This document shows positions 1 to 47,869 of a stretch of 47,869 nucleotides of DNA, piece after piece. The notes under the pieces are model-generated. The model was not told the DNA's origin, did not search any database, and saw only the letters and a program-made list of their open reading frames with translations. Numbering within the stretch: position 1 is the stretch's first letter; each line of letters starts with the position of its first letter. The translations under genes and the position numbers were made by a program. The DNA comes from a virus, in IMG/VR virus record IMGVR_UViG_3300017739_000023, positions 1-47,869 of that record. One strand, given 5' to 3'.

Positions 1-2
1 TA

Positions 3-1187
3 GATTATAGGTTTCAGATATTTGAGTTGGCTGATGTTACACAACACGAAGAAACTTTTAGGTTTTACACATTAGCAGAAAAAGAGATAGCTACTAATGA
101 GTTACCTTTCGACTTCCCAACAAGATGGCTATGGTCAGAATATAAGAACTATGGAGAGCAGGTTGACTCTTTTAGAAAGTTTCCTATATCACAGTTCTTT
201 GACTTAGATGGTCAGTATGGAGAGGTGTGGGGTAGTGTATATTTGTTCGATGAAATATTCTCAATACAAGAAAGTGCATTTGCTAAACTGAGAGTAGATG
301 AAAGAGCTGTGCTAACTGGCTCAGATGATTTACAAGTGGTTATAGGAAACCCTAATGTTATGAATGGTGTTGACTATATATCTACTGTGTTTGGTACACA
401 AAGTCAGTTTAGTGCTGTGGTAACAGATGCAGCTGCATATTGGGTAGATGCAAGAAAAGGTAAGTTCTTAAGATATCAAGGAGCTAGAGTAGAAGCTCTA
501 AGTGATATAAGAGGTATGCATTTATTCTTTAACAATCTAAAGCTAGATTATTATAACACCAACTCTAATGATTCTCACACTTTCACTACAGGTATACATG
601 CAGGTTATGATAAGAGAAATTCAGATGTATATATAACAGGAGTAAATGCGTTACACAATGAATCGGGAGAGTCAAACTTTACTGTTATATATAACGAGAA
701 GCTAGATGTGTTTACCACTTTTGTTGGAGCTCAACCACAAAATTATTATACTCTAGGTTCGTCTATATACTACACTGGTAATTCAAGAGGTGTTAATGAA
801 TTTAACACGGGGGGCTATGGTTCTTACCCAGGATTGGCTGCTAACTCTAGTAGTGAGCTAACATTTTTAGTTAATGAAAGTCCTCAATATACAAAAACTT
901 TTGATTCTATTTCATTTAACATGAATAATTCCGTACCTTTGATGAGCTCGCTCTCTCTTTCAGCAGAGACTTCAGACCAGATTGGAGGACCACATCTTTT
1001 GAATCCTGCTGTGGATACTAGGGCAAGGTACAGAGAAAATTTGTTTAAGCTGCCTACTAGAGAATTAGGTAGAGCAGATAGGGTAAGAGGCCAAAGTATG
1101 AAGGTAACAGCTACCTTTAACGGAGGTAATCAGCTCGTAAGAATTACGACTGTAGAAACTAATTACAGATTCTCAAACAGACGCTAA
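3..1187 (+). CDS. Virion/tail structural protein, 5'-truncated
   Basis: The reading frame is open from the first bases of the window, so the true start lies upstream; the first in-window start-type codon is TTG at 27, which nothing supports as a real start. At least 386 residues are visible. The protein is rich in aromatic residues and Asn/Ser/Thr, with alternating beta-strand patterns and a C-terminus running ADRVRGQSMKVTATF then NYRFSNRR. From memory, that ending resembles tail stabilization proteins of crAss-like and podovirus-type phages; this is a resemblance, not a proven assignment. The stop shares its last A with the next ATG (TAATG), suggesting translational coupling with the following virion genes. 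Position at the head of a structural operon supports a virion role. Confidence 0.55.
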   Translation, partial: DYRFQIFELADVTQHEETFRFYTLAEKEIATNELPFDFPTRWLWSEYKNYGEQVDSFRKFPISQFFDLDGQYGEVWGSVYLFDEIFSIQESAFAKLRVDERAVLTGSDDLQVVIGNPNVMNGVDYISTVFGTQSQFSAVVTDAAAYWVDARKGKFLRYQGARVEALSDIRGMHLFFNNLKLDYYNTNSNDSHTFTTGIHAGYDKRNSDVYITGVNALHNESGESNFTVIYNEKLDVFTTFVGAQPQNYYTLGSSIYYTGNSRGVNEFNTGGYGSYPGLAANSSSELTFLVNESPQYTKTFDSISFNMNNSVPLMSSLSLSAETSDQIGGPHLLNPAVDTRARYRENLFKLPTRELGRADRVRGQSMKVTATFNGGNQLVRITTVETNYRFSNRR

Positions 1188-1849
1188 TGGCTATATATTC
1201 TACAAAAGGAAGAAGAGCAGAGACTCTATACACAAAGGACACCAAAAGAGTTGGTGACAGTACCTTTTTTAGAACAGCGTCTGGTAAAGAGAAAAAAGGA
1301 GCCAAGATGTTACAGTCAGGAATAGAGAATGTTGTTGGTAGAATACCTTTGGTTGGTGATGAGTTAGCTGCAGTAACATCGGGTATATTTGATGTAAGTA
1401 AAAGAAACGCTGCTCAAAGAGGTGGTACAGGACCGAACGTTATAGGTGGTGATAAAAGACAAGAAGATGTAATATCAGGAAGACAGATACTGCAAAACAT
1501 GGGTGAGTCACGAGCTCTTGCACAAAAAAGACAGAAACAGACCTCTCAGTTTGTTCAGAAGTTAGCTCAAAAAAATCCAGAAAAAGCAGGTGAGCTTATG
1601 ACTAGATTTAACGAATCTAAGTTTGGTCAAACTAACTTCGGTCAAAAAATGTTGCGTGACTTAATGCCTATGAATGAAAGAACCCAAGGAGCTTTTGATG
1701 CAGCAAGAACAAATCTAGAAGGTCAAATGGGCCCTCAAACCATAGGTAATGAAGCTATACTTAGAGGAGAAACATTTGGTCAAAACCCTGTAGCTCAAGA
1801 AGGAATAGAAAAAGGAATGTCTAAATTTGCAAACTTATTCTTTAAATAA
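1187..1849 (+). CDS. Hypothetical virion-region protein, 220 aa
   Basis: Starts with ATG inside the TAATG overlap with the preceding gene and ends in the same kind of overlap with the next, so it is almost certainly translated as part of a coupled structural operon. The protein is basic, rich in Gln/Lys/Gly, largely helical in pattern, without a signal peptide or clear transmembrane segment; a short hydrophobic stretch (VVGRIPLVGDELAAV) lies near residue 48-62. No family is recognised. Its place between a tail-type protein and the giant virion protein suggests an internal or ejected virion protein, but that is inference from position only. Confidence 0.7.
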   Translation: MAIYSTKGRRAETLYTKDTKRVGDSTFFRTASGKEKKGAKMLQSGIENVVGRIPLVGDELAAVTSGIFDVSKRNAAQRGGTGPNVIGGDKRQEDVISGRQILQNMGESRALAQKRQKQTSQFVQKLAQKNPEKAGELMTRFNESKFGQTNFGQKMLRDLMPMNERTQGAFDAARTNLEGQMGPQTIGNEAILRGETFGQNPVAQEGIEKGMSKFANLFFK

Positions 1850-2976
1850 TGGCACGAGGTTCAGCATTAGTAAATAGCGTAATAACAGGCCCCACTCACA
1901 AACAAGGTGGAGTGCCTTTCACTGTAGATGGTGTTCCAGGCTTTGAGGCTGAGGGAGGAGAAAGAATTATATCTAAGGTTGGAACAAGCAAGTTAGATAA
2001 ATTAACTTCTAGGCTATCTTCATTAAAAGCAAAATATAAAAAATCTAAAAAAGGAACTTTAGGTTTTGCCACAAGAAAAAAATTAAAAGCTAAGATAGCT
2101 GCCTTAAATAAACAGATAGCAGGTTTGTATGAGAAAGAAAAAGGCAAAGGAGATAGAAATACTAAAAGACAAGCCAAAGATGGATTGCTTAGCGAGCCTT
2201 ACATGGAGGGCAAAGTAACAAACGCTGATGCCTTAAAAAGTTTTGAGGAGCTAGCTAAGTTATACAATGTGCCAGTAGCAGATGCCTTGAAAAAAGAAAA
2301 CCCAAGCTTTTTCGAATCTATAGGTGGTGAAGCAGGATTAGCTGACTTAGCAATGTATAAGTATGGTATGAAAGGAGCTGCACAACCTTTACCAACTTTC
2401 AGATTTAGTAGAGCTGGAGGTATATCTAATTATTTAAACGAACTACAAAGAGGAGCAGAGACAGGTTTAGACCCAGAGACAAGAGCTCTATTTATTACAG
2501 GCGCAGAAAGAACATATGGACTAGCACAGCAAGCTATCCGACAAGGTGGTTTTTCTGCAGCTCAACAAGCTGGTTTAGGTCAAGCTAATGCAGCAGAATT
2601 ATACAGACAAAAAGCAAAGCTAGCAGTTTTAAATGATTCTGCTAAAACAGAAAAGCAAGCTTTATTAGGAGACGCTCTACATAATCAATATGTAAGAGAG
2701 AAAGAAAACTTCATACTAGAATATGAAGCAATGGAAAAAACAAAAGAAGCTGCAGCGCAACTAGCTAGAGACTCGATGACTAACTTTATAGAAAGACAAC
2801 AATTCTTGAAAGCATATGGTCCAGGTAGCGCGTTGTATAATTACCAAGTTTCTTTAGCAGACAGAAATCAATATCAATCAGAGTTGTTACAAACCATAAT
2901 GGAAAACCCTGTTTTATCATTACAAAATACTGAGGGGACAGAAGAAACAGCTGACGATAAAAAAGAAGGACAATAA
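1849..2976 (+). CDS. Virion-associated protein with N-terminal THxxGGV / EAEGGE motif
   Basis: A 375-residue protein beginning inside a TAATG overlap. Residues 15-40 carry THKQGGVPF followed by FEAEGGERIIS, a motif pair I recall from many Bacteroidetes phage and crAss-like virion proteins; its function is not established. It is followed by a Lys-rich segment and then long Ala/Gln/Glu-rich helical regions (about 210-345) likely to form coiled coils. There is no signal peptide. The gene lies in the same operon as the giant protein and ends in another TAATG overlap. An internal virion or ejected protein is a reasonable guess. Confidence 0.7.
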   Translation: MARGSALVNSVITGPTHKQGGVPFTVDGVPGFEAEGGERIISKVGTSKLDKLTSRLSSLKAKYKKSKKGTLGFATRKKLKAKIAALNKQIAGLYEKEKGKGDRNTKRQAKDGLLSEPYMEGKVTNADALKSFEELAKLYNVPVADALKKENPSFFESIGGEAGLADLAMYKYGMKGAAQPLPTFRFSRAGGISNYLNELQRGAETGLDPETRALFITGAERTYGLAQQAIRQGGFSAAQQAGLGQANAAELYRQKAKLAVLNDSAKTEKQALLGDALHNQYVREKENFILEYEAMEKTKEAAAQLARDSMTNFIERQQFLKAYGPGSALYNYQVSLADRNQYQSELLQTIMENPVLSLQNTEGTEETADDKKEGQ

Positions 2977-4427
2977 TGGCAGATTGGGGTACATATTCAG
3001 CTCTTAGAGGTCGTAAGGAAGACTTTTCTCAAAAAAGACAAGACTTTGCGGCTAACATAGAAGCTCAGCAAGCACAAGTACAGTTAGATGATTTAAGAAT
3101 CAAAGAACAGCAAGCTTCACGTACAGCTGTAGAGAACTACTTCTCTGAGTTAGAGTCGATGGATATGCCAGAGCCATCAAAGAATAGAGTAAGAAACTTA
3201 ATAGATAATTACAAACCTGCTATAAGAGAGGCAATATCAAAAGCAAATGGAGACTACAACAAGTTTATGTTAAGTGGTGGTCAAGCTTTATTAAATCAAT
3301 TTAAAATAGATGTTGTAAGTTCCGAGGAAGTAAAAGACGGTTTGTTAAGTAAAGCTTCTTTGCTTACATCACAACAAAACGGATTAGCTGGTAAGATACA
3401 CAGGATGGTAAATTATGAAAGACCTGATGGTCAGTACGAGAGATTACCGTTTAATGTAGCTAAGAAGAAATACGAAGATGGTGAGTTAGACTACTTACCA
3501 TACTCAGGCGCCTTTGAACCAACAGACTTCTCTAAATACAATCAATACTTTGCTAACAACTTCCGTAGTGGAGTTCCTAAATCAGAGCCTGTTACTGCGG
3601 AAGATATGTTTGACTTCGCTCTACGTATACATGGAGATGAAGCATATGCTGCTCAGGTTAGAGATGAGTATCAAGCACAAATGCAACAAGGATTGAAGCC
3701 ATACTTCTGGGGTGTAAACAGATTGCCTCAGACAGACCCTAATCGTGGTGGTGGAAGTGGTGGACAAGGTAATGTTAGTCTTATAGAAAGTCTACAAGAC
3801 CCAAGCAGCTATACTAAGGAAAACACTTCTGTAGACCTTACCCTCAGCCCTAATGCAGAAAGCAACAAAGCTAATACATCTATAATGGCTCTTACTGATA
3901 AAGCAGGTGAAGAATTATTTAAAGTAACTCAGGTTTCAAATGCTAACATAAGTAATGAAACAGCAAATAGAATCAGTGAGTTATTAGGTATATACAACAA
4001 CGAACCAGACAAAGATAAAGAGCCTGTACTTACAACAGACTATAAGGGTGATGCGTTTAGCACTAGTGGCAAATTTATTCCAGGAGATGTAGTGGGTGAA
4101 ATATTATCTAACGATAAAACTAAAATAATAGGTAGTCCACAAATTAAGGTTATTGAAGGCATGACGGGACCAGGACAAAATTCTGTTCAAAGACAAGTGG
4201 TGGAGTTAATGATAAGTACTAGATATCAGGATGATTTATTAGAAACATACTGGAATAATGCAAGTGGTGATGTTGGTTTTGGTAGAGATGAGGTTAGTCT
4301 ACTAATACCTGTAGAAAATATAGCTGCTTTTGGTAAGGTTCTCGAAGACCAGAAAAAAGAATCTAATATACAAGCTGAAAGTGCTCCAGACATAAGCAAA
4401 GGAAATCGAAGCTTTATTTTTGAATAA
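2976..4427 (+). CDS. Hypothetical virion-region protein, 483 aa
   Basis: The ATG is embedded in TAATG with the previous gene; three bases separate its stop from the giant gene. The N-terminal 70 residues are Gln/Glu/Ala-rich and predicted coiled coil (QDFAANIEAQQAQVQLDDLR), a middle section carries a glycine-rich linker (GGGSGGQG near residue 252), and the C-terminal half is mixed alpha/beta. No catalytic motif, signal peptide or membrane segment is seen and no family is recognised. Directly preceding a probable ejected protein, it may be an internal core or cargo-loading protein (inference). Confidence 0.7.
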   Translation: MADWGTYSALRGRKEDFSQKRQDFAANIEAQQAQVQLDDLRIKEQQASRTAVENYFSELESMDMPEPSKNRVRNLIDNYKPAIREAISKANGDYNKFMLSGGQALLNQFKIDVVSSEEVKDGLLSKASLLTSQQNGLAGKIHRMVNYERPDGQYERLPFNVAKKKYEDGELDYLPYSGAFEPTDFSKYNQYFANNFRSGVPKSEPVTAEDMFDFALRIHGDEAYAAQVRDEYQAQMQQGLKPYFWGVNRLPQTDPNRGGGSGGQGNVSLIESLQDPSSYTKENTSVDLTLSPNAESNKANTSIMALTDKAGEELFKVTQVSNANISNETANRISELLGIYNNEPDKDKEPVLTTDYKGDAFSTSGKFIPGDVVGEILSNDKTKIIGSPQIKVIEGMTGPGQNSVQRQVVELMISTRYQDDLLETYWNNASGDVGFGRDEVSLLIPVENIAAFGKVLEDQKKESNIQAESAPDISKGNRSFIFE

Positions 4428-4430
4428 GAA

Positions 4431-7400
4431 ATGGCAGAAGACACGCAGAAAATAAGAAGCGGCTCTGCGTTGATAGAGGACAGACAGGAGCCTGCAAAGA
4501 TGAACTTTTCTCAGTTCACCATGGATGATGTAGTACAGTTTTATTACAATCCTTATGCTGACGATGGTAATGCTGTTAAGATGAGGGAGGTTGTTCAAGA
4601 GGCTGGCTATGATGTTCAACAATTTAGAAGAAAATTTAATCAAGAAATAAGACCTTTTTATAAGAAGGATGGAGGGACAATACCTATATCTAATCCATAC
4701 ACATGGGAGCAAGACTTAGAGATAGATGCTTTAACTGAAAACGCAATACGTAGAGGCAACACCACCCTTATGGGTGATATGGGCAGAACATTTTACAACT
4801 CAGCTTTTATAAACACAGCTGCTGGTATAAAATGGGCAGACGATATGGTAGGTTTGGCTAGTGATACCTATGAAGGTAAAAAAGCTAGTCCTGAGTCAAT
4901 ACTGGCTATGGAGTCTATGTTGACCTGGATGGATAAACATAAAGCTGATGTTGTTAGGGATATGGGACACTTTACTGACCCAGGACTATCTATAAATGAT
5001 AGGATGTCAAAGATGGCTTTGGCTACAGCTCAAGGTTTTGGTTCTCTAGTTCCTGTAATAGGCGGAAGCTTAGTGGGTAGGGTTGTGGGGTTGCTTCCAG
5101 CTCTCATCCCTGGTGGTCAAAAGTTAGCAATGGTAACATCTAAATTTGGTGGACAAGCGGGTGGTGCTTTAGGAGCTACACTTAATATGATGCCTTTTAT
5201 GTATGAAGCTGCTAGAGACCAAGGATTATCTCCAGAAGAGGCGTCAGCCTTTGCTGTGCCAACGTCACTAGCTGTGGGTATTTCAGAAATGGTAGGACTT
5301 TCCTATATTTCTAGTTTTGCAGGTAAAGCATTGGCTAAACAAACAATAAAAGAATATGCTAAATCTCAAGGTTTTAAAACCTCAATAAAAGAGTTTTCTA
5401 AAAGCACCTCTGTAAATTTAAAAGCTAAAGCCATAGCAGCAAATTTAACTGCACAACAAAAAATAAGAATAGCTGCACAAACAGCACCTAGAGCTTTCTT
5501 GTCAGGTTTTGGCGTAGAGTTTATACAAGAGGGTGCTCAGTATTACATAGAGGACTTAGGTAAAATGATACACAACTATCATTATAAGAATGATGGTACT
5601 AGAGCGGAGGGAGATGGATTATTTATAGACCACTCCTGGCAAAAAGATTTAAGATATTCATTAGAAGAAGCTTTTGTTGGTGGTATAGTTGGTGGTTTCT
5701 TTGGCGCTGGTACTAGTTCAGGTAGCATGGTTCTAGGTAAAAACACAAGAAGAAGATTAGGATTACAACCAGAGATAGCTGTTGATGCTGTAGCTCCTAT
5801 GTTTATAGACGCTTTGCAATCAGGTAAAACAAAAAGAGTTCAAAGCTTTTTTGATGCTGTAAATCAAGCTATTGCACAAGAGCATATTTCAAAGGAAGAA
5901 GGTCAGATAGCATTAGATAAGTTATCTGAAATACAAAGACTATCATCTAAGGTGTGGAAGGGCATGAAAAACAAAGGAGCTATGCAGCAGGTGCTAGAGT
6001 TGTATAGAGCTGTCGAAGGTACAGACAAGGCTATAGAGTTGTTAAATGAAAAGTATGGAGTGACTGGTGGAGCAGGCATCGAAGGAGATGTATTAGAGCA
6101 AAAACTAAAACCACTTAGAGATTTAAAATCAAGAGTAGAAAGTCTTATAAACGAAATATCTCAATCTGACAACACAACTAATATATCAAAAGAGAGCTCA
6201 GACATTATAGGTTTATCTGAGATAGCTCAAGACGCAGCTTCTGAAGTAACGAATATAAATACTATAGCTAACATACAAAAAGCTGTAAACTATGGTATAG
6301 CAGAGACTGTAAACAAAATACAAAAGGTATACAGTAGAAAGATACTCAAAGCTAAAGACCAGGATGCCAAGCAAAAGTTACAAGATGAAATGGTGGCTAG
6401 GATAGAAGAGGAGACAGGAATAAGTATTGACCAGCTAAGAGCGAACAATCTAACTCCTGCTTTCGAAGAGAGTACGCAGCAGGGTAGACAAAGAGGTTGG
6501 AGAGGAAAGAGTCAAGAAGAGAATGATAACAAGATAGCTGAAAACGAGTCTTTATTAAAAAACAATCCTAAAGAAGCTCAAGACAGAGGTATAAATAATG
6601 ACTCTAAAAGAATATCAGAACTATCCTTAGATGAGCTCATAGCAGAGATACACGACGGTAGAGGTACTGCTGAGCACATGAGACAAGCTAGAGAAAGGTT
6701 GCAAGGAGAAAATTATGGTGGCAAGAGAATAGCAACAGAAGAAGATGTAGATGATATAATATATGGTAGAGATTATAAAAGCAACGAAAGAGCTGACAAT
6801 GTAGAGACATCTAAAGTAGCTAAAAAAGTAAAAGAAAAAGTAAAAGACGCGGACCTAACAGAAGATGGACAAGAAGCTTTAAATGAGGTTAATCAAGGAG
6901 ATGATGTAAGACTTACTAAGTCAGACTTCAATAATAAGAACTATGGTGTAGAACCATCAGAAGACGGCAAGTATAATAGAGATGATGTAGAGAAGCTTGC
7001 TAGAAAAAAAGAACAGTATCTATCAGAGCAAAGAACAAAAAGAGAGCAAGAGCTTAGTAAACAGAAAGAAGCAGACAAGACAAAGAAAGCTGAAATACTA
7101 AAAGGTAAGCCTACTGAAGATGCAGAGGTAGAAGCTGACAAACCAAAAAAGAAAACAAAGAAAAGAAAGACAACAACAAAACAAAAGCAAGATAAAAGCG
7201 AACAGCTAAACATATTTGACCAGCAAGAAACAGATGAAAGTCTAAGACAAGAGATAGAGGATTTATTTAAAGAAGACGAGTCAAACAAAACAAACTTCTC
7301 TGCTGGTGGACTATCTCCTTTACTAACATCAGACTTTGCTTTCAAGCAGTTCTTGTTTGAAAGAATGGAAACACTGTTTCCTGAGTTAAGTATTACACAG

Positions 7401-10400
7401 GTAAAAGATATATTTAACGAGCACGGTGTAGAGATGCTTGGTAAGATAGTCGCCAACTCTATATTGATATCTGACAGTGCTACACAAGATACTATATTGC
7501 ATGAGGCTGCTCACCCTTATGTAGATTTTCTAAGAGCTATAGATGATAAGTTAGCTTCACAAGCATTATTGTTATTTAAAAACACGCCTCTTTACAATAG
7601 AGTAAAGAACATGAAAGGTAATCAGTTTTTATCCGAAGAGGACTTGGCTATAGAGGTTCTTGTAACAGCTATGTCTATGGATAGTCTTAAGAAGCTGAAG
7701 GCAGAGTTTGAGGGTGTATCATTATCTAGGTTTGAAAAGATAAAACAATTTATTAAGTCGGCTTGGGTGAGAACTAGAGCATTGTTTGGTAAAGCACAAT
7801 TCAATGAAATAGTAGATGTATTGTCAAGCGATTTTTTAAAAGCTAAAAGATATAAGAAAAGAGTTAACGGAAAAACACAATACTATTCAGGAGCTGAAAT
7901 AACCTTAACACAACAAGTAAATAGAACGTTAATGTCTACGCTAGCTACACTTGTTGTAAATGGTAAGTCTATAGATATAAACAACCCTGCTCAGAAAAAC
8001 GCATTGTTTAAAGCCATAGAAAACTTACTAACAAAGAATCTGTCTGAGCAAGTAAAAGGAGAGAATGTAGTAACAGAAGAAACTAGAAGTAGAGTAAAAG
8101 AAGTATATCGAAAATTCTTAGGCACAATATTACCAGAGCAAGATGTCAACGATATAATGAGAATATCTGATGAGAACAACTACTCAGTAGGATACATGTT
8201 AGCTAGAGCGTATCAGTCTAATATAGAGACTATGTTAAATAACATGACTATCTCACAAACACAAATCAGCACAGTTCTTGATACACAGTCTGAAGGAGAA
8301 AATGTTCAAAGAAAAGATGTTTTGTCTGAGAAGGCTATTTTACCTGAGAGTGTATCTACCTTATTGAAATTCTTAATAGATGAGGATGGTAATCTAATAA
8401 ACGATGAATTTGCTAGGTCTATCATAAGCTCTGTGGCAGAACGCTCATCTACCCTTGAAGAGTTTAAGAAGAATTTAAGAATGGCTTCTAAGTTTGATGT
8501 AGCTTCTGGACCAGCATCATCAGCATTTATGAATATGATAGATGGAATGAGAAGAGAGGATGGGTTGCCTTTGTTAAATGAAATATATTCTCAAAGTCCA
8601 AAGAACTTTGTGTCTTTAGTATATGCTGGTAATGAGCTGATACTAAAAAACATGACAGAAGCTAGAGAGAGTGCTGCAAAAGAAATAGCTGCTAACATAA
8701 ACAAAAAAGTAAAAGGCTCCCCTAACACATTCTCTGATGCATATAGAAGATATAAAACTATAACAATAGACCTACCTACTTTTTATGATGTCAATACAAA
8801 AGAAGGTGATGTAGGTTTAGATGCAGCTGTTGAGCTTTTAAATAAAGCAGGAGTTGAAGTGACTAGGTCTCAGTTAGAAAACAGTCCAGAGTTATCTCAA
8901 AAGAACTTTCAGTCTATATACTTTTTCATAGAAGATTTGGCTAAGATAAATGAAGTCAAAGGTTATGATATATATAGAGCTCAGTCAGCTAGATTGCAGG
9001 CGCTGACATCAGCTACACAGGATGTGTTCAAACATCTTACATCGTTTGTAGGTCAAAAGAATAACAACAAGCCAGGTGTAGACTCTACATCTTGGGCTCA
9101 GGTTATTGGTAGACAGTGGGGTGAGTTATCTAAAACTGTATACAACGGAGATATATTCAAAGACAACCCATATGTCAAAAGACTAAACGACATATATAAC
9201 AAGAATGGTTCTGTAACACAAAAAGATTACATAGCTTTCTTAGACGCTATTACAGGAGACTTAGATTCAAAAGAACACTTTGACATGGAGTCAAATGAAA
9301 AGCTTTTTACAGAGTTAGCTATATTCTCTAGAGGTACTAACGAATACTTACAATCTGTTGGTGTGCTAGCAGATAGAGATGTAAACGTATTCTTTAAAAC
9401 AAAGAAGATTACAAACATAAATACTGTAGGTAAGTTAATATCAGAGATAAAAAGATTAAGAGCGGCAGAGATAAGCAGAATCAAAAAGAAATACAAAGGA
9501 GATAAAGAGGCTGTAGCAAATGTAGACAACTATCTAAATCCTGATGAAACTAAGATAAGAAGAGAACTAAATGAAATAGTCAGCTTGCTAAGAGCTCTTC
9601 GTAAACAAAACGAAATAAGAACAAATAAAATACTAGGTAACTTAACAGAGGAACAGTTTGCACTATCGTTCTATGCTAACGATTTAATAAATCACTTTCA
9701 CGCTACAAGATTTTTAATCGGTGACCATGCACAGTTTGGTACAGTAGAAAACCTAGAGAAGCGTGTAGCAGGTGTCTTATCTCCGAACACACAATTACAG
9801 TCAGAAGAAGACTTGCGTATTGTATATTTAAAAGAAGAGTCATTCCCAGTAGAGTTCTTTGGCGATATACTGGACAACACAGGTGATTCTTTTGCTATGA
9901 ACAACTTGTCTTTTCAACGAATGGTAAAGAACCAGGGCGGTAAGATTAAGAAGTATGGATTAAACAATAAGCCTGTTGCTTTTCAACTAGACAGTGAAGG
10001 CGACTTATTCTTTTGGAAGACATCTACAGAGACCATAACTACAGACCTAAGAAACACATCTAAAGCATATGCATTCTTTGGACAGCTTATGGATGCCTTT
10101 GAGTCTAAGCTAGGCTCAGAAACTAAGATAGTGTTTGCTTTTGAGTCTGCTATGAAAGGCTCTAAGAAGTATCTAGATTCAGGAGCTTATTTAGATTGGA
10201 AAGATACTTACAACAAGTCTTTTGAAAGCGAGACAGATATAGATGGAGTTCAAGGATACAAAAAATATCAGTTTAATCAAGATATGCTAAACAGCTTAGC
10301 TGCTAGCATAACGGAGGATGTAATACCTTTCTCTAATATAGGTATGCAAGGCACTGTATCTAAGAATCCAAATGTAGGTGACATAGCCTTATCTAATCAA

Positions 10401-13400
10401 AAGATGATGTACACTATGAATTATTCTAGTGACTTATCTCAAAAAAATAAAATAGAAAAACTTTTAACAGACTTATTGTCTATACAGCTAGATAAGTCTA
10501 AAGCTAGTTTCTCTAGTACGGAAAATATAGTAAGAACTTTTGGAAATCAACCTTTGGGCGGAGCTGGAGTATACGGTCAAAATATAGCTCTATCTGCTTT
10601 AGACAACAATGGTTTACTAAACCACCCTAATGTATCCAACCTACTACAAGCTCAGTTGTCTAGAATGCTTGGTAACGCAGGAACAAAACCTAGAGTATCA
10701 GGAGCTCAGCTTCATATGATACCAGACATAGGTAGTGAAGAAAACCTAAAGTTTTATAAAGATGGCGAGACCGTATTCGCAGAAGTAAAAGTGCCAGAAG
10801 GTTTTGCTAATGTAGGTGATGTCTTAATACATGTGAGAATACCTGCATCAGGACCATATAGTGATTTTGTAGCTAAGGTGGTAGGATATACAGGTAAAGC
10901 TGAGGACGGTAGAAATACAATACTTACTCCTGCTGCTTACATAAAAGCATCTAACGCAGACTTTGATAAGGATATGTTGTTTACCTTTAAAAAGTTTGAT
11001 GGTGATAAACTAACACCAGAGCAAAAGATAATCAACGACATACACGAGCAGTTTACTGATGTAATGTTAAGTGACAACTATCGTGATGCTACAAAAGTAG
11101 AGTTAGATGTTGTAGACATCCAAAACAAAGCTCCATTACAGAGCACCTCTGTTTTTGATAGAATAGATATATTTAATAAAATAAAAAGCTCAAGTGCAAA
11201 CATAGGTCAGTTTGCTACGCTGTCTAAGATGTATGACTTCTTACAAGCTAACCAGAATTTTAATAGGTTAGAAGGTGTAAAAAATAAGATAACTTACACT
11301 ACAACAGATGGCAAAAGAATGTCTTTTAAATCTTTTGGGAACACAATACAAGAGTATAATAATAGAAAGCTTGCTTTAGCTAGTATACTACAAACAGCTT
11401 TAGATGATGGCAAGCATTTTAACATGGGTTACACAGGTATTAATAGAGACAATGCTAATCTAGCAGGACTTATGTTAATGTTTGGTGTGGACTTAAATGA
11501 GACTATGAGCTTCTTCAAGCAAGGTCATGTACAAAGCTTCTTTGAAAGTTTTGCTAATATGAACGATTCTTTCTCAAGAAACAAGCCTTTTGTCTCTAAT
11601 TCTTTGACTGGTAGGCTTAGCGAAGAAATATCAGACTTACAAGATACAGCTAAAAAAACAGGGAAAAAATTTACAAAAGAAATAAACGACTTAAAATTTT
11701 TAACAAAGCTAGCTCAAATGTCTAATCAGATGAGACCTGTTAGAGCTGCTATGTCTTTGATGACATCCAACTTCGGTAATAGCATTTTTGATGTATTAGC
11801 TAACAACGAGTTAATGACTAAAAAGTATAGCACAAAAGAAGATGAGCAGTTATATTTTGACGCACAAGTATATTTAGAAAACCCAATCATAAAACATATA
11901 GTAAGTGTATCTAATGAAATAATATCTGCTAATGATAAGATATCATTCTTTGAAAACTCAAACTTTGTAAAAGATATTAGAAAGGAGGTAGAAATAAACT
12001 ATAACTTAGAAGAGGCAACATTAAACGATAGTAGGGTTGTAGCTGCAGTTAAAGAAGCTAGGAGGTTAGCTAATAACTCACAGCTAAAATATGAATATCA
12101 AACTATAGAAGATGTAAATGGTGTGCTAAAGATGATTGACTTCATGAAGAGTCAGCCAAGAACTTATGCAGATGCTATGCCATTCTTATCAAGAATACAG
12201 CTAAGCTACGACACAGACGGTGTGCCTATAAGAATGGCGCACAACAGAAACTTTGATTCTGCTAATGAGCAGCAGATGAATGAGATTAGAGATGCATTTA
12301 ATTCTCTACCAAAAGAAGTGCAAGACATAATATACGACTACTCCTATATAAATAGCGGACTGTTAGGCCATTCTTTCAATATCGTAGAGCTACTGCCTGA
12401 GAGCTATTACACAAACCCTTTGAATAATTTACAAAACATAGAGCGAGGTGGGTTAATAGAGTCTGCTGTTGTATCTTCTTTTGCACAAAACAATATAAAT
12501 GAGTTTAATTTTTACAATGTAACAAAGAGTAATGTATTTAGAGCTACTCAACAAGATATTTCATTGCCTGATATAGATACAAAGTTTAAAGGAATAAAAT
12601 TAGGATTTCTTCCGTCTATAAAAGAAAAAGACCAAATAATTCCTGAACTTGTGGTTTATCAAGACCAGCTGTATGAAAAGATGTCGGGTGATGAAATGAC
12701 ATACAGTTTATCATCTGACTTGTTGTTGTCTAACGTGTATCAAGGCTCAAAGAGAAATATTGTACCAGGACAAACAGATACTAAACCTTTACCTAATGTA
12801 CCGTTTACACGTATACCAAGTCTAACAGAAAGCAGATTCTTTAGATACAATACAGACACACAAGAGCATTCGGTAATAGAAAACGACAATGTATTAGAGT
12901 TAAGTAGAGATGATGTAGACTTTATAAATAATTTATTTGATGGTCAGTTTCCTGATTACTTTGTAGAGGTACAGCCTGACAATAATGTGGGCAACCAAAA
13001 CAATATTGTAAGAGAGTCTGCTACAGGTATAGAGTTGTTTAGGTATCAGTCAGAGGTAGATGTTGAAGTTGATGAGATATTGACGAATATGAAGATGCAA
13101 GCTAAATTTGCGAACGGTGTAGAATCTTTCAAAGACCAATCTAAATATATATTTAGTCAAATAGTGAATGGAGTAAGAAGTCCAGGCTTTAATGTGTTTG
13201 GTACAGAGCAACAAGCTCAACCTAGGACAGAGGTTCCATTTAGCTTCATATCGTTTTCAGAGACATCAGACGCAAAACTAAGCTGGAAGACTGCTAATGT
13301 AATGCTAGAGAAAGGTGGTTTTAATGTTATGTTAAACAAACTGTCAGAGCTTTATCCTTCAGTCATAGTTGCAAAAAGTAAACCAGAGTTCTTAAAGAAG

Positions 13401-16400
13401 TGGGATGGTTCTAATGACGAGAAGTATGGTGTTGCTTTTAAAGAAGGAATGAGAAGAGTTGTGTGGTGGGCTAATAACAACGCTAAGATAGAAAACGCGC
13501 CACACGAATTCTCACACCATTATATAGATATGTTTAGAGCAGACCCTCTTATACAGCAGGCTATACAAAGATATGGAGAGGAAGAGTTAGTTGATAGAAT
13601 GGGTAAGGCTCACTATAAGAGATATACTAGAAGTGCTTTTGCTCAAACTGTAAGAGATATATGGTTTAGAATACAGCAATTTTTTGGAGCGGCTGACATA
13701 GCTTTGGTAATAGAAAATCATTTTAACAAAGGTGTGGCTCCTACATCTAGACTGCTACCACCAGCTACAGTAAATACAAGAAATACAGAAGTTGTAGGTT
13801 ATAAAAGAAAATCTTATTATGGTGATGTTAACTACCTGAATGACAATCAGTTAATGGATGAGAGTTACATCATGGAAGGTTTGTTGGAGTTAGATGATAT
13901 AGGTGTAGCTCCTAATATTATGTTCAACGAAGGTGGTTTCCAGACATCTATAAATGACATTAGTGAGATTGCAGCTGAAGAAAAAATATACGAAAAACTA
14001 TTTCCTTTGTTCTCTCTAGGTAGCGAGCAACAAGCTATGCAGTTATACTTAAATGGCTCTTCTAGAGCTCAGATTAAAAAATCATTTGGCGTTGAGGTAA
14101 GTGATAACTATGAAGGGTTGTTTGAAAAGTATGAAAGACTATTAGACAGAAGACTGGATGGTAAGTCAAGAGGCTCAAGAAAAAAGATTGCTCTTGTAGA
14201 TGATGTCAAACTAGAGTCTATTAAAGAAAAATTAAACTTAGACCCATCATACTCCACAGAGCTTAAGGAGGCACTACTTTTTGGTAGAGGTTCTGAAACA
14301 GTTCAGGCTGACGCTTCTTTAATTAGAAGAGTTCAGCAGTACATTATGACACAGCAAAGAAACAGAAATCTGTTGATACTAAACAATGGAAGTCAGAATA
14401 ATCAAAATGACTTTATGGATTTAGACGATGTAATATCTATTCTAAATCAGCAACTAAACAATGGAAAAAAATCTGCAGTAGGAAATATATTAAGAAGATT
14501 CTCTGTATCATCAGACCTTTTGTGGAAGGGGTTAAAATCTGATATACAGGCTTTTAGTCTAACTGGAGCAAGAAATAATGTTCTGTCTTTGTTTTTAAAT
14601 AAATCTTTTCAACAAGCGCAAAAACAAGAACAGACTATATCCAATGATTTAGTTGACACCTTTAACAGTGTGTTAAGAAGCAGATTAGAAAACGAGTCAG
14701 ACAAAGCTTATATAAAAAGAATGGCTGACCTTGATAGATACTTAGGTATAAACGTAACCACCAATACAGGTAGAAAGGTTATGGACATACTGAACAGTAA
14801 GGCCAAAGTAACTTTACCAACTGCAGATGGTAGCGTTGATATGACGCTGTCTGAGGCTATACATTTAAAGCTCATTGACGAACAACAAGATGTGTCTATT
14901 GTAGGCCAGAAGTTTATATTTGCTGACACTCAGAATGATGAAAGAGGCACCAGAGAATACACTATAGACGCAAGGTTTGTTGGAGAGCTTACGGCATTGT
15001 TTAAAAGAAGTAATAATAATAGACTGTTAAGAGCTTTTAGACAGACGTTTGCTAAAACTTATAATTATGTAAATCCTGTATATAAGTCATTGTACGGAAT
15101 AGATTTAGATTCTGTAGATGGTTATGTTCCAACACCTAGAGGAGAGATTGTTAAAGACAAAACACAAAAGTTTCAGGCTGAAAATGCTCCAGATATAGAT
15201 GAAAAATCTTTTTTATTACCTAGGGTAGATGATGCTACAAAACCTCTTAGAATAACAGATATATTTTCTTTAACAAACAGATACCAAAGAGAAGTATCGG
15301 AGTTTTCTTCTTACGCTATACCATATAGAAATGCTAAGAATCTTTTAGGCAAATTGTTTAGCAAAGAAAATGTAGACCTAGCATTCTCAAAAGACAACTA
15401 CACAAAAACAGAAGTAATAAATGTTAGAGATGCTTTTGATTTGCAAGCAGACAGGTTCATTAGAAGAAAGATGTTAGAGCAAGGTAATTTAAGAGAGTCT
15501 GAAAGATTTTTTGATGGTCTACTTAATAACTTTACTTTAGCAGTTTTAGGTGCTAACCCTTTTGTTGCTGCAAAACAGTTAGCATCTTTGCCTCTAGCAA
15601 CTAATGTTATAGAGGCTAGGTATTTTAGCGACACAAGATTATTATATGGTGGAACTTTTGCTAAGCTAGTGGCTAAAGGATTATCTAACGTAACTGGTAA
15701 AGTGCCTACAGATGACGCAATAATACAAAGAGCTGTAAAACATAGCACTGTGTTTAGACAAAGATTTACACAGGGTAAAGTAGATGTAGACTTGCAAAGA
15801 GCTTTGGGCCTAAGTCCAACTATAGGTCCATCACGAGTTTCTAGAGGTAAAAGAAGAAGAGCTTTCTATAAGAAGTTTTTCCGTATAGACTTAAACGAGC
15901 AGGGTAATGAAAATTTAAGTGCTCTTTCAGCAAGGCTTGGCGATAAGCAAACATACATGGGTTACATACTTGCTATGGATGCTGCTACTGTAGGAACTAT
16001 ATGGAGAGCTGCAGAGAGAAAAGTTAGTGCAGAAAGACCAGAGCTTGAGTTTGACAGCAAAGAGTATGGTGCTTTAGTAGCTTCTATAGCAGAAGAAGCT
16101 CTGCAAAGAACACAGCCAGTATATGATAAAGCTAGCACTCCTACTCTTTTTGAATTGAGAAGACAAAGGGTGTTTATAAGAGCGCTGACTATGTTCTTTA
16201 CGCAGCGTTCACAAAACTATAATCTTTTAACTGAGGCTTACATAGACTTAAAATATAACAAGCCAGGAGCAAGAGCTAGAGCAAGTAGATTGTTTGCTAC
16301 AGTAGCATTTTTAAGTAGCTTAGTAGTTTCTGGGATAGATGTGCTAAGAGACTTTTTGTTCGGCAGATTAGAAGATGAAGATGAGTCAGCTTTGCTTAGA

Positions 16401-16751
16401 CTTTTCAAAAAGTTTCAAGCGGCTGCTTTGGGTAACTTCCCTGTTATAGGAGGACTTATATCAGATGCAATCAACAGATATTCTGGTTCTTCACAATATA
16501 GAGGACCTATACAAAACCCAATAGTACAAGGTATAGATAATCTAATGTATGGCATCACAGCTACTACTAAGGGAGATTTTGAGGGCGGTGTTTTAAGAAC
16601 AGCAAAAGCCGCTGCACAATTTACTGGAACACCTGTTGTAACACCTATTAGTATACTACAAGAAATACTAGAAGAAGAAGAGCCTGTAAGAGTGCCGTTG
16701 AGAAGGGGCTCAGGTGGACGAGGAGCTGGAAGAAGAGGACTAAAAAGATAG
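4431..16751 (+). CDS. Giant polyvalent virion protein with RNAP-like DxDxD motif
   Basis: A 4106-residue single reading frame, over a quarter of the window. Seen: hydrophobic Gly/Ala segments at about 190-290 and 415-435; a Lys/Glu-rich low-complexity region at about 790-950; HEAAH at 1024-1028; GDVLIHVRIP at 2129-2138 followed by NADFDKD at 2175-2181; a second zinc-protease-type motif HEFSH at 3025-3029; and a C-terminal region ending in a hydrophobic segment (near 3955-3975) and a Gly/Arg-rich tail. Known: NADFDGD, preceded about 35 residues earlier by RxP, is the metal-binding loop of RNA polymerase beta' subunits, and DxDxD loops mark the virion polymerases of crAss-like phages. Inferred: a virion-packaged RNA polymerase fused to protease-like domains, in the style of large polyvalent proteins. 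The second DPBB lysines were not identified, so activity is unproven. Confidence 0.8.
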   Translation: MAEDTQKIRSGSALIEDRQEPAKMNFSQFTMDDVVQFYYNPYADDGNAVKMREVVQEAGYDVQQFRRKFNQEIRPFYKKDGGTIPISNPYTWEQDLEIDALTENAIRRGNTTLMGDMGRTFYNSAFINTAAGIKWADDMVGLASDTYEGKKASPESILAMESMLTWMDKHKADVVRDMGHFTDPGLSINDRMSKMALATAQGFGSLVPVIGGSLVGRVVGLLPALIPGGQKLAMVTSKFGGQAGGALGATLNMMPFMYEAARDQGLSPEEASAFAVPTSLAVGISEMVGLSYISSFAGKALAKQTIKEYAKSQGFKTSIKEFSKSTSVNLKAKAIAANLTAQQKIRIAAQTAPRAFLSGFGVEFIQEGAQYYIEDLGKMIHNYHYKNDGTRAEGDGLFIDHSWQKDLRYSLEEAFVGGIVGGFFGAGTSSGSMVLGKNTRRRLGLQPEIAVDAVAPMFIDALQSGKTKRVQSFFDAVNQAIAQEHISKEEGQIALDKLSEIQRLSSKVWKGMKNKGAMQQVLELYRAVEGTDKAIELLNEKYGVTGGAGIEGDVLEQKLKPLRDLKSRVESLINEISQSDNTTNISKESSDIIGLSEIAQDAASEVTNINTIANIQKAVNYGIAETVNKIQKVYSRKILKAKDQDAKQKLQDEMVARIEEETGISIDQLRANNLTPAFEESTQQGRQRGWRGKSQEENDNKIAENESLLKNNPKEAQDRGINNDSKRISELSLDELIAEIHDGRGTAEHMRQARERLQGENYGGKRIATEEDVDDIIYGRDYKSNERADNVETSKVAKKVKEKVKDADLTEDGQEALNEVNQGDDVRLTKSDFNNKNYGVEPSEDGKYNRDDVEKLARKKEQYLSEQRTKREQELSKQKEADKTKKAEILKGKPTEDAEVEADKPKKKTKKRKTTTKQKQDKSEQLNIFDQQETDESLRQEIEDLFKEDESNKTNFSAGGLSPLLTSDFAFKQFLFERMETLFPELSITQVKDIFNEHGVEMLGKIVANSILISDSATQDTILHEAAHPYVDFLRAIDDKLASQALLLFKNTPLYNRVKNMKGNQFLSEEDLAIEVLVTAMSMDSLKKLKAEFEGVSLSRFEKIKQFIKSAWVRTRALFGKAQFNEIVDVLSSDFLKAKRYKKRVNGKTQYYSGAEITLTQQVNRTLMSTLATLVVNGKSIDINNPAQKNALFKAIENLLTKNLSEQVKGENVVTEETRSRVKEVYRKFLGTILPEQDVNDIMRISDENNYSVGYMLARAYQSNIETMLNNMTISQTQISTVLDTQSEGENVQRKDVLSEKAILPESVSTLLKFLIDEDGNLINDEFARSIISSVAERSSTLEEFKKNLRMASKFDVASGPASSAFMNMIDGMRREDGLPLLNEIYSQSPKNFVSLVYAGNELILKNMTEARESAAKEIAANINKKVKGSPNTFSDAYRRYKTITIDLPTFYDVNTKEGDVGLDAAVELLNKAGVEVTRSQLENSPELSQKNFQSIYFFIEDLAKINEVKGYDIYRAQSARLQALTSATQDVFKHLTSFVGQKNNNKPGVDSTSWAQVIGRQWGELSKTVYNGDIFKDNPYVKRLNDIYNKNGSVTQKDYIAFLDAITGDLDSKEHFDMESNEKLFTELAIFSRGTNEYLQSVGVLADRDVNVFFKTKKITNINTVGKLISEIKRLRAAEISRIKKKYKGDKEAVANVDNYLNPDETKIRRELNEIVSLLRALRKQNEIRTNKILGNLTEEQFALSFYANDLINHFHATRFLIGDHAQFGTVENLEKRVAGVLSPNTQLQSEEDLRIVYLKEESFPVEFFGDILDNTGDSFAMNNLSFQRMVKNQGGKIKKYGLNNKPVAFQLDSEGDLFFWKTSTETITTDLRNTSKAYAFFGQLMDAFESKLGSETKIVFAFESAMKGSKKYLDSGAYLDWKDTYNKSFESETDIDGVQGYKKYQFNQDMLNSLAASITEDVIPFSNIGMQGTVSKNPNVGDIALSNQKMMYTMNYSSDLSQKNKIEKLLTDLLSIQLDKSKASFSSTENIVRTFGNQPLGGAGVYGQNIALSALDNNGLLNHPNVSNLLQAQLSRMLGNAGTKPRVSGAQLHMIPDIGSEENLKFYKDGETVFAEVKVPEGFANVGDVLIHVRIPASGPYSDFVAKVVGYTGKAEDGRNTILTPAAYIKASNADFDKDMLFTFKKFDGDKLTPEQKIINDIHEQFTDVMLSDNYRDATKVELDVVDIQNKAPLQSTSVFDRIDIFNKIKSSSANIGQFATLSKMYDFLQANQNFNRLEGVKNKITYTTTDGKRMSFKSFGNTIQEYNNRKLALASILQTALDDGKHFNMGYTGINRDNANLAGLMLMFGVDLNETMSFFKQGHVQSFFESFANMNDSFSRNKPFVSNSLTGRLSEEISDLQDTAKKTGKKFTKEINDLKFLTKLAQMSNQMRPVRAAMSLMTSNFGNSIFDVLANNELMTKKYSTKEDEQLYFDAQVYLENPIIKHIVSVSNEIISANDKISFFENSNFVKDIRKEVEINYNLEEATLNDSRVVAAVKEARRLANNSQLKYEYQTIEDVNGVLKMIDFMKSQPRTYADAMPFLSRIQLSYDTDGVPIRMAHNRNFDSANEQQMNEIRDAFNSLPKEVQDIIYDYSYINSGLLGHSFNIVELLPESYYTNPLNNLQNIERGGLIESAVVSSFAQNNINEFNFYNVTKSNVFRATQQDISLPDIDTKFKGIKLGFLPSIKEKDQIIPELVVYQDQLYEKMSGDEMTYSLSSDLLLSNVYQGSKRNIVPGQTDTKPLPNVPFTRIPSLTESRFFRYNTDTQEHSVIENDNVLELSRDDVDFINNLFDGQFPDYFVEVQPDNNVGNQNNIVRESATGIELFRYQSEVDVEVDEILTNMKMQAKFANGVESFKDQSKYIFSQIVNGVRSPGFNVFGTEQQAQPRTEVPFSFISFSETSDAKLSWKTANVMLEKGGFNVMLNKLSELYPSVIVAKSKPEFLKKWDGSNDEKYGVAFKEGMRRVVWWANNNAKIENAPHEFSHHYIDMFRADPLIQQAIQRYGEEELVDRMGKAHYKRYTRSAFAQTVRDIWFRIQQFFGAADIALVIENHFNKGVAPTSRLLPPATVNTRNTEVVGYKRKSYYGDVNYLNDNQLMDESYIMEGLLELDDIGVAPNIMFNEGGFQTSINDISEIAAEEKIYEKLFPLFSLGSEQQAMQLYLNGSSRAQIKKSFGVEVSDNYEGLFEKYERLLDRRLDGKSRGSRKKIALVDDVKLESIKEKLNLDPSYSTELKEALLFGRGSETVQADASLIRRVQQYIMTQQRNRNLLILNNGSQNNQNDFMDLDDVISILNQQLNNGKKSAVGNILRRFSVSSDLLWKGLKSDIQAFSLTGARNNVLSLFLNKSFQQAQKQEQTISNDLVDTFNSVLRSRLENESDKAYIKRMADLDRYLGINVTTNTGRKVMDILNSKAKVTLPTADGSVDMTLSEAIHLKLIDEQQDVSIVGQKFIFADTQNDERGTREYTIDARFVGELTALFKRSNNNRLLRAFRQTFAKTYNYVNPVYKSLYGIDLDSVDGYVPTPRGEIVKDKTQKFQAENAPDIDEKSFLLPRVDDATKPLRITDIFSLTNRYQREVSEFSSYAIPYRNAKNLLGKLFSKENVDLAFSKDNYTKTEVINVRDAFDLQADRFIRRKMLEQGNLRESERFFDGLLNNFTLAVLGANPFVAAKQLASLPLATNVIEARYFSDTRLLYGGTFAKLVAKGLSNVTGKVPTDDAIIQRAVKHSTVFRQRFTQGKVDVDLQRALGLSPTIGPSRVSRGKRRRAFYKKFFRIDLNEQGNENLSALSARLGDKQTYMGYILAMDAATVGTIWRAAERKVSAERPELEFDSKEYGALVASIAEEALQRTQPVYDKASTPTLFELRRQRVFIRALTMFFTQRSQNYNLLTEAYIDLKYNKPGARARASRLFATVAFLSSLVVSGIDVLRDFLFGRLEDEDESALLRLFKKFQAAALGNFPVIGGLISDAINRYSGSSQYRGPIQNPIVQGIDNLMYGITATTKGDFEGGVLRTAKAAAQFTGTPVVTPISILQEILEEEEPVRVPLRRGSGGRGAGRRGLKR

Positions 16752-16752
16752 A

Positions 16753-16783
16753 TTGACTTTAGACACTTAATTAACTATATTTG
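16753..16783 (+). promoter_or_regulatory. Bacteroidetes-type promoter
   Basis: TTG at 16753-16755, a 20-nt spacer and TATATTTG at 16776-16783 match the Bacteroidetes -33/-7 consensus (TTTG and TAnnTTTG). It sits immediately after the giant gene's stop and 14 nt before the next ATG, so it would start a separate tail/adhesin transcript with a very short leader. Confidence 0.75.
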
Positions 16784-16797
16784 TAAAATATCACAAA

Positions 16798-17394
16798 ATG
16801 GCAGTAACACCTAGAATAACAATAAAACAAAGCGCTGATTGCGAGAGTATAGTAATATGCGACGTGACAGGAAGCTATAAGGCTACTAGAGAAGGTGGCT
16901 ACGGCTTTCCTAATGTAGATAATGCAGACCACATAACTTTAACAGTAACGCCTCAAGGAGGTACTGCCTCAACAGAAATAACACTTAAGAATGCTGACGG
17001 TACAAACTTTACACCAGGACTAAATTCAGAAGGCGTTTACGAACCATCATGTATTAGATTGAATGCTGGTGATGTAGGTCTTACTTCATTTGCTGATGGT
17101 GTTCACACTTTTGTCTATTCGTCATATAGCACAGCTGATGTCAACGATGGCTCTGAAACAAAAACAATATTTTTTAAGTGTGAAGCTCAAAAGTGTATAA
17201 ATAAAATAGTCATGTCAACTTGTGATGAAGGTTGTCTAGGTTGTGGAGATAGCTTAGTAGACTTAGCCTTTAAGATGAAGGTGTTGTTAGATGCAGCAGA
17301 ATACTCTACCTCTGTAGGAGCCCTAGCTTGTGCTAACAAAATATTGAAAAGAGTACAAGACACTTGTGATAATCACTGTACTAACTGCCACTAA
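16798..17394 (+). CDS. Structural protein with Cys-rich C-terminus
   Basis: A 198-residue protein that is the first gene behind a host-type promoter. Residues 1-135 are beta-rich and immunoglobulin-like in pattern. The C-terminal 60 residues are helical and carry clustered cysteines (CDEGCLGCGD and CDNHCTNCH), which could bind a metal or form disulphides. A similar helix-plus-cysteine arrangement (ECLGDFLCD, then CIRQRFHNICGC) occurs in the next, much larger gene, suggesting that the two share a domain. It is probably a tail or fibre-associated virion protein; no named family is recognised. Confidence 0.65.
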   Translation: MAVTPRITIKQSADCESIVICDVTGSYKATREGGYGFPNVDNADHITLTVTPQGGTASTEITLKNADGTNFTPGLNSEGVYEPSCIRLNAGDVGLTSFADGVHTFVYSSYSTADVNDGSETKTIFFKCEAQKCINKIVMSTCDEGCLGCGDSLVDLAFKMKVLLDAAEYSTSVGALACANKILKRVQDTCDNHCTNCH

Positions 17395-17397
17395 TAA

Positions 17398-20300
17398 ATG
17401 GGTTTAAATAGAAAAAATTTATCATTAACTAATCGAACGTTAACGACACAAAGGTTTGTTGTTAGTCAAACGGGTAGAGACTCGAGGGGTAGAATATTCT
17501 TCGATTTCAAAATTACTTTGGCGAATGTTAGAGATAGGGGTAAAATTTTTATTAGAAGAAACCCTAGAATAACTATTACTGAGACTGCAAACACTGGCTC
17601 TAATAACACATGGAGCTTAACAGTAACAAATACTGCTGGTAGTCCAACTCTCTTAACACCAGGAAAAGCTATATCTTTAAGTGCAAGATTGACTTTGATG
17701 TCAACTTCTAATGAAGACCCAACAGCTTCTGTTTCTTTTGATGTTGCGGTTAAGGTTTTTAATAATAAGACGAGAACACAAAACGCTATATTTACATTAC
17801 CAATAGTTGTTCAGCCAAACTTAGGAGCTGTTCAAACAGATGTAAATTTTGACACAGGCAAGTTGTATGGTATAGATGAAGACTCTGTAAGTCCCGTCAT
17901 AAAAATGGTGTCTAATGCTAGAAGTAGATTTAAAATAAGACTTTTTAATGACACACATAAAATAACAGGTAATGGTTTTATATTTAGAGGTTTTACAGTT
18001 AAAATAACAAGAAAGAAAACCAACAAGAATATAAGGAACAATGTTATCACTATATCTCAGTCTAGAAAAGAGTCTAAAAAATTAGAAGAAGCTATACTTA
18101 GACCAAAACAAAACTTTACTACTGAGTTCGAGATAAACACTAAGGAGCTTAGAGATAAAAATAGAGCAGAAAGACTTGAAGAAGAGTATGATATATCAAT
18201 ATTGCCAGATACAGTAAGTTTCGATGGAGGTCAAAATTTTAAAAGGTTTTCTCAATCTAAATTAATTGGCTCTGCTAGTGCCTTTGCGGTAGCGCAAGCT
18301 ATTAATGTAGATAATATATCTGGTGGTGGTGGTGGTGGTTTTGGTGACGACGATTTTGTAGACGGAACAGGAGAGGATGAAGATGGAAATCAAAACAACA
18401 ATTTTGGTGGTTACCAAAACATAAATCCTTGTAACAATATTGATTGGGGTGGTTTTGCTACTATAACTCAAGAAGATTTAAATATAAATGCACCATCTTC
18501 ACCAAACGCACCTACAGGAGTATTTTTAGATTTAATAGAACTAGCTGGAAATAGCACGGAATTCTTAGGTGTTCAGTTTCCAACCGTTCTATATAGTGGG
18601 CCAACAGCTAGCGGGGGCAATGTACCTGTAAATCAATTTCTTCCTGTTGTTTACACTCTTCAGTTTTTTGCTGACACTAGTACAGGTCTAATTCCATTAG
18701 ATTCAGATAATGCTTTGATAACCCCTGGAGTAACAGACGCTAACAGTATTCCTACCGATATAGCTGAGTATGAAGTACCCAATAGTGTTCAAGATATAGG
18801 AGATAACCCATTTGCTGGTCCTTTAGAAGATTATTTGTTTCCGTATGATATAACCAGTTCTTCACCTTTAAGTGGTAATCATGCACAACAAGCATCTGTT
18901 ATAAATTTAACTAAATTATATTGTAAAACTCAAGCTAACATAACATTTGGTAATCAGGTAATACCAGAGGGGACTCCTATTGTACTTAAAATAAGGTTCT
19001 ATGCTGTCATACCTCCAGGACAATTCAATTCTGGACAAACAATACAGGGTAATTGTTTTCAAGAGTTTACCATCACAGATATCTGTCCGACTATAACGCA
19101 AAACACTCAGATAGATTGTACTGTTATACAGACACCATACAATACTGTAAATCCAGACTCAGTCGTATCAGGAGAAACAGTTCAAATACCATTGACTGCT
19201 CAAGAAGTAGCAACAGATGATGATTCTATTGTAAGTTTTTCAGATTTGGGTACTATAACAAATAATGGAGATGTTACTATAACTATACTTGCATTTGTTC
19301 ATCAACCTACCTTAACAGACCTTACAGCTCAGGTTTCACCGACAACCCACACCTTTAATAGTGGTACGATGTTAAACTCAAACTTTGTACTAGACTATGA
19401 AAACGTAACTCTTTTTGGTCAATACCTTATTAGTTATTCTGTTAGTTTTACGGTGGTTCCTCCAGCTGGATTACTACCTGTCGACCCACCACCTTACACA
19501 TTAACGTGTTCTAGAAGAACTAACGTTCTTATAACCGAGGAGCAAGTAGTATTAGACCCATGCTTAGATAAAACAATATCGACCGTTGTTACAAATGTTC
19601 TTCCAGACATTATATCTAACACTAGTGAGTCATTTTTTGAGGGTCAATTCACGGTAGTAAACTCTGATGGAACTGCTCCATATTCAACTACTATAAACGG
19701 AATTGGTGTATCAAATATCTCTCTATCTAACCCAGCAGTTTTTACTGGCTTAGGTGCTGGTGAGTATTCTATAAATGTTACAGATGCAGATGGTTGTAAG
19801 CAAGTGGCTGCGGTAACAGTGCCTGAAGTTATTAGTTTCGATTGTAATGAATTTGGACCTATAGTAAGTGGTACTGCTGTATCAGAGAGTTTCTTTGGAG
19901 CTAACGACGGCTCTATAAGCATAACTGTTACACAAAACAATACTAGTTCTGTATTTGACTTTACTACAACTTTTCTTTGGAGTAATGGTGCAACAACACA
20001 AAACATATCTGATTTAGCTCCAGGCGCTTATTCTGTGACTGTTACAATAACAGACGGTGTAACTAGCGAAATTTGTACAGACACTACAACTTATACTGTA
20101 TTGACAGGAGACTTGCCAGGTGAAGAAATAGAATCAGAGGAAGAGTTCGAAGACCATACAGTAGAAATTGAAAACGATGGTGGAAATTTTGGAGAACCAC
20201 ACACACAAGAAGAGATAGAGTTACAAGAGGATATAAGTGAATGTTTAGGCGACTTTTTATGTGATATAGAGTACAGATTAGATGTAGGAAAAAGTGTTAA

Positions 20301-20946
20301 AGATGTTTACAGCAAAATAGCTTTCTTAGTGTTATCTAACGACATATTAGACTTTGATGGTGTTGTTCTTAAAGTAGATGGAGTATTTCAAAACGACAGT
20401 AGTATAGCTACCCTAGATGATTTAGATTGTATAAGACAAAGATTCCACAACATTTGTGGGTGTTTCCTAGATAAAGAAGAAACAGACATAGGTAAAAATA
20501 TTATAGATGCAGGTGGTATAGTAGACAACACTACTGCTCAATCACAACAAGAGCAGATTACTAGCGTAGCTCCTCCTCCTGAGGACACAGAAGAATTATT
20601 TGTTCCTGAAGAAACTCCTGCTCCTCCTGGCTCAAGTGCTCCAGCAAGCGCTCCAAAACCAAAGACAACTGATACCGTAAGGCCTTCATCAGCCCCATCT
20701 GAAACAGTATCACAAAAAGAACTAGACAGATTATTTGAAGCTGTTTCAAAAGCAGCTAGTAGAGCGGCTTCCTTAGGGTTTGTTCCTAGAAGCTACGATT
20801 TTAAACTAATAGAAAAGGAAGCAAATACCTTCTTAGAAAAACTGGAAGGAAAGATTCCTTCAGGATTAGTGCCTGCTATAGCTGAACTAGCAAGTGCAGC
20901 ATATGAATATACATTAAGAACGGGATTAATATTCCCAGCTAAGTAA
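17398..20946 (+). CDS. Large tail/adhesin protein with SprB-like repeats
   Basis: An 1182-residue beta-rich protein three bases after the previous gene. An N-terminal beta region is followed by a polyglycine/Asp linker near residues 308-318. Residues about 750-905 contain two SprB-like repeats, recognisable from GLGAGEYSINVTDADGC and FLWSNGATTQNISDLAPGAY. The SprB repeat family is known from secreted gliding and adhesion proteins of Bacteroidetes. An acidic stretch (about 910-940), a Cys-containing helical domain (about 945-1025), a Pro/Ala/Ser-rich linker and a helical C-terminus follow. The likely role is host recognition at the tail tip or fibre; the host-like repeats suggest gene exchange with, or mimicry of, host surface adhesins. 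Confidence 0.75.
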   Translation: MGLNRKNLSLTNRTLTTQRFVVSQTGRDSRGRIFFDFKITLANVRDRGKIFIRRNPRITITETANTGSNNTWSLTVTNTAGSPTLLTPGKAISLSARLTLMSTSNEDPTASVSFDVAVKVFNNKTRTQNAIFTLPIVVQPNLGAVQTDVNFDTGKLYGIDEDSVSPVIKMVSNARSRFKIRLFNDTHKITGNGFIFRGFTVKITRKKTNKNIRNNVITISQSRKESKKLEEAILRPKQNFTTEFEINTKELRDKNRAERLEEEYDISILPDTVSFDGGQNFKRFSQSKLIGSASAFAVAQAINVDNISGGGGGGFGDDDFVDGTGEDEDGNQNNNFGGYQNINPCNNIDWGGFATITQEDLNINAPSSPNAPTGVFLDLIELAGNSTEFLGVQFPTVLYSGPTASGGNVPVNQFLPVVYTLQFFADTSTGLIPLDSDNALITPGVTDANSIPTDIAEYEVPNSVQDIGDNPFAGPLEDYLFPYDITSSSPLSGNHAQQASVINLTKLYCKTQANITFGNQVIPEGTPIVLKIRFYAVIPPGQFNSGQTIQGNCFQEFTITDICPTITQNTQIDCTVIQTPYNTVNPDSVVSGETVQIPLTAQEVATDDDSIVSFSDLGTITNNGDVTITILAFVHQPTLTDLTAQVSPTTHTFNSGTMLNSNFVLDYENVTLFGQYLISYSVSFTVVPPAGLLPVDPPPYTLTCSRRTNVLITEEQVVLDPCLDKTISTVVTNVLPDIISNTSESFFEGQFTVVNSDGTAPYSTTINGIGVSNISLSNPAVFTGLGAGEYSINVTDADGCKQVAAVTVPEVISFDCNEFGPIVSGTAVSESFFGANDGSISITVTQNNTSSVFDFTTTFLWSNGATTQNISDLAPGAYSVTVTITDGVTSEICTDTTTYTVLTGDLPGEEIESEEEFEDHTVEIENDGGNFGEPHTQEEIELQEDISECLGDFLCDIEYRLDVGKSVKDVYSKIAFLVLSNDILDFDGVVLKVDGVFQNDSSIATLDDLDCIRQRFHNICGCFLDKEETDIGKNIIDAGGIVDNTTAQSQQEQITSVAPPPEDTEELFVPEETPAPPGSSAPASAPKPKTTDTVRPSSAPSETVSQKELDRLFEAVSKAASRAASLGFVPRSYDFKLIEKEANTFLEKLEGKIPSGLVPAIAELASAAYEYTLRTGLIFPAK

Positions 20947-20951
20947 TAAAT

Positions 20952-22115
20952 ATGGCAACATACGAAACATACAGAAAACAAGGTGGAACAAGCACAGGTA
21001 CAGAAGACGCTGTATTTAATGGAGGCTTGTTCGATACAATAAAAGGCATAACACAAGACTTTGTTGTTTCAGGTTTTGGGACAACAACCAGTAGTTTGGT
21101 TTTAACTATAGCAACTGGTGTAGCATACGTATCAGGCAGAAGAATAGAGATAGAATCATCTTCTGTTATAAACGCAACTGATAATGCTACTAGTCTTATA
21201 TATCTAAATCGCTCAGGTGTTTTCTCATCTGTAGCATCTGTAACTAATGCACCAGAAAATAGTTCGTTAATTTTTACAGTTGTTGCGGCGTCAGGAGCCA
21301 TAACTAGCGTAACTAATAATTACAATATAACTCCTGTATCAGAGGGCAAGATAGAAGATGGTTCTATAAGCACTAATAAATTAGCAGACCTATCTGTAAC
21401 TAACGACAAGATAGCTACTTCTACAATACAAAGCACTAAGCTAGTGGATAGCCCTGTCACATCAGGGACATACAAAAACCCTACTGTAACAATAGACGAG
21501 AAAGGATTAGTTACTAATGCTGTAGCTAACACTTTAAAACTAAACGATTTATCAGATGTATCTGCAGGTGGTTTTGCAGACGGTGATTATCTAAGATACA
21601 ATGCTAACTCAGGAATGTTTACAAGAGCAAACGTACTAGAGTTGGCTAAGGAGATGACTCCTTTGTTTCCTACAAAGATTGTATCTAGAACTATAACATT
21701 CGAGGATGTCAACACAGACTCAGACGCCTCTACAACCACACAAGGTATATTTACTTTACCTGCTGGCTCTTGTGTCAAAGTTGTAAAGTTTCATCATACT
21801 GAAGCTTTCGCTGTTAGCACAGGTACTGCAACAAATATATATCTGCATCTAACTTTAGGCCAAGGGGCAACAAACATGCCAGGAGCTACAGCTTATGATG
21901 CAGCGGTCACTTCATCAGATATCACAGGATATCTACACTACCCTAGCGCAGGCACAGCTTTGCTAGATGAAGGAGATGATATTAGGGTAGACATTACTTG
22001 TACTATAAATGGTGGTGCCACTACAAACAACTTGAATGCAGGTTCGGTTGATGTGTTTGTGGTATACTACAATCTAGGCACAGTAACATCTAATACAATA
22101 ACAGGAATTTATTAA
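20952..22115 (+). CDS. Tail-fibre-like protein, 387 aa
   Basis: Begins five bases after the preceding stop. Residues 1-100 form a Gly/Thr/Ser beta region. Residues about 130-165 carry fibre-type repeats (KIEDGSISTNKLADLSVTND) typical of trimeric phage fibres. A C-terminal domain (about 235-387) looks like a beta-sandwich head. There is no signal peptide or enzymatic motif. Position after the adhesin-like protein and before two small paralogues fits a receptor-binding or fibre role; the assignment rests on repeat pattern and context. Confidence 0.7.
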   Translation: MATYETYRKQGGTSTGTEDAVFNGGLFDTIKGITQDFVVSGFGTTTSSLVLTIATGVAYVSGRRIEIESSSVINATDNATSLIYLNRSGVFSSVASVTNAPENSSLIFTVVAASGAITSVTNNYNITPVSEGKIEDGSISTNKLADLSVTNDKIATSTIQSTKLVDSPVTSGTYKNPTVTIDEKGLVTNAVANTLKLNDLSDVSAGGFADGDYLRYNANSGMFTRANVLELAKEMTPLFPTKIVSRTITFEDVNTDSDASTTTQGIFTLPAGSCVKVVKFHHTEAFAVSTGTATNIYLHLTLGQGATNMPGATAYDAAVTSSDITGYLHYPSAGTALLDEGDDIRVDITCTINGGATTNNLNAGSVDVFVVYYNLGTVTSNTITGIY

Positions 22116-22125
22116 ATTTAAAAAA

Positions 22126-22491
22126 ATGGCTACATTAACACCAACACTAACACTTACTAGTTCAGATGTCTTTACTGATAGTCTGAACCTATCTGTGACC
22201 GATAGTCTAACGATTAACGGAGATGCAGATTTCTCTAGAACAAAAATGGCAGCAGCGTCTGGAGACACAACTATTTACGCAACCTCTTACGGAAGGTCAA
22301 TGGTATTTTTACATAACGTAGATTCTACCACGGCTATCTTGGTTGACTTTGGCTCACAAATATCTTTACAGATAGAGCCTTTAGAGTTTGCTTTTTTCCC
22401 ATGGGATGGCTCAGCGGCTATTGTTGCTAAATCAGAAGACTCTAACACACCTATTTTAGAACACGCAGTATTTGAATTCACTGCATCATAA
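22126..22491 (+). CDS. Small virion protein, paralogue 1
   Basis: A 121-residue all-beta-pattern protein starting MATLTPTLTLTSSDV. It aligns along its length with the next gene product: N-terminal PTLTxTSSxV, a central MVFLHN versus MYIKHT block, and the LEFAFFPW versus GEFALFPF block near the end. I recall proteins of this type as small virion proteins in marine phage genomes; the exact role (decoration, fibre base) is unknown. It sits in the tail-fibre operon with only 10 bases to its upstream neighbour. Confidence 0.65.
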   Translation: MATLTPTLTLTSSDVFTDSLNLSVTDSLTINGDADFSRTKMAAASGDTTIYATSYGRSMVFLHNVDSTTAILVDFGSQISLQIEPLEFAFFPWDGSAAIVAKSEDSNTPILEHAVFEFTAS

Positions 22492-22499
22492 TTATAACT

Positions 22500-22910
22500 A
22501 TGGCAAAAATTAAACCAACACTAACAATAACAAGCTCAAATGTACTAAGCGAAGTTCTTAGTCTTACTATGCAGAAAGAAATTACTGTTGCTGGTAACGT
22601 AGTTATGAAGAAACATGCTACTAGCGCAACTCTAACAACTATACCAGGTACTGACGATGGTGTGGGTAGATGTATTATGTATATCAAACACACTGGAAAA
22701 GACTCTACAGGAGCAGACTCTACATCTGATGTAAAAATATTTCAGGATGTAGATGACGGAGGAGATGCTGATGCTGACGCAGGAGAAGAAATAATGGACA
22801 TCGCTTCAGGTGAGTTTGCTTTATTTCCATTTGCAGGAGTAAAAAACTTGATGGCTGACGCTGACTCAGGAACACCCGTAATAGAATACGGAATGTTCTT
22901 TATTGCATAG
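22500..22910 (+). CDS. Small virion protein, paralogue 2
   Basis: A 136-residue paralogue of the preceding gene product, sharing PTLTITSSNVL at the start and FALFPF plus TPVIEYGMF near the end, with an extra acidic Asp/Gly/Ala-rich loop (about residues 80-100) that could bind calcium. A tandem gene duplication followed by divergence is the simplest explanation. A promoter overlaps its 3' end, so transcription of the downstream genes is boosted separately. Confidence 0.65.
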   Translation: MAKIKPTLTITSSNVLSEVLSLTMQKEITVAGNVVMKKHATSATLTTIPGTDDGVGRCIMYIKHTGKDSTGADSTSDVKIFQDVDDGGDADADAGEEIMDIASGEFALFPFAGVKNLMADADSGTPVIEYGMFFIA

Positions 22911-22933
22911 TGACAGACTATTGCTTATATTTG
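22903..22933 (+). promoter_or_regulatory. Bacteroidetes-type promoter
   Basis: TTG at 22903-22905, a 20-nt spacer and TATATTTG at 22926-22933. The -33 element lies inside the last codons of the preceding gene. The ATG of the next gene follows 21 nt after the -7 box. Spacing and -7 sequence are identical to the promoter at 16753. Confidence 0.75.
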
Positions 22934-22954
22934 TCTAAATCAATTTATTAAGAT

Positions 22955-23374
22955 ATGTCAAAAGAACTAAAGAACAGAGACTTGTTAGGCCTTTTACAAG
23001 GCTTACAACTAATGGAAGCAAAAGCTTATAACGAGCTAGACGAAATCAAGCCCACTATTTTACACCAACTTGTTAAGAATAGAAAGACTATTACAGAAAC
23101 TCTTGTATCAGATTTTGATGTCAAGCGTGTAGACCTTGTAGAAAAACTTGGTAAGCGTAATAAGAAGGGTGAGCTAGTCGTTAAAGACAACACTGTGTCT
23201 TTTAATAAGAAACAAAAGGCAGAGTTTGATGAAAGCATGAATGAATTAATGGACACTAGAACATCTGTGGATATAACAGAGTTTGATGCACAAGCTTTAG
23301 AAGATTCAGGATTAGTATGTTGTCCAAAAGACAATCAATACATACCTCTAATTATGGAGGTTTTAGTAAAATGA
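22955..23374 (+). CDS. Hypothetical protein, 139 aa
   Basis: First gene behind its own host-type promoter and overlapping the holin-like gene by ATGA. The protein is charged and helical (QGLQLMEAKAYNELDEIKP, then VKRVDLVEKLGKRNKKGEL) and soluble, with two adjacent cysteines near the C-terminus (LVCCPKDN). No family is recognised. Coupling to the holin-like gene and expression from a late-region promoter suggest a late function, but nothing more specific can be supported. Confidence 0.65.
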   Translation: MSKELKNRDLLGLLQGLQLMEAKAYNELDEIKPTILHQLVKNRKTITETLVSDFDVKRVDLVEKLGKRNKKGELVVKDNTVSFNKKQKAEFDESMNELMDTRTSVDITEFDAQALEDSGLVCCPKDNQYIPLIMEVLVK

Positions 23375-23787
23375 GTATAATAGCTGGACTATTTGGAAGC
23401 GTTGTTAAGAATGCTGAGGGCATACTTGACAAAGTAATAACTACAGACAAAGAAAGAGACGCTGCTAAGATTGAACTTAAGAAGATATTTCTTGAGGCAG
23501 AGAGAGAAGCGTTCGCTAAGGAGGTTGAGGACAGAAAGAGTGCAAGAGATATGTATAAAGATGACGCCATCATACAGAAGGTGTTAGCTACATTATTCAC
23601 CGTTGCTTACTTCGGCATCACGTTTGTATTGTTTAACTACTTTGTGACAAAGACACTTAACTTAGGAGAGTTTGAGATTAGTTTCATCTCTACTATCTTT
23701 GGTGCTATGTCTGCAAAGGTTAACACAATTATAGACTTTTTCTTCGGTGGTAGCTCCAAAAAGAATCAAGCGCAAGAAAAACAATAA
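23371..23787 (+). CDS. Holin-like membrane protein
   Basis: A 138-residue protein. I choose ATG 23371 because it forms an ATGA overlap with the upstream stop; upstream in-frame codons lie inside the preceding gene. An amphipathic, charged helical N-terminal half (residues 20-65) is followed by a hydrophobic segment (VLATLFTVAYFGITFVLF), a second hydrophobic segment (ISFISTIFGAMSAKVNTII) and FFFGGSSKK at the end. This layout and the terminal FGGSS-basic tail resemble the holin family linked to gene-transfer-agent release (GTA_holin_3TM, from memory). The likely role is membrane permeabilisation for lysis. It ends in TAATG with the next gene. Confidence 0.65.
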   Translation: MSIIAGLFGSVVKNAEGILDKVITTDKERDAAKIELKKIFLEAEREAFAKEVEDRKSARDMYKDDAIIQKVLATLFTVAYFGITFVLFNYFVTKTLNLGEFEISFISTIFGAMSAKVNTIIDFFFGGSSKKNQAQEKQ

Positions 23788-23987
23788 TGGAAGCATTTAT
23801 AGAAGTACAAGTAACCAGACAAGAAGGTAAAGCAGAACCCACCATAATTAACGTAGCCAATATAAACTATGTTCGTAGATGGACAGAGTCTCGTGGTGAG
23901 GATAAGGCTGTAATTTACTTTCGTGGAACTGATAAGTATCTTGTAGTGGAGGAGTCTTACGAAGACCTACTTCATAATTTAACTTAA
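23787..23987 (+). CDS. Small FlbD-like protein, 66 aa
   Basis: Starts within TAATG at the end of the holin-like gene. The pattern IxV...INVANINYV...AVIYFRG...YLVVEESYEDL resembles the small beta-rich FlbD-like family sometimes found in phage lysis regions; the resemblance is from memory and its function there is unknown. It is the last gene of the plus-strand operon and overlaps the convergent GGCT-like gene by 9 bases. Confidence 0.6.
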   Translation: MEAFIEVQVTRQEGKAEPTIINVANINYVRRWTESRGEDKAVIYFRGTDKYLVVEESYEDLLHNLT

Positions 23988-24326
23988 GAAGTCACCACTC
24001 TCCACAACACTACCTTGTGGTGTAGGATAAAAGTATAACCAAGCGTCGTGAATAGTCCCGTTTACTTCAACAGGGACTGTTTCTCGTCTGTACCACTGTG
24101 GGTGGCCTTCTAGACCATCTAATCTATTTAGCACATACTGGTCAACTTCATACAACTCTCCTACTATTCTTGTATTAGGCTCTTTAGATACAAATGGTAT
24201 AGAGCTTTTTGTCATAGTATAACTATTCACAGTCTTACCACTACCTATATATTTAGCGTCACTTATGTATCCGTGATTCCAGCTATCTTTTCTTAATGTT
24301 CCGTATGTAAATACTAACTCAGTCAT
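23979..24326 (-). CDS. Gamma-glutamylcyclotransferase-like protein
   Basis: A 115-residue protein with the GGCT/AIG2-like signature: YGTLR at 8-12, VGELYEVD at 55-62 and LDGLEGHPQWYRR at 69-81, where Glu73 corresponds to the catalytic acid of the LDxxEG motif. Length fits the small single-domain branch of the family. Family members cyclise and release gamma-glutamyl or related amide-linked groups. The phage also encodes an amidoligase and a class II glutamine amidotransferase, families reported to co-occur with GGCT-like proteins, so a shared pathway is plausible. It is the last gene of the minus-strand replication unit. Confidence 0.85.
   Translation of the reverse strand: MTELVFTYGTLRKDSWNHGYISDAKYIGSGKTVNSYTMTKSSIPFVSKEPNTRIVGELYEVDQYVLNRLDGLEGHPQWYRRETVPVEVNGTIHDAWLYFYPTPQGSVVESGDFLS
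24002..24020. terminator. Weak inverted repeat at convergent gene ends
   Basis: CCACAA (24002-24007) and TTGTGG (24015-24020) form a perfect 6-bp stem with a 7-nt loop. It lies just beyond the last plus-strand gene and within the 3' part of the convergent GGCT-like gene. No T-run follows on either strand, so it may only slow polymerase or be chance. Confidence 0.25.
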
Positions 24327-24327
24327 A

Positions 24328-24522
24328 TTACTCTTTTATATTATCTATAAACTTTTCTAACGACATCTCTAAATGTTCTGACAATCTTATAGTCAGATTA
24401 AGGGACAAGTCTTTCTTTTGCTTTATGTGATGACTAAACTGTTGTGGTGTCATACCAACCTTATTAGCCAGTGCATTACACTTGTATCCTTTTTTTTTCA
24501 GATATCTCTTTATGTTGTACAT
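24328..24522 (-). CDS. Small HTH (XRE-type) DNA-binding protein
   Basis: A 64-residue protein if started at ATG 24522, which forms a TAATG overlap with the nuclease gene stop; an earlier in-frame ATG at 24546 would add 8 residues. The sequence shows a Cro/CI-type helix-turn-helix: LANKVGMTPQQFSHHIKQKK followed by LTIRLSEHLEMSLEKFI. A DNA-binding regulator of phage transcription is likely. A run of nine A on the coding strand encodes the Lys-rich segment near residue 8-10 and is a possible indel-prone site. Confidence 0.75.
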   Translation of the reverse strand: MYNIKRYLKKKGYKCNALANKVGMTPQQFSHHIKQKKDLSLNLTIRLSEHLEMSLEKFIDNIKE

Positions 24523-25280
24523 TATAGTATTATTACTCTGTTCCATGTTCCGTCTTCTTTGTATTGTTGAAATCTCTCTAACAGAGCCACATATTGATTA
24601 CCTCCATCTGCTAGTCTTTGCTCGTGTATTTGAAACACATTCATAATATATGGAGAGGTTTTTTCTATAGCTATGAATACAAAAGATTTAACACCAGCTG
24701 CTTGACAATAGAATGCAGCTTGTCTAATGTAGCCATACTTAATACAAGACTCTAAGAAAGCGTTTCTACTACAGTCTCTAGTAGTTTTAAGGTCTATGAT
24801 ACAATCTTCTCTTACATAGTCTAATTTACCCTTACATGGCACCATAGTCTCTGGGTCGTCCCATACATAAACCTTCTCTGCCTCACCTCCTGATAATAAG
24901 TTTGATGTCATTTGATTACTTTTTATTATGTCAGTCATAATAAATATATCATCATACTCGTTAGCTGTTAAAGCTACTTGCTCAGGATTTAATGAAGATG
25001 TGAACTCTAACCACTCTTCTTTACCTTTTTTAGTTCTTCTGTCCACATTGGGTGCCATAACATATTTAGTTTTAAATACATCTGGCTCTAGCACTGACTT
25101 ATGGAATGCGTCTCCAAATATCATAGCTTGTGTTGGGGCTACTGCACCAACTCTTTTTCTGTAGTCGTAGTACATAGGACTTTTCTCAAACCAACCTAGT
25201 TGTGAGTTGGTTACGAAATCAAAGTCATTGTAATACTCTTGGTCATCTTTAAACCTCTTCTGTTCCTTTTTGTACTTCAT
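24522..25280 (-). CDS. RecE/PDDEXK-like exonuclease
   Basis: A 252-residue protein resembling the PD-(D/E)XK domain of exodeoxyribonuclease VIII-type phage nucleases. Seen: NSQLGWFEKSP near 25-34, FGDAFHKSVLEP around His60, LDYV with Asp154, DLKTT with Asp163 and Lys165, and GYIRQAAFY at 183-191. This order (H, then D, D-x-K and a Q-containing helix) is that of the family's active site. With the annealing-type protein and SSB of the same operon it would make a two-component recombination system: 5' to 3' resection plus single-strand annealing. It overlaps the DnaA-like gene by 32 bases. Confidence 0.85.
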   Translation of the reverse strand: MKYKKEQKRFKDDQEYYNDFDFVTNSQLGWFEKSPMYYDYRKRVGAVAPTQAMIFGDAFHKSVLEPDVFKTKYVMAPNVDRRTKKGKEEWLEFTSSLNPEQVALTANEYDDIFIMTDIIKSNQMTSNLLSGGEAEKVYVWDDPETMVPCKGKLDYVREDCIIDLKTTRDCSRNAFLESCIKYGYIRQAAFYCQAAGVKSFVFIAIEKTSPYIMNVFQIHEQRLADGGNQYVALLERFQQYKEDGTWNRVIIL

Positions 25281-25716
25281 TTCTTATTCTTTCTAATCTT
25301 TTCTCTAATTTTTCTATCTCACCTTGCAGGTATTCATTCTCAACCAATAATGTTTGCACTGCTTCATTTGGGTCGTAGTCTTGTAACAAGATGTCTTCCA
25401 GGTGAAAGTTTGCAACATTTTTGCAATTTACAAATTTTTCTCGATACTCTGCATCATACTTCATCTGAGACTCATGTTCTTTCTCGTAGTGTATTATACT
25501 TGAATGATGTCTGTTTAATGATTTGCCTATACTGCCAAGCGTTGTGCCAGTATATTTTTTAGTTAACACGGCGAATATCTTTCTCGCGTCTACTATTTGT
25601 TTCAATCTATTCCTTGACCTTATTCTATCTTTTGATATTAACAGAGTTTCACTGATTATATCCATCAATATCTCTTGTGTCTTGGTCTTTTCCATAAAAC
25701 CTATATCTTCTTTCAT
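25249..25716 (-). CDS. DnaA domain IV-like DNA-binding protein with coiled coil
   Basis: A 155-residue protein whose residues 24-80 match the DNA-binding domain IV of the bacterial initiator DnaA: ISKDRIRSRNR, IVDARKIFAVLTKKYTG (41-57), then LGSIGKSLNRHHSSIIHYEK, equivalent to the DnaA-box signature GRDHSTVIHA. The AAA+ ATPase domain is absent. Residues about 118-150 form a Leu/Glu-rich coiled coil. Such a protein could bind DnaA-box-like sites at the phage origin, or compete with host DnaA. The start could also be ATG at 25695. It overlaps both neighbours. Confidence 0.8.
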   Translation of the reverse strand: MKEDIGFMEKTKTQEILMDIISETLLISKDRIRSRNRLKQIVDARKIFAVLTKKYTGTTLGSIGKSLNRHHSSIIHYEKEHESQMKYDAEYREKFVNCKNVANFHLEDILLQDYDPNEAVQTLLVENEYLQGEIEKLEKRLERIRNEVQKGTEEV

Positions 25717-25873
25717 AATTTCTTTTATCAGTAGCTATTTCATCTGGCTCAAAGCCAAACATTAGTTCATATCCTATATCTGTATCGATGATTTTAGGCA
25801 GACGAATCTCCTTATCCTCAATGTCGTAATCTCTAGTTGAGGTAAATATTATCTTTTGTCGACGTACCGCCAT
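25649..25873 (-). CDS. Hypothetical protein, 74 aa
   Basis: Most probable start is ATG 25873 (MAVRRQKIIFTS); an upstream non-ATG extension would lie entirely inside the previous gene. The protein is charged with an acidic middle and basic C-terminus. It overlaps the upstream gene by 41 bases and the DnaA-like gene by up to 68 bases, typical of this compressed region. No family recognised. Confidence 0.5.
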   Translation of the reverse strand: MAVRRQKIIFTSTRDYDIEDKEIRLPKIIDTDIGYELMFGFEPDEIATDKRNYERRYRFYGKDQDTRDIDGYNQ

Positions 25874-26045
25874 GATTGTTAGTTTCTGTGTAAGTGATGG
25901 TTGGTATAACTTCACCCACCATCCAATCGTCAACTAACCTGATTAGTTTCATAAAGGCTCTTTCTTTTGCTTCGCCCTCACTCTCACCATCTTTGGCTAA
26001 TACCTTAACTGATATAGAGGCTTCGTATGTTTTCTTTCTAGACAT
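25833..26045 (-). CDS. Hypothetical protein, 70 aa
   Basis: A 70-residue protein beginning MSRKKTYEASISVKVLAKDG. Its N-terminal half alternates as beta strands, followed by a helix (EAKERAFMKLIRLVDDW). Small proteins of this shape are frequent in phage replication operons, but no named family is recognised. A 48-base gap separates it from the gene upstream; the gap holds a long A-run and no clear promoter. Confidence 0.55.
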   Translation of the reverse strand: MSRKKTYEASISVKVLAKDGESEGEAKERAFMKLIRLVDDWMVGEVIPTITYTETNNHGGTSTKDNIYLN

Positions 26046-26093
26046 TTAACGTCGATGTTATTATAGCACCGCGTTAAATATACTAAAAAAAAA

Positions 26094-26306
26094 TTAAAGC
26101 TCTAAATAATTAGTTTTATATACATTATCAAGACCACTTTGTATATCGTTCTGAGATACATAAGCTTTGTAGTGAGCCTTAACTCTTTCTAAGATAGCAT
26201 CGAAGTCTCTTGGGTCGTAGTCAGTATGTTTACCTGGCTTCTCCATCCATTCGATTACACTCTTTAAAGTGTTAATGGCTTCTTCCTTGTTTTTAGTATA
26301 GTCCAT
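26094..26306 (-). CDS. Hypothetical protein, 70 aa
   Basis: A small acidic-to-neutral, mostly helical protein (NTLKSVIEWMEKPGKH, then DFDAILERVKAHYKAYV). It lies five bases after the RusA-like gene in the same operon. No catalytic motif, signal peptide or membrane helix is seen and no family is recognised. Confidence 0.55.
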   Translation of the reverse strand: MDYTKNKEEAINTLKSVIEWMEKPGKHTDYDPRDFDAILERVKAHYKAYVSQNDIQSGLDNVYKTNYLEL

Positions 26307-26311
26307 AGTTA

Positions 26312-26692
26312 TTAATTATTGATTACTCTTATTTCTACACCAGGGTTCTCTTTACTGTATTCGTATACCTCAAAGTATGGTATCAAATACTCGCAGTTGT
26401 CATCCTCAATCCACTCATGTTTTACCATAAGGTCTTGCACTATTTGTGCGGCATTGATGTAGTCAAACTTTCTTTTTGACCCTCTGTAGAATTTAAAGGA
26501 GATGGTGTAAGGAGGCTGTAGCTCCTCTACCATCTTCCTAAAATATTCTTTGTTATTTTCATATAGCTGTGATGTAGATTTTATATACCTAGAGGCTGTC
26601 TTGCTGTGAACAAGATACTTACCTGTCCATTGCTTGCTGTTTTTGCTGCTAGGCACGTTGCCTGGTATAAATATCCACTCTTTGTATGCCAT
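26312..26692 (-). CDS. rusA: RusA-like Holliday junction resolvase
   Basis: A 126-residue protein with the RusA layout: an N-terminal PGNVPSSKNSK (10-20) loop, KFDYINAAQIVQD (75-87) with the acidic residues that bind metal, and WIEDDN at 94-99. Length matches the family (about 120 residues). RusA enzymes are dimeric endonucleases that resolve four-way junctions formed during recombination-dependent phage replication. Its start shares TAATG with the stop of the upstream HTH gene, so translation is probably coupled. Confidence 0.88.
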   Translation of the reverse strand: MAYKEWIFIPGNVPSSKNSKQWTGKYLVHSKTASRYIKSTSQLYENNKEYFRKMVEELQPPYTISFKFYRGSKRKFDYINAAQIVQDLMVKHEWIEDDNCEYLIPYFEVYEYSKENPGVEIRVINN

Positions 26693-26934
26693 TAGAATAA
26701 CTCTTGTTGTCCTTCTTTTACTAATTTGTATTTAGCAATGTGAACAGTTCTTCCATATCTAGTGACTTTTGCCACGTCCTCCGAAATAATGTTCATACCA
26801 CGATTGTGCCGTAGGTTGTGTATGATAGCCGACAGTCTTGTAGCTCCATACTCTTTTATTGCCTCCCACGACGTGATATGACCAAACTCTTTTAGGTGTC
26901 GGACGATATCTTCAGTTTGGGTTCCTGCTCGCAT
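26692..26934 (-). CDS. HTH_39-like winged-helix protein, 80 aa
   Basis: The motif HLKEFGHITSWEAIKEYGATRLSAIIHNLRH (residues 13-43, quoted in parts: GHITSWEAIKEYG, TRLSAIIHNLR) is the helix-turn-helix often seen in small phage proteins of the HTH_39 type, followed by a beta wing (VTRYGRTVHIAKYKLV). A DNA-binding or regulatory role is likely. It sits directly upstream of RusA with a TAATG overlap and overlaps the membrane protein gene by 23 bases. Confidence 0.65.
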   Translation of the reverse strand: MRAGTQTEDIVRHLKEFGHITSWEAIKEYGATRLSAIIHNLRHNRGMNIISEDVAKVTRYGRTVHIAKYKLVKEGQQELF

Positions 26935-27103
26935 CTATTTTTTTATTAGACTTTCGTAAACTTTTTAGCTCTTCTTTATACAATATGTATTGCATAATCT
27001 CTGCTAAGCCTACATGCATTCGGTACATTTTAATAACAATCATAGTTATTACTATTGCAACCAAAGCATCTATTATTATACTTAAATCCATAATCTTAAT
27101 CAT
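26912..27103 (-). CDS. Small single-span membrane protein, 63 aa
   Basis: Residues 5-25 form one hydrophobic segment (LSIIIDALVAIVITMIVIKM), followed by a positively charged helical tail rich in Lys. ATG 27103 overlaps the NinB-like stop by 8 bases; ATG 27091 is an alternative start. The orientation predicted by the basic tail puts the C-terminus in the cytoplasm. Function unknown; small membrane proteins in early phage operons often alter the host or anchor replication, but this is not shown here. Confidence 0.55.
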   Translation of the reverse strand: MIKIMDLSIIIDALVAIVITMIVIKMYRMHVGLAEIMQYILYKEELKSLRKSNKKIDASRNPN

Positions 27104-27539
27104 TTAAAAATTCTTTTTGGTCAGGGTCAGGTATTACTAAACCTCTCTCTGCCCAATGCTGTTGTAGTCTTTCTACAAAATCAGCAAACTCTTTCGTTGT
27201 CATAGCAGAAACTCTTTTGACCTCATACGTGATGACCTGTCTATCGAGAACATCTCTTGTATGTATTCTAGGCCTAAGAAGTTCTGTCACATTATAGTCG
27301 TGTATATCTTCTTTCTCATACTCACGACTAGACTCTTCTTTAACAAACTGTATTATAGTGGGTATCACAACCCCCCAATACCATCTATTCTGTTGAGTCG
27401 TCCTCTTCTGATGATACTCGTTCAATACGACTACTAACTCCTTGTTTTCCATAGATTGAAGTATAGGCTTGATGTAGTCGTTCTTGAGAATCTGCAGAGA
27501 GCCGTTTTTTACCGTTGCTCTTAGCTCTATGTTCTTCAT
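27096..27539 (-). CDS. NinB/YbcN-like recombination protein
   Basis: A 147-residue protein with the pattern KRTTQQNRWYWGVVIPTI near residues 45-62 and a C-terminal TTKEFADFVERLQQHWAERGLVIPDP, which together resemble phage NinB-like proteins that bind single-stranded DNA and act in recombination. Its neighbours are SSB, RusA and an annealing protein, which fits. The first 155 bases overlap, in another frame of the same strand, the C-terminal half of the upstream 98-aa gene; both frames look protein-like in the overlap. Confidence 0.65.
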   Translation of the reverse strand: MKNIELRATVKNGSLQILKNDYIKPILQSMENKELVVVLNEYHQKRTTQQNRWYWGVVIPTIIQFVKEESSREYEKEDIHDYNVTELLRPRIHTRDVLDRQVITYEVKRVSAMTTKEFADFVERLQQHWAERGLVIPDPDQKEFLND

Positions 27540-27681
27540 TGATTACAGTATAAGAATTATGTATATCGAGTGCTCTGTCTACATCAGGTGTTTGATATGT
27601 TACCTTAAGACCAGAGTCTCTCTTGAGTACCTCTACATGATACTCTCCATCTTTTTTTGTTATTTTAGACTCAAATATCAT
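27385..27681 (-). CDS. Hypothetical protein, 98 aa, long out-of-frame overlap
   Basis: Starts with ATG in a TAATG overlap with the SSB gene. Residues 1-45 are beta-rich (VEVLKRDSGLKVTYQ) with no competing gene; residues 47-98 overlap the NinB-like gene in a different frame, and there the composition becomes polar and charged (SSRIERVSSEEDDSTE). The N-terminal half and its coupling support a real gene; the C-terminal half may be less constrained. No family recognised. Confidence 0.5.
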   Translation of the reverse strand: MIFESKITKKDGEYHVEVLKRDSGLKVTYQTPDVDRALDIHNSYTVINEEHRAKSNGKKRLSADSQERLHQAYTSIYGKQGVSSRIERVSSEEDDSTE

Positions 27682-28283
27682 TAGAATGGTAGTTCGTTAT
27701 CGTTTGATTCAGTAGGAAAGTCTTCAACAGCATCAAAAGCATCTTTGACCATTTGTATCTTATCATCTTTGTTTGTCTGACTCCACTGACTATACAAAGT
27801 ATCAAAGTATTGTTGGTCTCTAGCATTGAGTGATTGCTTTGCCATATCAGGCTTTACTCTTGTAATTTCTTTGTCAGAAGAAAATAAGTAGTCTATTGTA
27901 GTCCTAACAACAGGTTTGTTGTTGTTGTTAGAGTCTTTTGCTACATACTCTCTTTCTGTCATAAACATATATACAGACCTGCCTACAACGCTATCAAATA
28001 CATCTTTCATATTATTAGATAGTTTACCTCCAGAGTTGCGTATAAACTTAGCTATACGCTCTTTCTTAACCTCTTTTGCTCTGTCTGAGTCTGTTTCTCT
28101 AGTTCTAAAGAACTTGACGCTTGCTTTCTCACCTGATGGTGTGATACAATAAAACCTAACGAATGGACATCCTCTGTGGTTTGGGACATCCTCACTTACG
28201 ACATAGTTTTCTATATCGAATTTATATGCTCCTGGCTTGGATACATAAACATTTTCTTTTCTTGATTCTGTGTTAAAATCCAT
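27681..28283 (-). CDS. Single-stranded DNA-binding protein (SSB-like)
   Basis: A 200-residue protein with a beta-rich N-terminal two-thirds, an Asn-rich loop (about residue 123-127) and an acidic C-terminal tail ending NDNELPF. Known: bacterial and phage SSBs end in an acidic tip finishing in Pro-Phe that docks recombination and replication partners. The tail, and position between the annealing-type protein and recombination genes, support SSB; the OB-fold itself cannot be proved by eye. The stop is coupled (TAATG) to the downstream gene. Confidence 0.72.
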   Translation of the reverse strand: MDFNTESRKENVYVSKPGAYKFDIENYVVSEDVPNHRGCPFVRFYCITPSGEKASVKFFRTRETDSDRAKEVKKERIAKFIRNSGGKLSNNMKDVFDSVVGRSVYMFMTEREYVAKDSNNNNKPVVRTTIDYLFSSDKEITRVKPDMAKQSLNARDQQYFDTLYSQWSQTNKDDKIQMVKDAFDAVEDFPTESNDNELPF

Positions 28284-28285
28284 AA

Positions 28286-28675
28286 TTACTTTCTTTTAAA
28301 GTCATCTGATTCATCTTCTGAGAATACACCGTGTTGGTAATATCCTGCTAACTTTAGCACTGCACGAGACAATGCTCTTTTCTCTGCAATAGCAACTAAA
28401 TAACTATTACTCGTGTTGCGTGGTGACGCTTCACCAAATGTCTCTACGGTTTTACCATCTAGACTTGCAACTGCCTTGATGACAACAAACTGTTGCTCCA
28501 TCTTTATAGGCTCATAGGATATAGCTATACCCTTGTTCTCCATAATCTTTTCAATTCCTGAACGAGTTATGATTACGAAGTGTTTATGCTTGAACACGTC
28601 CTCTTTGATGAGGTTGTTCTCTACGTACATTCTTTTGAGAGCCTCGTCTCTACTCTCTGTCATTACATTACTCAT
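28286..28675 (-). CDS. Putative single-strand annealing protein (Rad52/Erf-like)
   Basis: A 129-residue protein if ATG 28675 is used. An upstream in-frame TTG (28690) lies within the promoter -7 box, so it cannot be the start; a second ATG at 28666 is possible. The C-terminal block VAIAEKRALSRAVLKLAG followed by VFSEDESDDF resembles a motif I recall from phage annealing-type proteins (AEKRAxxRAxLKL plus YSEDEADDF). Together with the PDDEXK exonuclease and SSB it would drive annealing-based recombination. It is expressed from its own host-type promoter and the ATG lies only 4 nt beyond the -7 box, so the mRNA may be leaderless. Confidence 0.6.
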   Translation of the reverse strand: MSNVMTESRDEALKRMYVENNLIKEDVFKHKHFVIITRSGIEKIMENKGIAISYEPIKMEQQFVVIKAVASLDGKTVETFGEASPRNTSNSYLVAIAEKRALSRAVLKLAGYYQHGVFSEDESDDFKRK

Positions 28676-28679
28676 ACTA

Positions 28680-28710
28680 CAAATATACAAAAAATTTTTA
28701 ATAAATCAAA
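28680..28710 (-). promoter_or_regulatory. Bacteroidetes-type promoter
   Basis: On the minus strand, TTTG (28710-28707), a 19-nt spacer and TATATTTG (28687-28680). It drives the annealing-protein/SSB/recombination genes. The first ATG lies 4 nt downstream of the -7 box. Confidence 0.75.
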
Positions 28711-28894
28711 CATTTCTTTTATAATGTTTGGGACGAAGCTTGAAAAAACCTCGAAGTTTGAATCTAAATTTCATGCGAATGATAGAGGCTATGGATAGTA
28801 AAGCGTGTTTGATTATCGACCTTACTAGCTTCTGCTCCGTCCCAAGTTCTTTCGCTATCTCTTTTACTATTTTGTTATGGTATAAAAGTCTCAC
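28706..28894 (-). CDS. Small basic protein, 62 aa
   Basis: A Lys/Arg-rich protein (IAKELGTEQKLVRSIIKHALLS, then MKFRFKLRGFFKLRPKH, quoted in parts). The N-terminal helix-turn-helix-like segment followed by a basic beta hairpin recalls very short HU/IHF-type DNA-binding proteins that keep the GFF-basic region, but length is below the usual 90 residues and the call is tentative. It overlaps the DnaB gene end by 20 bases. Confidence 0.55.
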   Translation of the reverse strand: MRLLYHNKIVKEIAKELGTEQKLVRSIIKHALLSIASIIRMKFRFKLRGFFKLRPKHYKRNV

Positions 28895-30155
28895 AAAATT
28901 TAGTTATTGATGGAACAAATAAACATTCAGAGGTGCATAGGCCAGAGTTTCTACCCTTAGCTACTATAATCTCTGCAGTCTGTACCATCTCTGTTGATTT
29001 CTCTATTTCATAGTAGTCAGGTCTATATATAAACACGACAGAATCTGCTGCTTGTTCAATCTCTCCTGACTCACGCAAGTCGCCAAGTGTTGGTATCTTA
29101 CTACCCTCTCTGTTATCAACTTTTCTAGAAAGCTGTGACAATGCTAAAACTACTATGTCGTTTTGTTTGGCTATGTTTTTTAAAGAACGAACAACTTTAG
29201 CAACCTCTTGCTCTCTTGACGCACCATTTTTGTTGTATTTAACTAACTGTAAATAGTCAACAATGACAACATCTATCTTGTTTTTTAGCTTAATTTTTCG
29301 TATCTTACTAGCTATAGAACCTAATGTGCTAGACTTATCATCTATTATTAAGTTGGTGGTTTTCAGCTTGTTAGCAGAATCTATTAAGTCGTTCTTTTCC
29401 TTATTGTTAAAATCTTTGTACCTAATCTTACGAAGCTCTACATGTGCCTCGCTAGCTATCATTCTAGTCATCAGTTGACTGCTATTCATCTCTAATGAGA
29501 AGACGGCAACACCTTTATTTTGTAATAGCATATTGTTAGCTATGTTAAGAACAAAAGAAGTTTTACCCATAGAGGTAACACCAGCTACTATGATTAAGTC
29601 AGAACGCTCAAAACCCCCTATCTTTTCATCAAGCTTGTTAAATCCTGTCTTGATAAAGTTAGTGCTCATAGGTTTATCCAAGTTCTCTATGAAGTCATCA
29701 GCTGCTTTGTTAACACTTATCTCGTTGGTAGAGGTTAAATCGTAGCTGTCAGAAAACTCAGCTATGTCGCCGAATATATCATCAGGGTCTTTGTGGTCTT
29801 TTAGAGCATTAGATATCTTGTTGTGTAGTTGAAATATTTTATCTCTGGAGCCTGTCTTTTTACATATGTCTATGTATGATTTGATTACTCCAGGATTACC
29901 AACCGTAGATGATACCTCAGCTATGTAGGGTACGCCGCCACATTGCTCTGTAAGCTTTTGTTTCTTCGCTTGTTCTGTGAGTGTAACAACATCTAAGTCT
30001 CCTTCAAGAGCCCTAGACTGTATACATTTAAGAATAGATTTATGTCTTGCATCTAAAAAACAAGACTCATTTACACTGTCCGCGTGTTCGTAATAGCTTT
30101 CAGCATAGTTTATTAGCGTGCCTAGAAGCACCTTTTCGTTGTCTATAACATCCAT
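28875..30155 (-). CDS. dnaB: Replicative DNA helicase DnaB
   Basis: A 426-residue protein of standard DnaB length. An N-terminal helical domain (MDVIDNEKVLLGTLI onward) is followed by the RecA-like core with Walker A GVTSMGKTS (GKT at 197-199), FSLEMNSSQLMTRM, Walker B-type DVVIVDYLQL, and ALSQLSRKV plus LGDLRESGEIEQAAD, all DnaB signatures. It unwinds the phage fork with ATP. No loader, primase or DNA polymerase gene is visible, so the phage probably depends on host polymerase III and perhaps host primase. It is the first gene of its unit, behind a host-type -7 box. Confidence 0.95.
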   Translation of the reverse strand: MDVIDNEKVLLGTLINYAESYYEHADSVNESCFLDARHKSILKCIQSRALEGDLDVVTLTEQAKKQKLTEQCGGVPYIAEVSSTVGNPGVIKSYIDICKKTGSRDKIFQLHNKISNALKDHKDPDDIFGDIAEFSDSYDLTSTNEISVNKAADDFIENLDKPMSTNFIKTGFNKLDEKIGGFERSDLIIVAGVTSMGKTSFVLNIANNMLLQNKGVAVFSLEMNSSQLMTRMIASEAHVELRKIRYKDFNNKEKNDLIDSANKLKTTNLIIDDKSSTLGSIASKIRKIKLKNKIDVVIVDYLQLVKYNKNGASREQEVAKVVRSLKNIAKQNDIVVLALSQLSRKVDNREGSKIPTLGDLRESGEIEQAADSVVFIYRPDYYEIEKSTEMVQTAEIIVAKGRNSGLCTSECLFVPSITKFCETFIP

Positions 30156-30176
30156 ATTTTATATCATTTCGCTTGA

Positions 30177-30207
30177 CAAATATACAAATATTTTGTAAAA
30201 AAAACTA
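30177..30207 (-). promoter_or_regulatory. Bacteroidetes-type promoter with degenerate -33
   Basis: Minus-strand TATATTTG at 30184-30177; the element 20 nt upstream reads TTAG rather than TTTG. The start of dnaB lies 21 nt after the -7 box. The conserved spacing argues for a real but weaker, or activator-dependent, promoter. Confidence 0.6.
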
Positions 30208-30252
30208 AATTTATTGGCAAAGTTGGAAAAAATAAGTCGCGACACAAACACT

Positions 30253-30267
30253 CGTGATAGTGAACGC
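30253..30267 (+). repeat. 15-bp motif, copy 1
   Basis: CGTGATAGTGAACGC, identical to and in the same orientation as 35330-35344. Each copy lies just downstream of a leftward terminator and upstream of a leftward gene unit. Confidence 0.55.
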
Positions 30268-30320
30268 ACCGTATAGTCGCAGACTATCAAGGTAAGTTCA
30301 TTGTTACACGGAACGACACG

Positions 30321-30356
30321 AAAAAAAAAGGGGGCAAGACATTGCCTTGCGCCCCC
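30321..30356 (-). terminator. Intrinsic terminator of the amidoligase unit
   Basis: On the minus strand a G/C-rich hairpin (GGGGGC...CAAG paired with CTTG...CCCCC, with a 2-nt bulge, 30330-30356) is followed by nine T (30329-30321). It lies 8 bases beyond the stop of the glutamine amidotransferase gene. Confidence 0.85.
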
Positions 30357-30364
30357 TCATATGA

Positions 30365-31384
30365 TTAGTCGAAAAACCTGCCTTGCTCAGGCGGTGTCTC
30401 GCAATCATTACAATCCAACAGTTTACCGTTGCCAGGCTCATAGCTAGGATGGTCGCCGTAAGTGAAACCGTTGTAACTCGCTGATAGCGGGTCAGAATCA
30501 GATTCAATAAAAGCGTCTTCGCAGTCTTTACATAACTGTCCACCCATACTAAGAGACCATCTAGTAGGTTTGTGTTGTGCTCCGCACCATTCACACTCCC
30601 AATTATCTGTGTAGTTAGTTGACGTAAACTTGCCGTCTTTGTCTCTAACATCATCATCATAATCAGGATATGGTTCATGAAAACTTTTGTTAGGACTTTT
30701 TACTGTAATAGTAGACTTACCTAACGGTCTTGGATAGTCATAGTCATCATACCAACCACCATAGCCACCATATGGGCCATTGTATTTTGCATACTTTGGT
30801 CTTTCGTATGTTGAGTTAGAATATAACATGCCTTCATCTTCGATAAACTTACCTATCAAAAGCATAGTTTTATCAGGATGCATGATAGCAAACTTGCTAC
30901 TACCAATATATCCTTCGACTAAGTCTTGTAAAGTCTCAGAATCAAATATATTGTCCATCAGCACAGGGTCAGATAAATACCATTTAGCAAACAACTGAGT
31001 GTCATTAAGCTTTTTGTCAACACCGTTGAGCTCGCTAATCACACCATTGTGAGCAAATGCCATACCTCTAACTCTAGCCTTAGTCTGTCGTAGCTGACTA
31101 TCTTTCTCAGAAACTATGTATGGGTGACAGTTACCTTTGTCAACCAAACCACTAGTAGATATTCTAAAATGGAAAACCGCTTGGTCGTCCTCTGTAATAT
31201 TAGCCTTGTTGTATGCTTTCTTAAAGTCTTTAAACTTCATGAAGCCTTTTTGCAAGTCAATAGTTTTGGCTCCTGGTCTGAGAACCATGAAGCCTGCACC
31301 GTGTGCATTGTTACTGAAACACTCTTCGAACACATCCATCGACGGTGGTTTCACACCTTGGGGTTTTGCTGCTATAATACACAT
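30365..31384 (-). CDS. Class II glutamine amidotransferase (Ntn hydrolase)
   Basis: A 339-residue protein. Start is set at ATG 31384 because this gives Met-Cys-Ile-Ile, placing the catalytic Cys at position 2 as the family requires; the upstream in-frame ATG would bury it. Other signatures: GAGFMVLRPG, FHFRISTSG, FAHNGVISELNG. The family hydrolyses glutamine to deliver ammonia, or acts as an amidohydrolase. The C-terminal part has a Tyr/Gly/Asp-rich linker and a zinc-ribbon-like CEWCGAQH...CKDCED. It lies 10 bases after the amidoligase gene; amidoligases with this domain are a known association, so it probably supplies or trims amide groups for that enzyme. Confidence 0.88.
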   Translation of the reverse strand: MCIIAAKPQGVKPPSMDVFEECFSNNAHGAGFMVLRPGAKTIDLQKGFMKFKDFKKAYNKANITEDDQAVFHFRISTSGLVDKGNCHPYIVSEKDSQLRQTKARVRGMAFAHNGVISELNGVDKKLNDTQLFAKWYLSDPVLMDNIFDSETLQDLVEGYIGSSKFAIMHPDKTMLLIGKFIEDEGMLYSNSTYERPKYAKYNGPYGGYGGWYDDYDYPRPLGKSTITVKSPNKSFHEPYPDYDDDVRDKDGKFTSTNYTDNWECEWCGAQHKPTRWSLSMGGQLCKDCEDAFIESDSDPLSASYNGFTYGDHPSYEPGNGKLLDCNDCETPPEQGRFFD

Positions 31385-31394
31385 AACTTTATAA

Positions 31395-33161
31395 TTAAAC
31401 ATTAACGTAAAGATGTTTACGCTTGAGAAAATCTAACAGAAAACTGTATTGTTTAGTCTTAGCATAAACACAAAATAATACCCATATATGTGGGTAATTC
31501 TGAAAATGTCCATGTCTCATACATAGACGATAGTCTCTAACAAATATTGGTGAACCAAATTGTTGTACAAAACTACACAAGCACTCTACAAATTCTATGT
31601 AAGCCATAAAACTTTCATACTTTGTTGTGCCTCGGAATAATCTGAACTCATAGGTATTGCTACCCTGAGTGTTGATAGCTGAATATCTAGCACTACTACC
31701 AATAGTACCGTTAAGTAGTTTTTGAACTGTTGTGCTAAACTCATTGTCTGTTACACGACGAGCATAGTGCTCTAATGGTTGAATAGCTGACCACTGGTTT
31801 AGTTTACTTGTAGTTCTTTGACTGATTTTAGTAACAGGCTTAGAACATATATAAACAAACATGATAGCTTTCATCCACTGCAGTTTACTCATACTCCTTC
31901 TGTTGACATGCACATGAATGCCGCAACTACCTGATTTGTATGATGTAGTGCCACGCTTTTTCAAGTCAGACATAAGCTCTTTGTATTTGATAAGCTTAAC
32001 AGCTTCGTATGTAGCAGGATGAGCAACAATCTCATAACCAGCAACACTACTGTCAGACTTACAATACACATGGTCGCCCACTCTATCTTTAGTCATACTT
32101 GCACATACATCATAGTTAACCTTTTGAGGCTCAACCTCAATCTCAATACCTAAGTATCGTAGTTGATTATAGTTGCCTGGTTTAGGGTTTTGTGAGATAT
32201 ATCCTGCTTCGTATGATGATGTAGTTGGTCCGTAATTGTCAACTCTGTAGCCGTTAGGCTTAGTAAACTCAGGGTCAGGACGATAACTATAACTACGTAT
32301 AGTACCCTCATCATAATCATCGTCATCCTCAGATAAATCATCTTCATGAACATATGTATCTTCACGGTCAGACCAATAATAAGAGTTTGCATTAGCAATA
32401 TCTGTAGTCATAAAATATCTGTCAGTAGCCTCTGAATAAGCATAGTCGTCGTTAGTAAAGTAACCTTCATTGCCTCGACTGTCTATAGTACCATAATGAT
32501 AGTCCCATTGAGAAGTATCAAAATGGTCTTCGTTATAATAATCATACTTGATATTAGCAAGCATACCAGATTCTACAGCGTCTCTCAAATACCAATTGCC
32601 ATCAATTTCATAATAATCATCGTATAGATTCTCTTGAAACTCTTCAGATTGCCATTCATCATTACTGATAAAGTGGTTCTTGTTAACAAACTGATATTTA
32701 TCTTGGTGAAAAAGGTCAGGAATACCTTCAACTCTATTGATATTTGCTTTTGATATAATTTTTACAACGTAAAGAATACAAGACGGAAAGCAATATCTTC
32801 TATTGAAGTTTGCTATCTTCATCTTAATACCTGAAGAGGCATGATAAAATCTATCTGCAGTATAAATATGTCCGTCGTTTGTAACACTTGACTCACCATG
32901 ATAATGACGTAAAATAGGTTTACATAACACATGTTTACCTGCATAGTATCTAAGTCTAGTAGTGTTCCAACCTGTATTAGGCCCTTGTGCGTTAATAAAC
33001 TTTTCAGTTAATTTAGGACAAACATAACAGGCCCACTCAAATCGCTCTACATTTGCTTCATTGTTGTAATCTTCATTGTGTATTACAACTCTTACCTCAT
33101 TTACTCCATCTTGGAGCTCGCCAGCATCTATAATACTGACGAAATTACTAAATGCTTTCAT
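31395..33161 (-). CDS. Phage amidoligase (COOH-NH2 ligase family)
   Basis: A 588-residue protein. Residues about 335-570 match the Amidoligase_2 family, which has a glutamine-synthetase-like fold: GIEIEVE at 338-344, CKSDSSVAGYEIVAHPA, SCGIHVHVNRR with GIHVH at 414-418, RYSAIN, and EFRLFRG at 505-511. The family joins carboxyl and amino groups with ATP; its substrate in phages is unknown. The first 330 residues are Tyr/Asp/Glu-rich with repeated short blocks such as YYWSDREDTYVHEDDL, reminiscent of treble-clef repeats that have lost their cysteines. Its partner class II amidotransferase follows immediately. Confidence 0.88.
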   Translation of the reverse strand: MKAFSNFVSIIDAGELQDGVNEVRVVIHNEDYNNEANVERFEWACYVCPKLTEKFINAQGPNTGWNTTRLRYYAGKHVLCKPILRHYHGESSVTNDGHIYTADRFYHASSGIKMKIANFNRRYCFPSCILYVVKIISKANINRVEGIPDLFHQDKYQFVNKNHFISNDEWQSEEFQENLYDDYYEIDGNWYLRDAVESGMLANIKYDYYNEDHFDTSQWDYHYGTIDSRGNEGYFTNDDYAYSEATDRYFMTTDIANANSYYWSDREDTYVHEDDLSEDDDDYDEGTIRSYSYRPDPEFTKPNGYRVDNYGPTTSSYEAGYISQNPKPGNYNQLRYLGIEIEVEPQKVNYDVCASMTKDRVGDHVYCKSDSSVAGYEIVAHPATYEAVKLIKYKELMSDLKKRGTTSYKSGSCGIHVHVNRRSMSKLQWMKAIMFVYICSKPVTKISQRTTSKLNQWSAIQPLEHYARRVTDNEFSTTVQKLLNGTIGSSARYSAINTQGSNTYEFRLFRGTTKYESFMAYIEFVECLCSFVQQFGSPIFVRDYRLCMRHGHFQNYPHIWVLFCVYAKTKQYSFLLDFLKRKHLYVNV

Positions 33162-33235
33162 AATGTTGGATAGTATTTGTTGTTAGGGCGAGCCTACACG
33201 CCCGCCCCTCCAACTTTCTAACCTAAAACGAATAC

Positions 33236-33613
33236 TTACGATTTAGTTCGTGTTATGGTAGTAACTTTAGCAGCTCTACCCTTCTTGCCTCTACCTCCAT
33301 TGTATGAACGAAGGTCTATAGAACCGTCTTTACGATACCTCACTTTAGGTGAAGTTTTTGCGGTTCGCCCACTAGGCTTGTTACCTCCGATATAATCTTT
33401 GGTAGTTTTCGCAGGTTTACTGTCCGTAGTAAAAACGGGCTCGTATTTTGTAACAAAAGATTTGCTACTATTAATCGAGTCAAGATTTTCTGCAATCTTG
33501 TTTCTCAATTCATTATTCTGAGACTTCAGTGTCTCCATTCTCGTCTTGTGGGTGTTCACATCTTTGCGAATCATTGCCACGATGTCTGCTTTCTTCATAA
33601 GCTTCATCATCAT
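33236..33613 (-). CDS. Hypothetical basic protein, up to 125 aa
   Basis: Several starts are possible (ATG 33613, 33610, 33607, 33598). An N-terminal helical segment (ADIVAMIRKDVNTHKTRMETL) leads into a Lys/Gly/Thr-rich basic tail (GGRGKKGRAAKVTTITRTKS) that could bind nucleic acid. It overlaps the upstream gene by up to about 100 bases in another frame. No family is recognised. A GC-rich inverted repeat (33186-33203) lies between it and the amidoligase gene. Confidence 0.5.
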   Translation of the reverse strand: MMMKLMKKADIVAMIRKDVNTHKTRMETLKSQNNELRNKIAENLDSINSSKSFVTKYEPVFTTDSKPAKTTKDYIGGNKPSGRTAKTSPKVRYRKDGSIDLRSYNGGRGKKGRAAKVTTITRTKS

Positions 33614-33749
33614 TTTGGTTAATACTTGTTTTCAAACCGATAGTTCTTTCTATACGGTCTTGCATCCATTGTCTATATAGATGCTCATCTACTAGTAGCT
33701 GGTATTCTAACCGCTCTAGTTCTTCGAGGTAAGATTCTTCATCACTCAT
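33513..33749 (-). CDS. Hypothetical acidic protein, 78 aa
   Basis: Start placed at ATG 33749 (MSDEESYLEELERLEYQL), which overlaps the upstream stop by 8 bases; an upstream TTG is less likely. The N-terminal half is a strongly acidic coiled-coil-like helix. The C-terminal third overlaps the next gene and becomes compositionally odd, so the functional part is probably the helix. Unknown function. Confidence 0.5.
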   Translation of the reverse strand: MSDEESYLEELERLEYQLLVDEHLYRQWMQDRIERTIGLKTSINQNDDEAYEESRHRGNDSQRCEHPQDENGDTEVSE

Positions 33750-33984
33750 TGTGCATGCGTTCAATTATCTCCTCGACTCTTTCCATATCAAACAGTCCCT
33801 CGTTGTATAGCATAAAAAATAACTGACTCTGGTCTTTACCATTGACAGTTATCTTTCTAATCTCTACACTAGTATCTGGTGGTCGTTCGTATGAACCTGT
33901 ATCCGTTGTAATCGAATACTCAAATGTAACCTGTTCATCGTATGTGTCGTTATAGACATCATAACTATTATGTTCAGTTCTCAT
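33742..33984 (-). CDS. Hypothetical protein, 80 aa
   Basis: A small acidic protein with beta-strand-like repeats in the first half (EQVTFEYSITTDTG) and a terminal amphipathic helix (DMERVEEIIERMH). It overlaps the upstream gene by 11 bases and the downstream gene by 8. No family recognised; part of the small-protein cluster upstream of the amidoligase. Confidence 0.55.
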   Translation of the reverse strand: MRTEHNSYDVYNDTYDEQVTFEYSITTDTGSYERPPDTSVEIRKITVNGKDQSQLFFMLYNEGLFDMERVEEIIERMHNE

Positions 33985-34228
33985 AATATTCTTTAATAAA
34001 TTCTACTACTGCATGATAATCCTCATTGACTACCTCATACTCTACATCAAATGTGTTGTCTAAGGATTTGCACTTATTAATTACAGGCATAAGCCAATCC
34101 CAAGATACATTGTAAGATAGTTCGTGTTCTTCAAACCAATCATGATTACGTTTGTAGTTTAAATTACCACTTTTAAATACCTCTGTTGGCAGTCTCATAA
34201 ATTCTGCTATTAGTTTGTTATCTTTCAT
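33974..34228 (-). CDS. Small conserved phage-type protein, 84 aa
   Basis: The pattern NKLIAEFMRLP...LSYNVSWDWLMPVINK resembles small proteins of unknown function that I recall as common in Bacteroidetes phages and mobile elements (NKLIAEFM ... SWDWLMPVVEKI). No enzymatic motif is visible. It forms an ATGA overlap with the upstream gene, so translation is likely coupled. Confidence 0.65.
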   Translation of the reverse strand: MKDNKLIAEFMRLPTEVFKSGNLNYKRNHDWFEEHELSYNVSWDWLMPVINKCKSLDNTFDVEYEVVNEDYHAVVEFIKEYYEN

Positions 34229-34497
34229 ATCTTACCTAAATCTATTTTGCAGAGCAATAGTTTTTGATATACCTCATCTAATTGCTTGTCATCGTTGAAA
34301 ACAAACAATCCATATGCTGTGTTGTATATCTCTTGCAGTTCTTTCAAAGCTTCTTGTGCATACAATCTTCTATCTGTAACCTCGTTACAGTTCTTAACAA
34401 ACTCTTGTACACAAATCTTTTTATAGTCAAGCCTAAGCTGTTCATGAACTGTTTTAAATGCTTGAAATGTTGTAATAAGTTCTTGCGCTTTCGTCAT
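34225..34497 (-). CDS. Hypothetical protein, 90 aa
   Basis: A mostly helical soluble protein (LITTFQAFKTVHEQLRLDYK, then QEALKELQEIYNTAYGLF). The start at 34497 follows a 155-base region holding a possible short frame-disrupted ORF. No family recognised. It ends in an ATGA overlap with the next gene of the cluster. Confidence 0.55.
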   Translation of the reverse strand: MTKAQELITTFQAFKTVHEQLRLDYKKICVQEFVKNCNEVTDRRLYAQEALKELQEIYNTAYGLFVFNDDKQLDEVYQKLLLCKIDLGKI

Positions 34498-34534
34498 AAT
34501 TTTCGTATATTTATAGTTGTTCTTTGATATAATA

Positions 34535-34594
34535 TAATGCAGCTGTTTTATCCTCCCCCTTGTTTTTTTTGAGGGATTAAGATGTCACATTCAG
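34535..34594 (-). CDS. Possible short ORF, frame-disrupted
   Basis: ATG with a good AGGAG ribosome-binding site 7 nt upstream begins MPDIYAECDILIPQKK and, after an A8 run, stops at 20 residues. A +1 shift near the A8/G5 runs would instead continue to EDKTAALYYIKEQL and a TAA at about 34513, giving roughly 35 residues. Either a sequencing indel, a decayed gene or a frameshift site; the exact end is uncertain. Confidence 0.3.
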
Positions 34595-34652
34595 CGTATA
34601 TATCGGGCATGTTTAAGCTCCTTTGATATTACTACTGCATCACTACAATCTA

Positions 34653-34772
34653 TTACATGTTAAACAATACATTGTATGCAATAGAACCTAACATAACGGT
34701 AAGCCCTATATACATAACAATATACTCAATAATCTCAGTATGTTTAAATACTCTCTTAATAATCTTAAGCAT
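34653..34772 (-). CDS. Small membrane protein, 39 aa
   Basis: ATG 34772 overlaps the stop of the upstream gene by 8 bases (ATGCTTAA), which suggests coupled translation. Residues 1-12 are basic (MLKIIKRVFKHT), then IIEYIVMYIGLTVMLGSIAY forms one transmembrane segment. No homologue is recognised. A basic N-terminus before the segment predicts an inside-N orientation. Confidence 0.5.
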   Translation of the reverse strand: MLKIIKRVFKHTEIIEYIVMYIGLTVMLGSIAYNVLFNM

Positions 34773-35142
34773 AGGAATAATCTTTAGTTTGCATATTCAT
34801 TAAATGACTATTACGTTTAGACTCCCAATGTTCTTCCTGCAATACACGCATTAAGTTAGCCTTGAGTAAGTCGGCAAGAGAACCATATCTAGTCTCTTTA
34901 GTATTAGTATAATGAAACCATATAGTGTCGTCTTTAATAAATATCTTTTTCCATACATCACCCTTACCATACCGAAATGCGGTAAGCTTACCTTTACTAT
35001 TACACTTATACTCATAGTTAAGATTACGTAATAAAGAGAATACCTCTCTGTACTTACGCTTTGCAACGCCATGTCTACTGTTCTTACTAAGGTTGCGTCG
35101 CTGTGTTTCCCTAATAAGTTCGCTTAATAAAGCCATAATCAA
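34765..35142 (-). CDS. Hypothetical basic protein, 125 aa
   Basis: First gene of its leftward unit. The protein is strongly basic in its N-terminal third (RETQRRNLSKNSRHGVAKRK) with beta-rich middle (KLTAFRYGKGDVWKKIFIK) and a helical C-terminus (LADLLKANLMRVLQEEH). Nucleic-acid binding is plausible. The start is ATG 35142 or 35136. No host-type promoter is found upstream, unlike most other units. No family recognised. Confidence 0.55.
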   Translation of the reverse strand: MIMALLSELIRETQRRNLSKNSRHGVAKRKYREVFSLLRNLNYEYKCNSKGKLTAFRYGKGDVWKKIFIKDDTIWFHYTNTKETRYGSLADLLKANLMRVLQEEHWESKRNSHLMNMQTKDYSYA

Positions 35143-35228
35143 TTAAATTAGTTGGATTGACACTTTTATACAATATACTTTTATAGTCCCGTCACACGGC
35201 TAAAAGTGCGTAAACCGTGGCAGAGACT

Positions 35229-35248
35229 GTCTGCTTGCAGACTTTTTT
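35229..35248 (+). terminator. Plus-strand hairpin with T-run
   Basis: GTCTGC-tt-GCAGAC (35229-35242; 5 bp with a 4-nt loop in practice) followed by six T. No plus-strand gene precedes it, so it could end a short antisense or non-coding RNA. Confidence 0.4.
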
Positions 35249-35329
35249 ACACAAGCAAACAAAAATAAAGGTATTCGCTAGTTACCGCTGGTTGTCAGCA
35301 GGTCGCTTGTTTGCAATCCGTCGCCTGTC

Positions 35330-35344
35330 CGTGATAGTGAACGC
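35330..35344 (+). repeat. 15-bp motif, copy 2
   Basis: CGTGATAGTGAACGC, identical to 30253-30267 in the same orientation; here it abuts the T-run of the leftward terminator. Confidence 0.55.
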
Positions 35345-35345
35345 C

Positions 35346-35379
35346 AAAAAAAAGCGAATGTACCCGAAGATACACTCGC
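35346..35379 (-). terminator. Intrinsic terminator
   Basis: Read on the minus strand, a stem GCGA(G)TGTA / TACA(T)TCGC with one mismatch and an 8-nt loop is followed by eight T (35353-35346). It lies 9 bases beyond the 25-aa ORF and ends the transcript of the 286-aa gene. Confidence 0.8.
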
Positions 35380-35388
35380 ATATAGTAT

Positions 35389-35466
35389 TTATTTCTTAAC
35401 TGGCAAAAGACCTTTCGCTTTAAGAACCTCATACTTAACCTTGATAGACATGAACGGACTAGCCAT
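35389..35466 (-). CDS. Small basic ORF, 25 aa
   Basis: The start ATG shares its A with the TAA stop of the upstream gene (TAATG), the junction used at many confirmed gene pairs in this genome. The product begins MASPFMSIKVKYEV and ends LLPVKK; it is basic. The ORF ends just before the terminator, filling the space exactly. Function unknown. Confidence 0.5.
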   Translation of the reverse strand: MASPFMSIKVKYEVLKAKGLLPVKK

Positions 35467-36326
35467 TACTTAGTCTTATCAAATGGGATAGCATTACCAA
35501 GAAGAGACATAAGCTGTTCTTTAGTAAAGTTACCTGGCAAGTCTTCTAACCCTACAAGAGTTTCAGACTTACCAAAGTTAATATCAGATGTTTTAATAGA
35601 CTGTAAGCTTTCTGGGCAAGGGTCTACATAGAAAGAGTTTTTGCTACTCTTAGAGTTCTCACCTGGCTTACGGACAGTCAATTTAATACATCTACCAACA
35701 AGAGACTTGGCTGTATTTGCAAATAGTTCTGCAATAGCGTCCATGTCTGCTAGCTTAACACCGTCTTCGGATACAACGAATTTCTCAATACTTGTAACCT
35801 CAGCTGGTAGAGCAACTCTATCTGTAGTTAGAGCATTAAGATGTCTAAACACCTTAGTGAACTGCTCATCTACAAAGTTATAGTAGTGCTCTTTGTAAGT
35901 ATGTCCATTACCTTTCAGTATAGAAAAGAACTTAGACAGTTGTGTAGGCACAATATACTTACCATCTCTATTGGTAGTCAACTCATCAGAATTGTTACCA
36001 AAGCCTTTGACCAAAGCGTCTTGTACACTTATGTCAAACATACTCAAGCCTTTCTCTTGCCAAGCTACACCATCAAAAGCTGGTGACTTAGCAATGTGCT
36101 CATTAGCATTCTTCACACCTAAGTGTAAAGCAAAAGACTTAGTTTCATTATCATCATTAGTATACTCTAACGATAGATAAGGTGAAGTGTAGCCGTCTTT
36201 ATGAGTGGCTGTCTTAACTGACGCAGTAGTCAGCTTGGCGTAACATGTAGTAGATATTACGCTAGATGAAGACGAAGTCTTCGCATTCCCTGCACTCGAT
36301 GATGCAGGCATAAATAAATTATCCAT
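35466..36326 (-). CDS. Hypothetical early protein, 286 aa
   Basis: Start set at ATG 36326 (MDNLFMPASSSAG); longer versions need a GTG inside an upstream palindrome and give a composition unlike the rest. A Ser-rich N-terminus (SSSSSVISTT) is followed by mixed alpha/beta sequence with a central helical part (VDEQFTKVFRHLNALTTDR) and no recognisable catalytic motif. It is the first gene of the rightmost leftward unit, so possibly one of the earliest expressed. The leader upstream has a hairpin but no clear host-type promoter. Confidence 0.6.
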   Translation of the reverse strand: MDNLFMPASSSAGNAKTSSSSSVISTTCYAKLTTASVKTATHKDGYTSPYLSLEYTNDDNETKSFALHLGVKNANEHIAKSPAFDGVAWQEKGLSMFDISVQDALVKGFGNNSDELTTNRDGKYIVPTQLSKFFSILKGNGHTYKEHYYNFVDEQFTKVFRHLNALTTDRVALPAEVTSIEKFVVSEDGVKLADMDAIAELFANTAKSLVGRCIKLTVRKPGENSKSSKNSFYVDPCPESLQSIKTSDINFGKSETLVGLEDLPGNFTKEQLMSLLGNAIPFDKTK

Positions 36327-36583
36327 AAGATAATCGTAATGTGTCAGTGATTCCCGAATGAACGGGCCTGACAGGTTAGAAAATAGCAACACTTTATGTG
36401 TTACCAAATAAATATAAAGGTATGCGTGTGTACTCTTATCGTTTGTATACTGTATGTGTTTAGCTACATGTGTGACACTATAGTTCACGTATAGCTATGC
36501 ACAACATACACATATATAGTACATAGGGGCATACCCAAAAATACATACAGGTAGGGGGTATACATACATACAGTCTTCCCATA
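36327..36583. other. Divergent non-coding region upstream of the leftward units
   Basis: No gene. It contains a hairpin GTCAG..CCCG-aatgaa-CGGG..CTGAC (36343-36372) just before the start of the 286-aa gene, an imperfect palindrome centred on ACTATAGT (36472-36488), repeated TACATACA-type sequence (36541-36573), and only a lone minus-strand TATTTTTG (36543-36536) without a matched -33 box. Confidence 0.45.
36343..36372 (-). promoter_or_regulatory. Leader hairpin of the 286-aa gene
   Basis: Inverted repeats GTCAG/CTGAC and CCCG/CGGG are nested around a 6-nt loop, 17 bases upstream of ATG 36326. It could regulate translation or be an operator; there is no T-run, so it is not a standard terminator. 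Confidence 0.35.
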
Positions 36584-36614
36584 TTGGTGGTACACATTTT
36601 TTTATGTATATTTG
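36584..36614 (+). promoter_or_regulatory. Bacteroidetes-type promoter
   Basis: TTG at 36584-36586, a 20-nt spacer and TATATTTG at 36607-36614. The next ATG (36620) follows after only 5 bases, so transcription would give a leaderless or nearly leaderless mRNA. The TTG is thus the -33 element, not a start codon. Confidence 0.78.
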
Positions 36615-36619
36615 GCACT

Positions 36620-37981
36620 ATGGCTAGCAGAAGTAAACAATACTATGATGCTAACCCTACGGCGAAAGCTAAAAAGAAGAAATATGATACTTCGTATCAC
36701 AGTTCACCAGAGCGTAGAAAGTACCGCTCCAAGCTCAATAAGATAAGAAGAAAGTTAGGAATTTACGGAAAGGGGGGTGGTGATGTTTCTCATACGGCTG
36801 ACGGGGGGTATAAGATAGAGGACCCATCTGTTAACAGGGCTAGACAGGGTGCTGATAAAAAGAGCACAAAGAAAGCAAGCAAAGGCATGGTTACTGCTAA
36901 AAGCGGTTTAGCTAAGTGGTTTGCACAGGATTGGGTAGATATAGGCTCTAAGAAGAAGGGTGGTGGTCACAAGAAGTGTGGTCGCTCTGGCAAGGACAAA
37001 GATGGTAGACCATACCCAAAGTGTGTTCCTGCAGCGAAAGCTGCGCGTATGACGGCTAGTCAGAAGGCAAGTGCGGTTAGAAGAAAGAGAGCTGCAGGCA
37101 ACCCAGGAGGCAAGCCAACGTATGTAAAAACATTTGCAAAACAAGGATTAAAAATATCTTTCAAACAAAATTCAGATAACATGTCAAAATTAGAAAAAAG
37201 AACTACCAAGAAGAAAGTGGTAAAAGCAAGCGGAACAGGAGAGACAAAAAAATCAGGCTTCTTTAGAAGCAAGCCAAATGTATTCACCACTGATAAAGGT
37301 GTTAAGGCAATAAAAAATAGAGGTGGAGAGGTTGAAAATCTTTCAATGAGTTCTATTTCACCGTATCTAAATCCAGGCCTAACTCCAAGTGAGAAGAGAC
37401 AAGCTCTCAGTTCTTTACAAGGAACAAAGAAAATGGCAAATGGTGGAAAGTATGACCCGATTGAAAAAGTATATGTTAAGAGAACTTTAGGTAGAAAAAA
37501 AATAAAGGAAACAACTAAGGGTGGAACGAAGATGAAGACTGTTATAGATAGAAAAGGTAACGTTATAAAGAAGACTGTTGTTGACAGAGATAAGTTCGGC
37601 ATAAAGAGAAGAACAACTACTAAGACCAAGCCTGGTAAGAAAAAGAAAACTGTTGTTAGAGGAGGATATACTCAACCTTTTGGAGACACTAAGAACGCTC
37701 CAGCATTTATGATGTATAAAAAAGGCGGTAAAGCTTTCAAGCCACACATGATGTATGACCCAGAGACAGGAAAAGCTTTCAAAGCTAACAAGCCAGCAGA
37801 CCACGAAAGAATGAGTAAGATGGGATATACTCACACTAAGCCTAAGAAAAAAGCTGGTATGGGTATGAAAAAATACCTTTATGGTGGTATGGTTCCAAAA
37901 TTAGGTCCAGCTAAAAAATTCATCTCAGATTCTGCTCCTTTCTCAACGGCAGTAGACAAATACTACAGAAGTAATAGATAA
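36620..37981 (+). CDS. Large Lys/Arg-rich protein of marine-virus type
   Basis: A 453-residue, very basic protein. The true start is ATG 36620, because an upstream in-frame TTG is the promoter -33 box. Residues 1-75 (KQYYDANPTAKAKKKKYD, GKGGGDVSHTADGG, NRARQGADKKSTKK) and 85-170 (LAKWFAQDWVDIGSKKKGGG, YPKCVPAAKAARMTASQK) contain motifs I recall from uncharacterised proteins in marine phages and giant viruses. The rest has Lys/Thr/Gly-rich repeats and MMYKKGGKAFKPHMMYDPETGKAFKA-type duplication (quoted in parts: KGGKAFKPHMMYD, TGKAFKAN). A DNA-condensing or virion internal protein is an inference from charge. Confidence 0.7.
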   Translation: MASRSKQYYDANPTAKAKKKKYDTSYHSSPERRKYRSKLNKIRRKLGIYGKGGGDVSHTADGGYKIEDPSVNRARQGADKKSTKKASKGMVTAKSGLAKWFAQDWVDIGSKKKGGGHKKCGRSGKDKDGRPYPKCVPAAKAARMTASQKASAVRRKRAAGNPGGKPTYVKTFAKQGLKISFKQNSDNMSKLEKRTTKKKVVKASGTGETKKSGFFRSKPNVFTTDKGVKAIKNRGGEVENLSMSSISPYLNPGLTPSEKRQALSSLQGTKKMANGGKYDPIEKVYVKRTLGRKKIKETTKGGTKMKTVIDRKGNVIKKTVVDRDKFGIKRRTTTKTKPGKKKKTVVRGGYTQPFGDTKNAPAFMMYKKGGKAFKPHMMYDPETGKAFKANKPADHERMSKMGYTHTKPKKKAGMGMKKYLYGGMVPKLGPAKKFISDSAPFSTAVDKYYRSNR

Positions 37982-39012
37982 TGAAAAAGTTACTGTTTAT
38001 ATTAGTATTCTCGTTAATAGCTACTATAAGCCATGCTCAGTTAAAGAAAGTTTTAAAATTTTCAACATTTTATTTAGCTGTTAACGGAGGCACCTCTATA
38101 GCAGACCAAAATGTGTATTCTGTAGATAATTCTTATCTATTTACTGATACTGTACTTACTCCTTACGATTATTCTCTCACACTTGGTATTAGAAAGATAC
38201 AACGCTTTCAATATGAAGGCTCTACTCCATTTAAGGATGGAACGGAGACTTCTTTCTCTGATGCAGCAAACATCGGTAGAAATCCTTTTGAATACCTATT
38301 TGAGGTAGATTACAGACGTCAAGAGGGCGAAGAGTATATTGACCAGAATCATTTCTTAAGATATGTTAGAGACAGATGGTTTGCTAAAGTAGAATATGTA
38401 AAAGATGGTTTTGCTGATATAAAATACTACGAGGCAACACAAAGGCTTCGTCTTATATCAAAACGCAAGCTAAGCTTCAATATAGGGGGTGTACAGCGAT
38501 TAGCAGAGCCATACGGATATAAACCCTTAGAAGAGTGGATAATGCCTTCAGGACATATACATTACACTTCATTAGCTATAAGTGAGGGATATACTATAGA
38601 TGTATATAATCAAGAATACAGAGACCCTCAAGGTAACATAGTTGCAACAAACGCAGCTGTATGGAAAGAAAACGTAGTTCCAGTCATTCTATCTGACTAC
38701 GTAGCTAGAAAAAAATCAGAACTAGATAATATTATACAACACTCTTTTGTGATAGGATTTGACTTCTATCACTACAAGAAAGACTTTTGGTTACACTCTT
38801 GGGGTAACTTTATGCCATACCATTACGATGATGGTAATCAGTTTTCTTATCACAACTTCGTCGGAGGTCAGTGGTATGACTATTCAGGAGGCCTTATCTT
38901 TGGTTATAAATACAACAAACACTTAGGATGTTTCATAGAGGGTAAGTATAATAACTATTGGAACAGAGAGTGGTATGATTTTAAATTTGGAGTAAACTAT
39001 TTAATATTTTAA
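37981..39012 (+). CDS. Putative outer-membrane beta-barrel protein
   Basis: A 343-residue protein with a clear signal peptide (MKKLLFILVFSLIATISHA, cleavage before Gln20), many alternating aromatic beta strands (WFAKVEYVKDGFADIKYYEA, HSFVIGFDFYHYKKDFWLHS, IFGYKYNKHLGCFIEGKYNN), and a final strand ending in Phe (FKFGVNYLIF). C-terminal Phe after an aromatic strand is the BAM recognition signature of outer-membrane barrels. An infected cell would place it in its outer membrane. Possible roles (inferred) are receptor masking, superinfection exclusion or nutrient uptake; it could instead be a virion protein. Start is coupled by TAATG. Confidence 0.75.
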   Translation: MKKLLFILVFSLIATISHAQLKKVLKFSTFYLAVNGGTSIADQNVYSVDNSYLFTDTVLTPYDYSLTLGIRKIQRFQYEGSTPFKDGTETSFSDAANIGRNPFEYLFEVDYRRQEGEEYIDQNHFLRYVRDRWFAKVEYVKDGFADIKYYEATQRLRLISKRKLSFNIGGVQRLAEPYGYKPLEEWIMPSGHIHYTSLAISEGYTIDVYNQEYRDPQGNIVATNAAVWKENVVPVILSDYVARKKSELDNIIQHSFVIGFDFYHYKKDFWLHSWGNFMPYHYDDGNQFSYHNFVGGQWYDYSGGLIFGYKYNKHLGCFIEGKYNNYWNREWYDFKFGVNYLIF

Positions 39013-39014
39013 TT

Positions 39015-39101
39015 ATGAAAGCAAAATTTTGTTTATTAATAAAGCGTATAACATTCGGCGCAGTTTGTTTAAACTGGTGCTCAAAAAACTGTGAGAAATA
39101 A
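39015..39101 (+). CDS. Small Cys-rich ORF, 28 aa
   Basis: ATG 39015 lies two bases after the beta-barrel gene's stop and the ORF ends in TAATG with the next gene. The product is MKAKFCLLIKRITFGAVCLN then WCSKNCEK: basic, hydrophobic in the middle and with four cysteines. It could be a tiny lipoprotein-like or spanin-type partner, but no lipobox is convincing. Coupling at its 3' end argues for translation. Confidence 0.45.
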   Translation: MKAKFCLLIKRITFGAVCLNWCSKNCEK

Positions 39102-39379
39102 TGGCAACAGAAATCGGTAAAGAGACTAAAGTAAAACTTAGCTTAGAAACTATAATAGCGTTGGGTGTTGTACTTGTTAGTATGACAGGTATGTGGTTTA
39201 CATTGCAAGCCGACATACAAGAGGCAAAAGAGTTGCCTGTTGCTCCAGACCCAGAAATAACTAGAATTGAGTATGACATGAAAGACCAACTCATTCGTCA
39301 AACCATTATGACAACACAAGAGGATGTAAAAGATATAAAAGTTACATTAGAAAAAATAGAAGATAAAATTTATAAATAA
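39101..39379 (+). CDS. Membrane-anchored coiled-coil protein (spanin/holin-like)
   Basis: A 92-residue protein with one transmembrane segment (ETIIALGVVLVSMTGMWFTL, about 16-35) followed by a charged helical periplasmic-type tail (EYDMKDQLIRQTIMTTQEDV, then KVTLEKIEDKIYK). This shape matches inner-membrane spanins or small holin accessories; sequence alone does not decide. It sits between an outer-membrane-type protein and secreted proteins, consistent with a cell-envelope role. Confidence 0.55.
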   Translation: MATEIGKETKVKLSLETIIALGVVLVSMTGMWFTLQADIQEAKELPVAPDPEITRIEYDMKDQLIRQTIMTTQEDVKDIKVTLEKIEDKIYK

Positions 39380-39384
39380 CGATT

Positions 39385-39660
39385 ATGCCAACACAAACAG
39401 AAAATTTATTATCAGCCATAAAAGAAGCTGTACATGGAGCTAACAACCCAAAATCAGTAAAACTGATAGATGACACAAACGAACACTCTGGACCTTTTTA
39501 TGCTTTACAAGCTTTGACAGATGCCGCAGTAGACTTTGGTAACTGTACAATAAACATAATAGATGAAGCAAACTTTACTATTCCAAAAGGAGTTACTATA
39601 TACGGGAACTTTACTTCTGTCGCTCTTAGCGGTGGTTCAGTTTTAGCTTACACTAAGTAA
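39385..39660 (+). CDS. Small virion-type protein, 91 aa
   Basis: Helical N-terminus (ENLLSAIKEAVHGANN) and a beta-rich C-terminus containing FYALQALTDAAVDF and FTIPKGVTIYGNFTSVALSGGSVLAYTK (quoted in parts: FTIPKGVTIYGNFTSVALSG). The pattern of a short helix, 'xAIQALTDA' and 'IPKGVTIYGxFTSVxLxSGxVxAY' is one I recall from small proteins near phage structural genes. A virion role is probable. Confidence 0.6.
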   Translation: MPTQTENLLSAIKEAVHGANNPKSVKLIDDTNEHSGPFYALQALTDAAVDFGNCTINIIDEANFTIPKGVTIYGNFTSVALSGGSVLAYTK

Positions 39661-39661
39661 T

Positions 39662-40003
39662 ATGAAATGGAGACCATTATTCAACTGGTTGTTAGTATTG
39701 TCTTTATTGGCGGTCTCATACACGTCTTTTTCGCAAGTGACAGCGATACATTTTAACGCAGGATTTAACTCTACAAATGATGTTGAGTGGTTCCAAAAAT
39801 TAGGAGACTGTGAAAAGGACACTAAGAGTATTGACGATAATGACAATCAAAAAAAGTACCAGATTGCTGTAGTACCTACAATAGTTATATTTGATGACGG
39901 CGAAGAAGTTAAACGTTTTCAAGCAGACTTAAGTTTTAAGTTGGTAGCTACTAGAAAAGAGGTACAAGACTATATAGATGAATTAATAATTAGTAAATTT
40001 TAA
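39662..40003 (+). CDS. Secreted thioredoxin-like protein lacking CxxC
   Basis: A 113-residue protein with a signal peptide (WLLVLSLLAVSYTSFS, cleavage near residue 24/25). The VVPTIVIFDDGEE stretch (70-82) with Pro72 matches the cis-proline region of thioredoxin folds, and a helical C-terminus follows. The usual CxxC site is missing: the only cysteine is Cys50 in WFQKLGDCEKD. It is therefore not a standard oxidoreductase; a binding or structural role in the periplasm, or a single-Cys chemistry, is possible. It follows two bases after the previous gene. Confidence 0.65.
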   Translation: MKWRPLFNWLLVLSLLAVSYTSFSQVTAIHFNAGFNSTNDVEWFQKLGDCEKDTKSIDDNDNQKKYQIAVVPTIVIFDDGEEVKRFQADLSFKLVATRKEVQDYIDELIISKF

Positions 40004-40004
40004 T

Positions 40005-40754
40005 ATGGGATTAGGTTTAGGACAGGGCGTATCAAGCCCCTCTTATGTTAATACTTTTCAACTGAGCGATATATCAAGCCTAACTGCTTGGTTTAAAAAA
40101 GGCGAAGGTATCACCACTGATGGAGGTAATGTTAGTAGGTGGGTAAGTCAAGTAGGTGATTTTTGTTTTGGGCAAAACACATCTGGAAAACAACCCGTGC
40201 ACGATGCTTTATCTGACGTAATTCAATTCACAAGCGCAAGGCAACTTGATTTAGGTACTGCTAATTTTTCAACTCAAAATACCATAACTAGTGGTGTTAA
40301 TAATGATATTACTGTATGCATAGCAATGAAGATTAATGTTGACAGCACTAATGTTCAAACGAAGTTTCAGCATATACTTGGGCAGGGAAATAATGAAAAA
40401 GTACAAATGTTTTTACCTGGCGACTTTTTTTACATAGGAGGGTCTAGTACAATAACTATGATATTACCAAGTGGTACTTTTGCAGATGATGAGATAGCAC
40501 TGATAACTTGGGTTAATGAAGGTGGGACTAACGGAAATGGTAGATTATTTAAAAATGCAAATACTACTCAACTAAATGACCCAGATACAGGAACTACTGG
40601 TGTTATAAACTTAAGCCAGCTTGGTAATGATGGCGGTCAAAGTAATAGAGGAACTTCAAGCGGTATAATAGAAATAGCTATATTTAACAAAGAGCTAACA
40701 GGTAGTGATTTACAAAATGTATTATCAGATATAACAAGTAGAGTCGGTATATAA
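40005..40754 (+). CDS. Concanavalin/jelly-roll-like virion or surface protein
   Basis: A 249-residue protein beginning MGLGLGQGVSSPS, an N-terminal pattern I recall from phage proteins with a LamG-like domain. Strand-rich sequence follows (LTAWFKKGEGITTDGGNVSR, WVSQVGDF, FFYIGGSSTITMILPSG, IIEIAIFNKELTGSDL). Such domains bind glycans or mediate virion-surface contacts. No signal peptide is seen, so it is more likely in the virion than secreted by the Sec route. Ends in TAATG with the next gene. Confidence 0.6.
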   Translation: MGLGLGQGVSSPSYVNTFQLSDISSLTAWFKKGEGITTDGGNVSRWVSQVGDFCFGQNTSGKQPVHDALSDVIQFTSARQLDLGTANFSTQNTITSGVNNDITVCIAMKINVDSTNVQTKFQHILGQGNNEKVQMFLPGDFFYIGGSSTITMILPSGTFADDEIALITWVNEGGTNGNGRLFKNANTTQLNDPDTGTTGVINLSQLGNDGGQSNRGTSSGIIEIAIFNKELTGSDLQNVLSDITSRVGI

Positions 40755-40963
40755 TGAAAATATTTAAAGGAACATTAGAAGAGTGCAACGCTGCAATAAC
40801 AAATTTAAATGCAGCATTGGGCTATCCAAACGATAAAGGAACTCAAACTGCAGGTGAGCCAGCTCAAGAAGAAGGGACTAGTGACTATTGGTTTGTAGTA
40901 GACAAAGAACACATATACAACGCTTTAACAGATAGCGAAAAGTTAAAAGTTGTTGAACAATAA
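40754..40963 (+). CDS. Small hypothetical protein, 69 aa
   Basis: Coupled to the preceding jelly-roll-like gene by TAATG. The sequence starts with a strand-helix (MKIFKGTLEECNAAITNLNA), has a Gly/Glu/Thr-rich loop and ends with a helix (YNALTDSEKLKVVEQ). The first half resembles small phage proteins that sit after fibre genes; no defined family or function can be given. Confidence 0.55.
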   Translation: MKIFKGTLEECNAAITNLNAALGYPNDKGTQTAGEPAQEEGTSDYWFVVDKEHIYNALTDSEKLKVVEQ

Positions 40964-40972
40964 AAATAAAAA

Positions 40973-42850
40973 ATGAACAAGTTAACAAAATTTTTATACG
41001 CTTTTATTATGGTTGCAGTGTTTACTGTAGCCACTGCTTTTGGACAATGTCCTCCAGGTACATGGGGTTTGGATGTAATAATAAATCCTGACCAGTATCC
41101 AGAAGAAACATCTTTTGCAGTTTTAAATACACAAGGTGATACGCTTATGCAAGGAGGGCCTTTTCTTGATATTATAGATTATCAACCACAATACATATCT
41201 ACATGTTCACCTATAGATACTTTTATACTTGTTTTAAATGACGAGTATGGCGATGGTATTGCTGGTAGTTTGTGGGGCGGTGAAGATGGAAGTGTTTTTA
41301 TAGAACAATGTGGAGATATAATATGGCAGCTAGATTCACCTGATTTTGGTTATCAATTAATAGACACTTTAATAACTACTGATTGCCCGCCACCTCCACC
41401 AATATTTGGTTGTATGAACCCTGATTATATAGAGTTTGACTTATCGGCTACTGTAGATACAGGTATGTGTTATACACAAAAGGTATACGGATGTACAGAC
41501 TCTTTGGCTTACAATTACTTAGATAGTGCTAATACAGATATTGAGATAGATTCTTGCACACACTACTTAGAGTTAACCGACTTAGCTGGAAACGGTTGGG
41601 CTGGTTCTTCATTGATTGTATCTCAAGCTACAAACTTATCACCACCTTACGGATTTGCAGTGATAGATACTTTCACTTTAATTGATGGCTTTGATACTAC
41701 ATATACCTTAAATTTACAATCTGGTTATTTAATCAAAGCAATATTCGAAATCACTTTTCAGTCTGACTTTACAGCAGTTCAGTGTGGTTACACTATATAT
41801 TCTGATGAGTATATAGCTATAGAACAAGAAGGTGGTTTCGCAGACCCAATACCTCCTTTCATGCATATCACAGGAGAAACCTATTGTGGTAATGAATGTA
41901 TAGAAAGAACATACGGCTGTATAGACAGCTTAGCAGTAAACTATAACGATACAGTAAATACAGATGACGGAACTTGTTATTATAATCCAGGGTGTACTAA
42001 TCCGCTTTATTTGGAGTATGACTCTTCTTACGACTACGACGATGGTAGTTGTGCTACGGTGGTTGTATACGGATGTATGGACTCAACTGCATTTAATTAC
42101 GACCCATTGGCTAACGTTGAGCTACCTGGCTCTTGTATTGCTGTCATAGAAGGCTGTATGGATGATGGTGCCTTTAACTACAACCCAAACGCAAATGTAG
42201 ATGATGGTAGTTGTGTGCCTTTGATATTTGGTTGTATAGACCCAACAGCATTTAATTACTGCGATACCTGTAATACAGATAATGGTAGCTGTATAAGTGT
42301 GCAGTATGGTTGCACAGATAGTTTGGCATTGAACTATGATGATGATGCTAATACTGACAACGGAACATGTATATATCCTTATTATGGGTGCACAGACCCA
42401 GGTGCAGAAAACTATGAGCCACTAGCTAATATAAGCGATAGTAGTTGTTATTACGATGCTGGATGTTATTCTGACCAGCCATACTATTTACCAAACGAGT
42501 GTTTAGAATGGGTAGTATCTGTAGACCCTTTCTGCTGTGATAACGAGTGGGACACTCCTTGTCAAGATTTATATAACTACTGTCAAGACGGATGGACAGG
42601 ACCAACAAATATATCTATGTTTGAAAGACTAGGACTATCAGTATTTCCAAACCCTACATCTGGTATGGTTTATTTCTCAGAAGCTGTAGATATAGAGGTG
42701 TATGATTTAATGGGTAAAAAAGTTGCATCCTCTGATAATAAAAAGTATATTGACATGTCAAATTTAGAAGACGGTATGTACAATATAATTGTAGAATACA
42801 AAGAATTACTAATACATAAACTAATAATTAAAAATGGCAACACCTACTAA
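40973..42850 (+). CDS. Secreted Cys-repeat protein with T9SS C-terminal sorting domain
   Basis: A 625-residue protein. A signal peptide (TKFLYAFIMVAVFTVATAFG, cleavage near residue 24) is followed by nine repeats of the GCTDSLALNYDDDANTDNGTC type spread from about residue 143 to 500, and a Cys-rich module. The C-terminal 75 residues carry LSVFPNPTSGMVYFSE, IEVYDLMGKKVAS, NLEDGMYNIIVEYK and HKLIIKN: the type A sorting domain (Por_Secre_tail) that directs proteins through the Bacteroidetes type IX system to the cell surface. Repeats of this sort are known in surface proteins of marine Bacteroidetes. Inferred: the infected cell exports it; possible roles are adhesion, shielding or aggregation. 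It overlaps the next gene by 17 bases. Confidence 0.85.
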   Translation: MNKLTKFLYAFIMVAVFTVATAFGQCPPGTWGLDVIINPDQYPEETSFAVLNTQGDTLMQGGPFLDIIDYQPQYISTCSPIDTFILVLNDEYGDGIAGSLWGGEDGSVFIEQCGDIIWQLDSPDFGYQLIDTLITTDCPPPPPIFGCMNPDYIEFDLSATVDTGMCYTQKVYGCTDSLAYNYLDSANTDIEIDSCTHYLELTDLAGNGWAGSSLIVSQATNLSPPYGFAVIDTFTLIDGFDTTYTLNLQSGYLIKAIFEITFQSDFTAVQCGYTIYSDEYIAIEQEGGFADPIPPFMHITGETYCGNECIERTYGCIDSLAVNYNDTVNTDDGTCYYNPGCTNPLYLEYDSSYDYDDGSCATVVVYGCMDSTAFNYDPLANVELPGSCIAVIEGCMDDGAFNYNPNANVDDGSCVPLIFGCIDPTAFNYCDTCNTDNGSCISVQYGCTDSLALNYDDDANTDNGTCIYPYYGCTDPGAENYEPLANISDSSCYYDAGCYSDQPYYLPNECLEWVVSVDPFCCDNEWDTPCQDLYNYCQDGWTGPTNISMFERLGLSVFPNPTSGMVYFSEAVDIEVYDLMGKKVASSDNKKYIDMSNLEDGMYNIIVEYKELLIHKLIIKNGNTY

Positions 42851-43061
42851 TTCTAAGTTATACAATAGTATTAAATCTCGAGTAAAATCAAAATGTAAGG
42901 TATGGCCTTCAGCATATTGCAGCGCACAAGTTGTAAGACAATACAAATCTGCTGGTGGAGGATATAGCGGTAAAGACCCAAGAAAAGGTATGATGGGATA
43001 CAAGACTGCTCCTATGGCGTCTGATTCTAATAATGATATGTTAAATATGCAAAAGTCGTGA
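42834..43061 (+). CDS. Small basic WPSAYxS-motif protein (DUF5872-like)
   Basis: A 75-residue protein with LYNSIKSRVKSKCKVWPSAYCSAQVVRQYKSAGG (in parts: KVWPSAYCSAQVVRQYKSAG), a motif I recall as DUF5872-like and widespread in marine phages and nucleocytoplasmic viruses, always of unknown function. It is basic and Ser/Lys-rich. It overlaps the T9SS protein gene by 17 bases and lies one base before the HNH gene, so it is in the same late-type operon as two other basic proteins. Confidence 0.6.
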   Translation: MATPTNSKLYNSIKSRVKSKCKVWPSAYCSAQVVRQYKSAGGGYSGKDPRKGMMGYKTAPMASDSNNDMLNMQKS

Positions 43062-43062
43062 T

Positions 43063-43497
43063 ATGGCATTTGGAAAGATAGAGAAAGGTGTCTGCTCAGC
43101 ATGTGAGTCAGAACAATGGATAGCACATAAGAATAAGAACCTTTGCAAAAGGTGTAACGATAAGCGAAAGTCAACAAAGGCAAACAAAAGAAATGCTGAT
43201 GACGATAGGTGGTATCGCGAAGTATTTGAGAAAAGTAACAAGTGCTGTGAGGAATGCGGAAAACAATTACAAGGATTCTCACGCTCTTATGTATCACACA
43301 TACTAAGTAAGGGAGCATTCCCTTCATATAGATACCATCCTAAAAACTATAACATTCTGTGTTATGAATGTCATCAGACCTGGGAGTTCTCAGGTAATAG
43401 GAAGGATATGAACATATGGCCTAAGAATGAAGAACTCATATACGAGCTGAAAGCGAAGTATCATGAGTATGCTAAAAATTTAAAAAACCAGTCGTGA
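43063..43497 (+). CDS. HNH-type nuclease-like protein
   Basis: A 144-residue protein with an N-terminal zinc-ribbon (C11, C14, C28, C31) and an HNH-like core: CCEECGKQL with C62/C65, VSHILSKGAFPSYRYHPKNY with His79, and NILCYECHQTWE with C100/C103/His104. The layout matches phage HNH/NinG-like proteins, in which the His and the cysteines bind the catalytic and structural metals. It may cut DNA during packaging or recombination, or act as a homing nuclease. Its stop overlaps the next start by GTGA. Confidence 0.75.
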   Translation: MAFGKIEKGVCSACESEQWIAHKNKNLCKRCNDKRKSTKANKRNADDDRWYREVFEKSNKCCEECGKQLQGFSRSYVSHILSKGAFPSYRYHPKNYNILCYECHQTWEFSGNRKDMNIWPKNEELIYELKAKYHEYAKNLKNQS

Positions 43498-43823
43498 TAC
43501 AATACACATACAGAAAGGGAGGACATTTAGATAAAGCTATCAAGATGTTCGAAAAAGAAGCTAAAGCTGGATTCAAGGCGTCAAGACCTACATCTAAAGG
43601 TGCAGGTATGACTAAGGCTGATGTTCGTGATTATAGAAGAAAGAATCCTGGTAGTAAACTAAAAACTGCTGTAACAGGTAAAGTAAAGAAAGGCAGTAAA
43701 GCTGCTAAAAGAAGAGCATCGTATTGTAGACGTTCATTAGGTCAAATGAAAATGCATAACATTAATTGTTCTAAAACGCCTGAAAAGAGAATCTGCGCAG
43801 CAAGACGTAGATGGCGCTGCTAG
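43494..43823 (+). CDS. Small very basic protein with conserved tail (DUF6321-like)
   Basis: A 109-residue protein with GTG start in a GTGA overlap. The C-terminal 60 residues (GSKLKTAVTGKVKKGSKAAK, RRASYCRRSLGQMKMHN, then KTPEKRICAARRRWRC) match a conserved basic motif that I recall as DUF6321-like in marine and Bacteroidetes phages. Function is unknown; the charge and company suggest nucleic-acid or virion association. Converges on the minus-strand DUF1599-like gene with a 4-base overlap and no obvious terminator. Confidence 0.65.
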   Translation: MIQYTYRKGGHLDKAIKMFEKEAKAGFKASRPTSKGAGMTKADVRDYRRKNPGSKLKTAVTGKVKKGSKAAKRRASYCRRSLGQMKMHNINCSKTPEKRICAARRRWRC

Positions 43824-44215
43824 AGTTTACCTCTATTAATTAGGATACGAAAGATAAGATAACCGAGCAAGTCAAAGTCAATGTCCTCATCTTCATCCTC
43901 AACATCTTGCTTTTTTCTAGCTAGCTTATCATCAATTCTGGCGTTTATGGAGACAAGTCTGTCTCCTTTGTGGAATATTCCTATGTTATCAAAAGCTGAG
44001 TTACCATACTTTCTATTCTTTTCGTGTAGTGTTGTTTTAAGCTCTTCTAATAGATTCTCTAACTCTAATTGAAACTTAGGGTCTACTACTGGTTTAAATT
44101 TGTTAGAAGCTCTTATTCTATCTTCTACTGAATCAGCCACCCTTTTATCAAAATAACTTTTGTTTGTATCCATGTTTCTATCTTTATCGTAATAATATTT
44201 GCTGTGTTTACTCAT
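43820..44215 (-). CDS. DUF1599/Nmad-like all-alpha protein
   Basis: A 131-residue protein whose residues 50-130 show KNRKYGNS (66-73), RLVSINARIDDKLARK (86-101) and DIDFDLLGYLIFRI near the end, a pattern like the DUF1599 family linked to phage nucleotide modification or to MazG-type NTP pyrophosphohydrolases. The KNxxYG plus D(x)DxxxYLI pattern suggests a metal and nucleotide-binding helical bundle. It is the last gene of the leftward fibre unit and overlaps its upstream neighbour by 8 bases. Confidence 0.6.
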   Translation of the reverse strand: MSKHSKYYYDKDRNMDTNKSYFDKRVADSVEDRIRASNKFKPVVDPKFQLELENLLEELKTTLHEKNRKYGNSAFDNIGIFHKGDRLVSINARIDDKLARKKQDVEDEDEDIDFDLLGYLIFRILINRGKL

Positions 44216-44609
44216 GCACGTATCCTTGAACTATTATGTCAAATCTATTAGCGTTAGAGTCTGCTTGAGCTGTTAAATAGTAATACTTAGGCAGGTATAA
44301 ATCAGCGGCTAAAGCTTGTAAGGTAGTATTAGCTGGTATTACTAAGTTTGGTATTAACAAACAGTTTTTGGCTTTTTCAAAAGGAACTCTATTTCTTGAG
44401 TATTGACTATCTCTTCTATATATAGGGTCGCTTACTCTTTGTGGTTGTAAATATTCTGACACATAAATATTTAAAGCAGTGTCGGTGTTTGAAGTGTTAC
44501 TGACATTTAATTGAGTTATAATATATTCATCTCCAGCAGAGCCTACCAAACTTTGAAAGTTTGTGGTGTCTTTTAGTGTTTGACATTTTGTTATATAGTG
44601 TTCTGGCAT
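44208..44609 (-). CDS. Small structural protein, 133 aa
   Basis: A beta-rich protein (IITQLNVSNTSNTDTALNIY, then NCLLIPNLVIPANTTLQALA) with the pattern of head-tail or fibre-associated small virion proteins. No signal peptide or catalytic motif. It sits one base from the fibre gene, in the same leftward unit, so a fibre accessory or virion decoration role is inferred. Confidence 0.6.
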   Translation of the reverse strand: MPEHYITKCQTLKDTTNFQSLVGSAGDEYIITQLNVSNTSNTDTALNIYVSEYLQPQRVSDPIYRRDSQYSRNRVPFEKAKNCLLIPNLVIPANTTLQALAADLYLPKYYYLTAQADSNANRFDIIVQGYVHE

Positions 44610-44610
44610 T

Positions 44611-45462
44611 TTAATCTAAGTTTGATTGGTCTAATTGAAATACTACTGTAACATAGTAATTTTTATTTCCTGTAGGCACTCCACCTGTTAATTGTAGCGA
44701 AACTAATATTTGCTCACCTTTGCTAAAAGCAAGCGTTCCGCTTTTAGGTAATGCAGCAAAAGTTCCGTTTATAACTGTGTTTGCGTCTACAGTAGTCATT
44801 AAAACAGCAGCGCAAGGCGTTAAACTAGAACTACCATTAGTTCTTTTTGAAAACGTAGCTGCTAGTGGCACTCCTTTTGCTTTATCTAACAAACTATTTT
44901 GCGAAACAATATGTATACTTTTTATAGTCCCACTTGCTGGCGCTACAAAAACATTACGAGGATTAGTTGATGATGTACCTTCTGTTATACCATCTGAAAA
45001 AGGTACAAACTGAGCTGTTGTGCAATCAGCGTTTAACATGTTACACACTAAAGGAACGTATATATTAGTGGCGTCACGCTTAGCTGTATTAGCTGTTATA
45101 GCACTAGCTTGACTAGTTGATATGCCTGTTTTTGCTGTGTTAGCTACTATAGCATCAGCTTGCGATGTAGTTATACCTGTTTTAGCTGTATTAGCTGTTA
45201 TAGCATTAGCCTGCGATGTAGTTATACTAGTTATTTCGCCACTAATAAATCTTCTTATCTCTTCTATATCATCTGCAACTTGTTGAACAGCGTACAAAGC
45301 AGGTGCTAAATTAGTAAACATGCCGTTATCTTCAATATGCTCTCCATTGTCAAATTTAGTTTTTATTTCTAGTTCAACAGCGTCAGTTATAGACTTAGCG
45401 TCTTTTGAAGCTCCAGTTCTTTTATTAAATATATCTGTTATTTTTTTATTTGCTAAAGCCAT
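44611..45462 (-). CDS. Tail-fibre-like protein with 17-residue repeats
   Basis: A 283-residue protein. A helical N-terminal third is followed by three near-identical 17-residue repeats (ITTSQANAITANTAKTG, ITTSQADAIVANTAKTG, ISTSQASAITANTAK) at residues 80-128, typical of trimeric fibre shafts in marine phages. The C-terminal domain (about 140-283) contains FVPFSDG, APASGTIKSIHIVS and YYVTVVFQ, and resembles the matching domain of the upstream fibre gene. A receptor-binding role is likely. It is four bases from its upstream gene. Confidence 0.75.
   Translation of the reverse strand: MALANKKITDIFNKRTGASKDAKSITDAVELEIKTKFDNGEHIEDNGMFTNLAPALYAVQQVADDIEEIRRFISGEITSITTSQANAITANTAKTGITTSQADAIVANTAKTGISTSQASAITANTAKRDATNIYVPLVCNMLNADCTTAQFVPFSDGITEGTSSTNPRNVFVAPASGTIKSIHIVSQNSLLDKAKGVPLAATFSKRTNGSSSLTPCAAVLMTTVDANTVINGTFAALPKSGTLAFSKGEQILVSLQLTGGVPTGNKNYYVTVVFQLDQSNLD
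45079..45225 (-). repeat. Three tandem 51-bp coding repeats
   Basis: DNA encoding residues 80-128 of the fibre protein repeats with a 51-nt period, three copies with few changes (the last is slightly short). Such in-frame repeats allow shaft length to change by slippage or recombination. Confidence 0.75.
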
Positions 45463-45465
45463 AAT

Positions 45466-46323
45466 TTATGTTGTATATTCCCAAACTATTGTTAATACTA
45501 CTTGTGCGGCTACTCCAGTGCTTCTTTGAATAGCTACACCTACAGCATTACCAGCTGCAAAACTGTTAGTATTCATTGTTGTTACCACAGTTGTCTGAGC
45601 GGTGCTTAAATCTACACTTGTATTATCGACATGCGTACCATCTTCTAGTTTATCTGTAGTGTCTGTTATTTTTGATATTCTTAAAGTGCAGTTATTACCT
45701 AAGCTTGTGTGAGACCTTACTGCTATTTTTTTTATAGTACCAGGATAAGGAGCTAAAGTTCTAGTCCAATAATTATTCATACCACCTCCACTAACACTTT
45801 CATTTAAGTTGTTAAACGGTACATAATTTATATTGCTAGTGCTGTTGTTTAACTGAAAGTTATGCGTTGTAACAACTATTTGTTTTGTAGCGTTAGTAGC
45901 TGTACCTGTTGTATCTTGATTTAGTGTAGCTACATTACCAGCAGCTAAAGTGCCTGTAACATCATTAGCTAAGTCAATTTGATTTCTAGTTATTTCTTGT
46001 CCTGATATAGTTATATAGTCAGGTGTACCAGTTAAAGTTACATTAGTAGAGTTATCGGTTCCTGCTGCATCCACACCTAGTGCAGTTCTAGCATTTGCCG
46101 CTGAGTTTGAGTTTGTACCTCCATTAGCTATAGGTAATACTCCAGTAACATCACTAGTCAAGTCTGTTGTACCACTACTTACGGTATTCTTTACTATTTT
46201 GTTGTTTGAGTCTAGACCTAAATTACCACCACTAGCAATGGTTCCAGTTTCTACACCATCAAGAGTTACATCTTTTTTAAAGATAGCATCAAATAAAGAA
46301 ACAAATTTTCCTATAAATTTCAT
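45466..46323 (-). CDS. Tail-fibre-like protein, 285 aa
   Basis: First gene of the leftward fibre unit. It starts MKFIGKFVSLFDAIFKKDVT and contains SDVTGVLPIANGGTNSNSAA and ARTALGV, the fibre-type motif widely seen in phage tail fibres, followed by Asn/Thr-rich strands. The C-terminal domain (YVPFNN, APYPGTIKKIAVRS, VVLTIVWEY) aligns with that of the next gene. Host-range determination is the likely role. It has its own leftward promoter about 60 bases upstream. Confidence 0.75.
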   Translation of the reverse strand: MKFIGKFVSLFDAIFKKDVTLDGVETGTIASGGNLGLDSNNKIVKNTVSSGTTDLTSDVTGVLPIANGGTNSNSAANARTALGVDAAGTDNSTNVTLTGTPDYITISGQEITRNQIDLANDVTGTLAAGNVATLNQDTTGTATNATKQIVVTTHNFQLNNSTSNINYVPFNNLNESVSGGGMNNYWTRTLAPYPGTIKKIAVRSHTSLGNNCTLRISKITDTTDKLEDGTHVDNTSVDLSTAQTTVVTTMNTNSFAAGNAVGVAIQRSTGVAAQVVLTIVWEYTT

Positions 46324-46384
46324 ATTGTATAGACATAAGTCTAGACTAGTTTATATATAGATACTGAAAGCCCGCCTAGACATG

Positions 46385-46415
46385 CAAACATAAAGATTTT
46401 TTGTATATGAGTCAA
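46385..46415 (-). promoter_or_regulatory. Leftward Bacteroidetes-type promoter
   Basis: Minus-strand TTG (46415-46413), a 20-nt spacer and TATGTTTG (46392-46385). It drives the fibre genes and lies back to back with the rightward promoter at 46447. The leader contains a 10-bp palindrome AGTCTAGACT. Confidence 0.65.
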
Positions 46416-46446
46416 TACATGTTGATAAAATATTGTCAAATATACG

Positions 46447-46478
46447 TTTGGAAAGATACGAAAAAAAAACTATATTTG
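46447..46478 (+). promoter_or_regulatory. Rightward Bacteroidetes-type promoter
   Basis: TTTG at 46447-46450, a 20-nt spacer and TATATTTG at 46471-46478, 24 nt before the ATG at 46503. It lies inside any longer reading frame of the downstream gene, so that gene must start at 46503. Confidence 0.8.
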
Positions 46479-46502
46479 TCCAATACCCAACAAAGAATCA
46501 CA

Positions 46503-47222
46503 ATGTATTCAAGAAAAGGAGATGAGGTCATACTGGTAATTTCAGATTTACATGCACCTTATCATCATCAAGACGCCTTAGAGTTCTTAGAGGCAATCAA
46601 AGAAAAGTACAAGCCAACATTAGTGTTAAACGTGGGAGATGAACTAGATTATCATGCTCTAAGTTTTCATGCATCTGACCCTGATTTAGATTCAGCAGGT
46701 GTAGAGCTAAAGAAAGGACAAAAGGTTCTTAAGGAGTTAGAGCAGATATTTCCAGAAATGATATTGGTAGACTCAAATCACGGGTCTATGAAGTATAGGA
46801 AAGCTAAAGTTAACGGCATACCTAGAGAGTTGATGGTGAGCTATAATATAGCTTGTGGAGTGGGAGACGGATGGGTTTGGTTTAATAACTTTACAACTGA
46901 AATGCAAGATGGTAGACAGCTGTTTATGACACATGGTATGAAGAAGAATGGTGTTCAGTTGTCAAAAGAAATGGGTATGTGTGTAGTGCAGGGGCACTAC
47001 CATACTGAGTTTAATATACAGTATTGTGGTAACCCTAATGTGTTGAATTGGAGTATGATGGTTGGATGTTTGATAAACAATCGCTCTATGGCGTTTGCGT
47101 ATAATAAGACTTTTCCAGCTAGGCCGATACTAGGATGTGGTTTGATTATAAATGGCCAACCACACTTAATACCAATGGTAAAAACAAATACTGGAAAATG
47201 GAACAAAACTCTGACTTTTTAA
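46503..47222 (+). CDS. Calcineurin-like metallophosphoesterase
   Basis: A 239-residue protein. ATG 46503 is chosen because a promoter occupies the preceding in-frame sequence. The five metallophosphoesterase motifs are present in order: ISDLHAP (Asp15, His17), VGDELDYHA (Asp46), SNHGS (Asn92, His93), MTHGMKK (His144) and QGHYHTEF (His165, His167), forming a dinuclear metal site. Family members hydrolyse phosphomonoesters or diesters, and phage versions can act on nucleotides or DNA ends. The target here is unknown. Confidence 0.85.
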   Translation: MYSRKGDEVILVISDLHAPYHHQDALEFLEAIKEKYKPTLVLNVGDELDYHALSFHASDPDLDSAGVELKKGQKVLKELEQIFPEMILVDSNHGSMKYRKAKVNGIPRELMVSYNIACGVGDGWVWFNNFTTEMQDGRQLFMTHGMKKNGVQLSKEMGMCVVQGHYHTEFNIQYCGNPNVLNWSMMVGCLINNRSMAFAYNKTFPARPILGCGLIINGQPHLIPMVKTNTGKWNKTLTF

Positions 47223-47560
47223 AACATGCAGCTAGGCCAAAGAAAAGAGACGGACTACTAGAGCTGCAAATAGAAAAGTACGGAGGCTTTGATTATATGG
47301 AAGAGTATCTTTCTATAAACAAAGGTATAATATACGAGTACATGTTAGAAAGATTTTGTTACTCGGTAAGAGCTGGTGAGGAAGAGATAGATATGTTTTT
47401 ATTTGATGGTAATGATATACCATTAACTAGCGTAAGAGGTGATTGGAAAGAATGTCTAAATAAAATGATAGACTTTTATGTTGACCTAGAAGAGTATGAA
47501 AAATGTGCTGTATGTAAGCAATTATTAGATATACTAAAAAGTGAAACTAAAAGTAATTAG
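47198..47560 (+). CDS. Hypothetical protein, 120 aa
   Basis: Best start is ATG 47198 (MEQNSDFLKHAARPKK), overlapping the phosphoesterase stop by 25 bases; an earlier in-frame ATG lies deeper in that gene. The protein is charged and helical (QIEKYGGFDYMEEYLSINKG, YEKCAVCKQLLDILK) with one CxxC near the C-terminus. No family is recognised. It overlaps the next gene by 20 bases. Confidence 0.55.
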   Translation: MEQNSDFLKHAARPKKRDGLLELQIEKYGGFDYMEEYLSINKGIIYEYMLERFCYSVRAGEEEIDMFLFDGNDIPLTSVRGDWKECLNKMIDFYVDLEEYEKCAVCKQLLDILKSETKSN

Positions 47561-47869
47561 ATATAGCTCACAGGCAGATAGCACAAGCGGCCTGCTTTTT
47601 GAGGAAAACGAACTGGGATTAAAGTTTCTATGCTACACTTTAGAGGATGAACATCGAGCTCTAAAAGTCAAAGGAGAGACTAGAATACCAGAAGGAACAT
47701 ACGAAATAAAACTCAGAACTGAAGGTGGATTTCATCAAAGGTACAGTAAAAAATATCCTGATATACATCGTGGTATGTTGCATGTCACTGATGTTCCTGG
47801 TTTTGAGTATATCCTTATACATACTGGAAATACTGATGAACACACTGCTGGTTGCCTCATCGTGGGTGA
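47541..47869 (+). CDS. DUF5675-like protein, 3'-truncated
   Basis: Starts with GTG 47541 and runs off the window after 109 residues. Seen: LLFEENELGLKFLCYTLED, RIPEGTYEIKLRTEGG, HRGMLHVTDVPGFEYILIHT and GNTDEHTAGCLIVG. This matches my memory of DUF5675, frequent in Bacteroidetes phages; the HxGNxxxxTxGC pattern also recalls the His/Cys site of L,D-transpeptidases, so cell-wall action is possible but unproven. No alternative ATG exists nearby, so the GTG is chosen by family length. Confidence 0.65.
   Translation, partial: MKLKVIRYSSQADSTSGLLFEENELGLKFLCYTLEDEHRALKVKGETRIPEGTYEIKLRTEGGFHQRYSKKYPDIHRGMLHVTDVPGFEYILIHTGNTDEHTAGCLIVG

Follow-up and report, generated by a model that had tools for sequence, protein, structure and literature searches.

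A crAss-like phage gene encoding a predicted cargo of the host type IX secretion system, with export tags retained across its relatives

The type IX secretion system (T9SS) is used by Bacteroidota for secreted enzymes and gliding adhesins. Why a virus should encode a protein bearing the sorting domain of this system, and whether such a protein is exported by the infected cell, are questions raised by one gene of a viral contig, the IMG/VR record IMGVR_UViG_3300017739_000023. The stretch analysed here (the window) covers positions 1 to 47,869 of that record and is a genome fragment. A sequence-only reading had proposed that the gene specifies phage-encoded T9SS cargo, and this proposal is now strongly supported by sequence, fold, conservation and selection. 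The gene and the parts of its product are as follows.

40973..42850, plus strand: predicted T9SS cargo gene including its stop codon, 625 aa from an ATG start (open reading frame and translation).
40973..41044, plus strand: Sec signal peptide, aa 1-24, by pattern only, with cleavage expected before Q25 (Q-rule).
41045..41389, plus strand: N-terminal beta-domain of the 'YGDG' type, aa 25-139 (AlphaFold2 strands, pLDDT mostly 82-91).
41408..41557, plus strand: Cys repeats 1-2, aa 146-195 (repeat scan; Cys columns invariant in the alignment).
41558..41908, plus strand: second beta-domain, aa 196-312 (AlphaFold2 model).
41915..42448, plus strand: Cys repeats 3-9, aa 315-492 (repeat scan).
42464..42607, plus strand: Cys-rich linker, aa 498-545 (conserved columns; three short helices and then a low-confidence stretch in the model).
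42641..42832, plus strand: T9SS type A C-terminal sorting domain (CTD), aa 557-620 (PF18962, TIGR04183, fold match 8glk_D, dN/dS 0.21).

The open reading frame lies exactly where it had first been placed, and nearly all of the features named in that reading were recovered. By pattern, the N-terminus MNKLTKFLYAFIMVAVFTVATAFGQ is the proposed Sec signal peptide, ending AFG/Q. Nine repeat units of the form GCxxxxxx(N/E)(Y/F) were counted, as claimed, most of them the canonical GCxDxxAxNY and some variant (including GCMNPDYIEF and GCTNPLYLEY), and the protein contains 33 Cys in total. The motifs FPNPTSG, VYDLMGKKV and KLIIKN are all present near the C-terminus; KLIIKN had been described as terminal, but the protein ends KLIIKNGNTY, four residues further on. 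An AlphaFold2 model built from a 59-row alignment reached a mean pLDDT of 77.8, with most CTD blocks at 82-89 and a pTM of 0.31 that makes the arrangement of the domains unreliable.

The C-terminal domain is the part that connects the protein to the T9SS. Residues 557-620 match PF18962 with 41.5 bits (1.6e-10; cut-off 27) and TIGR04183 with 31.3 bits (1.5e-7; cut-off 23), so that the profile comparison suggested by the sequence-only reading exceeded both curated cut-offs rather than returning no sorting-domain match. The domain belongs to type A and not to type B (TIGR04131). In the AlphaFold model, residues 565-620 form a confident beta-sandwich, and the predicted fold is Ig-like, as in T9SS type A cargo. 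Its top PDB match is the CTD of NucA in a T9SS complex (8glk_D; E 2.2e-4, prob 1.00, TM 0.79 on target), followed by the CTDs of mirolase and FspA. Clear PDB matches came from the CTD alone, the remaining matches of the cargo not being meaningful.

The window itself is crAss-like (Crassvirales) phage DNA, as identified through the structural gene with which it begins.

27..1187, plus strand: C-terminal part of a crAss muzzle protein (PF25731 7.7e-47, PF25729 4.9e-7).

Other genes of the window match DnaB-like helicase, exonuclease VIII, amidoligase, holin and metallophosphoesterase families; DnaB was dropped as a placement marker because it is too widespread. The amidoligase-type enzyme (31395-33161, minus strand; PF12224, 6.5e-11) carries an extra N-terminal half of ~330 aa. 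A protein of 4106 aa (4431-16751, plus strand), which gave no significant Pfam match, recalls in size and position the giant proteins associated with crAss-like virions. When viral contigs were scanned, relatives of the cargo were found encoded on 95 stretches, of which 80 were kept, most spanning nearly the whole protein; the family occurs on at least 80 IMG/VR contigs, which answers the suggestion that homologues be sought in other phage contigs. The crAss muzzle family was detected in all 46 long related records (over cut-off in 40) and the crAss capsid family over cut-off in 15 of 38. One record (G001, which contains locus L002) encodes capsid, P22-like portal, ring 1 and ring 2 proteins; capsid, portal and ring proteins were seen in relatives only, the window being a fragment. 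Records without a capsid match, which mostly show partial or weak muzzle matches, may represent a sister lineage. The terminase family PF03237 had no match in 24 records and is uninformative for this crAss-like lineage. Among isolated phages, the cargo had no relative beyond its Cys repeats, and no relatives of one family CTD or of the neighbouring barrel and thioredoxin-like proteins described next were found.

Three genes recur within about 8 kb of the cargo across the 80 loci, in an order that varies between loci.

37981..39012, plus strand: exported 343-aa predicted outer-membrane beta-barrel with 14 strands, near the cargo in 70/80 loci (model and fold matches).
39101..39379, plus strand: 92-aa protein with an N-terminal TM segment and a coiled-coil-like tail, near the cargo in 73/80 loci (read from sequence).
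39662..40003, plus strand: exported thioredoxin-like protein lacking CxxC, near the cargo in 76/80 loci (weak thioredoxin matches).

All of these partners look like envelope-type proteins, and the cargo, judged by its sequence neighbourhood, forms part of a conserved module of envelope proteins. The barrel model (pLDDT 76.7, pTM 0.66) has 14 long strands; its best PDB matches, to the NanC porin and other barrels, reflect a generic fold only, and the BFVD viral protein A0A516LKJ4 shares the fold over its length (TM 0.69). Identification of the barrel as PorP/SprF or PorV was considered and rejected, given the generic nature of the fold matches and the lack of sequence support; none of 58 barrel members had a PorP/SprF Pfam match, and Pfam did not identify the barrel as PorV either. 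In a 25-row alignment, the thioredoxin-like protein shows no CxxC, with PT invariant at the position where cis-Pro is expected, and because CxxC is absent it is not expected to act as an oxidoreductase. PHROGs searches gave no match for the module genes except a weak, uninformative one for the 92-aa protein. The window also encodes a 249-aa protein (40005-40754, plus strand), its gene lying between those of the thioredoxin-like protein and the cargo. It has no signal peptide and looks in sequence like a domain of the concanavalin A/LamG type; only seven relatives turned up nearby, and Pfam-type profile and PHROGs searches returned no family match.

The export tags are retained throughout the family. 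A small-x-small site followed by Gln is present in 59 of 59 complete relatives (alignment A1), which upholds the earlier claim of a signal peptide, and the invariant Q25 at +1 fits the Q-rule of Bacteroidetes, by which signal peptidase I substrates carry Gln at this position (PMC5837995). At E<=0.01, TIGR04183 matches 38 and PF18962 37 of the 59, while reading of the sequences finds a full-length CTD in 43 and a short C-terminus in 16; since 43 full-length domains exceed the 38 matched, about five appear too divergent for TIGR04183. All of the short C-termini and some of the full-length CTDs score below the curated models. Across the 46 long records, PF18962 matched in 33 (28 over cut-off), once per record and in the cargo gene; a second, weak match occurred in one record only, inside a 2509-aa frame. 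Because a search based on the cargo could bias the apparent retention of the CTD, relatives were also gathered independently through the neighbouring barrel. Relatives of the barrel are encoded on at least 578 IMG/VR stretches, of which 80 were kept, and 79 loci were analysed. A complete cargo with CTD is present in 59 of these; in 6 the end of the locus truncates the cargo, in 14 no cargo was detected, and a complete cargo without CTD was found in none of the 79. Little sequence is available for most of the 14, with the exception of L164 and L231, where 2-6 kb is available on one side and no cargo was detected. Of the 23 members newly found in this way, 19 match TIGR04183 and 4 have the short form according to HMMs built here. 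Every complete relative, the 59 and the 23 found via the neighbouring gene, thus ends in a type A CTD or the short C-terminus.

The short C-terminus comprises ~45 residues with the consensus LIMITDILGRPxKxxKNxLLFFIYxDGTVEKKxIK, resembles the second half of a type A CTD and is matched by neither TIGR04183 nor PF18962. Its phage carriers are listed here.

L042, L048, L052, L059 and L065-L080: phage cargo with the short C-terminus (alignment A4).

In five of six marine Bacteroidota metagenome-assembled genomes (MAGs) that encode SprA, a model of this segment found 7-32 matches in each. At twelve host loci (L238-L249) the match stops 0-4 residues before the stop codon, and host open reading frames with a visible start and this C-terminus mostly have a signal peptide. 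Such sequence features suggest that the short C-terminus is probably an undescribed or uncurated T9SS tag.

The CTD of the cargo is under purifying selection: in pairs with >=60% identity and 0.1<dS<2, the median dN/dS was 0.21 (IQR 0.16-0.29; 105 non-independent pairs, none >=1). The body of the cargo, whose median dN/dS in close pairs is also well below 1, varies in concert, with pairwise identities of the N-terminal and middle domains correlated at rho 0.9. The correlation with the N-terminal domain is moderate for the CTD (about 0.4), and signal peptide identity is uncorrelated with that of other parts (0.1-0.2). Individual pairs of loci show the same independence. In L003/L004 the barrel is 98% identical and most of the body 91-95%, but the CTD 33%, with DNA identity dropping just upstream of the CTD; in L027/L041 the CTD is replaced between similar flanks; in L002/L050 the body is replaced (56-77% DNA identity) within surroundings that are 86-100% identical; and L047/L049 and L009/L010 differ essentially only in the signal peptide (29-33% identity). 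On these alignments, signal peptide, body and CTD are exchanged separately by recombination, and the tags are never lost. Since tags are swapped but not lost, selection seems to act on export rather than on any particular tag sequence. A near-identical signal peptide (MNKFTKFLYAL...) was also observed on the thioredoxin-like gene in L039 and L051 and on the cargo in L058, which suggests shuffling of signal peptides between genes of the module.

The sequence-only reading had regarded phage-borne T9SS cargo as undescribed, and this was wrong. A 2019 study reported proteins with T9SS sorting domains in crAss-BACON phage contigs, in one case fused to BACON domains (PMC6949934). Those contigs are likewise crAss-like, but the body there is BACON and here consists of Cys repeats, and the passages of that study consulted here report no analysis of conservation, selection or partners (PMC6949934). 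In 2020, three T9SS cargo genes were described in Cryophage, with hijacking of host secretion and superinfection exclusion proposed (PMC7468147). That phage resembles the present group in having type A sorting domains in a phage of Bacteroidota that vary between phage variants by recombination; compared by description, its cargo consists of an endoglucanase, a GH39 protein and a PA14 protein in one phage, whereas the cargo here is a Cys-repeat protein without an enzyme domain, carried on many contigs with a partner module (PMC7468147). No other prior report of phage T9SS cargo was found in the open-access literature. The conservation across a phage group, the partner module and the swapping of tags are what is new here. 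The sequence-only reading had also overlooked the crAss-like identity of the phage, the envelope module around the gene and the separate exchange of signal peptide, body and CTD. Cellular counterparts exist in the secreted Cys-repeat proteins of marine Flavobacteriales, which have the same GCxDxxAxNY repeats, a signal peptide and C-terminal T9SS-type tags; these proteins are mostly larger than the phage cargo and, three phage contigs in MAGs excepted, are unlinked to the barrel/thioredoxin-like module.

Taken together, sequence and structural models make it very likely that the cargo is exported by the T9SS. SprA was found in 6/6 marine Bacteroidota MAGs whose secreted proteins share the cargo repeats; these stand for the type of the candidate host. 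The PorV shuttle serves type A CTDs; type B cargo relies on cognate PorP/SprF barrels, whose genes often lie next to those of the cargo (PMC12618676). Since the CTD here is of type A, PorV is the default shuttle. In the explanation that we favour, to which we give an even chance as a whole, a crAss-like phage infecting a marine Bacteroidota host would make the disulfide-rich repeat protein; Sec would export it, and signal peptidase I would cleave it so that Gln becomes the first residue; the host T9SS (SprA translocon, PorV shuttle) would then move it over the outer membrane by means of its CTD, to end on the cell surface or be released. Attachment to the surface is judged somewhat likelier than release. 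The repeat body, which resembles secreted proteins of the host, would remodel the surface of the infected cell and mask or occupy the receptors of competing phages, resulting in superinfection exclusion. Exclusion as the main benefit is the leading guess and a tentative one; the sequence-only reading had suggested shielding of receptors, aggregation of cells or binding of glycans as possible roles. The open-access literature offered no usable source on phage resistance of T9SS mutants.

The co-conserved outer-membrane barrel may anchor the cargo or help to place it. Such a role is attractive but speculative, and points against the favoured explanation include that the barrel is not among the recognised shuttles of the T9SS and that type A cargo is expected on the host PorV. 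Pairs of type B cargo and PorP/SprF likewise combine a secreted surface protein with an outer-membrane barrel encoded beside it (PMC12618676); unlike in those pairs, the CTD here belongs to type A and the barrel bears no recognisable likeness to PorP/SprF. A bolder version, which we consider rather unlikely, would make the module a portable surface-display kit with an exchangeable body, Sec/T9SS tags suited to the host and a dedicated phage barrel that shuttles or anchors the cargo.

We know of no earlier virus-encoded pair of T9SS cargo and anchor, and such a kit would be the first. More generally, a widespread marine crAss-like phage group, with its partner barrel on hundreds of stretches, appears to rely on the host T9SS to place a protein outside the cell. 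If so, the surface of infected marine Bacteroidota is defined by the virus, and the need for a compatible T9SS could limit phage host range. The tag swaps between near-identical genes constitute a natural experiment on host-specific T9SS tag function.

The same export could instead serve adhesion: as an adhesin or by binding glycans, the cargo would make infected cells clump or attach to particles and so bring new hosts within reach of the burst. The long disulfide-rich repeats, a length that varies from ~600 to 1134 aa between relatives, the presence of the same repeats in large secreted host proteins and the finding of no catalytic domain in the cargo by domain search are all compatible with this alternative; neither a ligand nor a known binding fold was identified, the PDB matches outside the CTD are not meaningful, and we regard adhesion as possible but improbable. 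Less likely still is competition for the host T9SS, in which abundant cargo would lower the display of T9SS-dependent host surface proteins, phage receptors possibly among them, and thereby change susceptibility or motility. It is the tags, and not any particular body sequence, that are always kept, as this would predict, but the body is also conserved and constrained, which a mere competitor would not need.

A very unlikely alternative is that the cargo is a virion component, for instance a Cys-repeat appendage, whose CTD-like end serves some other purpose. The gene is placed between the capsid and muzzle genes in some relatives, and large neighbouring proteins share its repeats; however, a Sec signal peptide with Gln at +1 in every complete relative and a T9SS CTD are not virion-protein features, and the large repeat-bearing neighbours have no CTD match. 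These neighbours, proteins of >1000 aa encoded upstream of the barrel with GCxDPxAxNY repeats, are possibly virion proteins that share a domain with the displayed cargo.

L160:2-3112, L161:3-3815, L171:1-3657, L173:2-3325 and L162:3-3332: large repeat proteins upstream of the barrel.

Host DNA joined to phage sequence by mis-assembly, which the sequence-only reading had itself raised, or a chance CTD look-alike has a negligible probability and was rejected: host proteins with the same Cys repeats and CTDs are common, but many independent contigs share the neighbours and crAss genes, the muzzle is universal in the long records, G001 has its structural set, ~5 kb with phage-type genes continues downstream of the cargo gene, and the barrel gene was not found in 99 genomes of one bacterial order, in a search without a positive control. 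Among contigs from bacterial genomes, the module occurs only on those with the full-length cargo relatives L082 and L083 and on the fragment L125, and the best reading of these is that phage contigs were binned into MAGs. In the case of L125 (CALBOT010000064.1), the module fragment sits inside an archaeal MAG assigned to 'Candidatus Nitrosopelagicus', a binning error in a public genome.
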